Below, one piece after another: positions 1 through 64,000 of a stretch of 64,000 bases of DNA. The position numbers and the translations under genes were made by a program. The notes under the pieces are model-generated. The model saw only the letters and a program-made list of their open reading frames with translations, did no database searches and was not told the origin of the DNA. Where the stretch lies: assembly GCF_019649055.1 (NCBI RefSeq), contig NW_026570316.1:372001-436000 (forward strand). The letters run 5' to 3'. This DNA comes from Paramacrobiotus metropolitanus (lineage: Eukaryota; Tardigrada; Eutardigrada; Parachela; Macrobiotidae). Position 1 is the stretch's first letter. The number at the start of each line of letters is the position of its first letter.

Positions 1-229
1 AGCAAACCGGCAAACTGTACGTTTTGTAACTTTATTCATCAACTGGCAGAAAGGAAAAAGGAAAAGTGAAGTGTTGAGGAATGACCATCGGTCAGCATGC
101 GATGAGATGGCTGTATGTAAATGCCTAGAGGCAAGTAGGAGGAACAGATACATGTATAACGAATGGGCGAACAGGAGTGACCGTTAGGCATACATACAGT
201 ACACGCAAATACAGGTAACGGGCGTTACA
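1..229 (-). repeat. 3' LTR of the Gypsy element (partial)
   Basis: This matches 9835-10063 base for base. It ends with CA on the plus strand (TG on the coding strand), the usual LTR terminus. The rest of this LTR lies outside the window, so its full length is unknown. Confidence 0.93.
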
Positions 230-511
230 TTGCCCCATGCAAGTCTGAAGATGTCCTCATCGAAGCCACAAGAGAGATAACATTAATACGCACTGGAAGC
301 GTGTACATTGTACAATGGCTAAAGATGAAAAGAGTAATTAACGATCCGTCCATAAACGGCCAGTGAGGTGGTATTAAGGAATCCACTAACGGGATCCGAT
401 AAGGTGCCATAATAGTTGAGCCATTAGGCGGCGAGTACGATATCCATTAGGAACGGCATATATAGCCATCAGCCGGTCCAATGAGGACAATGTCCGGTCG
501 CCTGCGCGGTT

Positions 512-2521
512 TTAATGCGGATATCGCAGAACAACCCGGCGGGGCTGCGGTTGTTTTGGTGGCGGAGTAGGCAGAGGGATGATGACATCGTCCGGCTCGG
601 TTGCATAGGTTACCGCCGGGACGCGTTGGTAAATGCGGAGGTGCGTTCTGAAGTCTGGCAGAGGTACTGAAAACTTGAAACAACATGATGATACACACGC
701 CCGCAGGCAGGCGAAAAACACTGCAAGCAGCCTGTACGGATTCCAAGATACAGGAATCCGGCCAGAAGGCCAAAGACGAGTAATAGTACAGACACTGTCT
801 TTATGCGCTCAATAAATGACATATGTACAGTACTTGTTTCTATCTGATTAGTATTTAGCATTAAATCATTAAAACCGTAGATTTAGAATTTTGCAGTAAG
901 GCAGACAATTCAGCAATCATATTAAGTGGAAGATTCTTTATTAGTAATATCAGACAGAGAGTGAAAAATATGGTCTACCGGTGTAACGAAAAAGGAGCGG
1001 AAGTGGATTTTCTTCGAGAATTTGGTAAAGTTCAGAGGTACCCAGGAAATGTTATTATAAATATACGAGTATCCATTAAAGTTGGTAATGCCGTTTGACC
1101 AGAAACATGTGGAAAATGGATGCAGAGTGAAACCATCTTTACCAATTGTGAAATTAGAATTATGTATAGATGTAATAGGTTCAGGACCGCACTTAGTGAA
1201 TACAGCATGAAAAGTGGTATTTAAGGAAGTACAAGTACGGAGAATGGCAGTATTACCATGTACATCAAGGTGGTTACAGAGAGGAAGATTAAAAGCGTGT
1301 GCTGCACGAACTGGAGAGAGTTTCGAAAGGAGGAAAAGATCGTGCTTTTATTTTGACGGAGTTTACAAAAAATATTGTTACTATCGGCAATTAGATTATT
1401 AATCTGGTCGGACATGGTATCTAGTAACCACTGGTTATGTTGATGGATAGCCGACGTATAAAAGACTTGTAAACGCACAGTAAGCTTAGAAATATCTACA
1501 TGTTGAGAAATTGTGGTGTGGGAGGTTAAATTAAGCGGTAATTGTGTTGAACGATTAAAATTTGTAGCAGAAGGGATTGGTCGTCAAAGAGGGATAATTT
1601 GTCGCATTTGCCATGGGGCAGTCGGAGACGACAGTTAAGTTAAAATACAAATCAGTTTGACGAAGTTTATCGCGGACGTAAATGGTACTATCAGTCTTAA
1701 TCAAAACACCTAAACCGGAATGAAGCTCGTGAAATTTAGAACAATGTTGTGTTTCGGTGAATCGATTATTTGCCATACGTAAGCTGTATACCGTCATACG
1801 TAAGCTGTATGACCGTGAACTGCATAACCCGAAGGGTACTGTCCAGTTAGGTTACCCTGAACGGAGACCACGGCACAATTGTCGCAGTCTCGCTCCAGGT
1901 AACTTCCTCGAAGACGCAGTTAGTAGTACGAAACTGATTACTATGCAGCCAGCTGGCCGAGCCTGTAGGATCGGCTTCATAACGAAATGCGTGACCGTCG
2001 TGTACCATAACATTGCCTGAACAATCTAACGTTTGGACCATATGCCAACAATCTACGGCACTTACTACAACAGGATACGATTTTTGGTAAGTGTCCGTCG
2101 AACCCCAGAAAAATTCACTAATGTACAGTACGTTTACCCAGCTTCTACAGGCATAGCCTTTAAAGTTGAACGACGTACTTACAGCGGAGAAAAGTTTATA
2201 AAAAACCGGTACCTGTAAGTCGGAGGCGCGGTTAGGCTGATGGCAGGAGTCGTAGTCGGAGAGGTCCAGTGCGCCGACAAAGCGTGGGTGCTGACAGTCG
2301 CACACCTGGACAATGTGTCCGGATGTGCCGGTAGCGCCGGCATGGCGGAGGAGGAGTGCGGCCATGAGGAAAAAGGCCAAATGTGTGGCCACGGCCGGCA
2401 CACGTGGTGTTAAGCGAATAGTGTACTCTGCAGCCGGTGGTGGTGACGGTGGGGTCGGCGGCGACTGCGGTCGCGGATGCGAGGAGTGGTAGCGGGGCAC
2501 CGTGGCACTTTGGGCGCCCAA
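512..2521 (-). pseudogene. env: Env-like membrane glycoprotein of the Gypsy element, frame-broken
   Basis: This lies between integrase and the left LTR, where env sits in errantivirus-like elements. The first segment (2521 to 1847) starts with a proline-rich leader and a hydrophobic signal segment (LAFFLMAALLL), followed by a Cys-rich ectodomain opening with the pattern CDC-x2-P...LDL...C. Further ectodomain pieces lie in other frames at 1797-1555 and 1478-1221. Near the end (861-610) a strong membrane anchor (VSVLLLVFGLLAGFLYLGI) is followed by a Cys-containing tail. Layout is therefore signal peptide, ectodomain, single membrane span, short tail. The opening Cys/Pro pattern recalls glycoproteins captured by some invertebrate LTR elements, but I cannot assign the viral source from sequence alone. 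Frame changes separate the pieces, so no single intact product is present as written. Confidence 0.72.
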
Positions 2522-4017
2522 AGAAAGGAACAGCCCAATCCCCGCTGTAAAAGCAGGTGTGATATGGCGTGACCGTCAGTTCGAACGAATTGACGGTCTG
2601 GAGGATGGTGGTCTCAGTGGCGTGGTAAAGCGGGCGGTAGTTATCAAGAAGCGATACAACGGCGGCGCGTGCCTGGCGGTGAGTGTCGCGGTCACCGACT
2701 GGTAACAAGAAAATCCGTAGCCGATCGCGGTCCGAAATATCGGAATCGGAGGTAAACGCAGCGCGATCGTGAAACGGACGAAGACGAGAAATATGAGCAA
2801 CCTCGGTCTTTTGGTTACCACGCAAATTGGTGAGTAAGTATGTAACTGGACCGAGCTGTTTAGTAATCGTGTAGGGACCACGAAACATATGGGTAAGCTT
2901 TTTTGACGTCCTGAGTTTAAACGTAGGTTTATGAAGAAGGACCAGGTCGCCGATAGCAAACTGAGCGTCCTTTAAGAACTGGTTATGATAGCTGAGATTA
3001 GTGTTTTGAGAAGCTTCCACGTTCGCAACAACGATTTCTGAAATTTCGGAGAAGCGGTCGATTAGATTGCGAGACAACTGCGTAGGCTCGGTGGGCAACA
3101 CAAGATCCACCGGCATTGTAGCCTCTCTACCAAACATGAGGAAAAGGGAGAAAACTTCGTCGTAGTATGAACGGAAGTGTTGTAGGCGTATACCGCATAT
3201 GGTAAGACTAGTGACCAGTCTTTGTGATAAAGGTCAACGTATTTGGAAATTATTTCGAGTAAAGAGCGATTTACGCGTTCGACGGGCGCATTTCCTTGGC
3301 TATGGTAAGGCGATGAGTGCAAATGCTTAATATTCAAAATATTTAACACCTGATCGAAAACTTGATTACAAAATTCTAAGCCGTTGTCTGATACAATTTT
3401 TTGCGGAAGAGAAAGTTAGCAAAACACAGTTGACAAGAAAGTTGGCTATCTCAATGGCTTCTTTAGTTTTTAATGCGCCAGCAACGGCAAACTTACTAAA
3501 GTGATCGACTACTACAACAATGTACTTCGTATCTGAGTAAGAAACCGGGCGGCCCCATAAGGTCGATGGATATGACGGCGAACGGATACTTTGCCACAGA
3601 GTAATTTTGAAGTAAGCCTAACTGAGTACTGTTATTCGGATTCCGCGTCTGGCAGGTTAAACAGGACTGCACGTAAAGGCGAACTGAGGTTACGATATTT
3701 GTCCAGTAGAAGCGGGTTTTAACGCGCTCCACGTCTTGGCAAAGCCCAAGTGGCCGGTGAGCTGGTTATCATGCGAAAACTGTAAACCTGCCGGCGCAAT
3801 GCGCGAGGAACATACAGTAAGTTGTACGACTGACCTTCACGAATAAAGTGCTTATATAAAATATTGTCTTTAAGCATAAAGGTTCGAACAATCTTGCGGG
3901 CGTCACTGAAAGTTCGTTGATCGGAGTTTCTAACATATTAATGATTCGGCTGATAGACTTGTCCTTGCGCTGAAGCGCAGCCACGTCCAGTGACCCGAAT
4001 GTAAACAAAGGATGCAA
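2232..4017 (-). pseudogene. pol: Integrase region of the Gypsy pol
   Basis: Pieces on the minus strand cover an integrase. At 4017-3496 lies the N-terminal zinc-binding region (the later Cys pair reads SCLTCQ) and the first core aspartate (ISIDLMGP). At 3349-3062 is the distal core with HSQGNAPVERVNR, which contains the catalytic glutamate. The segment starting at 3137 includes the GPY/F module (FRGPYTITKQLGPVTYLL) and the usual HISRLRPFH ending. The frame changes near 3500, 3350 and 3130. The 3137-2232 frame continues past the integrase end and overlaps the start of env at 2521, so env is probably expressed from a different frame or a spliced message. The family role is insertion of the cDNA into host DNA. 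Confidence 0.85.
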
Positions 4018-4024
4018 CGACGTT

Positions 4025-5330
4025 TCAATGGCGTCCTCGGGAAGGGCAACGACTTAAACAGTCGACGTCGCCGTGAGTTTTACCGCTTTTGTAAACTATA
4101 GTTAAATTATATTCAGATAAGAATAAAGCCCATTTAGTTAGTTTATTATTATTAAAAGATTTAGATAAAAGATAACACAGCGCGTGGTGGTCCGTGACAA
4201 CCGTAACATGTCCCGGAATAAGGTAAGGCCGAAACTTGCAAAAGGCCCAGTAGAGGCAAAACATTCGCGCTCGGTGGCGCACCAGCGCTGTTCTGTGGAG
4301 GAAAGAGTACGGCTCGCGTATGCAATCGGATGTAAAAGGTCATCAGCGCCGTGGGGCTGGAGAAGCACAATGCCAATACCATAACCGGATGCGTCGGTAT
4401 GGACCGTAACTGGAAGAGCTGGGTTATAATGACGAAGTATCGGGGACGATACTAAAGAAGCCTTGAAATAATCTAAAGCAGCCTGTTGCTCCGCGCCCCA
4501 TTCGAAGGCTACCCCGACGCGGTCCAGTTTTGTAAGCGGTGTCGCAATACTGGAAAAATTTTTAATATGTTTTCTAAAATAATTTAATTTACCAAGGACC
4601 GTTTTAAGTTCTTTTAAATTTTTTAGGAGTAGGTAGTTTACAGATGGCCCGGACATTGTCTGGGTCCGTTGAGTGCCCGTGGGCGTAACGATAAATCCTA
4701 AAAGTTTTACTTCCTGGCTAGCAAATAAGCATTTATCTGGATTTAACAACAGATTTGCGTCTTGAAGGCGTCCTAATACAAGATTAACGTGTGCGAGATG
4801 TTCGGTAAAACTTTTACTATAGATGATAATATCATCAATGTATGCTAAGCAAAACTGCCACAAGAAATCCGATAATACGGTATTGACTATACACTGGAAA
4901 ATCGAAGGTGCGTTCGTAAGGCCAAAGGAACAACTTTGTAATGGTAGTGTTTACCATTAACGACAAAACCGGTCTTTTCGCGAGCTGACAAGGCAAGGGG
5001 CACCTGGTGGTATCCTGCCTTCATATCGAGCGTGGTAAAATAGAGACATCCGCTTAGGGAATCAAGAATATCGTCGATCCGAGGCAAGGGATATGCCATT
5101 TTCTTAGTAATTGCGTTGAGTTTAGAGTAATTTATAACAAACCGCATCTGTTTATTCTTTTTCGGAACAAGAAAGGCAGGGACGCCCAGGGGCCAAAAGA
5201 GGGTTCAATAAGATCAAGCCTAAGGAGCTCATCCAGCTGAGCCTGAATATGAGAACGCTCAAGGAGGTTTGTGCGATAAGGAGGACAGTTAATTGGCAAA
5301 TGCGTGCCGGTATCGATGTGCATTTCGAAG
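4025..5330 (-). pseudogene. pol: Reverse transcriptase and RNase H region of the Gypsy pol
   Basis: The reverse transcriptase palm is clear: MRFVINYSKLN, YPLPRIDDIL and LDMKAGYHQVPL lie at 5147-5000, and AYIDDIIIYS, the catalytic YxDD box, at about 4842. The RNase H begins with VHTDASGYGIG near 4400 and continues to TDHHALCYLL and DCLSRCP near 4190-4050. The frame is lost at a short T run near 4930, between the QVPL and YIDD parts, and again near 4280. Each break looks like a one-base length change, not a deletion of residues: alignable motifs continue directly on the other side. Together these domains copy the element RNA into double-stranded DNA. Confidence 0.9.
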
Positions 5331-6406
5331 CTATACGCGCAGCCAAGTGGGCGCGTCGGTGTAGGAAAAACGTTTTATGAAAGCGTAATAACGCAAGGAC
5401 ACTGGATAGTTGATTACCATCGAGGTAGTGCCGAGAGATAAGCAAGAAAAATTGAAATTATTATCGGCATCAACATGCGACGGCTGGACAAAATCAGAGG
5501 AGGGCTCTATGGGAGCGATTGACACCGGTGAGGGCCGGGCGCACTGAGGCGGCGACGGAGGCGTTGTGGTCCCGACCGGTGGTGCAGGCTGTACTGCGCA
5601 ACATACGACAGGGCGCACAGAAGACTGTACGATTGGCCGTATCGATGACGGCACCAAAAGACCAAGCGTTTCGTAACCGAGAATAAGATCTTTGTCGGAA
5701 CCGAGCGTCGGCAAAATGTTGAAGACAACTGTTTCGGTGTACCCTAGTGCCGTAAGCGGTACACGTACTGTACCAAGCAGCGGAATAACGGAACCATCAA
5801 TTAGCAAGACCTTTGAAGCGGCTCCGCTACCGGAAAACCGGAAGAAGATGCAAAATCAGAGCTACAGACGTTAGTTGCTGCGCCAGTATCTAAAAGCATA
5901 TTATACGGCTGCCCATTAACAGTAACCCGTATTATAGGAAGGGCATGCGGAATAGGGATAGAGATAGAATTGAGTTGCATAACCGATAACGTATTCAGCG
6001 GTCGAGGCGTGTAAGTACCAGTGTTAGCGCCCGGTCCCGCGTTAGGAGTATTATTGGAAATATTAGACGTTAAAGTTTGAAAATTATTACCGGTAGGCGG
6101 ATTAGTGCGGAAGTTAGTTTGTAGTAATATGTGTACGGTGATTATTATTAGTACGAGTATAAGGCGCGCCAGGAGGCTGCGAGCCGGCAGCACGAGCACG
6201 ACACATTTCAGTGGAATGTCCATATTTATGGTGAAACTCACAATATGGTCTGTTCCTACTGATCGCTGAAATGGCTTATTTTGAAAATGCCGATTGGGTA
6301 TGTTGTGCGCACTGGATGAGTGGCTCGAAAGATGATTGCTTTGTGGGTAGACTGTTTGCGTTGCGTTGACCTGCGCATCGTCAAAACGCGTGCCTTTGTG
6401 CGGCAC
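5331..6406 (-). pseudogene. pol: Aspartic protease region of the Gypsy element
   Basis: A retroviral-type aspartic protease motif (LLDTGAATNVCSS) lies at about 5867-5896 on the minus strand. It is preceded by a strand-like segment ending in NGQPYNM, the usual context of the DTG active site. The reading moves to another frame near 5805 and continues in 5807-5331, where LGYETLGLL is the likely ILG-type C-terminal protease motif. The protease would process the gag-pol polyprotein. The upstream part of 6406-5801 is low-complexity Asn/Thr/Pro-rich linker between the gag zinc knuckles and the protease. Confidence 0.75.
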
Positions 6407-7529
6407 TCGGCTTCACTGTGGCCAGTCCGAAAACAGAAACTGCACTGGCGGTCTGGGGCTGGGCGACGGCGGGCTTGCCATGACCGGCATTCGTAAACTG
6501 AATGACCCGTGCGCTGACAGAACGAACACGATGCGCGAGACTGGTGGTACGGCGGGCGCCGCCGACAAGCTTCCGTTACATGACCTGTACGTTTACAAAA
6601 CGAACAATAACGGGAATCGCGGTTAAAAGTATGACGAAATTTATTCTGACAATAGTTGCGGTCGAAAAAACGATTTTCTACGTCCGGTATGTTAACTGAA
6701 TCACATTCCCTTGTTTCCGTATCGTTGATCTTGCGGCGCATAAGGCGCTGCAAATCAAATACGGTGTTGCAGTCGGCCAAAAACTCCTCCGGTGTCTTTG
6801 GTTTCATGGGCACAAGACGTTCAAGTAAATCGCCATGAAGTCCACGAATTAAATAATCAACCTTTTCGGAGTCGGACATTGTGGGTGAGACCGTACTACA
6901 CATATATAACACGTCATTGACGTAATCCGTCAATGATTCGTTTTCCCTAATCTTACGATTGCGCAACTGGCGCTTAACGTTATCGACAAAATCCGGCGGC
7001 CGGAAGTGGGTAAGCAGCGCGGCCTCTAAAAGGTTCCAGTTCTCAACTGTGAGGGTTCCGTTTCGCGTAGCTGTATATACCAGGTACGCGCGAATGCGTC
7101 GATATATTGAGGAAATTTTTTACTGCTTTGTCTCAGTCCAATCGTTCGCTAAGGCCGTAAGATTATAATTTTCCAGCCATGCGGCAACATTCTCGCCTGC
7201 TTTTCCACTGAAGCGCGGGATGTCGATGGTGGATCCGAGCCCTGTACGCTCCAGGGCGGCGGCCAGAGCATCCAGCTCGACCACGTTCGCGCACCGGTCC
7301 AACTGGCGGGACTCACGCCCGCTAGGCCGGTCCGCGCCAATCGGGTTTGCGGATCGACTGGAGAGCGGGGCGCAACTTCGGCCAGATCGACGGGTTTACT
7401 GAGCGCTGAGAATCCGGCGGTATGCCGTTCGTCACTAGCTGAACGTTTTGACATGGTGTAGCGTTTTAACGGACTGAGCGCTGAGAATCCGGCGGTATGC
7501 CGTTCGTCACTAGCTGAACGTTTTGACAT
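6256..7529 (-). pseudogene. gag: Gag with three CCHC zinc knuckles
   Basis: The capsid part contains IPRFSGKAGENVAAWLENY (about 7240-7160) and the capsid-like ESLTDYVNDVLYMC and KVDYLIRGLHGDL segments (6966-6820). Three consecutive CX2CX4HX4C zinc knuckles (CSFCKRTGHVTEAC, CSFCQRTGHSVYEC, CSFCFRTGHSEAEC) lie at about 6403-6606 and would bind element RNA. The frame is interrupted between 7120 and 6967. The first coding bases are duplicated in tandem, so the N-terminal peptide MSKRSASDERHTAGFSALS is present twice. Confidence 0.88.
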
Positions 7530-7547
7530 GGTGTAGCGTTTTAACGG
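7398..7547. repeat. 75-bp tandem duplication at the gag start
   Basis: Two copies of a 75-bp unit lie head to tail (7398-7472 and 7473-7547) with no differences that I can see. Because 75 is a multiple of three, the duplication keeps frame and repeats both the start codon and the N-terminal peptide. Confidence 0.93.
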
Positions 7548-7579
7548 ACTTTTGCGCGAACATGCGCGTCGCTTCGCGA

Positions 7580-7650
7580 ACCCGGCACCTGGAGGCCGTA
7601 TAAACCGGCACGTGGAGGCCGTCTGCCGGCGCGTGGAGGCCGTCTAAGCT
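7580..7650. repeat. Short tandem repeat in the Gypsy 5' leader
   Basis: Three units related to CCGGCACGTGGAGGCCGTCT follow each other. They lie upstream of gag on the minus strand, in the untranslated leader, and could be a packaging or regulatory region; that role is inference. Confidence 0.75.
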
Positions 7651-9834
7651 ATGGACGTCACCCGCGGTTGGGCGCGAAAACTTTAAAAGTGTTGCGTGGG
7701 TGACTGCTGGGATTGCAAAATTAATTATTTTAAATTAAAGTGATGTGCAAAACTACAATTTATTAGTTGCGATCTAACCCAAGTAACGCCTCGCCCCGGC
7801 CTGAAGGGCCACAAACCAGAGGGCAGGGTAGCCGTCTATTGTGCACGCGTTTCCCGCCACTTGAACAGAACGTGCGAGCGGTGCCGAACGGAATGTTCGT
7901 AGCGCCGCACCAGGCACTGGGCCCGGATGCACACAGTTTGCAGAGGGCGAGCAGCTGAGGTCACTGTAATGGAAGATGAGGACAACGGGCGAGGGAGACA
8001 GGCGTGACCGGCAGATGTGGGCTATAGAGGCTGTATCGAGCACCTGGACACTTGAGACAATGCAGTCGGCGCGGTGAGCAAAGAAAACCTGGCTAAGGAG
8101 TTAGCGAATAGCGAGTATACGTATAGTACTAATGAGCCGAGAAGGTAAAACGCCGAAATTAACGATAGGTAAGTGAACCGTAATGCTGGCAAAGCCTGGG
8201 GAACAGATGCAGAAGAAAAGGTAACTGCCAGGTGTGATAGTGGGAAAAGCGATCGCTAATGGTAGAAAGCTACGGTAGAACGAGATTTATGGCGTTTTGG
8301 ATAATGGACTGCGCTTTTAGCGGTGACTGGGCAAGTGACGCTCTAGCGTACAGTGATGAGAAACGAAAATTAATGGCTCCTTGGAAGATAGAACTATGCA
8401 CCTGAGCAGTGTCTTAATGAGAATGCTGACTAAGGTGGAGAAGCCTGTTTGAATGCTGTCATGGCTGAGAAAGTAATTAAAACGGGTACTGATAGTGGCT
8501 GAATGCTGCGACACAGAATATTTTATAGCTGTCTAATGATCCTGGCTACAGAAAGCGGCTATTTAATGATCCTGGCTGCCGTCGGCGGCCGTGACAAACT
8601 ATAGCACTGTTAGCTAGCAAGATGCTGGAGAAGAATGCTGATTATGTGCGTTATACCGGTAGCGGCGGCTGAGCAAAAAGAGCGCTGTTCTGCATCCACT
8701 GTCTATAGGTATGTGCGAGACTGTCTGGCCACTGTGTGAATGCAGAAATTAAGGAATCTGTGTCGTGCACGAAAATGCCGGTGCGCAGCGATAAGGTACG
8801 AAAACATACAGGACTCGTAGTTGTCGGTATCAAATATAACAAGACGGATAATCGTGCAAGCAAACCAATGTGCAAAAAAAAAAGATTGCGAATAGAAACA
8901 CTCGATTGATTTTTGTACGTATTTAGTTATGGCACAATTATGGTTTTTTTGTATTTAGGTATAGCACAATATGTGGAGCAAGATGATAGTAAGCAGTATT
9001 AGGTAAGATTATAAAATTGAAATGCTGGATTGATGAAACGAACTTTAAAATAAAAAAGAAGAAGTTGTGTAATTTGTTGAGTTCGCAACCCTGGTCGGAA
9101 TCAAAACAAAATTTTTCTATATGAAAACAGAATTTTAAAACGGTATGCGAATGAAGATGTGCTAACGAATTTTCAAGATACCAAACAACAAATACTGAAT
9201 AGATAATAGTTAAGTGCAAATAAGTACCGCAAAGAGGCACAATAAACGAAAGTCGCAAAACGCTGTTAAACTCAGGTTTTATTCAGGCCAGTTAAACAAT
9301 ATGAACGTAAGTCGGTTTTTTTTTTATATTTTCGAGATTTCAAGGGAAAACGCAGGCTAATACAAGATTGTAGTAGTATACATATAAAATAAAAGTGACA
9401 AGTTCAGCGATAAGTGATAAATAGGCGATAAAACTTAATACCGTGGAAATTTTAAAAGCAATACCACAATGATGGCAATACAAACAGAGATGCGTTTATA
9501 GTGTAAATGGCTGAACGCAAATATCTGCGCAACGGAAAGCGGCCGGTGGCCGGTGGTGCAAACTTACCGAGCGATGAAGCCGGGTGTGTACGAAGCAGCG
9601 CCGCGTGCGGATAGGCAAGAGGAGAGACCGGGCGGTAGGGATCCGGGTGATCAGTCCGGATGGGAAGGAAAACAGATGGGAGAGCAACGGGGTGGGAGAG
9701 CAATAGACGGCGGCGGCGGCGGGCGACGGGATTGCGTCGTCGCAACAGCAAAACCAAAAAGGTCACGGTCAGACCAAAGTCTTCGGCACCAAATGTAGCG
9801 TGTGGCTACGGTCTGTGTGTGAATGCGTACGCTA
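7651..9834 (-). other. Gypsy 5' leader and inner part of the right LTR, non-coding
   Basis: There is no protein-like reading frame here. By position it must hold the untranslated leader, the primer binding site and the rest of the right LTR. The inner LTR boundary could not be set because the left LTR is truncated by the window. A GC-rich stretch with a CGG run lies at about 9705-9725. Confidence 0.6.
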
Positions 9835-10063
9835 AGCAAACCGGCAAACTGTACGTTTTGTAACTTTATTCATCAACTGGCAGAAAGGAAAAAGGAAAAG
9901 TGAAGTGTTGAGGAATGACCATCGGTCAGCATGCGATGAGATGGCTGTATGTAAATGCCTAGAGGCAAGTAGGAGGAACAGATACATGTATAACGAATGG
10001 GCGAACAGGAGTGACCGTTAGGCATACATACAGTACACGCAAATACAGGTAACGGGCGTTACA
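9835..10063 (-). repeat. 5' LTR of the Gypsy element (outer 229 bp)
   Basis: This is identical to 1-229 and defines the outer end of the element at 10063 (plus-strand ...GCGTTACA). The LTR continues to the left beyond 9835 for an unknown distance. The flank at 10064 (ATATTG) is where a target duplication would be sought; its partner lies outside the window. Confidence 0.92.
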
Positions 10064-11760
10064 ATATTGTAAGAGGAGAATCTTCTTTACACACAGCAGC
10101 CGCCCATCCGCCGCCTATCCTGGTTGGCTCAAGCTCAAGCACAAATCTCTTGATCTTCGCCAACAGCGGCGACGGCACAGTGGCTGTGCTACGTGGATCT
10201 CACTCGGTAGCCAGCGGATCGATTCCGCTCCATCGCCATTTTTCGGAATTTCCTCAACAGACAGAACTTCATCTGACCGCCCTCCCTCGCTGAGATCACC
10301 ACGGACAGCCGACTTATGGCTGCCTCTGTGATAATATTGGTGGAGGTCAATTACATTTCGGTAACCGTTACGCGAAGGGTAACGGCGCGACGCGTAAAAA
10401 ACGATGAATGAGTCAGCAAAAAATGAAATAACAAATAAGAAGACGAGTAAGTTTACGTGCCAGGGTAGAAATTGACCCTCCAAAGTGTAAAAAAGTTACG
10501 TACGTTTCATGCAAACGCGTCTGTGGTACCGCACTGCCAGACTCAGTGCACGCAGTCTCCGTGCGGCCATGGGCCACCGTCAAACTGCACTTGAGGAGGA
10601 ATCGACATTCCGTCGTTGCATAGATGCAGGCTACAGAATGAATCTTTTTTCGATACGAAAAACTGTAATCTATTTGGAACTAATTATCGATTACTAGTGT
10701 GCAACAAAATATCATCTTTTGTACTCGTACAAAATTAATGTGGGCAGGGGATGTGAAACGCGTCAGGTAGGTGCAGTTGCAGAGAGGCACCCAGAGAGAA
10801 ATAGTGGGTATTGCTAAAGCCTGTGACTGTGACTGGGTGGGACTGGGTGGGAGTGGGAGTTTATGTGACTGGGACCTTCTGTGACTGTGACCATCTGTAA
10901 CTGTGCCGGACTGGGCCTGGGAGCGATGGGGACTGTGACCATTTGGGACTGGGACTAGTGTGCGCTACTTTACGCCAAATCGACCGAAAGCGCACTTCCG
11001 GCCAGTTTTAAACTGAAGCCTTCTTTTTAAAATTTTGCACCTTTAATGCATTAATTGTCGTCAATAAAATTTTACACAACAAAATTTTCATTAAAAAATT
11101 TTGCAACACAAAAGCTCTGGTCTCTCCCTGGTCTTGTCCATAAAAAAAATAATTCAAAAACTGCATGAACTCTGAAATATGTAACAGCGCATCGCGCGAT
11201 ATTGACTGGAGCAGGGGCTGGATGTACAAACATAGGAGGTTAGGAAACGCCTTTTAAGAAAGTGGAAAAATAATTGTTACTTACGGTAAGTAACAATTAT
11301 TTCGCTGCAGAACTTACATAGGTTACTTTTAACGGTAAGTAACTTACGGTAAGTGACACGCGTACGTGCTCTTCTAGTACTTACTAGCGGTGGTTGCGAA
11401 CCACATCATTGCACGAGCGCGAGCGCCAGTACCACTGGGAAATGGTATTGGACTTGTGGAATTGGAAAAGCGTGACGTACGCTCTTCGTGGCGTCAGACA
11501 AATTTTATGCTCTTGACGAAGGGCACCTGGCGCTTCGCGCTCGGTGCAAATTATTTTCTGACTACAGAGTACTAGTAGTAAACCCCGCGCGGAAGAAATG
11601 AACGATCGAAATACAGTAAATTATTTACATTGCTTACGTGATTTATGGACTATCTTTTATAGGCTATTTCTGAGCGAATTAACCACCAAATTCTAGAATA
11701 TATGCCCCTTACCTATGCCCCGACAGCTTTTTAGCATTTTAAAATCGATGTGCGAAGCAG

Positions 11761-12595
11761 GGCCTGCCAAGTTGTTGGATCTGACTATAAACTTGACTTC
11801 ACTTGAAACTCGACTTCGCTTGGACTCTAAAACTTGGACTTCACTTGGACTCTAAGACTCGGACTTTATGACCTAGACTTGGTTGTAGGCGTTTCTCAAG
11901 TCTTCTTACGTTTCTTCATGCTTTCTCAGGTTTCTCAGGTTTTTTAGGTTTTTTAGGTTTCTTAGCATTCTTAGGTTTTTTCGGTTTCCTTTGTCTTCAT
12001 AGGTTTCTTAGGTTGCTCAGGTTTCTTAGGTTTCTAAGGTGTTCTTTGGTTTCTTTGGTTTTCTTAGGTTTGTTGGGTGTTCTTAGGTTTCTGAGGTTAC
12101 TAACATTTCTTAGGTTATCTAGGTATTCTTTGGTATTCTGAGAAACCTAAGAAACCTAAGAAGCCTAAGAAGCCTAACGAACCTAAGAAACCTAAGAGAC
12201 CTAAAAACCTAAGAACACCTAAAAAACCTAAGAAACCTAAGAAACGTGAAAAACCTAAGAAACCTAAGACAAGCCAAAAAAACCAAAGAACACCTTAGAA
12301 ACCTAAGAAACCTGAGAAACCTAAGAAACCTAAAAGACCAGAAAAACTAAGAACACCAAAGAAACCTAAGTGCACCTAAGAAACCTAAGAAACCTAAGAA
12401 AACATGGAGAAACGTAAGAAGACATGAGAAACATGAGAAACGCCTAATTCCAAGTCCAAGTCATAAAGTCCAAGTTTTAGAGTCCAAGTAAGGTCCGAGT
12501 TTTAGAGTCCAAGTGAAGTCCGAGTTTTAGAGCCCAAGTGAAGTCCAAGTTTTAGAGTCCAAGTCCGAGTCCAAGTCCGAGTTTGAGCCTGGGCC
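11761..12595. mobile_element. Tandem-core foldback element F1 with 9-bp TSD
   Basis: It is flanked by the exact 9-bp direct repeat GCGAAGCAG (11752-11760 and 12596-12604) and begins and ends GGCC...GGCC. The subterminal arms consist of ACTTGGACT units on the left and their complement (AAGTCCAAGT) on the right. The centre holds TTTCTTAGG units followed by CCTAAGAAA units, so the whole element can fold into one long hairpin. There is no coding capacity. Related elements lie at 19016, 33726 and 37241. Confidence 0.88.
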
Positions 12596-13087
12596 GCGAA
12601 GCAGGTGCGCGCTCGGTATGCGTCCCGAAGTTGTCGCTATCGCATGCCACCCACGGGTGCTGCGCCAGATTAAAAAATCTTGCTGTTCGCTTCACTGTTT
12701 CTAGCAATCCCAGTTTCTAGCAAATTAATTGAAATTATATATTTAAATTGTAGCCTTAATAATAAATGTTATCCATGCAACAAAATTTTATTGTTAGACA
12801 TCAATGACGCCTCATATTAAAGAGGTCCACTTTGAATGCCTTTGATAACAGCGTACAGAAATTTCATATTTCCGATAATTTTTCCACAGACTGTCATGAG
12901 TTTTAAATTGACCGCAGTTATGTAATCACAGGCTCACAGTAAATTCATACATGTAGTTACCGAAGAACGTAAATTACGGTTATCGGTGTACTAATTTGCT
13001 GCTGTTTATTAAGCAATTAGCTACTTCATAATTATCAAAGAATTTGCTTTCGTAAAAAAATACGCTGATATCACACAATTTCAGGTA

Positions 13088-13701
13088 CAGTGAAACCTCC
13101 AAGATACGTACACCTCCGTTCAAAAATTTTCGTACGTATCTCAGAGGTGTACGTAACATAGAATCGCCACCCCCAAGCCCCCCTGGGGGGACTGTATAAC
13201 GAGGGCAGTGCCCCACCGCGGAATACTCAGTGTATTGCATTATGCTGCACTGTACACTGCGTGCAGTTCTGAAATGTACTGCATATGCTATATTCTGCAT
13301 TAGTTCACAGTTCACACACAGTTTTATCTTTTTACAGCATATAAGCAGGCGGAAATAGTCTCTCCCACATAGTTCAAACAGAAAACATCGTCCGAATCAG
13401 TTCAGAACAAAAAACAACGTACAATTTTGAGCTAGCTCCTTTAGATTTTCACAATTTTCCCATCAAATATTTAAAAAAATAAATGCTAACTCCCCGGTTT
13501 ACGTATATTCGAGGTGATTGCGTACAGTTCAATGCTTAGGCGGTACAGAGAAAAGGTGTACGTGTACGCATCGTGGAGGTGTACGTCAGGTAGAGGTTCC
13601 CCCCTGTACTGTAGTCTACGGAGAGTTTCGGTACAGAATTTTTTGTACTTAAGATAGAGGTGTACGTATCTTGGGAGTGTACGTAAGAGGAAGTTTTACT
13701 G
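13088..13701. mobile_element. Pogo/Tc1-mariner-type MITE with TA TSD
   Basis: The left end reads CAGTGAAACCTCC after TA; the right end is the inverted form CAGTAAAACTTCC, again followed by TA. Both subterminal regions repeat AAGATACGTACACCTC. TIRs starting CAGTGAAACC with a TA duplication are typical of pogo/Tigger-like Tc1-mariner elements. No transposase is encoded, so it is non-autonomous. Confidence 0.82.
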
Positions 13702-14528
13702 TAAAATAAATGAACTGTTGGCGATCTAAGAAACTGCTACTAGATGGCCTCAAGCACACGGACACTTTCAATCGTTCGGAGCTACCGCCTTATCTTTCTG
13801 ATTGGTCAGACGAATTTCGATTAAATAGTTTAACATACGCATTTTTAACTTGGTTAAAAAACTGACCGGAAGTGCGCTTTCGGTCGATTTGGCGTAAAGT
13901 AGCGCACACTAGTCCCAGTCCCAAATGGTCACAGTCCCCATCGCTCCCAGGCCCAGTCCGGCACAGTCACAGACGGTCACAGTCACAGAAGGTCCCAGTC
14001 ACATAAACTCCCACTCCCACCCAGTCCCACCCAGTCACAGTCACAGACTTTAGTAATACCCAGAAATAGTCCATGTGCACGCGCAAGCACCCGCACTGAA
14101 CAGTGAACAGGCTAAACACTAAACACGCCTATTTCCCCTGGTGTCTCTCTGCGCTTAAGGCTTACGCCTGCCCTGCACTCGTACGACTGACAGTCAATAG
14201 CTGCAGCACGCATTACTGTAATTAAACCGGCACCACGATCTCCCGGTAGTAGGGCCGGAATGTCCACCTGAACGGCCTGCAGCTGTCCGTCTCCCCTTTT
14301 ATCGTTAGCTTGACTATGGTGTATAGAGCGCAGTTTAAACGCTCCCTAATCGGTGTCATGTTCTGCATCTATGCAAACGACGGAATGTCGATTCCTCCTC
14401 AAGTGCAGTTTGACGGTGGCCCATGGCCGCACGGAGACTGCGTACACTGAGTCTGGCAGTGCGATCACTCGTACAGCCATTATTATCGTATAGGAATGAT
14501 TACAATATGCTCGTATTGTTACAACGCA

Positions 14529-14993
14529 CTAAATTTGAATACTAAACCGCTGTGTAAAGTATTGTATACAGATGCACATGGCACACTCTTGGGCTTTGCA
14601 TTCATCAACAGCCTTAAAAAGTTTTCGCCAAAAGTGCGTTAATTGATTTTCTTTTTGAAGTTGTTCTGTCAAACGATAGGATAGTTTGTAAATTCCTACC
14701 GTACTGTATTTCGTTACCAAGACTCTATTTCTTTAACGCAGGACGCAGTAATTTATCAGTATCGAAGGGCCAGCACGGCTAAAGAAGTCATAAAATACGA
14801 TATTTCGATTTTTATTGTCGTTCCACTGATTTATCATCTGATATTGCGGCGAGCGGACCTCCAGGCCCGTCTCCTTTAGGGTAAGGCATGGAAATTTAAA
14901 ATTATTATCTGTACAAGTACATGCTGAAATAGCCCCACCAAACGCAAGGCGCAAGTGCAGCATGGCAGTTTCCAAGAACTTTATATGCGCCAT
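14529..14993 (-). pseudogene. Unrecognised reading frame with one in-frame stop
   Basis: A single minus-strand frame runs from an ATG at 14993 to a TAG at 14529, broken only by a TAA near 14735. The first part (MAHIKFLETAMLHLRLAFGG) and the second (LSYRLTEQLQKENQLTHFW) have protein-like composition, with charged and hydrophobic residues mixed and six Cys. It lies head to head with the TMEM151-like gene, about 0.5 kb away. I do not recognise the family. It may be a decayed exon, an exon pair with a small intron, or chance. Confidence 0.3.
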
Positions 14994-15509
14994 CTGCTGT
15001 CATCAGCTAGTGCTATTACTATTTTAGTAGCACTTCCCTACGGGCTACACCCGAGTCTCAACCTGCATGCGTTTTGCAGCACCTGCCTAGCCTAGTACTC
15101 ATAGCCCATAGCCATAGGTAATGTTACCTGTGACCATATCCTATGAATCGACACTGTGGGGAAACGTGGGGTGTCCCCGAAAACTTAGTCGCTTCATAAA
15201 ACAGGACAATGGAAAGAAATATGTACTGTATATAATAATGATAATTTATGATATGCGTATAAAAACACATAAAATTAATCAAGATTAGAGACACTCGCGC
15301 TACACTAGTGCAGACTAATGGCGTAGCTTTACAGGTCTGCCCATCGCCATAAAACTGTCGGAGCTGATCCGGATAATAGAATAGGCGTTTAAGGAAAAAT
15401 TGCGTTTACATATTTCACCCACAGTATTGCTTTATAGTATAATATTGTAGGTAACCAAATTGGATAAATCTTTGAAATTAATTGTAGATATAGCAGATCC
15501 GTGCTCGGC

Positions 15510-16711
15510 ATGGCAGCATCATTGCCCGGATTCCATGGGGATGGGCCTAGCAGCGCAGCTGTCAACAGTGACATTGGATCCTACGAACATAATGGGAACG
15601 CCGTAAACGTCGTGCTGGAATTGTCTATTCGTATTCGTCCCGATCAGCCACCTTCCTACCAGGAAATCCTCCACGAAACGGCGAACGCTACTGGTAGACC
15701 GTCGTTACCTTCCGGCTCAACTTCAGACGCAATTCTCCCGCCATTGCCGCCCGTATACGCTGATGTCATCCACAATGAACGTCCTTTTGCCAGCCACCCC
15801 GAAGATGCGCGCGCATGGCAGAACATGGGCACGGCCTGCAGCGAAATGTTCAGCAAGTGCATCACGTACTGGCGCATCTGCCTGCTCGTGGGCAACATCA
15901 CCGGCCTGGTCCTAGCGTCTCTTTACTTGTGGGAAGAGGACCGAAAACGGGAGGGAATTGCTGGCGTCGTGACGTTCGTGGTATGCTATATACTTTACTT
16001 AATAGAGGCCTTCTGCTGTAATTCCAGTATGGCGTTCCTGACGAATTTCATTGATGTGGCAAATCTGAACGAGCACGTGGAGTCGGTCCGAGCCGGTACG
16101 GCAAGAAATAACATCATTTTTCGTAGTTAGTCTCAAAATGCTAAATTTGGTTAACAATCTTTGAAATTTACGGCTTTTTGCGACCGGGCGAATTGTGATG
16201 CCATTTTTTTGCAGGTGCGCCTTCCATCGTATGGCACATGAGATGCTATCATAACAAGCATCGTAATCAGTCATCGGGAAAAGTTGTTACAACCCGCATC
16301 GAGGAAGTGAACACTTGGAAAGGAGCACAAGCCTTTCAGTTCATATACTGGGAAGATTTCTCTAGCGACCGGCAGCTGGATAACATCGGAGTCTACAAGA
16401 TGACACGCGTCAAATTTTCCAAACGCTTCCTCCTGGCTGACAGTCTGACGCAAGCGGAGTTTGAGCGACAACGAATGACGTTTATCGCGGAAAACAAATG
16501 GCGGGATAAATACTACGAGTTCAGTGAAACCTTCGATATTGCCGGATTCGAACCGGCAGCGCTGGTCTCCACCATTTCGGAGAGGCCGTTCTTTTTACAG
16601 AGGCGCTGGTATGTGCTGGCGGTGTTGTTGTTGCTGGAGCTGCCGTTCAGTTTCATGATGAGAATGCAGTCGACGCGACTGCATTATACCTACGTCAAAT
16701 ATATACGATAG
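15510..16711 (+). CDS. TMEM151-family multi-pass membrane protein, two exons
   Basis: The exons are 15510-16095 and 16215-16711, joined by a GT-AG intron of 119 bp at a phase-1 site that restores ...VRA-GAPSIVWHMRCYHN. The product is 360 residues. The start is the first ATG after an in-frame stop at 15465. The N-terminal tail is Pro-rich and carries two PPxY motifs (PPSY about 47-50, PPVY about 80-83), potential WW-domain (Nedd4-type ligase) ligands. Two membrane spans follow (ICLLVGNITGLVLASLYLW about 123-141; IAGVVTFVVCYILYLIEAF about 150-168). The long loop contains the family features HMRCYHNKHRNQ, TRIEEVNTW and MTRVKFSKRFLLAD, then a last hydrophobic segment (WYVLAVLLLLELPFSFMM) and LHYTYVKYI, as in animal TMEM151 proteins. 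Molecular function of the family is not established. The frame is fully intact. Confidence 0.85.
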
Positions 16712-18239
16712 AGTTACTTGCTCAAATATCTGTACAACATGATTAATCATTAACGATGTGCGCCCATCCGCCCAATATTGTAGCGCTAGAAGTTGTACAC
16801 CCATAAGACCACCCAGTTATGATTCATCATTACGTTATGAACTCTCTTCATTTTACCGGCTAGCTGTCCTTTACATTTTCTAGAATTCGTTCTTCTCTCC
16901 GCTTGCTACAGCTTGTTAAACTCTTGCCTAAACCTTGCTCCCTGTCTTGCATTGTTTTTGTCATTAAACATGCCGTGAACTTCCGTTGTTACATTCAGTA
17001 ATTGTGCTATGTCAGTAAAAGCCTCCTCGGCCAGCATCATTGCCGGCCGTGCCACCTCTCATCCCAACAGCCCACACAGCATCGTGGTACGGTCAAACGC
17101 GCCAACCCACTAGAACAGCAGCCAGATAGGGCGCTACTGTTACAATATGCGGTTGCCTTCCCTCCAGCTGTCGCCGTTTTTTTAAATAAAATCCTTTGAG
17201 CCAACCCTAGGTCTGAAGTACAGTGCAACATGTTGGAATGGTCTTTAATGGCACCTACGTACACGCACGAAAACTATTCTTGATTAAAGAAATCGACGCA
17301 GTCGGCCCTGAAAGTAATGCTTTTTCATGTTCAAGTTTTCAACCATTTCGGCATACTGACGCGAAACCCAAAATCTATCCTGTATGTATGCTGAAGTCCG
17401 GTACCGGCACATAGAAAAAGACCGGTACTACAAACCGTGTTGCGAAACCTGGCGTTTCTTCAACGTGACTTTCTCATACGGACAGTTCGGTGCATTTTCC
17501 TAGTTTGCGTTTTAATATACAGTACATACACGGTAATCGCTGAGTTTAAAGAAATTTTATGGATGCAAAATATTCCTCGTACGTACAGGTGCTGCCATCA
17601 GACTACTTCAACCACTAAAGTTCAACGAATAAAAGAGTTTATTGTAAAGCAGCAGCCTAACCGAAAAACGGGTTTTTATGTACATTGCAAAGGCAAATTG
17701 AGAGAGGAAGCAGCAGTCGATCGATAACAGCTCTTTACGTCCCGTATCTTTACGACCCCGTCGGCCAAATACAGTGAAGCTCTCATTAAAAGAGCAAACA
17801 GGAGAAGCGCGCGCTACCGAGTTTCTGTGGCAGTGTTACTAGCGTATAAGTGGGGAAATTCAGCGTGGAAACGCTGCTTATGTTTTGGGATCGGGCGTAA
17901 AACAGGTAGTGACCCGGGGTGCAACATCATTTTTTCATTCCGCTAACATCATAGCGCTGACACCGCTTTGCCTAGCGCAGTAACGATACATGTATCAGCT
18001 TTTTTATCGAGGTACCATAGATACTACTACGATTGCACGGAGTATGGTCTGGATTCTGGAAGAGATACGTGACCAACTTAGTTTCCCACATTCTTAGATA
18101 ATATACTGTACTACTTACTTTTTTATACAGACTGCACCAGTGCACATGCAATGTTCGTTCTAGACTGTACGTAAGTATACTTGCGGTTACGTAAAAAGGA
18201 AATCAAAGCCCAGCGAAGCAGTTAGCTCTGTAAAGCCCA
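16712..18239. other. 3' UTR and intergenic DNA
   Basis: Beyond the polyadenylation signal I see only short open frames without recognisable domains, for example a hydrophobic one at 17437-17727 that I cannot support as a gene. Confidence 0.5.
17185..17190 (+). promoter_or_regulatory. Candidate polyadenylation signal of the TMEM151-like gene
   Basis: AATAAA occurs about 470 bp after the stop codon, in TTTTTTTAAATAAAATCC. An ATTAAA at about 16963 is an earlier alternative. Confidence 0.5.
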
Positions 18240-18311
18240 GGCTTTCCACTTTAAGCAGACTTTAAAACTGTCGTTGTGAGCAGTTTTCGCAGCTGCCTAA
18301 TGCGGAAACGC
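18240..18311 (-). repeat. Short palindromic repeat, copy 1
   Basis: This is an imperfect hairpin whose arms are relatives of TTCCGCATCCGGCAG and CTGCTGAACGCGGAA around two CAGTTTT/AAAACTG blocks. It is in the opposite orientation to copies at 33225, 44642 and 62673. Confidence 0.65.
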
Positions 18312-19015
18312 AGGTGTTATCATAATTTTAAATGGCAAGTTACTCGTATTATTACTTATTAGCAACTACGGCTTAACCCAGGTACGAATTTATATGATTC
18401 AAACGGGCGACCCTATCTCGCTGTGAGAGTGTAGGCCAAGCTCGAATCCACACCATGTAGCGGTGACCAACGGGTGCAAAAGAACGTTTTGAGCCCTGAC
18501 AACTTTAAGTTTTTATACTTTATCAGTTATGCGACACCATGAGCGGACGCCGATTTACCAGAAGCTTTTCGGGCGAGCCTTTTTTTTGTCAGCTGCAGTG
18601 ATAAGAATCTCGCTTACAAATTTCCACCGGGGCTGCTAACGCCAGAGCATAACATGGCAAGTGTGAGATATACTGAGACACTGCATATGAAGGGCGCGGT
18701 ATCGTCCTTAGCGACCGTTGTCCTTACGTTGCTGTTCTTACGTGACAGCAGAATTAGTTGCTTTGTTGTCGAGCTACGATTCACGAATGAAGCGGTACTA
18801 TTCCCACATATACCACAGTGAGTTGCAGAACACTTTAAGCACCAAAACCAAACGAGACAAAGAACTTCAACCAAGTACTTGAGGTTACACATATGCGTAC
18901 GCGCGCTATTATCAAACAAAGAAGATCAAAAAATACATAAACCGGAGGATATGATGAAACACTATGAAGAAACTTACGAAAACAGGTTGGTGTGACATGG
19001 AAACCGCAAAAAATG

Positions 19016-19868
19016 GGATAGGTATGAGTGGCCTTCGCCTTCCGCCTCCGCCTTCGCCTTTTGAGCGGTGCGCATTCGCCTTCGCCTTCCACAAGATCGC
19101 TTTCACATTGGCATTCTCAAGTTTCCACAGTTTCTCGAGTTAGATTCCTAGGTTTCATAGGTGTCTTAAGCGTTATAAGTTTCTTAGATTTCTATGGTTT
19201 CCTTACGTTTCTTGAGTTAGAAATCCAAGAAACCTATGAAAACCTAAGAAAACCTAAGAAGCCTAATAAACCTAATAAACCTGAGAAACCTAAAAAAACC
19301 TAAGAAAACCAAAGAAACCTAAGAAACCTAAAAAAACCTAAGAAACCTAAGAAACCCAAAAAAATTAAGAAAACTAAGAAACCTAAGAAACCTAAGAAAC
19401 CTAATAAACCTAATAAACCCGAGAAACCTAAAAAAACCTAAGAAACCTAAAAAGCCCAAGAAATCTAAGAAACCTACGAAACCTAAGAAACCTAAGACAC
19501 CTGAGAAACCTAAGAAGCCTCAGAAACTTGAGAAACCTGAGAACCAATGAAGCCAAAGAAACCTGAGAAACCTAAGACACCTAAGATAAGAAACCTGAGA
19601 AACCTAAGATACCTAAGTAACCTGGAAAACCAATGAAACGTGAGAAATCTAAGAAGCCTAAGATACCAAAGAAACTGTGAAATATCTTATTAAACCTAGG
19701 AATATATCTCATGAAACCTAAGAACAACATAACATTACCTATGAAACATAATATTACATAAGAAAGACCATAAGAAGGCGAATCTTTGAAAGGCGGAGGC
19801 GAATGCGCACCGCACAAAAGGGGAAGGCGGAGGCGAAGGCGGAAGGCGAAGGCCACTCATACCCAACC
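19016..19868. mobile_element. Tandem-core element F4 with 9-bp TSD
   Basis: It is flanked by the exact 9-bp direct repeat CAAAAAATG (19007-19015 and 19869-19877). The terminal inverted repeats are GGTATGAGTGGCCTTCGCC on the left and its complement on the right, with subterminal CCTTCGCCTTCCGCC arms and GGTGCGCATTCGCC. The core is a long run of CCTAAGAAA-like units with some in the opposite orientation. There is no coding capacity; open frames through it only reflect the repeat. Confidence 0.87.
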
Positions 19869-19878
19869 CAAAAAATGG

Positions 19879-22800
19879 TCTTAATCTCCAACTTCGATCT
19901 TTTCACATGGTCTTAATGGTCTTAATCTTCAACTTTGATCTTTTCACAATTCACTCAATAACGAATAAGGATAAATCGTGCGTTTGCATCAGAGCATGCC
20001 CGCTTGGCTGGAAAGCCAAATGGAAGTGAAGAAGCACAACCGGAAGATATGTTTTTCCTTGATCCCTTGCTAGAATCTAGATAGCACCAACGTTCTTCAA
20101 CAGACTTCGATGTGGAGCTAATTGAGAACGTACTGCCAGGTCCCACTGCCAGGTCCCACAAAACCTGGACCCGTGAGTGACCTGATCTGCCGAAAAAAGC
20201 ACAGTATTTGAAGACTTTCGAGCCCTATGAAAACCCGAATCGTGCTTTAGAAAGCGCTGCAGCAAGAACAATAGGTTCGCTTGACATCGGCACAAGTTAA
20301 GGTCAGAGGGGCATCCCAGCAATCATACACTTTACCAAGGGTTTGGCCACAGAGGTGATTAAAACGAAGTTTGAGAAAGTGGGATGGTCCGTTCGCAGCA
20401 TGTTTTCGAAACGTGAAGGCTAATGAAAAAATATTTGAAAAGCGCGATTTCGGATTGCAAGAAATGTAGAGCTAGGATAGCACGTACAGTCGGCTGTTTG
20501 GAATGCGGCCCGTAATAGGCGGTAAAGCCGTTTGCTAATATCCTCATATTAGCAACTGGGTGGAAGTCCAAATAATGCAGAGCACTTTAACTCCAGATCG
20601 AGTTTACGAAATTTGGAGTGCAGCCCCACAAAAGTAAACTTAGAAACCAATATGTACATGCGGCATACTTTGAGCTGTACGTTATCGGCATGATGTGCAC
20701 CGGTCCTAGACCATCCGATAGTCCAAAACGATAGACAGAATAACCGATTCCCAGGGCGGGAAAAGGGATTCAGAAACGAAGTTAAATGACCCTATAGGAC
20801 GCATGTTGTTCTTGGGAAACAATCCAGAAAGAGCGAATTGACGTTACGAAACAAAAGAAAAAAAGACGAGATTTGGTTAACTGATAGCTTCAATAAAATA
20901 CGCATTAGACGTTGTAAGCGATCTGCGCATCAGCGCAGCGTACAAAATATTGCAATCGCTTTGATTGTGCCGCTTCTTATTTTCATATAGCCGTACCACT
21001 TTTGTATGGAAAAATGGGAAAAATGAGTTTCATTCCCGTATAAAAATGAAGATGGGCAACCGCTGCCGGGCTGAGAGTGAGTGAGTGTCTCCCGTTTGTT
21101 TTATCACTTTTATGTACTCGTAATAAGAAAAGTATCTGTGCGTATACTTTACTGTCCAGAATTTTACTGAATTGTCGGAGTGAATTTTACTGTCCAGTGT
21201 CCACCACCAATGCCACTTCAGACGGAAAGTACCGTGATGGGTACTCCCCGAAAACAGATTTCAAGCAGCCTGTGACGCAGCGCTTATTAAAATCAGCGAG
21301 AAAAGCGGGGTCAAAATTGTGAAGTATTGTAATATCTATACTGCCCCCCTCCCCAGTTTGCATAAAATGGTTCATCATAACAAGCAGTCGTTAGAGAATC
21401 TTGTTATCGATTCTGGCGATGAAATCCAATCAATTCATTCGGGTACACCCAGTCCTGACATAGATGTCAGACAGTGTAGCGCATCGAAAACCTTCATTTT
21501 CCGCTTCTCCGCCGCTCCAATCCGTGCCATCGTACCTTCGACCTCCACCGCAATGAGGCAGTTTTCTACTACAAAGGGGATACCAAAAGTTTTTTTCCCT
21601 ATTTTATATGTTTTCCCGCAAACTCTTTCAGCTCTTCTCTTTAATATTTTCATAAATACCATTCATCGACTAGTCAGTAGAAAATTTACTTTAGATTTTA
21701 TTCGATGCGGTTGAGAGAATGCAAAGAAAAGACGGTTGATAGTTTCTGGCGCCTTCTACTGTGGTTCCCTCGCATCAGTTTTGTTTTGTTATCATTCTCC
21801 CCGTTCGTAATTCAAGAAGCACAATCTGTTTTTATGTTTGAAATTCTTCTTTCTTTCAGAACAACTTAAGAAAGAAAAATATAAAACCCCGAATGGTTTT
21901 TTAAAACAATTAAAACTGTTCACGACCAGATGCCAAAACTCGGAAAATGGGCAATAAATATTAAAGTTTTGTGAAAAAATTCGTAGTCGATAGCCTGGCG
22001 AAAAATAACTCTGGCTAAAATGCAATGGAGTCAACAAAATTACAGTTTTTTTATGAAAAGAATCAGAAGTTCAGAAAAGCAGGAAAGGAAAACGAGAAAA
22101 TGGAAAATGTTCTAAAAAAAATTATCTTTTTTTGCGGAAGGTTTAGAAACGTTTTCACACTAGGACAAAAACAAGGACAGCACTAGAATTCAATAACATA
22201 AATTTTAATCAAAACCGTCAAGGAGGAGAGAAGTGGCGCTAAAAGAACTAAATTTTGGCTGATGGAAGTCGTTAGGCTGCCCGAACTAGCACCGGCTAGA
22301 CAATTTTTCGTCTGGCCAGTTCTTCATCGATAGTTAAAATTATTTTTTCCTTCGATAGCCTAGGGAATTAGTTATGCAAAAAAAAATATATCGTGGATGT
22401 ATCACTTCAAACGAGAACCAGGCAAAATAGCGAAAAAAACTTTTGGTATGTCCTTTGTAGTAAAAGCACGTACAAAAGAGCTACTCTGGTATGCACGGAA
22501 GTGACGGAACCATATTTTTATTGAAAGAAATGTCCTTTATAAAGGAAGTAAAGGACCGAAAGCCTACAGGGCACACTCTAGACTGGAGACGGACTAAAAT
22601 GCAGATATAACATATAAGAACCTCACGGTGAATAACAATAGTGAATGAACTGTATAAACGTGATCATGAAATTCCTCAAATAGAGTCACCACATAAATAT
22701 CAAGGAACAAGATCTATAATACAACTACATAAAAACCTGAGACAATGAAATCGGAAAAACCGTAATTTATCGGAAAAAACTGTAAACGCTATCAGATTCA

Positions 22801-23043
22801 GCATGTTTAGAAACTGTGTCACATGATTATTATTTTCGAAAAAAAATCTTCCCATGATGTTCATTTCGGTACCGGTAAATCTGTCTCCGGTATAAGTCTC
22901 AAGGTCACCTTGAAATAAAAATAGCAATTCAAGCTTTTAGTGGACATGTATAGCTGAGTGGAGTCGAAGAGCAGTTAGACTTAATTAATTCTTTTTTGGC
23001 TTAGTTCGAGTAGTTCTAATATCCATCAAAAAACCCTTTACAG
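19879..23043. other. No recognised gene
   Basis: Several open frames of 60-130 codons lie on both strands (for example 20077-20571 minus, 21319-21714 plus), without recognisable domains or convincing splice chains. Upstream exons of the OB-fold gene that continues at 23044 may be hidden here. Confidence 0.4.
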
Positions 23044-23340
23044 ATTCCAATAGAAAGCAGATTGTGTACGTCGTAGTCGGCGATCGTACTGGCACTATGA
23101 ATGCCGCAATATTCTATGCTGCAATCAAGCAATTACGCATCTCGGAATTTCAACCTGGCGATGTAAGTTTCTTTACATTTAATCCTAATTTTCCAAATTT
23201 GTAACAAAATTTCATTAACTCAACAGTTTGTTGAGATGCGTAATATTTTCATCCGGCCAAACAGTCAGCATCCAGAGATGGGCCACGTCGTTGCTCCAGA
23301 TCAAGTTCTCCACAAACTCGGTTCTTATCATACTCGATGA
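23044..23340 (+). CDS. OB-fold nucleic-acid-binding protein, last two exons seen
   Basis: Exon 23044-23162 follows an AG acceptor, enters in phase 1 and ends at a consensus GTAAGT donor. Exon 23227-23340 follows an AACAG acceptor and ends in TGA. The joined reading includes IVYVVVGDRTGTMNAAIF, then ISEFQPGDFVEMRNIFI. The VGDRTG-x-hydrophobic and QPGD-x-hydrophobic spacing is that of single-stranded DNA/RNA-binding OB folds, as in SOSS-B/NABP and RPA-type proteins, where the first motif is VADKTGSI and the second LIQPGDII. The N-terminal strand of the fold must lie in an upstream exon that I could not find. The short C-terminus is not the long tail of vertebrate SOSS-B. A basic Gln-rich frame at 24000-24191 might be an alternative tail exon. 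Confidence 0.55.
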
Positions 23341-23459
23341 GCATCCTGTGTTACCACCGCTTACGGATTTACTGGCGTATTCTCAATCCCATTCCTTATC
23401 AAAATCACATGGTCAGGTTTAATTTATTTTATTAAACTCAGCATACACTTAATCTATAC

Positions 23460-23560
23460 CATCGATCCTTTTTTATGTACTCTTTGTACTCTTTTGTACT
23501 CTTTTGTATGTACTAACTCTTTTTTTATTATAACTACTATGTACTCTTTGTACTAGGTTT
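23460..23560. repeat. Degenerate TGTACTCTTT tandem repeat
   Basis: Several head-to-tail units of TGTACTCTTT and variants lie just downstream of the OB-fold exons. Confidence 0.7.
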
Positions 23561-24117
23561 TTTGGCACTTACTGTATTGACGCTGTCCGAACTTCCAAAA
23601 ACCGCCTCGCTGTTACAGTGATTGACCACACTGTCCCGGCACCGATTTAAACTGATTCCGAGCTTCCTCTGGTGCATTCAGAAATACCAATTTAATGCCA
23701 TTTAACGTGGATTTAATGCAAGTTAATGCAATTTAGGCTGAAGTTTCAACAATAACTATGAAAAAAAATCTGCCTCTTTAAATACGTTGTACTCGAGAAT
23801 CGCTAATTAAAGTGCAGAAACCAAACTACAATCCTTTGGATCGATTCCGGTTATTGAATAAAATGTTAACTTCCACCTAAATTTATTTAAATTACCCTTA
23901 TAAATACTCATGTATCTTACAGGGTCATTCGCCTGCACGTAAACTCGTGGAGAAAAAATTCCTTGATAAACTCATTTCAGCAACATATATTGACCAGTTA
24001 TGACTTCACTTCCACCAATCTTGCGGACGTTCTACAGCCAAGCACTAGCGCATCATTATCATCTACCTCCTCTAGCGACTGCCCATTCCGACTCAACCAA
24101 GCCGAAACAAAACAACA

Positions 24118-24152
24118 ATAAAAGAAAACAACAACAACAACAACAACAACGG
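24118..24152. repeat. (AAC)n microsatellite
   Basis: About eight uninterrupted AAC units, in a frame that would encode a Gln run (24000-24191). Confidence 0.85.
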
Positions 24153-24191
24153 TCTAAACCAAATTCGCGAACTCAGAGGGAGAAGCGCTAA

Positions 24192-25913
24192 CTATGCAGA
24201 AATTGTCCTCTAATACATTTGTTGAAGCATAGGTCATGCTCTTTCGTGCGGCTCTTATATTTATATGAATAAACTCCGGCAACTACAATTAATACAAAGC
24301 TCTGTGCCATTACCAAACATTCGCAGAACTCAAGAACCCCGAAGGCGAAGCCGCAGGGATTTCTTGTAACATATAAAATACAAATATTGATAACGGCATG
24401 ACACAGCTACAGGAAACTTCCTGGCACCGCAATAAACACTTTTCGGTTTCCATTCCTTACCTTATTACACAATTCATTTCACGTACCTGTATTCTTCAAC
24501 CAATATTATCCTGAAATCTGACAACATACAATCCGCGAGAATGTGCCACGGAGTGTGATAAAACCACCTTTAATAAAGTTTGTAACAAGGGCACCTAAAA
24601 AAATGCTTACTGTTTCCATTTTCCATAGTCCAGACTGGGTATCGGAAGCCCGCTTACTGTGAAGTTAGTGTCCTCGACCATCGGCCATATACAAACATCG
24701 ATAAAAAAGCAGGGACAGTTTACTGCGTCCAATGCATTGACTCGCGCAATGTACGGTGCCATTGTCTGGTGCGCAATATGCCAAAGTACGTAGGTAAGTG
24801 CTTTTCGAAAACATGGTTACAAAACGCCGTATGCTGCAGCGGGCATATTTGGGCAGCTGTCATGACAACTGCCGACAATAGTCATGCACGTCCAAGTGCT
24901 GTACAAATAATTTTCCGCGATAGCACGTCTTATTATACTATAGTTCACGCCATTGCTTCTAATAATTTTCCCGTAGAATAAATACTTACTAGTACTGTAC
25001 TAATAATCAGGTGTTTGCCGCTTAGCGCTTATTGTCATTGTACATACAGATACAGTCTGTAGATTCATATTTGTTTTTTTACACATTGCTTTTAATGCAA
25101 CAATCTTGCTGTGGAGTTTGTTCATCCAGATTCTGCAATATCTCAGCATTTTTATTAGGAAAAGTTTTTGTTTTGGCGATCAAGAAAACCGTCAGTTACA
25201 ATGCGACCGTTACGTTGTTGCCGAACAAACAAGGTAGTTAGCTCAGCGGAACAAGCAGGTAAGGCTGGTAAGCAGTGTGCGTGCGAAACTATGCGGTTGC
25301 ATTGCTTTCGCGAGTTAAGTGCGTCGGTGGGATTTCGGTTTTTTTTGTAGCCTCACCAGTTTATTTGAAGTGCATCATTATGCATAATATGCGTGAAATA
25401 TATCATATGACTTTAATGCTGAAAGCCGCAGAAAAGCTTACATTGCCGTAACCAACAACTACCTTAGAAAAGTAACAAACAATATGCATCCCTTAAACCG
25501 GATGCGAATGCCATTAAATTAGTTTAAATTATGGCATAACCCAATATTGCAGAAAAACACTAGGGTTCGCATACTTGTAGTGTCAGCGGCGTACGGTTAA
25601 AGTTCGACATCATGATTCAGGCGTTTCTATATTTTCGGCACCGCGGCGCTTCGGGCAAGACAAATCGCCGCGGGACTTTGGCCGGAGGCTCCGTTGTATA
25701 ATTAATTCGTCACCTGGATGTTCGCAGCGAACGTTCAACCGGCAACATAGGGTGTTTCCGCTAAGCACAGTTCGTTTTTTAATAAATAATATATTTTGCT
25801 TTCTCTTAGTAATTACGAAATTAAATTCTCTTAGTAATTTAATTTAGTCGGAAGCTATTTCTATCTCGAGATACAGTAGTTTTCTTAGGTCCCCTAGTTA
25901 ATGAGTCAACGAA
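24192..25913. other. No recognised gene
   Basis: Short frames only. The strands show neither domain motifs nor paired splice sites that I can support. Confidence 0.5.
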
Positions 25914-26926
25914 TTAACTAAGTACCTCAGAAAACCAACCATAACGATTTGGTGCTACGCCAAAATTAGATCTTGCTGAATGTCTAACAGGTTGAACTTC
26001 CGCTCGCTTTTCCGTGGTCTGGCTCTCGCTCGTCCGAGCTTCGTTTCTCGCTTGTTGAACTATGGACTGGCTACATGAACTGTGCACCCATGCGTTGAAG
26101 CTCGTGCTGGTGATCAACTTCATCAAGCTGTCGCACAGTATCTGGAGTACGCACTGTGAGCGTGACATCATCCATGTCATCATTCTTCCAGCCGCGTTTT
26201 CTCAGCTGATGGGCATGGCGGTGTGAGATTTCATCGCCACTTGTTCTTCCTAATCGTTTTGACCTTTATTATAAGCAATTTGTTCAGGTCGAGGTCTGTC
26301 CCAAAAGAAAAATGCCAGCGTTAAGCTTTTCTAGATCGTAGCATCTCCCAAAGATGTCGGATAGGCTTTGGGTAAGATCATAATCTGCCGCTACTGACTC
26401 CGCGGAGACTGGTAGACGGCTTAGCGTTTCGATCTGCAGAATGTACACAGTGCCACCGATGCCCATGTCTTTCATGTCGAACAAGTCGGCGGAGTGCAAT
26501 GGAAGCCTGCTTAGGCTGTCGGCCTGGCCGAGTCCTTCAGTCTTCCGCACTCCGTGGTGAACTGCTACGCCATGAGTATTATGGCCCACATTTGCAGCCC
26601 GTTAGCGGTTACCGCTGGTCACGCCTGCTGCCAAAAATGGTTACCAGTGGTTTGTAATCGGTCAGGAGGGTGAATTCTCACCCGACCGGGTACTGTTGGA
26701 ACTTTTCCTTAGCGTATACCAAGGCTAGGGCGTCTTTCTCGGTCTGGCCGTAGTTTTGTTCGGCCGATGTTAACGTCAGCTGCACAACACCTTCCACGTG
26801 GTCCAACAGACGCTTCAGGTTATTCCGCATGAATACAGGTATAATCTGTTCATGCCTACCACACTTAAAATGGTGTACATCTCCGGACCAGATGTCGCCG
26901 AAAAAGCAGGAAAAACCCGTCGACAA
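25914..26926 (-). pseudogene. Gypsy pol relic (RNase H, linker and C-terminus; integrase core deleted)
   Basis: The minus strand at 26926-26678 holds the RNase H segment EQNYGQTEKDALALVYAKEK. The piece at 26589-26284 contains ADSLSRLPLHSADL and LSRLPVSAESVA, matching the RNase H-integrase linker of the element at 39909-43840 (ADGLSRLPLHSTEL, VSRLPVKAEGIA). A third piece ends in VRHSARSNFGVAPNRYGW, the common basic Pro/Tyr tail of Gypsy pol. The integrase core between the second and third pieces is missing. This is a decayed, internally deleted relative of the 39909-43840 family. Confidence 0.75.
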
Positions 26927-26965
26927 AAAAGCCGTCGAAAAAAAAGCCGGAAAAAGCCGTCGAAA
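26890..26965. repeat. AAAAAGCCGTCGAA tandem repeat
   Basis: Four to five degenerate units of this 14-mer lie at the edge of the Gypsy relic. Confidence 0.7.
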
Positions 26966-28680
26966 TTTGTAATAATTTCTTTCGATTTAAGGGCTTGCGA
27001 CAGCCCGTTATGGTCGTGCCGTAAGTTTGCAAAAAAACTGTTAATTAAATCGCGGTTGCTGATGAACGCTTGGTGCCTCTGTCCTCGCTGTGCTTGGATA
27101 TTGGACTAATGGTAAGTGTTGGCGTGCACCTTTCGCAAATGTCCGCCACGAGTTTGGTTTTCCTTCCACATTCTTTGAGATTTTGGACTACTTATTTACC
27201 TCGTTAATTTTTTCGCGCAGTTGGTGATATCGAGAGTGAGATTCTACTAACTTTAGTTGTAACTACTGCATCTGATCTGCCGCAGAATAAACCGTTTGCG
27301 TGTGGCAGTTCTAAATATTTTGTCACAATTGCAACATGTATAATGCCAGAGCAAATCCACGGCTAGCTGTTTAGATAGAATGACTGAGAGTAGGGTTAAT
27401 GTTCGCAATGGTTCTGTTGGGGGTCATAGCGTAGCTGTAATTCGAACATTGGACAGATCCAGGGCGTGGCTCATCTACAGGACATCTGTAGCAAACGTAG
27501 ATCTCCAAACAAGTGTACGGTCGAAAGTGACAAACAGACTACAGAGCATTGTGCGAATTTTTTAAACTTCCTTGCAGTGCTAAATAGTTTCGCATCGCTC
27601 TTACAGCGCAAACAGCGCGATAGTAATTTTAAAATTAAAGCGAGCAGCTATAACCACCATGCGATGCATTAGTAATTCGAGGATAAATCAGCTTTGCGAT
27701 TGTATTTCTTCCATGCTCAGGAAGCACCAAGATAGTCAAAGTGAAAGAATTCTGTTTCACTGCACAACTCCTGCCCCCATAATGTTAATGCAACAAGTAT
27801 GGGGATCATCTTGAGATATTCGGTTGATAACGGAGTCTAAAGAATGCAAGCTGGCCAGCAAAGCTGGAACCACGCGCCCATAAAATACCTAACTGGAACA
27901 TCCGATCGTATCTGACTCGTCCGTGCACATCGCAACGAGTTCAATGTGGTTCGAAAAGTTTAGCCGTTTCATCCCACTCTGGAAAAAAGCTGTGTATTCC
28001 GCTTCACATATATACGATTATATTCGATTTTTTTGTCAAATTTGCTTAAAATGTCCTTTGGCGACAATATTAAGGAGATCTTCGCTAACACATCGGCGTC
28101 CACATCAAAAAGGGCAAAAGATCCTTAACTTCCTCTTCCCGCCGGTGCATCTAGTAAACCACCCAACTGCAGGGAATAGAAATAGCATTGCAGCAGGCGT
28201 GTACTAACCTCCTCACATGGAATGCCTAACAATCATCGGTATACTCCGGACAGTTTCAAAATCGGAGGTGGATCTTATGCCGCTGCTTAAGTCAGATCAT
28301 TTGAAGATGATCAGCGATTCGGTCGCTGGAGATCCGAAGCTAACAGGTCAGGCATATATCAGAAGGAAGTGGCACTGGCCGGTATACCGCTGTTTCCAAA
28401 AACTTAATTTGAGCCGTTTGGGGAGGTTTAACTTGCATGGGAAAATTACTGGCTTGTTCCCGCACATCCGATCGTCTGGGCATTCGGGGCTACCACGTTA
28501 AAGGGTGCAGCATACCGGTTGTGCCTGCAGTCAGTGTTATCGCATAAGCGACCTTTCAACGCCCCAGTCGCGTAGATGGGCACTGGGGTGTATCAGCTTT
28601 GCCGGTATCCTGAATTCGAATCGGTCGGGCTGCCGGTGAAAAAGATTGTACAATAAGGTCACGTTTCAAGGACTACGATG
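26966..28680. other. No recognised gene
   Basis: Short frames only, none with domain motifs. The MULE element begins at 28681. Confidence 0.5.
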
Positions 28681-31078
28681 GGCTACCACCCATTTCGCCA
28701 ACCGGACATTTCGCCAACCGAACATTTCGCCAACCAGACATTTCGCCAACTGCCTACAGGGTACTTCGCCTACAGTACCGTACGTTTAGCGGCCTTAGTC
28801 TACAGGACAATTAGCATATGGCACTCTTGGCTGGCCATAGCAGCAAAACTGATAGATACCGGGATGGTCTTTATTAACCACATCAGAAAACGTGCGGTGC
28901 CAAGCTTCTAGGTGATTGGTCGTACGGTGAATATCCTGCTCCAGTCTATCCACACAGCTCCAAAATTCAACAGGATACAAAGGGCGTTTAATACGACAAC
29001 CGGTTACTCGAAACATAGTTGTTGTTTCGCCGACGTATGTTGTTTTCAAATACTCGATGAACACATCGTTGTGTTTGAACGGGAAAAATGGCGCGTCCAG
29101 CAGTTCCATAAGCGCTCGTTCCACATCCTGTACCGGCACGAACGCGAGGGCAAAAAGCATGCGACAGGAAATGTTGAACTCAGCATTGGTCGCGTAAAGG
29201 GGCCCGTGTCCCAGGGCAACGAGTTTCCGGTACAGGCTTTGTCCGAAGTGGAAGCTGCAACCTGTAAGTTAATTATTTGCAAAACTTTTTTATTTTCATT
29301 GATTTTAAGAATTCAAGAAAAAATTTTTATTATTAATCTTTAAATTAAATTTTTTATTATACAAAAAAAATTTATATAAAGTACAGCATAGAATTTCTAG
29401 CAGATAATAATTAACAATAATGAACAATAATTATTAATAACAGTTAATAATCAGGAACAAGTGATAATAATTATTAATAATCAATCATTGTTAGTAGTAT
29501 TTCTGCTTTCACTAACAGCAGTAGTACCGGCGTATTCTTTGAAAATCGTGATATAAGTGCGTTAAATTAGTAGTAATTAATGCCAGCCAACAACAACTAA
29601 ATAACAACGATCAAATAATTATATTTGTTGCATAAAAATTTGTAATCATGAAAACAAAAAATAACAATTAGCACAAATAATAATAGCTGTTGTAAAACAA
29701 CAAAATTCAAAGAAATTAAGTACATACAGAGAACCTGAATATTTCATATATCTTATTATTTACTTTAACTGCATAAAAATAAGACAATTTATTCCATTAA
29801 TAAAAATATTGTTTTAATTTCACCTCTTAATTTTGACGTGGTGAAAACATTTCGGAACGCAATGACAGCCGACTGTTCGAAATCCATCAGCATATATTCG
29901 GGTCCGACTTCTTCAGATCCACTTTTCTGCATCAGTGCGTCACGGATTATTGTGAAAAAGCGTCGATAAGTGAGCTCACATTTATTTGGCAATAGCGCAT
30001 AAATAAGCGGAGCCGTTGCACCACAAACATCCGCATGCACCGTGTACAACTGCGTGAAAACAGGCGGGCTAACGCTGAAGGTGCCATCGCTGAGCCAAAC
30101 ATTTGTTCTCTCCAGATAATCGAAGCATTTCGGATCTCCGAACACAATAATCCGATGAATGTCTTCTGCACCAGTATCGGCAATTAGCACAGATTCATTG
30201 CGTGTTGTTTCTTTCAGAAAATAACTGCCATCGATATCAGCTAAGCAAGTTACACGACCAGTAGGGATACCTTCCGCTTTTCTTTGGCGTCCAATGGTTT
30301 TGGCAAGAGCGTTGTAAGAGGACATTTTTACTGCAGCATATACAGGCATCCCGGCGCGAACTTCGTCAATGATCTGCCGTGGTCGCTCCACTGTATTGGT
30401 TGCACGAACCTTCAACGCCTGTCTTGCTGATTTTGCAGTAACCTTTATGACATCCGGGGCATGAGAATGCTGGCCGCGCTCAACAGCTTCGCCATCGGCA
30501 TAATATAAACGAGCACTGCAGTGGGCTCTTTCTCGGCAGTCGGCAACGCCAATTCTGACAATTATCCGTTCTGTCTTCTGCGCGTTTCCAGAATTCGATA
30601 TACTCATAACCTTTGTAATTCAACACCTTGCCTTTGCGGTTGGTAAAAGAAAACGTTATTTCCGTCATAATTAACTAGGCAGTTAATTATCTGCGCCCTG
30701 CTATGTAAAAACGTAGACAGAAAAGCTGGAAAATTGTGGTTAATACGAAATTTATGATTATCCAACGGCTTTTTCTGTGCACATATTAAAAGTGGTACTG
30801 AGGGTTCGATTTTACGCTTAATCAGCCTTAATCATAATATGACTGACATGTGAGTAATGACTTCGAATCGACTCATTTACATCAGCAATTGTTCATGTGC
30901 CGCTCAGTTTCGAATCACATTCTACGATGTACAATCTGTACGTAATTGTAGCGTTGAGGCGTGTGCATTAATGCTAATGGCATATATACGATGTCTTATA
31001 GCATAGTACTGTAGTTCAGTAAACGGGAGCAAACTACCCGGTTGGCGAAATGTCCCGTTGGCGAAATGGGATGATACC
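28681..31078 (-). mobile_element. MULE DNA transposon with terminal inverted repeats
   Basis: The left end (GGCTACCACCCATTTCGCC) and the inverted right end (GGTATCATCCCATTTCGCC) form the TIRs. Both ends continue with copies of ACATTTCGCCAACC: four in tandem on the left, two on the right. Between them a FLYWCH/MULE transposase is encoded on the minus strand. No clear target duplication was found: the 9 bp on each side, ACTACGATG and ACCATAAAT, match poorly. Confidence 0.85.
28795..30668 (-). pseudogene. FLYWCH zinc finger-MULE transposase with one intron
   Basis: Exon 1 runs from 30668 to 29824 and exon 2 from 29261 to 28795. The N-terminus has the FLYWCH pattern (FSFTNRKGKVLNYKGYEY, NWRC, CSARLYY, HSH). 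A frameshift between the WRC and the CSARL parts (near 30550) breaks it. The catalytic region includes VWLSDGTFSVSP and YMLMDFEQSAVIAF. Exon 1 ends at AGAG|GTGAAA and exon 2 starts after TTACAG. Joining them rebuilds ...SKLRG-CSFHFGQSLYRKL, the conserved GCxFHxxQ segment of MULE transposases, followed by FALAFVPVQDVERAL and NHLEAWHRTF. The intron (29262-29823) is AT-rich. Apart from the frameshift the gene is nearly complete. The protein would cut and paste the element at the TIRs. Confidence 0.82.
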
Positions 31079-33224
31079 ACCATAAATATCAACGACCTTT
31101 TACACGTGCATACCACAACACATCACACCTCCCTTTAATTTATGATAGCATAAATTTCGCTATATTAATATACAGTAGTAAAACGAAAAAGTACATCCAT
31201 AATACAGTAAATAATAATAATAAAAAAATTTTCGTAAGCTACTGGTCTCTAGCGTCAGGAAATTCCGCTTCGTTATTATCGTAATAGTATTGAAAGTCAT
31301 CGTCAAGCTGAATCTCCGCAACTGCGTTCCCAACCTCGGCGACTTCAGCCATGACGTCGGTGACCGCCGTCACTGGGTCATTACCGCTCGCCTGGACAGT
31401 GATTTCCACTCCGGGAATCTTCATCTGCACGCTTTCTTATTTAGGCGGTTCAGGTGGATGAGTGGCGCGCGACGCCAGTTATCATTAGTGTTGAATTGTC
31501 CGCAATATCATTGGATGCGGCCCAATGAACCACACCCATAACATCGACGGCGAGGTTCCCTACAACGGTATGGTGAATAAGCATAGTCAAATGTTATCTG
31601 TTTCCTCACTAGACGCGGCATTATGAACTTTCACAAACTTTATACAACCAAATGCGCAAACTAACGTTACATTAACTGCCACGGTTATACGGATTATACC
31701 GATCGTCCTACAGCCATGGATTATATATTGACCCACATCACGTCCTATACGAAATTATTATAATTGTTTGTTGGTTAAAAACTCAAAGCACAACAATTCA
31801 ATTCTGATGACTGCTATGTTATGCAGTACTTAACAATATCCGTCGGAACCTTTGCATCACACGGAAAACAAAATATCGTCTTTAAATATTTTTTTAGAAC
31901 TTTATTAGCTAGAGGAATGCAGTCGTTGTAAAACTTTGGGCTGGTGCACTTGATGACAAGAATAAAGATTCCCCCGTAGAAGCGAGCTCCAAAAATGTCA
32001 TCAACGTAACCTTGGAGGCTAACTTTCCGAGACTGTTCAATATGAGTCGCCGCGGTCTCTGTCTGTTTACGGAAAATCTTTGGTCGTTACTGGAGAGACC
32101 GGCATCGGGAAAACCGCTTGAGGTTATCCAATTTTCCAGCACGCCAAATACGCATTTCCAGTGGAGAAAGCCGCTTATTTTCCGACGTAGAAAGCGGCTT
32201 ATTTTCAAGATTACGCAGGTTAACGGTTTCCGGTGTTGCATGTTACTCTTGGCAGCTTTGTCTCAAAAAGAGCCCGTTTATGGATTTACTGGTGCGGGCA
32301 GAAGAAGCCGACCGTCTGCCAGTCCGTTGAAATTACAACTTAACATCATGTCCGTTTTTCGGGGGCTTTTTTCCGTCGGGTCGAACGACTAGTAAACCCC
32401 CCTTGGCCGCACTTTCCTGGGGAAGCATGAGTGACGCGTATGGCGGTAAAGGCTACAGATACACCCGTTTGCTTTGCGCGGAGTTTTGTTCGGTTTCCTT
32501 CCGTACTCTGTAGTGTGAATGGTGAATAGGCCAACATGTGCTAGTACGATCGCCGCGTTCTCCTCCGCCTGGTGCACTCACGAAGAGTTAAAGAACAATT
32601 GTGCTTTTCCCAGTTATGAAAAGTTGGATCGCTGCATTGTGTGTCATACTTTAAGTTTTCGGAAGGCTGGATGGTAAAACATATTATTAGACATGTGACC
32701 TTTTCTTTGCCTTCTTGTTTAAAAAAACCGCTTAAGATAAACAATAAACAATTTAAAATATAAACAATAAACTTAAGATAAACAATAAACTTAAGATGAA
32801 CAATTTTAAAAAAGTTGTATGAGGGAAAACTACTCAGGGCCAGAAATATACTCAGTTTCGCTTATTGCGCTTTATATTTAGCAACAAAACGTATTGGAAC
32901 GCGTTAAAGAAACCGATTTATCACTAAACCAGTATGCTTAAGCACCTTAGCCCAACAGTAATCAAGTACGGCCATGAGTCATCCAAAGGTCACGGTCATC
33001 ACGCGAAAGAATTCCCGGACGTGCTGTCACACGATTTCCTACGCCATTCGAACCTACTCTATTTAATAAGGCTTTGTGTGATTTTACTATGATATTAAAA
33101 CTTACCTGCAATATGGAATGGCAAAATAAAAAATGAATTTTGTTAATTGTGATGGTAGTTACAGTAAATTAAAGTACTAACATCTGCACAATCTTGTTAA
33201 TTGCTACGATTAGGTGCGCCGCCA
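31079..33224. other. No recognised gene
   Basis: A plus-strand frame stays open over about 31910-32392 (it includes NVINVTLEANFPRLFN), but no family is recognisable. Short frames elsewhere only. Confidence 0.4.
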
Positions 33225-33297
33225 AGATTCCGTATTTTGCAGCTCCGAAAACTGTCGAAATTGGCAGTTTTGGTGACTGCTCAAGGCGGAAACTTGT
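33225..33297 (+). repeat. Short palindromic repeat, copy 2
   Basis: Arms TTCCGTATTTTGCAG and CTGCTCAAGGCGGAA surround AAAACTG/CAGTTTT. It has the same layout as the copies at 44642 and 62673. Confidence 0.7.
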
Positions 33298-33725
33298 CTC
33301 GTACATTCTACAACTCTGCAATGAATACCGCGAGCTGTTTTTACATTTACGCATGCCTATCCGTTATTATGACTAAGTATATTATGGCTAGGTCTACTGC
33401 AGGCGTCTGTAAAAACCTGCTACGTACTTAGTCTGCATCGAGTACCATCTACATGTATATAATAATTTTATTGTATCAGTACAGTTGCCAAGCAAAACGC
33501 AGACATCAAGAAAGTCCTGGAATGCGAGCCTTCGCAGAGGACGGTTCACGCCATGATGCTATTAATTTGGTCTGCTTTCGAAAAGCGCCGCTTATTTTCG
33601 CGAACACCCAGTCCCAGCATGCTAATATCAGTGTTGTCACGTCCTGTCTAAGCCTATTTTGCAGTCAAAGAGCTGCTCAAACGCAGACTCAGTATCGCAG
33701 CACACCTTACAGCCGCCATGGCAAC

Positions 33726-34240
33726 GGCCCGCGCTCAAGCTCGGACTCGGACTGCTGAAACTTGGACTTGGACCACACTTGGACTTCATAACTTGGACTT
33801 GGACTTCTCAACTTGGATTTCTAAATCGGACTTTTAACTTGGACTTCGACTTCAACTGAAACTTGGACTTTTAAACTGGTCAGAAACTTGGACTTTTAAC
33901 TTGGACTTCTCCTTAGAAATAAACTAGTAAGCCCAGGAAACCTAAGAAACCTAAGAAACCAAAGAAACCGAAGAAACCCAAGAAACCAAAGCAACCTAAG
34001 AAACCAAAGAAACCTTAGAACCTAAGAAACCTAAGAAACTTAAGAAGCGTAAGAAACCTAAGAAACGTAAGAAACCTAAGCCTAAGAAATCTAAGAAACC
34101 TAAGAACCTCGAGATACTAAAGAAACCCAAGAAAAGTCCAAGTTGAAGAGTCCAAGTCCAAGTTTAGAAGTCCAAATGTGGTCCGAGTCCGAGTTTTAGT
34201 AATCCAAGTCCGAGTCCAAGTCCGAGTTTGAGCATGGACC
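33726..34240. mobile_element. Tandem-core foldback element F3 with 9-bp TSD
   Basis: The flanks CATGGCAAC (33717-33725) and AATGGCAAC (34241-34249) match at 8 of 9 bases. The ends are GGCCCGCGCTCAAGCTCGG and the inverted GGTCCATGCTCAAACTCGG. The arms are ACTTGGACT units on the left and AAGTCCAAGT on the right, as in F1. The centre is CCTAAGAAA units in one orientation. Confidence 0.85.
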
Positions 34241-34249
34241 AATGGCAAC

Positions 34250-34999
34250 CACTGTTGCCGTGTAACTACGTCACAAGTGTAAAGTAAAGCAACTTGAGGT
34301 TAAGGGATTTGTTTTTTACTACGTATTTGATTTCTTCTAAACTTAAATTATTTATCTGATAGCTTCGACGGCGCAGACATTTTGTTCTCCCCAGAGAATC
34401 ACGGCAGCCGTAATACGATACAATCGCGCCTACTCAGGTAAGCTGGTTAATTCTAAAAACAAATGTGATAATATGTTAAATATTATTATTGAAATGGTGT
34501 ACAGATACCATACTGAAATGGTACAGCGCGGGAGGCAGAGTTCCAACGCACGTATTTTGCTTTTTCCTTGGAACCGCGTAGCCGTTTGACACAACTTCAC
34601 TGTCAAATAGGTGATACCATCGGTTCAAAGTTGCGGCCGGTGCATGAATGAACTATGCTAACAAGGCTGTCGGTTATATGGTTGTCGTAAAATAGTATGT
34701 ATGTTTACTGCGAGCTTGCACATCCTTAACTGGCTGTATCTCACGGATTGACAAGGTACAACTCACTTCCCCAGTAAGTTGCCGACTTAAAAATCTTATT
34801 AAAGAATCTTTCGATCGCTTTTGACTGCGGAAGCAGGACATGCGACTTCGCGGGCGGTTGACCTGTCACAGTGTCCACTTCCCCGCATTCTGCTGGTTCC
34901 ACCCATTGCCGCGAGCCTAATTCGAATGACTACGGTCTAAATTGTCTAATAAATACTTATTTGAGGTACGATATTACCGTTTTGTAATAGAGCAAAAAG
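34250..34999. other. No recognised gene
   Basis: Nothing protein-like or repetitive was seen here. Confidence 0.5.
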
Positions 35000-35751
35000 T
35001 CAACCGAATACACTAGCGTAGTAACCGAGGCTTAACATGTCCGGTTGCAACGCAGATAACGTCGCAACAACAGCAGCAATAATATTAACGTAAGCCGAGA
35101 TATCCGTACGTACTTCTGGTCGTATGTCATACACCACAACTTCCCATACCAGCCTGCTCTCCCGTTTAATCAGCTTACCGCTGATCCAGTGCACAGTGCG
35201 ATTTAGACAGTAGTAACGTACCAGGAGGTCCAGGACTAAATTGTTCAACCGGAAATTCTCGTCTTTCGGCCGCTGGTTAAAATTTCGGTTGTGTTGCTCT
35301 CTTTTCTTCTCCCCCGGGATCAGCATCACCGGAATAACACGTCGAACTTTGACTTTGACCACATCGTACCATGGAACGGCCGGCGCAATCAAATTGGCTG
35401 CGTTTCCACGGTCAGTCGGATACTGACCACTGTGGCAGCGGAACATTCGCCGTTTGTCGTGCTTGTTCGGTACATATGGGGCACCCTATAGTCTATTGCA
35501 CCCGCTCTATGCCTCTGTCCATGGACGGCCACAAACAGTACACATGGGCTTCGCCTTTCGTTTTGGCTGCGCCCAGATGACTTGCTAGAAAATATGACAC
35601 CAGTTGGTGCGTGGAGCTTCTTCGGTACAATAGTCCGCGTGCCCCAACACAGCCAACCATTCACCGTCACTATTAGTGCTGGGTCGGCCGTTTTTCTACA
35701 TCTTTTTCCATATTTAACGTCCACTGCGGGCCATGGCCCGGAAATTCCCAA
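35000..35751 (-). pseudogene. Gypsy integrase relic
   Basis: On the minus strand, WGTRTIVPKKLHAPTG (35751-35389 frame) matches the integrase N-terminal region of the 39909-43840 element (WGSRTVIPVQQR). The 35446-35000 frame contains YCLNRTVHWISGKLIKRES, matching YRLNRTVDWTSGRLVRRE near the end of that integrase. The zinc and catalytic core parts between them are lost. This is an old, deleted copy of the same family. Confidence 0.75.
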
Positions 35752-35839
35752 CCGCTTGTACGGTCACAGCCCTCCTCTACCTATGCTGGGCCTTCCAGTC
35801 TGGACGGCTTTTTTCGAGCCATTTTATTAGTCTCGAATT

Positions 35840-36400
35840 TCAGTAGGATGGGGCAGCGCTGTTTTTGTCAGTCTTCGGCACACAGTTATTAGCGAACGTT
35901 GGCCCTTTGTACTTGTCGAATTCCACGAGGACAACCAACGGCATCGTGTCATCTGGAGATGTTCCAGAAGCATAAATAATTTCACTCCCAAAATCCAGGA
36001 ATCCGTTTACGAGCCCTTTATCCGTTTATATGATTGTATCTTTTCAGAATAACCCTTGACCATCGTGACAAGTGAAGTGCCGAATCCAGGCCCACTGACT
36101 GCTGGTCATTTCTTTAATAAAGATAAATTTTTGGTGATGCGAGGGAGCTGCTTAGTAAAACGGTGCTTTCTTACCTTCGGCGGCAGTTTCTTGTTATGTT
36201 TAGCTTTGATCTTCGCAACCGGCATTTGCAGATCCGTCAGGGCCCTGATATTATACGGGCTTTCGCTCGGCACACAATCGAATAGCAATCTAAAAAATGT
36301 CTCCCGTTCTTCATCGGGAAGAAGACCATAATTCCGTGAAACCATTTTATCATATCTGTAGTCTACCACCGTTGACTCTCCAACACTCAATCTGTGTAAT
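35840..36400 (-). pseudogene. PIF1/Helitron-type helicase relic (C-terminal half)
   Basis: The minus strand at about 36390-36106 reads LLPDEERETFFRLLF, YNIRALTDLQMPVAKIKAKH. At about 36036-35863 it reads KGLVNGFLDFGSEIIYASG and LVVLVEFDKYKGPTF. These are the conserved blocks of PIF1-superfamily helicases: the PVxxIxAxH segment, GLVNGxxGxVxxIIY, and VLVEFDxYxGPxF. The normal GARVMLxxNL block between them is missing and the frame is broken near 36100. The N-terminal P-loop and DEAD-type motifs are not seen upstream. In animals such fragments derive from Helitrons or captured helicase copies; a Helitron Rep fragment also lies at 62067. Confidence 0.7.
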
Positions 36401-36672
36401 GCATCCCTGAAATGTTACTGCTCGGGATCGTATCCGCTTAGGAGACGAGCGCTTTAGTAAATACAGTCCTGTAAATTTGCTGCTTGTGGTCGGTCCTTTC
36501 GTTTTTTTAACCATCGCCGCATAGCGGGCGATCTAACACAATAGACAATGAGGCCGCCAAATGGAATTTGACATCACTTACATATGTCCTGATTTTTGCT
36601 TGCCTTTATCTCTCGTTAATTTTTTTGCCCGTCCCGATTAGATAACATTTGTCCGTTAAAATAATTTTGAGG

Positions 36673-36972
36673 TCACCCATTTCTTCTTGGTAGAGCTCCT
36701 CTTCCTGCGCGAGGTCGCACAATACGGTGCAAACAGGAATTCTGAGCTTTGGCTGAATTGTTGATGTTGTCAGCGGCAACTCTTGTTAGCCAAGGAGACA
36801 AACAGTTGCTTCCGTACATGGAGTATCGCGTAATAAGATTTGCAATGACGTCAGCACAACTGCGGAAGCTACTGCCGGGTTTCCACTGTTCAATACAGCA
36901 CTGATCATCGGCGTTGCCAGCTATCTGCTTCTGAAAGAAACCAAACGTATTTCGCTGCTCTTCGGACAACAA
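36673..36972 (-). pseudogene. Unrecognised minus-strand frame upstream of the helicase relic
   Basis: A 99-codon frame (containing SEEQRNTFGFFQKQIAGN and WKPGSSFRSCADVI) lies just upstream of the helicase relic on the same strand and has protein-like composition. No P-loop is visible. It could be a decayed upstream part of the same gene or an unrelated relic. Confidence 0.25.
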
Positions 36973-37240
36973 AAAATTTGGAACGGCGGCAGAGACATCG
37001 ACAGTGACTCTCTTCTTGAGTACGAGTACGGGGATTTTTTAACGGAAGTATTAAAGTATTAACACACGGTGATGTTCAAGGTTCCACAGTAAATCATGCG
37101 TATTTAGGGTTTTTAGCAAGTACGTTTCACGTCATAATTATAAGTTTATTCTGGACAAGAACAGTAAGTACGAACTAGGTACTTACTGTACAATACTACA
37201 GTACTGTACAGTAATAGGACGATACTAAGTCTTTAGAGAC

Positions 37241-37585
37241 GGCCTAGACTCCAACTCTGACTCTGACTCTGATTCTGACCACTCAAACTCTGACTCTGAC
37301 TACTCAAACTCTGACTCTGACTACTCAAAGTCTGACTCTGACCGCTCAAAGTCTGACTCTGACTCTGAGGTTTCTTAATAGGTTTCTTAGGTTTCTTAGG
37401 TTTCTTAGGTTTCTTAGGTTTCTTAGGTTTTCTTAGGTTTTCTTAGGTTTCTTAGGTTTCTTAAGTTATTCTTAGGTTATTCAGTCAGAGTCAGAGGTTG
37501 GACAGTCAGAGTCAGACTTTGAGTAGTCAGAGTCAGAGTTTGAGCAGTCAGAGTCTGAGTCAGAGTCAGAGCTTGAGCGCGGGCC
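37241..37585. mobile_element. Tandem-core element F2 with 9-bp TSD
   Basis: It is flanked by the exact 9-bp repeat TTTAGAGAC (37232-37240 and 37586-37594). It begins GGCCTAGACTCCAACTCTG and ends with the inverse of GGCCCGCGCTCAAGCTCTG. The arms are GACTCTGACT units on the left and AGTCAGAGTC on the right. The core is TTTCTTAGG units in one orientation. Confidence 0.88.
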
Positions 37586-37594
37586 TTTAGAGAC

Positions 37595-39908
37595 GGTAAG
37601 TGCAGACTGCGCAGTAAGCACAAGCTCATAGTACATGTACACTAATACTTAACCGTTTAGGGCATCACACCATGACGTCATACAGGTTAAGCCCTGATGG
37701 GTCAAAAGTCAGATTTTATGTATCCTTTAGTTTACATGTAGAACTGCTAATATAATATTTTTGACATGATCTAAAAAGCAATACTTCAGTATTGACTGGT
37801 CACATGGGGAGTGTTCGAATGGGTTAGGAAGACTAAAGCTGCAGCTTGCTCGGGCTGCTTTATGGAACGATTCATACCAAACTGAGCAAACTCCAATTTC
37901 GTCATTTTGGAAGTTACCACTATGTCGTTTTTTGTAATTATGTCGTTAACGTACAGCGGAAAATATGTTATCCAGCCGGATTGATGATAGGTGGAAAATG
38001 TCATATATCGGATGGTATCACGTAAATTTCATTCGGGGGGATATTTCTAGGAAAACCTTTTAAAGCGTCTTCGTATCTGTGTAGCGATCTCGGGAAAACC
38101 CTCGATCTCATTCACCGAAAGTGAAGAAGCTGTCTTCTTGTACATAAAATGTTGGATGTGGAATGCCCTTAAAATCAGTGCTCACGGCTGAGACAATGTG
38201 CCAAAATCTGTGACACGCAGCTCTTGGCAAATTTTCTTAAACAATGCGACATTTTTGGAAACTCGTGTCAGGTGTACTCCGTACATTTGTTTAGTGTCCT
38301 GAACCCGATAAAGCGTCCGGGATAGTTTCTGGTTGGCTAAGAATGTCACGTTCTTTCTGGAAGCAGACGATTCTCCTTTTTCAATGGTCACCCATCCCTG
38401 ATTGTGAGATGCTCCGCTGTCAGTTCGGAAGGGTGATGATTTTGTTCCGTTATCAGACCAAAACGTTAGCCGAAAAATCCCAGTTTACAGCAAAAGTGGT
38501 TTCGCACGTCTTTGGGAATCAGTTCCTGCGTTTTCATTGGAGAGTTTTTGGTAGAGATACATGTTTCGTGAAACAATCGTCAGTGTGGATATTGGCGCAC
38601 AGTTTCACTAGGTTGTCTTCGTATTCCCAAAAAATGCTCTTCGATATCCTCCGCTTTACAGAACCGTGAGAGAAAAACCACAGATAAATTGTTCCTTTGG
38701 AACACGTTACAAATTCGTTCAGTTTGGCGAAATATGCGTGTAATCCAGAGGGGATTCAGTGGTTTTTTTTTCCGGCCAGTACAAATTTACAATTGTGCTT
38801 CAACGCCCGCATTAGGCAGATCTTTTAAACCCAAGCAACGCGTTACCACTGGCAGCTCTTGAGGGAACTCGTTTATGTAGTAGAAAACTGCCTCAGCTAC
38901 GATGGGCGGAACCGTTGTCGAGAGTTCAAAATAATTATAGGGTTTGGTAGGTTGATTATTGGTCTTTCAAGTACCTTTATTTTTTTCTCTGGCTACGCTT
39001 ATCAATCCAAATTCAGAGAGGCAACGCGCTATGTATTGTGAGTTGCCGGAAACAGAAAAAACAGTAGCAGCGCCTGTATTATAGCTTTTTGATTAGTTGT
39101 ACGCGTATTGTTGTTGTTCGGTTTTCTCGCCATCAGAATGCTTCCTGTAATCTACATAATACGCGTAAGCGTTTGTCACCTAAAACACTTTCGCACGCAC
39201 ATAAAAAGGCACGGCATAAATTCCAAAATAAAAAGCCAGTAACAAACTAAAAATGTTATTGGGTACGCGCTCTGCTGCGTCTATACAATAACTCTGCTAG
39301 ATGTCGTTAACCGTTCAGTTATTCCGCTTTCATATGCAATCCGATAAGTGTCGTGATCTACATAATTTGGTGCATTGTTCGGATTCCGCGGATCCGGCGG
39401 GCTTTGTAAATATTCCACTACGGAAGCTGACCTTCCCGTTTACCGCCTTGTGTTCCACGTTTAGTACCGTGACGAGTTCTGCTCTTTCACGACATCGTTG
39501 CACTCTGCCTAACTCATGAGCTTTGTTTTGTAGCTGAGTTGATAGAACCGGTACGACACGAATTTTCCGGGTAAACGTATCAACTACATGGCAGGAGACA
39601 ATTCGCCGTCATTTGCATATATATGTTTATGCAAATTAATTATTCATAATGCGAAGAAACAGCAAATCCATCGCTGTTATTGACCTTTCTGAAACTTTCT
39701 AGAATATTCCAGAATGTCACAGCACTAAATTCTAAAAATTTCGCTGAATCGGAGACTACTCAAACTTTTTTGCAAACCACTTGCAAATCCACATGCATTC
39801 TTGTAACAAGCTACTTATTTTTTCAAAAATCTGCAGGGTTTCAAACTTTGAATCTCAAATCAGGTGTTATGGAATATTCTTTGAAAACGAGACGTAGCGA
39901 TTTATTAA
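37595..39908. other. No recognised gene
   Basis: Short frames on both strands (for example 37786-38004 and 38182-38391 minus) lack domain motifs. They may be more of the decayed helicase-bearing element, but nothing supports this directly. Confidence 0.4.
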
Positions 39909-41611
39909 TCAATAGACATCCACACTGTTACCGCGGGGTGTGTTGTTTCCGGTATTCACTGGCAATGCAACCGGTGCGGGCAGTGAGGAATTCGCCACCT
40001 GTCGCTCATCCGGCTGCAGCCAGTATCTCGGTCGGATCTGGTTCAAGTGTCTGCGCCAGATGGCGCCTTCGACAGACACGTTCCCATAACCGGGTGCCTT
40101 CACGTCTGACCAGCCGGCCGCTGGTCCAGTCGACGGTTCGGTTGAGGCGGTAATCGCGAACCATTACCAAGTCGCCAGGCACGAAACTCTTCCGCTTGGT
40201 GCGCTTTTCAAAATTGTGCTGGCACCGTTGACGGTTTCTATCCGTATGTGTGAACATGACAGGAGACAACAGGTCGAGCTGAGTACGGAATTTTCTACCC
40301 AGTAACAACTCCGCTGGCGACTTTCCAGTTGTAGCATGCGGCGCGCCTCGGTATCTCCAGAGGAACTGCCGCAGTGCTTCGGACAGGTTCTTCCGGTCAG
40401 CCATGAGTTTTGCAACTCCGTCCTTGATGGTCTGGACATACCGCTCCGCCTGTCCATTCGATTGTGGGTGTTTCGGTGGTGTCCTGAGATGCTTTATCCC
40501 GTGTTCCGCACAGAAGTTTGCGAACTCCGGTGACGTAAACTGGGTGCCGTTGTCCGTAACGATTTCGGTACAAGCGCCGTACCAACTGAACAGGTTGCGC
40601 AAAGTTTCCAATACGCCATCGGATGTAGCGTGTTTCAATTGCGCCACTTCCGGCCATTTTGGCATGGCATCGACCACCAGCAGCAGCATCGTGCCGTGGT
40701 ATGGACCGGCAAAGTCAATGTGCAGCCTCATCCATGGGTTTTCGGGCACTTCCCACTGCGAGAGCGGTGCCTTGGCCGTTTCCTTAGCGCGTTCGGAGCA
40801 GATCCCGCACTCGCGAGACATCTGCTCGATGTCTTTATCCATCTGCGGCCACCAGCAATAGGCGCGTGCCTCGCCTTTCATCTTACCGGCTCCCATGTGC
40901 GCTTCATGCAGGTAGTCCAGTATCTGCCGACGCTGCTGGACCGGAATTACCGTACGCGATCCCCAACAGATGCAATTGTTGATCAGCACCAATTCATTCT
41001 CCAGCCGTTTGTAGGGACGAAACCGCTCATCAACCATGGCCGGCCATCCATGCAGGATGTAACCGTGGACCGTGGACAGATCCTGGTCATCGGCGGTTGC
41101 TTTGGCGATTCCTTCTGCTTTGACAGGTAAACGTGATACGTTGTCTCCGTGTACAGCATTCACCATCCTGTCCATCCCCAGCCCGCTTAATCCATCCAGC
41201 TCGGTCGAATGGAGTGGCAGGCGGCTCAGGCCGTCGGCATGTCCGAAATCCTCGGTGCGCCGATGCTCAATTAAGAACGAGTAGCTCATGAGCAGTAATG
41301 CCCATTGCTAGAGTCGGTTGGCAGTCACGACCAGAACTCCTTTGTTCCTTCCGAAGACACTCAGCAGCGGCTTGTGGTCCGTGCATAACGTGAATTCGCC
41401 ACCAGCTATATACTGGTGGAATTTGCGGCAGCCGAAAACCAGGGCGAGAGCCTCCTTCTCTATTTGCCTTCTTTCTTCTCGGCTCCGGTAAGTGTCCTTG
41501 ATGCATGCGCAATCGGCCGCTCGGTGCCGTCTGGGAACTGATGACACAGCACGGCGCCCACACCGTACTGCGAGGCGTCCGCTGACAGGACGAGAGGCAT
41601 TTCGGAATCAT
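39909..41611 (-). pseudogene. pol: RNase H end and integrase of the second Gypsy
   Basis: A 427-codon frame from 41289 to 40006 holds almost the whole integrase: a linker (GHADGLSRLPLHSTEL), the HHCC zinc-binding domain (LHEAHMGAGKMKGEARAYCW, CGICSERAK), the catalytic core with three acidic residues (HIDFAGPYHG; IVTDNGTQFTS; HPQSNGQAERYVQ), and a C-terminal segment ending HRLNRTVDW-like. The pol tail continues in another frame to 39909. Just upstream, 41547-41308 holds the end of RNase H (EALALVFGCRKFHQYI, TDHKPLLSVFG) in the same frame as the integrase, separated by a stop near 41300. This is one of the best-preserved integrases in the window. Confidence 0.88.
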
Positions 41612-42661
41612 AGTGCACCAAAAACGTTGCCCGCATTATTTCTTCCTTGATGGCCAGGAACTGTGACTCGCATTCTTTGGACCATGACCACTGCACTCCC
41701 GCTTTCAGCAGCTGGTGAAATGGACTGCATTTGGTCGAAAGGTAACGCACGTACCTGCCATAGTGGTTAACCAGGCCGAGAAATGCACGTAACTGACCCA
41801 CATTGGCCGGGCGGTTCATGTCGAAGAGCGCTTTCACTCGGTCGCGTGAGATATGCCGGCCTCGGCTGTCCATCACGAACCCGAGGTATTCTGCTGATTC
41901 CTGGAGGAACTGACACTTGGAGCGCTTCAGCCTGAGTCCGTGTTCTTTGAGGCGTTGTAGGACCCGCTCCAGGTTCCGGAGGTGCTCTTCATCAGTCGCT
42001 CCTGTGACGATGATATCATCCAGATAGATGGCGACGCCTTCGCACCCCTGGAGGATCCGTTCCATGATTTGTTGAAAGATGCTCGGGCCGCTGGCAACAC
42101 CAAACGGCAGGCGGTTCTACTGGAACAACCCCTTGTGGGTGTTGATCACCACCAGCGCCTTGCTTTCTTCGTCAAGACTTCAAGCTCCACTTGCAAAATG
42201 GCATCAGCCAGGTCGAGCGTGCTAAACTTCTGACCGCCGTTGAGCTTTGCAAACAGCTCGTCGGGCGTCTGAAGGTGATACTGTTGCACGTCCAGTGCAT
42301 CATAAAGCCCCGTGCTCAAATCCGCGCACGTCCGGATGTCCCCACCACGCTCGAGCGCTGCGACGATCGGTGCTGCCCACTCTGCATGCTCCACTGGTAT
42401 GAGAATCTCCTTCTCCACCAGTCGGTCAATGTCGCGTTCCCCGGCCACCCGGAAGGCGAATGGAACCGGTCGCGCCTTGCGGAATACCGGCGTGGCACCT
42501 GGCTTTAGGTGCAGAGGGGCTTTATAGTGCTTGCACTGGCCCAGTTCCTCGCGAAAGACAGCACTGTGCTTGGCAAGGATATGCTCCAGCTGGACGTTTC
42601 CCGAGACAGCGCACACCGCTGGGATCTGGAGGTCACGCAAACTCAGCTGACTTAAATTCAA
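41460..42661 (-). pseudogene. pol: Reverse transcriptase of the second Gypsy
   Basis: The frame 42661-42146 holds the RT start (HLKPGATPVFRKARPVPFAF; RTCADLSTGLYDALDV; FSTLDLADAILQVEL). The frame 42065-41460 contains the catalytic box AIYLDDIIVTG and the thumb, followed by the RNase H start (VLSADASQYGVGAVLCHQF). The break near 42110 falls between the palm blocks. Normal Gypsy RT reads LRLCVDLSTGLN and AYxQV/L; here the first block has an Ala before Asp, and the second AILQ. Confidence 0.87.
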
Positions 42662-42691
42662 CGCGTGTATCCAATCTCGTCCAAGTACATT

Positions 42692-43840
42692 TCAACCCGT
42701 TGCTACCACAATCGGCAGCGGCAGCGTCTTCCGCGTTCTCGCCTGGGTCACTTCCACCATCGCTGTGCCAATGACCTTTAAGGTATGGCCAGTGAAACTC
42801 TTCAGCGGATTGGTGTACGAGGATAATTTTGGAGAGCCGATCGATCTCCAAGTTTCCGAGGCGACAATGGTGACGCCGGCGCCAGTATCCAGCACTGGTG
42901 ACACCGGTACACCATTTATTTTCACCGGTACGTGAACGGCGCGCCCGCTGGTTGCATCGACAGAGAGCACGTCGAACTCCTCCTTCACCAAAAACGTTCC
43001 GCGCCCATCGCGTCCCTGTCGGCCGCTGGAGCTTTGTGCGCTCCGGCAGACCTGCGCACTATGGCCGCGCTTTTTGCACCTCCTGCACTCCGCATCTTTC
43101 GCCCAGCAGTCGCTTCGAGCTTGCTGCATGGATCCGCAGCCGTCACAGGCTACACCCTTGCCACCTTCTGCGCCAGAAGGCTTGCGTTCACCACCAAGGT
43201 CAGGGCCTCGTTGTCCGCCACGAGCGCCGTCACGCCTTCTGTAGCCATTACCCGCTGGTTTCGCTTCCCGCTTTCCAGGCGCGCCACATCGACAGTGGTT
43301 TGACCCTTTCTGGTGCTACGCCGGAACTCGTACTTCTCCGCAATATCCAGCGCTTCCTCCAACGTCGTACCATTAAGAAAGGTCGCCGACATGTTCTTTT
43401 CGAGAACATCGGCTGGAAAACCACACGGGAGGACTTTGCGGCGAAGCTTATTGGAATAATCCAACAGGGATTCACCCTGTTCTTGTTTGAGCTTAAAATA
43501 ATTGGCCCACTCGGTGGCAGCGTTGGTCTTCTTCACGAAGGCGTGTTCGAGTTTGTCTACAATTTGCGTTGTGGTGGAATCGTCCGGGTTCGCCGGCAAA
43601 CACATAGAGAAAAGCATTTCTCCAGCCTCGACGCCCAGGGAATCGAAGAGTAGACATTTCTGGTCTTCGCCGACCGTGATTTTGGGTAGTTTCACGTAAT
43701 TCCTATACTGGAATTGCCACCAGCGCCAGGTCATTTTGAAGGCTCAAATTTAATCAGGCCGGAGGCGCCCTTTTCTTTCGCTGTGCTCGCGGCGGCGGTG
43801 GTGTTGGTGGTTGAGGCGGGTACTGATGGCGTCATTTATA
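42692..43840 (-). pseudogene. gag: Gag and protease of the second Gypsy
   Basis: The capsid region (WRWWQFQYRNYVKLP, EWANYFKLKQEQGESLLDY) spans 43734-43150. In the next frame (43129-42692) a single zinc knuckle CRRCKKRGHSAQVC lies at about 43046-43087 and the protease motif SPVLDTGAGVTIVAS at about 42880. A one-base frame change separates gag from protease. An upstream AUG at about 43836 gives an Ala/Thr-rich N-terminus, with TTTATAAATG right at the start. Confidence 0.83.
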
Positions 43841-43849
43841 AAGGAGAAA

Positions 43850-44641
43850 GGAGTATGACCGTGCGTGAGTTCGAAATACTTCACGCCAGTTTGTCACGAA
43901 GTAGGAAATAAAGAGTAATATTTATTTGGTACGCGCGTGCTGCTCTACTGACTAAATCTATCATCAACATCTCGCAGCATAACAGTCGTTGCTAGGTAAA
44001 AGGTCGTACAATACTGCACGGCATCACGTACATGTATTCTGGGGCAAATATAATCTGAAATTTCAGCAATAATATTATTAAAGAAAATGTAGACATTGCC
44101 AAAACATAATAAATATTTTTTGTATAAGCAAGTGCCAATACATATTGCTTATCGGTTTTTCTATATGCATGCCAGTGCTTTTTTAATTTTGAGGAATCTA
44201 AGGAGTAAGGAATCGGGGTCACAAAAAGTGGCTTGTTTGATGTCTCCACCTGTATTTGTTCTCATGAGATCAGGTATTTGTATTCTGAGTTGGTTTCGCA
44301 GCGTGATTTCGCTGATTTGAGAAACGAATCGCATATTGTGCTTTTCACTTGTGCTTTTTCCGAAAATTCAACTGTGATCCACGGTCCAGTGATTTTGGTA
44401 CTGACAATTTGAAAAACGGATTCGCTTGGCATTAATCTGCCACAGTTTTTGGTTTGGATGTTGCGCCATCAGAATAATCAATTTTTAAAAATATCAATCA
44501 ACTTTTTAATATTGAATTACATGTATTATGTATGTTGCATGCAAATTACGCATTACGTATATGCATTTTACCTAGATTAGTGTGCGCACATATTTCGGAA
44601 CGGTATGATTTCCTTATTACCAGTTTACGAAATACCGTCAT
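43850..44641. other. No recognised gene
   Basis: AT-rich DNA with short frames only. Confidence 0.5.
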
Positions 44642-44712
44642 GGATTCCGCATCCGGCAGCCCCAAAAACTGTCGACAGTAGCAGTTTTGGTGTCTGCTGA
44701 ACGCGGAAACCC
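44642..44712 (+). repeat. Short palindromic repeat, copy 3
   Basis: Arms TTCCGCATCCGGCAG and CTGCTGAACGCGGAA surround AAAACTG/CAGTTTT. The right flank CCTGTGGTCCGTAA is shared with copy 4 at 62673. Confidence 0.8.
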
Positions 44713-44799
44713 TGTGGTCCGTAACTTCAACACTGTCTCAAGTAACACGATTCCTGTTTCATGCATACTTAGTACATTTGTGAGTACTTAATAGATTAA

Positions 44800-44893
44800 A
44801 CACACACACACACATTTTGTAATACACACATTTTGTAATACACACACACACATTTTGTAATACACACATACACACATACACATTTTGTAATAT
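44800..44893. repeat. (AC)n microsatellite with ATTTTGTAAT spacers
   Basis: Runs of ACACAC alternate with ATTTTGTAATACAC, giving a compound repeat of about 24-bp units. Confidence 0.9.
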
Positions 44894-45174
44894 GCATAAT
44901 ACCCGTGTAACGTGTAATGCGTGAGAAGCTGCGGGTGGTTAGTGAACCCACGATAGACAATTGAATAGGTTATGCAGTTTATTTTACCTAACATAGGGGG
45001 TGGGAACTGGGAATGCGCTAGCGACTCGAAAAACTCCCTGACGCTTCGTATTATTACTAGCTGAGCCCCGAGTTGTGAGTGGTCTTGGTACTGTCCCGTC
45101 ACGTATGACTTAGAAGAAGCTAGATCCTATTTAAATTTTCCCGAACCTGTTGCTATCATCATTCAGCTTCTTAA

Positions 45175-45836
45175 AGGATTTGGCCCGGTACATACAAAAT
45201 ACGTGCACATCCAATGGAACTTTCGCTGCCGCGCACTCCCAGACACTTTTTTTGCATTTCTTTATGTTATTTTGTAGCCAGAGATATGTTCACGTAGGCA
45301 TGAAATCCGTTTCCGCGCGCAACATCCGGTCGCGGACTTATTGGTGTAAAAAAATTCAAAAAAATTTAAATGCATTCAGGTGTACCAAAAGTTTTATTGG
45401 ACTGATCTCCTTAAAAATTTGCACGTAAATGCACATACCTAATCATGAAGATCGTTCTTACACCGAGCCAGACTTCCACGATTTTCTTTTTAATTTTAAA
45501 ATTTTTAAATTCATTTAAAAATTTGAAAAACATGCCAGAACATGGGTCGGTGTAAGAACGATTTTCATGGTTATGTGCATGTACTGGTACGTGCAAAGTT
45601 CGAAAGAGATCGGTCCATGATGAGACATTTGGTACACCAATGTCTCATTTCGAATTGTGGTTCACCAATAACTTTCCAACTGGATCTTGCGCGCGCAAAC
45701 AGATTTCACGCCTATGTGAACACATCCTCTGGGTACAAAATAGCTTAAAGCAATGCAAAAACGTACATGGGAGTGCGCAACAGCGAAGGTTGCCGTGGAT
45801 GTGCACGAATTTGGTGCTATGTACCGGGCCAATCCC
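45175..45836. mobile_element. TTAA-flanked MITE, full copy (piggyBac-like)
   Basis: It is flanked by TTAA at 45171-45174 and 45837-45840. The TIRs are AGGATTTGGCCCGGTACATA on the left and GGGATTGGCCCGGTACATAG (inverted) on the right. The inverted homology continues through almost the whole element, meeting in the centre around 45490 (CGTTCTTACACCGA and its complement). It is a 662-bp foldback with no coding capacity. A TTAA duplication is diagnostic of piggyBac-mediated insertion. Confidence 0.88.
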
Positions 45837-46247
45837 TTAAAGGTATATAGGTTTCAGCTTATTAAAGGCTTTATTAACTGTTTACGTAATAATATTTGCT
45901 CGGTGCTTCTGCAAACAAGATAACATGAAAAACGTGTATGTGCGGCTCATTTATTTTACCCATTGTTCAAGTTCTGAAAGAAGCCTTTTATCGTGGTTAC
46001 TTTGGACACATTAGCTCACACAATTTGCTGATAAAATTTCAATCCAAGCCACGCAACCAAAGCGAACGTTTAATTGATACTAGTATACGTGAGTAAGCAC
46101 TTCCTCGTGAGTAAGCAAAAAATTCTGAGCTTCCAAATTTGGTATTTTAAATTTCGCGGCGGCTTTGTACATGGTGGTTCGTAAAAATATAATTAATCAA
46201 AGCCCACACTATCCGTCTTAACACTAAGATTGAACGTAACCGTCATT

Positions 46248-47245
46248 ATGTTGTTCGCGGTACTGCTGCTGCTGAATTCTGGAGTCCAGCCTTTAGTCCA
46301 TGGATCCGGTCATATCACGAGCTCTTTTGCACGATGGCCGTCAAATCCGGCGGCCGCAGTTAACGACAGTGGCATGTATTCTGAACCATTGGTAGAGATA
46401 CCGTATGACAGATATTTTGAGCACGGTAAGTGCCAAATCGCTGTTGCTAATCGGAACATTATACTGTTACCAAATTGTTCTTTTTTTATTTCTTGGCAGC
46501 TATTCCAGAGTTCAAAACATTTGTTGACGCCGCGACAACAATCAATCGAGCCACGAAAAACTGCATCCGTTTTGTCCCGACATACCCATCAACTGCTAAC
46601 AAACTTCGAATGACCGCAATCGACCCCGTTACTGGGTATGTGCATGAACTCTTAAACGCCATAATAACATTACAAAGTACCATTCAGATAACAAGAGGTT
46701 GTCGAAACTAATTACGTATCTTACGAAAACAATAATTTTTTATATTAATATTATTAGAGCTCTCTCTCCGGTTTGTCGAGGCCCTCTTGGTTACTTGGGT
46801 GGCATCCAGCATCTGGTGCTGGTAGGAACTTTTAGCAATCCGGGCGCCGGTCGTGCCGGTTGCCTGCAAGATCAGCGCGATGTTACCCGTCTATTACTCA
46901 ACGCGCTGGGCGTAGTCAGTGAATTTCAGCGTCCGGATCGCGATGTACCGAACAGTCCCCTGCGATTTCTGGCCAATTACGATGAAAAGCTTCTGCACGC
47001 AGTGCGAGCCGACGGAATGTTCCATAAAAAAGCTGCAGCGGAAACTGTGGCTGTTTATCCGGACACATTCGATATACTGTCCGTCACGATGGTGCATCCA
47101 GGGCGGTACGCCAAGTCCGCCAGTGACGCAGTTTGTCAGCTGGCCCCTTCTGGGAAAACTGTCGGCACAGTGACGAAGCTCAGCAAAGGAGACTGCGAAG
47201 TGCTCAGTTACATGTATCAGTGTAACATAACCTGCGAATCAACAG
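46248..47245 (+). CDS. Astacin-fold domain without zinc site (exons 1-3 of the RTK locus)
   Basis: This is the portion of the gene above that resembles peptidase family M12A. Beginning at [11 protein letters not shown] it follows the astacin layout: NCIRFVP corresponds to the CIRFVPRT strand, [16 protein letters not shown] to the SYVGRxGGxQxLSL segment, QRPDRD to the RPDRD that follows the active site, [15 protein letters not shown] to the SIMHYGxYAFS Met-turn, and [15 protein letters not shown] to the C-terminal LSxxDxxxINxLYxC. At the active site the family motif HExxHxxGxxHE reads [12 protein letters not shown] (about 46888-46923): the three histidines are R, N and S and the catalytic glutamate is L. 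Only the glycine and the last glutamate remain. The domain is therefore predicted to be catalytically dead and to act by binding. Confidence 0.75.
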
Positions 47246-50200
47246 GTACTTTACGCTGTGCCATCCAAATACTGTATGTACGAGTACCATAACAGTGATA
47301 ACACGACATCGAATATCGTTTTCGATGTTATGGGTGATACGGTAAAATTATACGGGAAAAATTCTATCTGTCACATCACATTAACTGTACAACGGAACAG
47401 CTATTAAGCCGTCGGTTTTTCTACCCAAAAATTGTCATTAATATGCTGTAATATATATAGCCATAACAAAGCTGATTCAAAGTAAAGCTGAAAATCCAGT
47501 ATTAGCTGGTCTGAGGATAAGCGAATTCTCGCGCGCTACCAGCCAGAGACTACTGACCATGAGTAAAAATACCTTGCGACATACATATCTGTAATTCCGC
47601 TGAATTATAGATTACGGAGCAGTTTACGGGGTACCGGGATTTGACACGGAGGTAATTTCGCAGAGTCACTTTTGCTGGCCTAACACAACAGGATTCGTTA
47701 GCGAAGCCGCTGCTGTTGGAGAAATTCAGGTAAGTAATGGATAATATCGATCGATGTGTCTATCTAATGCAACGTTCTGTTGTAACATTTAACTATAACG
47801 TTCATAGATCCTGATTAACGTTCTCTTTAACGTTCACAGTTTTGGTTTTTCCAACCGAATGCGCCTCCCGCACATATAAGTAATTCTCCCAGTGGCAGTC
47901 CTTTCCACAAGTTGTGTTTCTCATTCTGTTTTTTTGGCTATTGTCGAGATTTAGAACTAAAATGCTGTCGAAGGTACAGATTTTCCCTTCACGTGGATTT
48001 GCAGACACATTCTCTACGTATGTGGCTGTGCCACACTGAAATTATTTGCTCGTTCTTTGTCGTTGAATCAGGGCGGTCGGATAAATCAGGTCATGCGCAC
48101 GAATATTCCAAATGCGAAAGATCTGTTCAGTCAATGCATCTCCGAAAAGGACGACGATTCTGATTTTACAATAATAGAACTAGCCCAAAACCCAAAACCA
48201 TAATTTTTATTTTTCTACCGACATAAAATTTCTGACAAAGTTATCTGAAAGCTGAAACTTGTAAGGGTTTTAAACGTTTTAAAGTCTGCATTGTTGCCAA
48301 TGTTGTTCCCTTAATTGATAATTCCTACAAAAACTTCTCATGACGTTTGGAGTTCAAGAGTCACGCCGCAAAGAACTTTCTCCAAAATACGGAATCAACC
48401 CAACTTTTCTTAAACAGGCAAATTACACTGCGTGGCCGAATATGACAGTATATTATGAATTCACTCCCTCCATTGACGTTTTGGCAACCCCGGTGAATGG
48501 CACTCCGAATAGTGCCCAGCTGACGTTAACACGTCCTATCCGGACTGGCTTCCAAGCACTGGCGCGTCTCATTGCAAGAGACGACAATAAGTTACTTGCG
48601 GCCGATGACAACACCATCAACATTAACTGTTGGCTACAATTTCGCCTTACACCCAGCGCAGATGGAGTATCCGAACAGTTTTGTGGTGTGCCGGTCAAAA
48701 TCGGCACAACAGTGCCCGACCTACCCAACCCTTTCGTCAACAGAGAATGCCGGCGAACCGGAATTTACAACGTTGAAGTGCCCTGTGCATCTGAAACCGG
48801 CCCCATTCCAACCTCTTTTGACATCATTTCAATCGATTCGGTAAGGCCGACAAGTCGAGCCAGGTAGCAAAAATAAGAATTTTCTGAATCTGGTATGTGC
48901 TCTGGTCAGTTAGCAAGGTTACCAAACCTGGCCGGCGTTTCATGAAATTTCTGACTTCCACTCATCTCGGAATTTCGAGGAAGTATAAGGGTATGAAGAC
49001 CTTAAAGGAAGTATAGAGGTATAAGAGCTTAGTATAGTTAAAGGCCAGCAGGAAAGTTTGTATGATCAGTGTTAGTTACTTATCTTGAGAATGCCCTACC
49101 TATGACCTGCTAGTCACAGCGGTGGGCATCTATGGGTTATGAGAATGCTTAGCATTTCTTTTTCTGCGAAACAAGTAAATGCAAACGTGAGTTTAATATC
49201 CATACACCACGGTTGCAGGTTTGTGACCCCGATGGGACAGAATCCGAGTTTGGTGGGTTGCATGTAATTTTCTGAGGGTGCAAGTGATGCCGATGTGAGC
49301 CAAAAATCGATCTACGTTCCAGTTACGCAAACATTAGTGGCTACTGCGTTGGACCTTAATCCGGACACTTTCACTTTTCGATTGATATTCATCGACCCGA
49401 ACGCCACTTCTCCTATTGAGTTCGTATTCAAAGCGCATGTTAGCTGCGTTACGGGTAAATTATGGTAGTTACTGTAGGATACAGGGATTTTAACAGAGGT
49501 ATATGTTGTACAAGTGCTAGGATTTTTCTGGACGCTTTTCCGGAGGGATTACAGAATCCAGATACCAGACTATTACTCCACCACTGCGGTCAGTACCCCT
49601 TAGTTTTTTCAGATTTTGGTGATATGGATTCAGATGATGATAGGTAATTGGGCGTGGATTGTCGTGTCCTTTGTCCTGAGCATTCTGGGGATTTTGATCG
49701 CAGTGGCAATAGCTTGAACAAAGCGAGCGAAGACAGTAAAGACTTTACAGTGTCATTTACTATAAAGGGGCAATTACGACTAAACCTCGTAGTAAACCTT
49801 TGGTCTTAAGTATAGTCTTCACAGAATAACAGGCTGAATGGGAATAAACTAACGCTCAAAGAAATGCACAAGGAACTTGGCCCAGAATATGACCAACACC
49901 GGGTTAAAGACGGCATTTGAAGATCGGTACCCATAGTAATTAACTACGGGTATACGCTGGTAGATTTATACGTTGATTGTTAATTAACTTTTGCAGAACC
50001 AACCGTACTGGGACAAGGAGCTTATGGATTAGTTCTCAAAGCGATACTTCTTCAGCAACGTACAACCAGCCAGCCGTTACAGTCAACGGATGTGGCAGTG
50101 AAACGAGTGCTGCTCGGTTCGAAAGAAAACGAACGGCAACTTCTTCATGAGATTAAAATGTTGCACAAAGCCAACACACATCCCAATGTGATCGCTCTGT

Positions 50201-51213
50201 TGAGAATCACTACCGACGGTACAGAGCTTTAATATTCGAACGGACGTTGAAAGGTCACCTATTCGACTAGCTATTTTACAGGCGAGTTGCGGTTAATTAC
50301 TCAGCTGTGTGCTTACGGATCCCTAGATGTACATTTACGCAAAGAGCGAGAGATGCTAACCGATCAGAGAGCACCGATTGGCGCAAACAGGGAATGGGAA
50401 CCTATGGAATTTTTCGGTTTTATCAGACAGATCTGTAGTGGTATGCAGCATCTGGCCCTGCGGAATATTATTCACAGAGATTTAGCGGCTCGAAATATCC
50501 TTCTCGCTGAGAATAAAAATTTGAAAATCTCCGATTTTGGGGTGGCAAAGGATGGACCGCAGTTTAAAGAAACCAAGCCGCTAATTTGCTGTTTTTGCAC
50601 TGTATTGAGTTACAGTGTATCAAGCCTTACACCTATCTATAATCTGTACATTAATTCGAGACTGCTTTTAGATTCGTCTGCCGGTTAGATGGATGGCTTT
50701 GGAATCACTTTTGTCGGCCAAATTTAGCCTAGCTAGCGACGTATGGTCTTTTGGGGTGGTTATGTGGGAGATCTTCACTTGGTGCGAAGTCCCGTACCAG
50801 TCGTTGTTTTCGATGAAGACAAATGTTCCTGAATTGATTTCGCATCTACAAAATGGCGAACGCTTGCCTCAACCCTCCAGTTGTCCAGATCAGTTGTAAG
50901 CGCGAAACTGCATACTATGGCAGCATGTAACACTCCCGTTAATTCTTCGAACGTTCAGTGTGCTTTCGGTTCTTAAGTTTTATGTTTCTAACGACTATAT
51001 CAGCAGCGAACATAGCAAATTTTGTTTTGGTCAGCGACAGGCAGTAGCTTTAAATGAAAGGAACGCTAATTGTTTTGCAGATATTACCTGATGCTTGAAT
51101 GCTGGGAAACTGACCATACAAAAAGATGTTCTGTCCAAAGCCTTGCAGAACGGCTAATGGCACTTTCGGCTGCTGACAACGCGATACACCGTTACGTTGC
51201 TGTGGATACTTGA
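46248..51213 (+). CDS. Receptor tyrosine kinase with an astacin-like pseudo-protease ectodomain (14-exon model)
   Basis: Predicted exons: 46248-46425, 46500-46635, 46758-47245, 47611-47729, 48418-48840, 49219-49454, 49555-49592, 49613-49735, 49825-49926, 49997-50218, 50282-50601, 50672-50895, 51081-51213, plus optional 48072-48203. Introns are GT-AG and phases match from exon to exon. Order: signal peptide ([15 protein letters not shown]); astacin fold ([59 protein letters not shown]); second ectodomain ([10 protein letters not shown] onward); membrane span ([18 protein letters not shown]); kinase ([78 protein letters not shown]). Breaks: one extra T near 49265, one missing T near 49917, in-frame TGA at 49715. 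It may alternatively be two adjacent genes or a pseudogene. Confidence 0.65.
48072..48203 (+). CDS. Optional terminal exon giving a soluble astacin-like form
   Basis: After the AG at 48070-48071 a phase-0 frame of 43 codons ([20 protein letters not shown] onward, acidic [10 protein letters not shown]) runs to a TAA. The preceding exon ends in phase 0 at a perfect GTAAGT donor (47730). Inclusion yields a secreted protein of about 350 residues without membrane span or kinase. Skipping to the phase-0 acceptor at 48417 continues into the receptor. There is no donor after GTTCAG, so this exon can only be terminal unless the weak AG|GTCATG inside it is used. Confidence 0.4.
   Translation, partial: GGRINQVMRTNIPNAKDLFSQCISEKDDDSDFTIIELAQNPKP
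48418..49592 (+). CDS. Second ectodomain and stalk of the RTK locus
   Basis: Exons 48418-48840, 49219-49454 and 49555-49592. The first opens with a strong polypyrimidine acceptor (ACTTTTCTTAAACAG). [10 protein letters not shown] followed 50 residues later by NINCWLQF resembles the first strand and first helix-to-Cys section of astacin domains, so a second, more degraded astacin-like lobe is possible. The later part ([37 protein letters not shown]) looks like a beta-sandwich. Six or more Cys and N-glycosylation sites (NYT, NMT, NAT) fit an extracellular location. The stalk ([13 protein letters not shown]) is short. The frame is shifted by one base in the TTTT run near 49265. Confidence 0.5.
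49613..49735 (+). CDS. Membrane-span exon with in-frame TGA
   Basis: After TTTTTTCAG a 34-codon hydrophobic frame ends [11 protein letters not shown] and meets TGA at 49715. Reading past it gives TKRAKT, a basic stop-transfer stretch, then a GTAAAG donor in phase 0, the phase required by the next exon ([13 protein letters not shown]). So the TGA sits exactly between span and stop-transfer residues. It could be a real truncation, a sequence error, or avoided by the weak donor GCA|GTGGCA at 49703. Confidence 0.5.
49997..51213 (+). CDS. Tyrosine kinase domain of the RTK locus
   Basis: Four exons encode about 300 residues with every main kinase element: glycine loop (LGQGAYG), lysine in DVAVK, glutamate of helix C (LLHEIKML), catalytic loop HRDLAARN (the form found in many animal RTKs), DFG, the P+1 loop [17 protein letters not shown], and [10 protein letters not shown] in place of the usual CWxxDPxxRP. 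It ends in TGA at 51211-51213 directly after the fold. The activation loop as spliced here ([16 protein letters not shown]...) has no tyrosine, unlike most RTKs, but the intron start near 50602 is the least certain junction. All junction phases within the kinase agree. Confidence 0.8.
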
Positions 51214-51562
51214 TACACCGAAAGCGGGAAAGCACATTCGTATGGACATGCACTGGACTACGTAATTCGTTTGTGTCGCTGTTCTGTTTGAGTTTGAGTC
51301 TCAACCCAAATATCCCTTAAAGGCTTGAAATCCATAAGCGACTAGTGATCTTTAGTTAGGTTTCATTTCAATGACACAGTATGAATTTGTCTGCCTCTTT
51401 TGTTTCTAAGTGACCTATGCTGTATTATTGCAAAATAATGCAAGAACAACGTGAAGCTTATGGATTTTACACAAGCTGCGCGATATGGTATTTAGAAGGC
51501 AAAACAAATTTTCCTTCGTGATCCTTGTAAGTATGTGCTGCTATGCGACATAAGTAACTTAA

Positions 51563-51822
51563 GGAAAGTGGCCCGGTAGATGGTACCAAATTCATGTGCA
51601 TGCACGAAACTTTCCACTATCGCGCACTACCAAACACTTTTTTACTTTGTTCTATGACATTCTGAAGCCATATGATTTGTATGCATAGATGTAAAAACTA
51701 TTTGTGCGCGCATCATCCGGTTCGGGAGTTAAGGCTGGAAGCAAATTCCAAAAAGTTAAAAATTAATGATTCCAGTGTTGATAAGTCTCGTTATCAACCG
51801 ATCTTCTTTAAATTTGTATGGT
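51563..51822 (+). mobile_element. TTAA MITE, truncated left-half copy
   Basis: It starts after TTAA (51559-51562) with GGAAAGTGGCCCGGTA and follows the left arm of the 45175-45836 element (TCGCGCACTACCAAACACTTTTTT, CATCATCCGGTTCG, GATCTTCTTTAAATTTG), diverged but continuous. The right arm and second TTAA are missing. Confidence 0.75.
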
Positions 51823-51959
51823 TCTTAGGCCACTAAAAGGTTCGTGTGCAACCTTTTATACCTTTCCCGCTGACGTAGAAGGGGAGTCGAAATTGGCGAA
51901 TTTTTTATTACGTCATTTGGGAAGGCTCCCTTTTCTTATGATTTGTTTTCGTAAGTTGT

Positions 51960-52880
51960 ACAGTAATCATAGAGACTGATATAAACGTGTTGGTACGATG
52001 TCAACCTGGTAAAATCTACTCCACTAGTAAGTACTATACCGGGACTGTACATACATACTTAAAACCCAATGCTATGCTTCGATTGGTTGTACAGTTGCTA
52101 AGCAAAAAGCAGTTCCGCAATCACTGCAACATAATATGCTGCACTCAGATTGTTATCCATATTTGGGCGTTATAAATGCAGTGTTTTCGTGCAAATACCT
52201 ACTCTACAATATTTGTTATTATCGGTCTGCTTACACTATTTTCTGACTACCGTAGGAACTCGAATCGCCCGTATATCTACAGTAAATGCATCAGCAGTGC
52301 TCTATGTAAAAATTATTGTTTTGTATTGAATTGCTTATCCTTCAGGCTTTATGGTAAACTAATACGGATCTTTTAAACTAAACCACCACGAACAAAATGT
52401 TTTAGTTGTATCGTGATACACAATGCCATACTGAAGTGCTGTACACAGAATTATCTAAATTATACAGCTTTAACACAAAGATATCTTGTTTTTCCTCCTG
52501 GAGAACTGTGGTAGCCGTATGACAACAGAATCGCTGCCCAGGTAAATATGCACCGGAATGAAGGTAAGTGCATAAAGAAGGTCATAAGTGGACCAGAATA
52601 AGTACTAGTGAACTGTATCGTTATTGACCTTATCATTGCTGCACGGGTTCGCAAGACGGGCTGGTAATGCTTGCCTGTGGGGTGTGGTATCAGGAACTTT
52701 TGGTCGAAGGAGTGAAAATCCCGTTTATCCGCGGTGAAACCCTCTATAACGTCACGATAAAGTACTTTTTTTCAACCAGGCAAAACTTTCTCGGGCAATG
52801 CCGAGTGAGGGTCAAGTGTCAACCATTATTTTCAGTTTTCGCTTGTGCGCTGTGCCATGAGTCGCCACTGCCATCAATCA
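51960..52880 (+). repeat. Dispersed repeat, copy A
   Basis: It shares long collinear blocks with 63230-64000: GTGTCAACCTGGTA, CAGTTGCTAAGCAA, GTCGTGATA, GGTAGCC-ATGAC, GGTTCGC-AGACGGGCTGGTAATG and CCGCGGTGAAA. Divergence is substantial, with small indels. There are no terminal repeats and no coding capacity that I can support. Confidence 0.75.
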
Positions 52881-52996
52881 GATAGCATGCCTATGCCAAA
52901 TGAGCTTTAACTTTCCTGTGTCGGTGACAACATTCTTATGTGCACAGCCAGCACAGGGGGTCTTTCTCACCTTAGCCGAAAATATTTTATTTTAAT

Positions 52997-53186
52997 CAGT
53001 GGCGCGTCTAGGGGGGTGCCAGAGCAGCCATGGCCCCCCGTAACCTGGACGTCAAAAAAATTCGCAAGAGGGGGGTACATTGCGAATTTTTTTACGGCGG
53101 AGGTCGCCAAAAAAGCGAGAGAATACACCCCCCTTTGGTGTGAGTTCTCTGGCTCCCCCTCCGAAACCAGGCTAGATTCGCCACTG
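52997..53186. mobile_element. hAT-type MITE with 8-bp TSD
   Basis: It is flanked by ATTTTAAT at 52989-52996 and 53187-53194. The termini are CAGTGGCGCGTCTAG and the inverse CAGTGGCGAATCTAG. An 8-bp duplication and CAGTGGCG-type ends are typical of non-autonomous hAT elements. The interior is G/C-run rich and partly palindromic (190 bp in all). Confidence 0.9.
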
Positions 53187-53194
53187 ATTTTAAT

Positions 53195-56100
53195 GGTTCT
53201 AATCATTTTTTTTCTTGTGATTCCGAGTGAGAAAGCCCGTTGCTTGCTAGCTCCTGCGAATCGATCTCCCACGCCTGCTTTTGAGCATTTGTAGAAAGGT
53301 CAGATTTACTGTTAGCGGTGCACGACCTGTGCACTCCTACATAATCTTATGTTGTCCGAACTTGCATCCGGAACCGCTGCCAGGTGATCATCTGCCCTGC
53401 CGTAATATGAGAGTAATTTGAGAGCATGTGTAATTTGGCTGAATGGATCTACTGATCATCTCTTAAATTCGCGACGATACAGTCCTAATAGCACTGCCGT
53501 AGGCTAGTAACAAAATCCTACGCACTAGCTTTCGTTAACGCTACGGTGATCTTATCCCAGTGCGTCAGAAACGTGAACTAGAGGTTAGCGGTAAAAAGTC
53601 GAAAAATCGAAAAGGAATCCTAATTGTAAGTGCCAATGTCGACAATAGAACACGTGGTACATAACTGGCGGTGGGGTAACAGACTAACAGTAGGCGTCTC
53701 ACTCCTAGTAATAACGCGTTTCGGCTTTGGAGAATGCTTAGAATAATGGAAAGGATCAAAGCAGTCGAAAAAATAACCACCGAGTGGCAGACCAAAGCCT
53801 ATTGAATATACAAAGCCTGGAAGCAGGCATATAACACGGTCACGTCCTCAAGCCAACTCCGCTGATTTGAAGGAAGCTCAGACCAGCCTCCTCTAAAGCT
53901 AGATCAGGAAGTGATCCAGATACGGCGACCTAAACGGAATAGATCCCGTGGAGTGAGCAATGCGATATGTATTGCGAACTATGCGGAAACGCAAGACGTC
54001 GCACCGCTAATTGCTGACTTTTTAATATCGAAAAGTCTGGAGAACAGAAAATCAATACTGATCGGCGCAGCTCGATCGTAAAGCGTAGAGCCAAATCATC
54101 AGTGTGCAGCACGTGCTAAGCCGCGCCCACTAACAAAACGCAAGCCAATCAGAAGCGAGACACAACACAGACACGTAATCCATGTGGCGCAGCGTTGCGG
54201 ACGTGAACGCTAGTGAACCCCCGCTCACACTCCTTTGATAGTTGGTGAAAATTAATTCGTAAGTAATTCCTCGTGCAAAACAGAGGGATGTGCTTGCAGT
54301 ACCAGGTGTACAAACAATGTGGCGAAACGGATGTAGTTTTTGAAAAAAATTGTAACTAAACCAGGAAAGTAATACAGGATGTTTTGGCAAACGCCCTATT
54401 CATCCCATTCATCGCGCGATATTGTCTTCTTGAATTCGGGTAATGTGCGTTCACATTTTGATAAATGGATATTCGCTATGGAAATTCTTTAAAATTCATG
54501 GTTTGAAAAAGCATACGAGTACTTGATCAGCGCATAGAAAACTGGATAACGTTAGCTTTCAGGTGGCCACCGTGCAACATACCTGCGCATTTTGGACGGT
54601 TGAATTAATACGATTTTTTGAACGACTTTTTCAGCCGTTTCTCCGTAGACTCGTATGCTAACTCAGCGGAGCTCCGCTTTGCTGATAAGATCAGCTTCAA
54701 GGCTTTGTATATTCTACTGGCTTTGGGCAGACTTGGCCTGTAACGCCGGTTGGGTAGAGCTCTACTTGTGGAACAGTACAGGGGAGAATCAAACAAATTC
54801 TGTGATGTCCGAGGACTAATCAATTAAGTGCCCGGCACCCGGCAGTCTGTGGCAGCCGGTTTTGGCGAGGGAGGTGAAGGGAGAGAGGGCGCTTCCCGGC
54901 AATCGGCGTTTTGCCCGGATGCAGGAGATAACGTGTACAGAGGGTGATTCCGCCAAGTTGAGATAGCTTTTCGCAAATTTATTTTCCTCTCCTTTTCCCA
55001 GTTATTATCAAACAATCATTATATTTGAATGCTCTTTCTTTTAGTTAGCTGGTCAATTTGTTTTGACAGAGTTCAAACTTTTCTGAGAGTCATAGGATTT
55101 TGGAAACAAAAAGAGGGTCTGCGAAAAGCAGTGAACAAACTGCAAAAACTCGACGCACAGTTTTAATTAAAAATTCGTTTAGAAATTCCATTGTTTTAGA
55201 AACCTCTGGTTGAAAGTTGTACAGGATAGCCTGGTCCCCAACTCTTCAGTGCATATTCATCGCTGTCAGATGTTGAGCTACTGACATGGAGGTTTTATGG
55301 TGCGTACCGGGGGGAAGTTCTGATGGAGGTCTTCCCAGCTTTTGTTCTCTGGATACAGCTTCAGAGGGCGTTTTAAAAGAAGCGGCTTAAGCACATCGCA
55401 CGTAAGGAGAGTGACAATAGTTTTAGTGAAGAGAGGGGCCAAATGTATCGCGGTGGTACGGCGGTACTTAACTTCCGCCAGAGGCATCTCTTCTGAATTT
55501 ATTAGGTTTTTTCAAATTTTTGTTTTCCGAATTTTTTTAAAAGCTGAAATATTATCTGACTTCTCTCGAGGGGTTTATTGAGATAGCCTCGCGGTTCATT
55601 GTTTACGCTAATCGGCGGCAAATTTCAGATGCTTAGAAATTTGGTGAATTAATTATCACTGGTGTTCTAACTGGTGTTAAACTACTGAGCAGACTGTAAA
55701 TAGATACAATAGTCGCGGAGGTATGAAAACTATCAACTGGAAATTTAGTGGGAATTATTTCCACTGCTGTCTCAGTTTGGCGGAAATCTGTATATGTATG
55801 TGACGTAGTGTACAGTGCATTGAAACAGGTGTCTGGTTTACCGGCATTTGGCAATAGCCGAAAAACCGGAATACCGGATTGTGTTATTATAGTTATAGTG
55901 TACTGGAAGTACGAGTATCTTACTGAAAGCGGTAATACGCGTACAGTACACTGGATAAAGGTACAATTTAATCGAGTAGAATATTATTATTAAGGAAATG
56001 GCTGTTTAATACTGAATCAAGGATAGAAGGTAGCAGCAAAAGTTGTGTACTTTCTATTTTGCAGGGATTCTCTTTAATTCTCTTCAAGTCCAGATTAACA

Positions 56101-57742
56101 CAGCGCAAAGTAATGCAATCACCGAATAAAACTGCGTAGGAGTAAAATCACCGGACAGATTATCAAATCGATAAAGATCAATGTGACAATCATAAACAAA
56201 TCAAAAATAAAAATTGTAAACACCTTTGCTACACATGATTAGTACGCGTTCAGTAGTAACTTACCTTGTATCAACATTGTAAAATTTTTTTAATACTGCT
56301 CGTGTTGCACTACGAGAATCTGATGGCTGTATTTACCTTGCGGTTGCTGAGAAACTTTGTAAAACCGTTGTCTAAAATTCGAGTACTAAGCGCAATTAAT
56401 AGTGCAATACTCTGCATAATTAACTACGGTAGGATTATACGAATATGAGAATATTGTTCTTTTACAATAAACGGACAGCCAGAAGTTGAAATCTTAAATT
56501 CAGGTAAGTAATTTCAAAGTACCTATTGAGAAATTATTTTGTTTCGTTCACTGGACTTTTCAATTATAGTGTAGGACCGAATCTGATATCAGCTGTATAA
56601 CGTTCGTCTCCAAAATTCTTTTTTAAAAAAATATTAGGATTGATGATCTTTAATCGAGCATGTTTTAAGAGAAAATCTTTCAATTGTTGAATCATGTTTG
56701 AGAAGATTACAGCTCTGCAGTTTGCCGACTGGGCGGTACAGTCGAATGCTATCTGCTCTGAGTGCTCTCCGTTAACAATGTTTCCTTTTCCGTCATCTTT
56801 GGAAAATGGAGATGTGTATTTCAATGGCGACACTATGTGCAAAAATAAAACGTTAAATATTATTGTCCAACGGCAATTTACAGTGGTCAAATATACAGTA
56901 GCTCCTGTATCGACTGAAAACCGTGGGCCTGTCCGGCAACGATATGACCAAGGAAAAGCGCGCCCTGGACGTCGCTTGATCTCAAGCGGTTCAGTATTAT
57001 GATTAGAATGCTGTACACTCTGTAGTACCTTTAACTAGACCGCGTTCAGGCTTGTTGTATCTTCGTCTGCAGTTTCTTGTAAAAGTCTTCGTAAATTCAT
57101 TTTGTTATTCATACGTATTACTATACCAAAATATTATCCTTGTTTATAAAGAAGTACACAAAAAATAGTGTAATTAAAGATCATAGCAACCCGAACAAGA
57201 CTTTCAGAAAATTAGTGTTACTAATTTTTTAATAGTACACTAATCAGTGTGTATGTACGCGTACATCCTCAATTCAGCGCACTATGTGCAACATTAAGTA
57301 AGCATCATAACTTCATATACTACGCACAAGTCCAAATTGATTTTTGTAGCAAAATCCCAGGACTGACTCCCCCCAAAGAAATATAGTTATAACTAAACCA
57401 CTAGGGCTGGTTCCCCCGAATGTATCTGAGCAGCTAGACGTGTTTTGTTCCACAAGCAGACCTTTGCAGACTATAATATGTAAGTTTATTAATATATAAT
57501 TCCCAGACCAACTCAACAACAGCTGACAAACGGGCAAGCACAACTCGGAATCCAAACAACCCCGCTCATCAACCGTTGCTTTGCTCAAATCCGTAATCTC
57601 GTGAATAGTCGTAAACTCATAATTAATATTAAATATAATATTATTATTAATCATAACATGAGTCATACATCACACTCCCTCACACAAGGTTTAGAATCCG
57701 TTAAAATTTTGCGCGTTTTTCTTCGGAGCGTTCGCTTCCGTT
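53195..57742. other. No recognised gene
   Basis: Only short frames without domain motifs. The longest pair, 56564-56890 minus and 56694-57002 plus, overlap each other on opposite strands and neither is convincing. Confidence 0.45.
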
Positions 57743-58227
57743 TCAGTTTCCATATCTTCGTCGTGCTCTGGATCCTCGTGGGCATAGTGATATAAAAAGT
57801 GATAGAAGTGATATATTGATATTGTAGTGATAGAAGCAACAGCTGGGACTGGACCGGAGGCTGGAACAATTGTAGAAGACATCCGCCATTAGCGTTGTGT
57901 CTTCGGTAAACCAAGCGCCATCTTCGGCTTCGGCGTACTTGAAGCGGTCTCGAAATCGTTTGTCATATTCCATCCAGACTGAGAAAGGACGTTGAAGAGA
58001 CATTCCGCGAATAATCTCAACGTAAGAAAGAAAATGAGTGGCCAGATCATGATTATAAAATATTCGGTAGCGCGCAAGTAGAAGGAGCACTCCAGCCATG
58101 AGCAAAAACTGTCTATTTTTCGATCATGGCGAATTTCTGCCGTGACTGGCCAAACACGACCATCAAAATAAATTGTAAAAGCTGACCGATCAGATGAATT
58201 GTCCACATTACTATTATCAGAAAACAA
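57743..58227 (-). pseudogene. Transposon ORF relic with W-x2-YD-x2-FR motif
   Basis: The minus-strand frame 58105-57743 contains ATHFLSYVEIIRGMS and FSVWMEYDKRFRDRF, then DGAWFTEDTTLMADVF. A helical YxxxIRxxxxxxxxxxWxxYDxxFR signature followed by a W-x-D segment occurs in gag-like ORFs of some animal transposons, such as DIRS- or recombinase-associated elements. The assignment to an element class is tentative. The upstream part is in another frame. Confidence 0.35.
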
Positions 58228-58239
58228 AGGATGTGATGC

Positions 58240-61200
58240 GACGACTTGCGGCGACCTTTCAGTGGATGCACTGTTGCAGCATCGAGCGAAGGCAGGCGTA
58301 GTTTGAGAGGCGGAAGTCAGTAATACTTTTCTGCACTTCAGGAATAGTGAAATTTGTGGTTGAATACAGTAGATGGAGAAGGATTGACAATGTTGTTTTC
58401 ATCTTAGGACAGGAACAGTTTGTTTCAAATCTATCTCTGCTGGCTGTGGATTAATCGCTGCAGGGTGGCATTGGTGACCTTCGATGGTTTTCAAACAGTG
58501 CGTTTAACGGGCGCAATATTCTCAACCCGATTAGAATTTTTCGATTTTCGAGGCATTAGTACACTGTTGTTTAAGTATGTACGAAAGGATGTAGTAGCGC
58601 ACGTCCTCGTCTTAAAAATGCCACACAGACATGGCTTAGGACAAAGTCGCAACATCTCCACACGGTAGATGCAGCGCAGTGCACTGTACGACTGAGTTCA
58701 AAATATCCGTTTCGTACAAGTGCACTGCACCGCTTGCGTACAGAATGCTGGGTATGGGGTTATGCGACCATTTAGTCCTACATTGTACGTCGTTGCGCGT
58801 AGTGTAGCGAGTAGTCACTATACTACAGATACATCTGCACCATTAAAATGAAGTGTGGTAAAATTGACGGCAAAATATCAGTTCCTCTGCAACGTTTAAA
58901 ACGGTGTTTGACTTTTACCTTTCTCTTATCGTCGTTCTTCTTTTGCTGACATGCTTTTTCTATGTGTTCTTTATGGCCGAAGAGATTGCATCGCGTATCC
59001 CAGTACCAACACTCATCCTGTTTGTGGCGCCACTGGCCTCGTCACTTGCACCTGCCCTGGACGCTTCCTCTTATTGAGTCTCTTCCTCTTCGTCACTCCC
59101 TCCTTTCTTCGTCTCTTTACAAAAGCGCATGACGTTTCTCCTTGCCATATCCGGAAGTCCAACACAAATAATTTGCAGAGTAGGGGTATGCGTTAACGTT
59201 CAGTAAAGGCGTAACACGGATTCCCAGTTTGTCTCCTAATACTGCAGAGTTTTATGACAAGCACAGAGGCCGTCCCGCAAAGTAGGGAATACGTTCCTCA
59301 GAAAAGATCTCCATGAGCACGTCGGTAGTACGCTTGCTGAAAATGGTGGGAATACCATTCTGCAGAGCAAAATAGTCAATAAAATTTCACAACGTAGCAT
59401 GTAATCCACAAACTTATTTGAACATTTACCGATACTACGGCGCGCTAAGCAGTGGGGATCGGATATCAGTGGTACCATGTTGCAGTTGCAAAGTGTGTTC
59501 AGTGTGTTCTTGGTAATGGCTACTGTACTCTAGCCGATGCGCTACGATGCTTTTGAATTTTGATGCCTTATTATGTTGTACGAACACTTTGTAGTCTTCG
59601 CTTACAGTGTTAATACCCGTCCCTGAGACGGGCTTGTACTTCTACATGGAATTCGGAAATCCACAATAACTTGCCGCCTGGCTGGTGTTTTAAGTTTTGC
59701 CTGAAAACGGTGCTTAAATAGCACCGCGGAGTACACACTGTGTCAACGCAGGTAATCGTAGGTCCGGTACGTAATTTGCTTGAACCAATCACCTATCTCC
59801 TTTTTTCTTTTCTTTCACATATCTCTTTGCAGTTTTGTTGACCGTCACCTCTTTGGTACTATCCTTCCTTGTTTCGTTGACTCTTGCTGTATTCTTTATA
59901 GCAATTAGCAAGACGGAGGCGAGCGTTTTCTATTTACAGAGCATCAGAATTCTTCTGGTTGCTTCACTTCTTACTTCTGCCACTAGGACAACGCTTAATG
60001 CGCTAGGACAAATTTTCATAAGGACCGTACGTACTTGGGAAATCGCAAAGAACGGTCTTGTCCTGAAGCCGTGTCGCATAGTCAATCCAGCTTTCCATCT
60101 TCACCTCGGCGAAGGCTGAAGAACAACGCGTATTCCGTTATCTGGTTTTAGTTTGTTTGGCTAGTTGGGCAGCACACAATTACAATAAGCCTGCGCAGAT
60201 TTACACTAATTAAAATTATTAATTTTAGTTGGGTTGGTATTCGGTGCGTAAGGTAGGTGTCTGGCTGGTAAACGGTGTTTCGTGACCAGCTCTGCCAGGG
60301 TGAAATCGGAGGGCATTTTGCTTGCACACTGAGACAAGAAAGCAGCAGTGCTTTGGCGTCGATTAGTTGATCACCAATTTGAGCAATATACGGTTTTTAT
60401 CCACGTGCAGATCTGCCAAGGCAGTAATAGTTGTGGAATCAAAGCTTCAACGCTTTGTACTCAATCGTTTCTAGAATAGACGTCGATAATCGATCCTCTG
60501 GAGTCGCCATTGTCACACAATATAATTGTTTACTTCCCCCTTTTCCCACTTAAAGTTAGAAAAATGCTACACAATTCACGATTTGAAGACTGACTGCGAA
60601 ACTGATTCTTCCTGCGCTTCGGTAACGGTTGTTTTGTTGGTAATATAAAGGTTCGCATTTTCTGTTGAATTATACCAAACCAAAAAGAATCGTTCACATT
60701 CTTAAGTCGTAGGCGGTAAAAATAGACGTCTGTAATACCAAATTTTAGGGTAGTTATTTTTTTATTATACAGATTCTGTAAGCTGTGCGTTTTGTGAGAA
60801 AAAATATGCTGTAAAAAGTGGTGGGTTATGAATCTTGGAAATGTATTTATGTGTGAGTTGTCTGGCCAATTCGCATTCGTCCCTGATTTCCGAAGGCTAT
60901 TACGATTATAGTACCAATATCATCACAAAGTAAACAAGATTGGGATTTAATTCTATCATAATGAATTCGAATATACGGGGGCTGTCTCAATTGTTCCATC
61001 TCTTCGGTACTGGAAAACAGTTACTTTAATAGACGTTTAATTATACGGTAGGGATTAGGGAACCACTGGGGCGCACTATGCAGTTACGGACACATTAGAC
61101 AACTACAACGTGTAAATGTACGTACATATTAGCAAATAAGTTCTAGTATAACATAATGCATACAATGAGTTTTAATGGTACTCTTGACTGATAATCGGTT

Positions 61201-61500
61201 ATCCTTGCGACCGGCTTCTGCCCACACTTCAGCACCAAATGCATGTGCTTGTTCACGTCAGCGTTAGCATGCTTCATCCTTCCACAAAGGTCAACCAGTC
61301 CTGAAGAACGAAATGCCACTATTGCTGAAGTGATACTGTTCCCAGCTAAAATGATATGCTTGCTATTTTATTTTAAAACAGTGTGGTGTACGATGGTGGA
61401 GCGTGTAGGTCGTTACCTCGACAGAGTAAACCAAGCTGTTATTTTTCAAATACACACACGTAAACATCCTCATAAATTTTTAAAATAAACGTCTAGTTCA
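58240..61500. other. No recognised gene
   Basis: Short frames only. A hydrophobic one at 59835-60119 could contain one or two membrane spans but has no supporting splice or homology signal. Confidence 0.45.
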
Positions 61501-61938
61501 TCGGCAGTCATATCCAGTAGATGCTCTTCAGACTGCGTATAAAAACCGGCAAAACTACCGCCCATCTCCGGAAGGGCAGCCATGATTTCGTCCACTCTGG
61601 TGGGTACCTGGAAATCGTTTAGTCAGCCGTACCCTTCGGTTGGCACCATGGCGGGCGGTGGGGACGCAGGAGACATGGTGGGAACCACAGGCTGTGGTGG
61701 GCGCATGGCGGTGGCTGGTTTCAATGGCACGTCCACCCCCATTTTTACCGGTGTCCAGGTACGCTTCGGTGCCGGTAGTTCATCCTTCACAACGGCGTTG
61801 TCATCGATGGTGATGACATCGAAACGGCGCTACACTGGAGAGCGGGGACATTCGGCAGCAGTGACCAAGGCCTCTTGGAAATTACGCTGGCACCACTCGA
61901 CGTGGTGCTCTATGGTGAACATTTCCGTGGATAACTAG
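61500..61938 (-). pseudogene. Decayed host-like reading frame with two in-frame stops
   Basis: One minus-strand frame runs over about 145 codons from 61938 to about 61500. Its pieces are MFTIEHHVEWCQRNFQEAL; then TAG; FDVITIDDNAVVKDELPAP; a Pro-rich stretch; then TGA; VPTRVDEIMAALPEMGGSF and EEHLLDMTADELDVYF. Composition (an acidic amphipathic end, a Pro-rich middle, helix-like start) suggests a regulatory protein, not a transposon. I do not recognise the family. A frame that stays open except for two stop codons is the mark of a fairly young pseudogene or of base-call errors. Confidence 0.4.
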
Positions 61939-62066
61939 TCGGGGTGATAGAAAGTTTTTGCCTATTTAAATATTTATTGATTTGAGTTTTATTATGGTTG
62001 GTAAGAATTCAGAGCAGTACAAAATACCACGAATATCATTTATTTGTAATAAATGGATAAAAGTTC

Positions 62067-62351
62067 CTAATAAAGTACTAACGTATAGTTAAGATGTTGC
62101 TTTTTTGCACGGAAAACTTGAACGGCGACATCCGGTTGGTCAGTAACATTTTGCTTGTGCTTCAGTTTTTCCAGAATTTCTGGCCACTTTGGATTGCCGG
62201 CAACAGTAATAAAAAATGTGCCGTACCGTGCTGCAACAGTCAGAGCTTGAGCAGTTCGTTTTCGTTCTGACCGTTTTGGTCCCGAAAGGTTTTCAGGAAG
62301 ATCACGTGCTGCTGGAAACTGTAGAGCCATGTCCAGAGACATTTTCATCAA
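62067..62351 (-). pseudogene. Helitron Rep/helicase-like N-terminal fragment
   Basis: The minus-strand frame contains ARYGTFFITVAGNPKWPEIL followed by DQPDVAVQVFRAKKQHL. This matches the Helitron helicase-like (Rep-side) region, where the family reads GxPDLFITFTCNPxWPEI and DRPDLVARVFxxK. It is about 95 codons, with no HUH catalytic motif in view. It is a truncated relic. Confidence 0.75.
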
Positions 62352-62672
62352 TCAACTCTTATTTTACGAAATCCAGGAGTTATGTTATTTTCGGGTAAGG
62401 ATTTTGTGCGTTCTTTTGCTTGTTAGGCGCGAAGTGAATAAATGCATGTGAAATAATTATGAACCATGCTGACAGCTTGCTGAATTACAGTTTCTCGTTT
62501 GCTGCTGTTTGGTTTTTGTAGCCAATCATCTACGGAAAAGACGATCAGGTTATCAGTAGATCTGTTTTAATATCTTTGAGTATTGCTTTACTACCCTGCA
62601 GATGCGAAGTGGTGTTACTTCCGCGTAGTTTGGAGCGATACTAGTTCTGTGTTACGAATAGTTGTGATGCCA

Positions 62673-62744
62673 TGGATTTCGCATTCGGCAGCTCCAAGAA
62701 CTGTCGATAATGGCAGTTTTGGTATCTGCTGAAAGCGGAAACCC
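62673..62744 (+). repeat. Short palindromic repeat, copy 4
   Basis: Same arms as the copy at 44642 (TTCGCATTCGGCAG / CTGCTGAAAGCGGAA), with the shared right flank CCCTGTGGTCCGTAA. Confidence 0.78.
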
Positions 62745-63229
62745 TGTGGTCCGTAATTTTAAAACTGTTCTACTAAATCCTCTTATATTTGCGAGCAGCA
62801 TTAAATACCTCAGGTATTATTGATGATACCCGTGTAGTGATGAGTTTCAAGTTAGATACAACGATACTTCAAATTCGGGAACATATTAAAACACCGGTAT
62901 AAGAGTTTCCTATCGTATAATTCGTGGCATGAGTGTAGGCACGCAAATGTAAGGACGGTTAACCGTTTGTACAGCTGTTTAATATACGGTAAACGGCACT
63001 TGTTCACTCACTCGCTTATTACATAGTAATAAAAGTTTAGTAAACAAGTACTTATACTAAAACGATTTGAAAATTAAAATGTATGCTAAAACGACTATTT
63101 CCACTCTAGCGCACACTCAGACACACTGTGGTCAGCGGTTGATGTTACGCAGCTTACTGATATTACGCTTGGTACACGTACGTTACATAGCAGAATTAAC
63201 AATAAGTAATTAATAAATGCCACTCATTG

Positions 63230-64000
63230 TTGTGCACCGCTTTATAGGCGCGTTAGTGTACACTATGGTGTCAACCTGGTACATAAAAATTAATCTACTC
63301 GATTAGAAGCAATGTAAACACTGAGATCCAGTTGCTAAGCAAGCAGCACAGCACATTGGTTGCACAGTTGCTAATCAAGCAGCAGTTACCGCATTCAGCA
63401 GCGTTATTAATGCAGAGCTTTAGTGAAAATGTTTAATGTGGCTCCGAATCCCCCGTACATCTAAATGCGTTTACAGTACTACGTACTTCTATGTAAACAA
63501 AATCCTATAAATTTTGTATTGAAGTACTTACGCTTAGTGGCAAACTAGTCCGATTCTTCTAAACGAACCACCTTTTAAGTAATTAATTTATATAACTGCG
63601 TCGTGATAGATGCCGTACTGAGGAGATGTACCCGGGGGGCGTACACAAAGTTATTTAAATTACACATTTCTAACATACAGATATTTTGTTTTCCCCGGAA
63701 CCGCGGTAGCCACATGACGACACAATCGCTGCTCATGTAAGTGCACAGGTAAGTACACAAAGATGGTTATTGCTTATAAGAAGTGTTTTACTGTATTGGT
63801 GATAATCTTACCAGTGCTTCGTCGGTTCGCGAGACGGGCTGGTAATGTCCCAGTGGGTTGTGGTTTCAGTAGTTTCCGGTAGAGGAAGTAAGAGTCCGGT
63901 TTAGCCGCGGTGAAAACCCTTTTCCATTGCGGTCGAATACTGTTTTTTGAACAGCGAAACTCTTTCTGGCAAAGCTGAGTGACGGATCGCTGACGGTCAA
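63230..64000 (+). repeat. Dispersed repeat, copy B, cut by window end
   Basis: Collinear with 51960-52880 in the same orientation. It continues to the last base of the window, so its true end is unseen. Confidence 0.75.

Follow-up and report, generated by a model that had tools for sequence, protein, structure and literature searches.

Does a tardigrade genome encode a receptor tyrosine kinase (RTK) whose extracellular head is a dead secreted protease? This question is raised by a locus of Paramacrobiotus metropolitanus (genome of 169.8 Mb in 533 contigs) located in the window, i.e., the whole stretch of 64,000 nucleotides that was analyzed (C96:372001-436000). The locus is likely to be an RTK gene in which a secreted pseudo-astacin, composed of a dead M12A domain and two unclassified domains, was joined by a phase-1 intron to a membrane span and a kinase, and of which the window holds a decayed copy. 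The domain order, the open frame of a second copy on contig C446, the lesions of the window copy, the loss of the zinc motif, the phase-1 joint and the kinase clade are read directly from the sequence.

Exon structure and lesions of the window copy

The NCBI protein at the window locus, LOC129596832 isoform X2 (P0002), comprises 504 aa, terminates after the third ectodomain (ecto3) and has no kinase. The following exons were delimited using splice sites, P0002 and related genes on contigs C446 and C102.

46248..46425, plus strand: exon 1, hydrophobic N-terminus and start of the ectodomain (ATG at 46248, donor GT at 46426; within P0002)
46500..46635, plus strand: exon 2, N-terminal part of the astacin-like domain (acceptor and donor present; residues 60-105 of P0002)
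46758..47245, plus strand: exon 3, pseudo-astacin domain with replaced zinc motif (Pfam E = 4.2e-4 alone; 86% identity with C446)
47611..47729, plus strand: exon 4, linker, phase 0 to exon 5 (splice sites, C446, P0002)
48418..48840, plus strand: exon 5, second ectodomain, ecto2 (72% identity to C446, 45% to C102)
49219..49454, plus strand: ecto3 exon, frameshifted, stop at 49273-49275 (comparison with C446)
49644..49717, plus strand: membrane-span exon, terminating in TGA at 49715-49717
49825..49926, plus strand: juxtamembrane exon, frameshifted, stop at 49918-49920
49997..50218, plus strand: kinase exon 1 with glycine loop and VAVK (dN/dS 0.14)
50282..50580, plus strand: kinase exon 2, no donor GT at 50581
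50672..50895, plus strand: kinase exon 3, C-lobe, almost the same as in C446 (dS 0.043)
51081..51213, plus strand: kinase exon 4 with stop codon (dS 0)

The N-terminus of exon 1 is signal-peptide-like as judged by eye. The acceptors 47840 and 48072, from which the frame runs into a stop at 48201, were dropped, as exon 4 joins 48418 in phase 0 in agreement with C446 and P0002. For ecto2, the Pfam search gave zero matches and the domain belongs to no known family.

Compared to C446, the window copy carries four separate lesions, of which two are substitutions: a frameshift in ecto3 that sits in a T run and is skipped in P0002 by a 67-bp intron, a TGA directly 3′ of the span, a frameshift in the juxtamembrane exon and the missing GT of kinase exon 2. 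The stop after the span looks derived, since the related kinases P0001, P0013, and P0037 have none at this place. A donor scan by frame and phase found no GT-AG path from the span to the kinase of the window copy. The sole in-frame GT donors are 49703 past the first ten span residues and 49903 for the juxtamembrane frame, both in phase 0; the kinase acceptor 49997 requires phase 1, for which the matching donors are GC only (49880 and 49913).

Head, span and kinase are thus not contained in one open frame here. The exon chain of the original prediction was recovered with its exons, order, strand and most of its phases, and chance was excluded, but the phases leading to the kinase are broken in the window. 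Judged from these lesions, the window locus is a decayed copy of a tardigrade receptor gene that kept its ectodomain but no longer has a bridge to the kinase; its product would be at most a secreted or membrane-stub head.

An unbroken copy on contig C446

The astacin-like exon, ecto2 and the kinase are repeated in the same order and on the same strand on C446, with 72-93% amino-acid identity to the window (75-93% in the kinase stretches). A splice model spanning ten exons keeps an open frame of 795 residues between the astacin exon and the stop of the kinase. It was built before the protein database search and is identical to the NCBI model LOC129602409 (P0001, 795 aa, partial). The contig starts inside the gene, with the signal peptide and the first two exons lying outside of it.

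One membrane span (residues 436-454) is located in frame between the head and the kinase of P0001. The kinase domain is unambiguous, matching PF07714 with E = 3.7e-71, and carries the catalytic motifs, though its activation loop has no Tyr. An astacin-like pseudo-protease on an RTK, as originally proposed for the window, is therefore present in the genome by way of C446 and P0001, but the window copy is interrupted and P0002 lacks the kinase.

On C446, the intron between ecto2 and ecto3 contains an extra stretch of 7.4 kb carrying a retroelement; the distance in the window is 378 bp. Because of this short distance, and because ecto2 and ecto3 are part of a single protein on C102 (P0003), ecto3 was assigned to the head. 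It shares one frame with the span and the kinase on C446, and the exon comparison with the window revealed no further head exon between ecto3 and the span. In the 7.4-kb insert (L037:2600-10000), antisense frames resembling the reverse transcriptase and the tyrosine recombinase of a retroelement were seen by eye.

Between the window and C446, dS amounts to 0.31-0.55 in most exons and to 0.80 in one 15-codon piece; in kinase exon 2, 31 of 294 bases differ. Kinase exons 3 and 4 (dS 0.043 and 0) and the intron that separates them are nearly the same in the two copies, as after gene conversion or with a recent common ancestor of that part. The dN/dS values, to which the decay of the window copy contributes, are 0.51 for ecto2, 0.53 for the longer and 0.24 for the 15-codon part of ecto3, 0.24 for the astacin exon, 0.23 for exon 4, 0.22 for the juxtamembrane exon and 0.14 for kinase exon 1. 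Overall, window positions 46679-62193 and C446 positions 1-21491 are divergent collinear copies, the identity climbing to 95% at the right end.

Astacin ancestry of the head

The assignment to the astacins (Pfam PF01400) stands on relatives of the window gene. P0003 on C102 exceeds the Pfam cut-off (E = 3e-7, 30.8 bits, profile positions 6-189 of 189), but exon 3 of the window alone (E = 4.2e-4, 20.5 bits) and P0002 (E = 2.5e-4, 21.2 bits, match starting at residue 79) stay below the cut-off of 22.5 bits. For P0001, which is devoid of the N-terminal exons, E = 0.066 was obtained. An hhalign comparison of three pseudo-astacin heads with the astacin part of P0070, a protein described below, gave 97.2%, compared to 5.3 for the best of 100 shuffles and 0.2 for the reversed sequence. 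Pfam with P0003 and hhalign hence both point to homology with the astacin peptidases (M12A), as predicted from the sequence of the window.

Sequence search against the PDB retrieved 3lqb_A at E = 0.0012 with P0003 and at E = 0.01 with the profile, and the NCBIfam search returned only matches far below cut-off. No astacin relatives were found in the scan of bacterial and archaeal genomes. AlphaFold, run for P0002 with an alignment of 3 rows, resulted in a mean pLDDT of 34.7 with the astacin part below 40; as the head was left at low pLDDT, its astacin fold rests on homology.

The HExxHxxGxxH zinc motif of astacins is lost in the window head: the three His are missing, as is the catalytic Glu, and RPDRD is retained. 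For the family, 17 pseudo-astacin loci including the window were examined, drawn from 20 excised ones. HExxH was present in none of the 16 loci that show the zinc region, two of which represent one gene.

Three tandem pseudo-astacin units are located at C102:124555-134735. In units 1 and 3 a stop immediately follows ecto3, and the 40 kb examined there yielded no kinase. Units of this kind are the likely type of ancestor of the head. Because they lack a kinase over 40 kb and because units 1 and 3 end after ecto3, the death of the enzyme probably preceded the fusion to the kinase.

The joint at the span and the relations of the kinases

The intron in front of the span exon is in phase 1 in all four genes examined (C446, C80, C96b, and C139 plus). 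A related RTK, P0037 (LOC129596792, C96:443188-446862), lies beyond the window and starts some 20 kb downstream from the locus described above. Its head matches CUB with 17.9 bits, below the cut-off of 21.4, and the NCBI isoform X3 contains the N-terminal kinase part only. Upstream of P0013 on C80, peptides similar to the CUB-like head of P0037 were recognized by eye. Since these nearest kinases bear other heads, the span exon appears to be the point at which the head was swapped.

In a tree of 20 kinase rows, the eight tardigrade rows form one clade (95/94), in which P0001 pairs with P0013 (100/100) and P0070 with the weakly GH16-headed P0120 (95/93). A single clade of P0001, P0013, and P0070 was rejected (p-AU 0.0127); this grouping was selected with knowledge of the first tree. 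Both pairings were also obtained in an earlier tree of 29 rows (100/97 and 100/99), in which the eight tardigrade rows are not united. In both trees the tardigrade kinases fall into none of the groups FGFR, Torso, Ret, and Cad96Ca.

A second astacin-headed RTK family with an intact zinc site

P0070, annotated by NCBI as 'PDGFR beta-like' (675 aa), matches Astacin with E = 7.3e-41 and the kinase with E = 1.4e-74. Its location is:

C139:306184-306907, plus strand: astacin exons of P0070, with the span at about 307572 and the region extending to 308000

The HExxHxxGxxH motif of P0070 is intact (HELMHTLGFYHE). The same intact motif occurs in a gene on C111 (L056, C111:251801-256300), in which in-frame GT-AG introns can join astacin, span, and kinase up to the stop. 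Both models are devoid of a signal peptide and a propeptide, the NCBI model of P0070 beginning within the astacin domain. Damaged copies are located on the minus strand of C139, with a frame change in the astacin exon, and on C118, with HALMH and an in-frame stop. All four carry a Thr at what we take to be the position of the Met-turn Met. AlphaFold modeled the span and the kinase of P0070 (26 rows), with pLDDT 25-37 in the astacin part. The P0070/C111 type could possibly unite protease and kinase within a single receptor.

Among 101 astacin rows, two have a kinase within 12 kb downstream, namely C139 minus strand and C63 at 9 kb; the astacin-kinase pairs of C111 and C118 came from a separate search outside this count.

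Alternative explanations for the locus

It could be argued that two neighboring genes, a secreted pseudo-astacin and an RTK with a head of its own, were joined only by gene prediction, as C102 units 1 and 3 stop right after ecto3 with no kinase in 40 kb, the NCBI model of the window lacks the kinase and 7.4 kb separate ecto2 from ecto3 on C446. This is quite unlikely in view of the ten C446 exons in one open frame that the NCBI model shares, the lack of any other head exon noticed between ecto3 and span, the same order in two collinear copies and the joining of astacin and kinase in P0070 and C111 as well. Two separate genes, which the original prediction had named as its refutation, were not seen on C446, to the extent that the sequence allows a judgment. 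A full receptor might also still be made from the window copy, either by GC-AG splicing, for which the GC donors 49880 and 49913 fit in phase, or because the lesions are assembly errors, in keeping with an ecto3 frameshift within a T run and otherwise open kinase coding stretches. Four separate lesions including two substitutions, and an NCBI model that ends before the kinase, make this highly improbable.

A kept and useful secreted decoy head instead of a dying gene would agree with the 504-aa product modeled by NCBI, with the dN/dS of 0.24 in the astacin exon and with the secreted-type relatives on C102. The low dN/dS may, however, stem from the other copy or from the time before the decay, and ecto3 is reduced and dependent on a makeshift intron, so that a decoy appears rather unlikely. 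Finally, C446 and the window may represent two divergent haplotypes of one locus instead of duplicates, in which case the receptor would be polymorphic for function. Of the 13 aligned blocks of C446, 11 lie in order on window 46679-62193 with 74-97% identity and reach both contig ends, the other two being short matches elsewhere, and a 1.2-kb flank probe detected C446 (93%) as the only close second copy besides C96. In contrast, a dS of 0.31-0.55 over most exons is high for alleles and NCBI lists two loci, and we judge the haplotype explanation to fall slightly short of probable.

GH16 and GH45 heads on tardigrade kinases

Heads derived from other hydrolases were identified on related kinases. 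P0047, P0069, and P0073 have GH16 heads above the Pfam cut-off, and P0120 has a weak one (17.2 bits vs. 22). E-x-D-x-x-E, which we take to be the catalytic pattern of GH16, is absent in all four heads. Among the 40 GH16 matches in the genome, 27 have a kinase match on the same strand within 8 kb downstream, 24 of these within 2.2 kb, corresponding to at least 22 distinct kinase places in an incomplete kinase list. Two examples of GH16 matches are:

C53:240098-238051, minus strand: GH16 match
C154:40814-42824: GH16 match

In Hypsibius exemplaris, P0078, labeled 'Endoglucanase type K', carries a GH45 head (206 bits) on a tyrosine kinase. It keeps TRYWDCC and shows NFNL where we would expect HFDL with the catalytic acid.

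These matches suggest a large and apparently undescribed set of pseudo-GH16-headed RTKs. As the two astacin-headed kinase lineages do not form one clade and GH16 heads are common, it seems that secreted hydrolases supplied the fold of tardigrade RTK heads on more than one occasion. Tentatively, a tardigrade RTK system may be envisaged in which captured secreted-hydrolase heads (dead and zinc-keeping astacins, dead GH16, GH45) are swapped via the phase-1 intron.

If so, the GH16 class with its at least 22 kinase places would serve as a system for recognition at the cell surface in animals for which an absence of GNBP1/3 and PGRP-SA/SD has been reported. In a study on the immunity of tardigrades (PMC7056985), homologues of these proteins were not detected. 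The GH16-headed receptors are candidates for a GNBP/PGRP-like role.

Comparison with known receptors and putative function

The heads of RTKs usually consist of adhesion-type modules (Ig, FN3, LRR, cadherin). The pseudo-astacin head is homologous over the domain to the astacin metalloproteases (M12A, PF01400), but unlike these it lost the zinc His and the catalytic Glu and is fused to a span and a tyrosine kinase. With RTKs like FGFR, Torso, Ret, Cad96Ca, and others, the receptor shares the single span and a kinase with DFG, whereas its C446-type kinase lies outside these groups in the 20-row tree and its head is different. The tardigrade GH16- and GH45-headed kinases equally combine a hydrolase-derived head, a span and a related kinase, but the head has a glycosidase fold and the kinase lineage is other than that of the window gene.

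Enzyme-derived receptor heads have precedents. GH18-headed plant receptor kinases such as CHRK1 have an enzyme-derived extracellular head too, but on a plant kinase and with a chitinase fold, the head being predicted to be enzymatically active according to a review (PMC5485988). RPTP gamma and zeta (PMC11215419) carry a carbonic-anhydrase-like extracellular domain on a transmembrane signaling protein, which differs in being a phosphatase instead of a kinase and in having another fold. Head shuffling in RTKs is described in a paper on the holozoan tyrosine kinome, in whose main text the words tardigrade, protease, and hydrolase are absent (PMC8662651).

An astacin head on an RTK is apparently undescribed. 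In searches of the open-access literature, no paper on astacin- or GH16-headed RTKs was found, which agrees with the original statement that no RTK family built on the astacin fold is known. Likewise, P0047, P0069, P0073, and P0078 are represented by NCBI models only and no paper on them was found.

The pseudo-astacin head of the C446 receptor would most likely bind a ligand, perhaps a peptide or a protease-inhibitor-like molecule. Ligand-bound heads would then bring receptors together, and the paired kinases would cross-phosphorylate in trans and thereby signal. It is conceivable that such a receptor senses microbes or the environment: fast ectodomains, tandem copies and decayed members appear to resemble receptors facing a changing outside world.

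Enzyme folds became RTK heads, and the astacin fold is found on two lineages of kinases, one of which retains the zinc site while the other has lost it; this opens the transition from an enzyme to a receptor to testing. As candidate sensors, the genes may help to explain how tardigrades perceive microbes, food or cuticle, and labels like 'PDGFR beta-like', 'FGFR-like', 'Kit-like', and 'endoglucanase' are misleading for them.

Apart from the receptor gene, open frames resembling Gypsy-type retroelements were noticed by eye on the minus strand of the window at 1847-7119 and 40006-43743.
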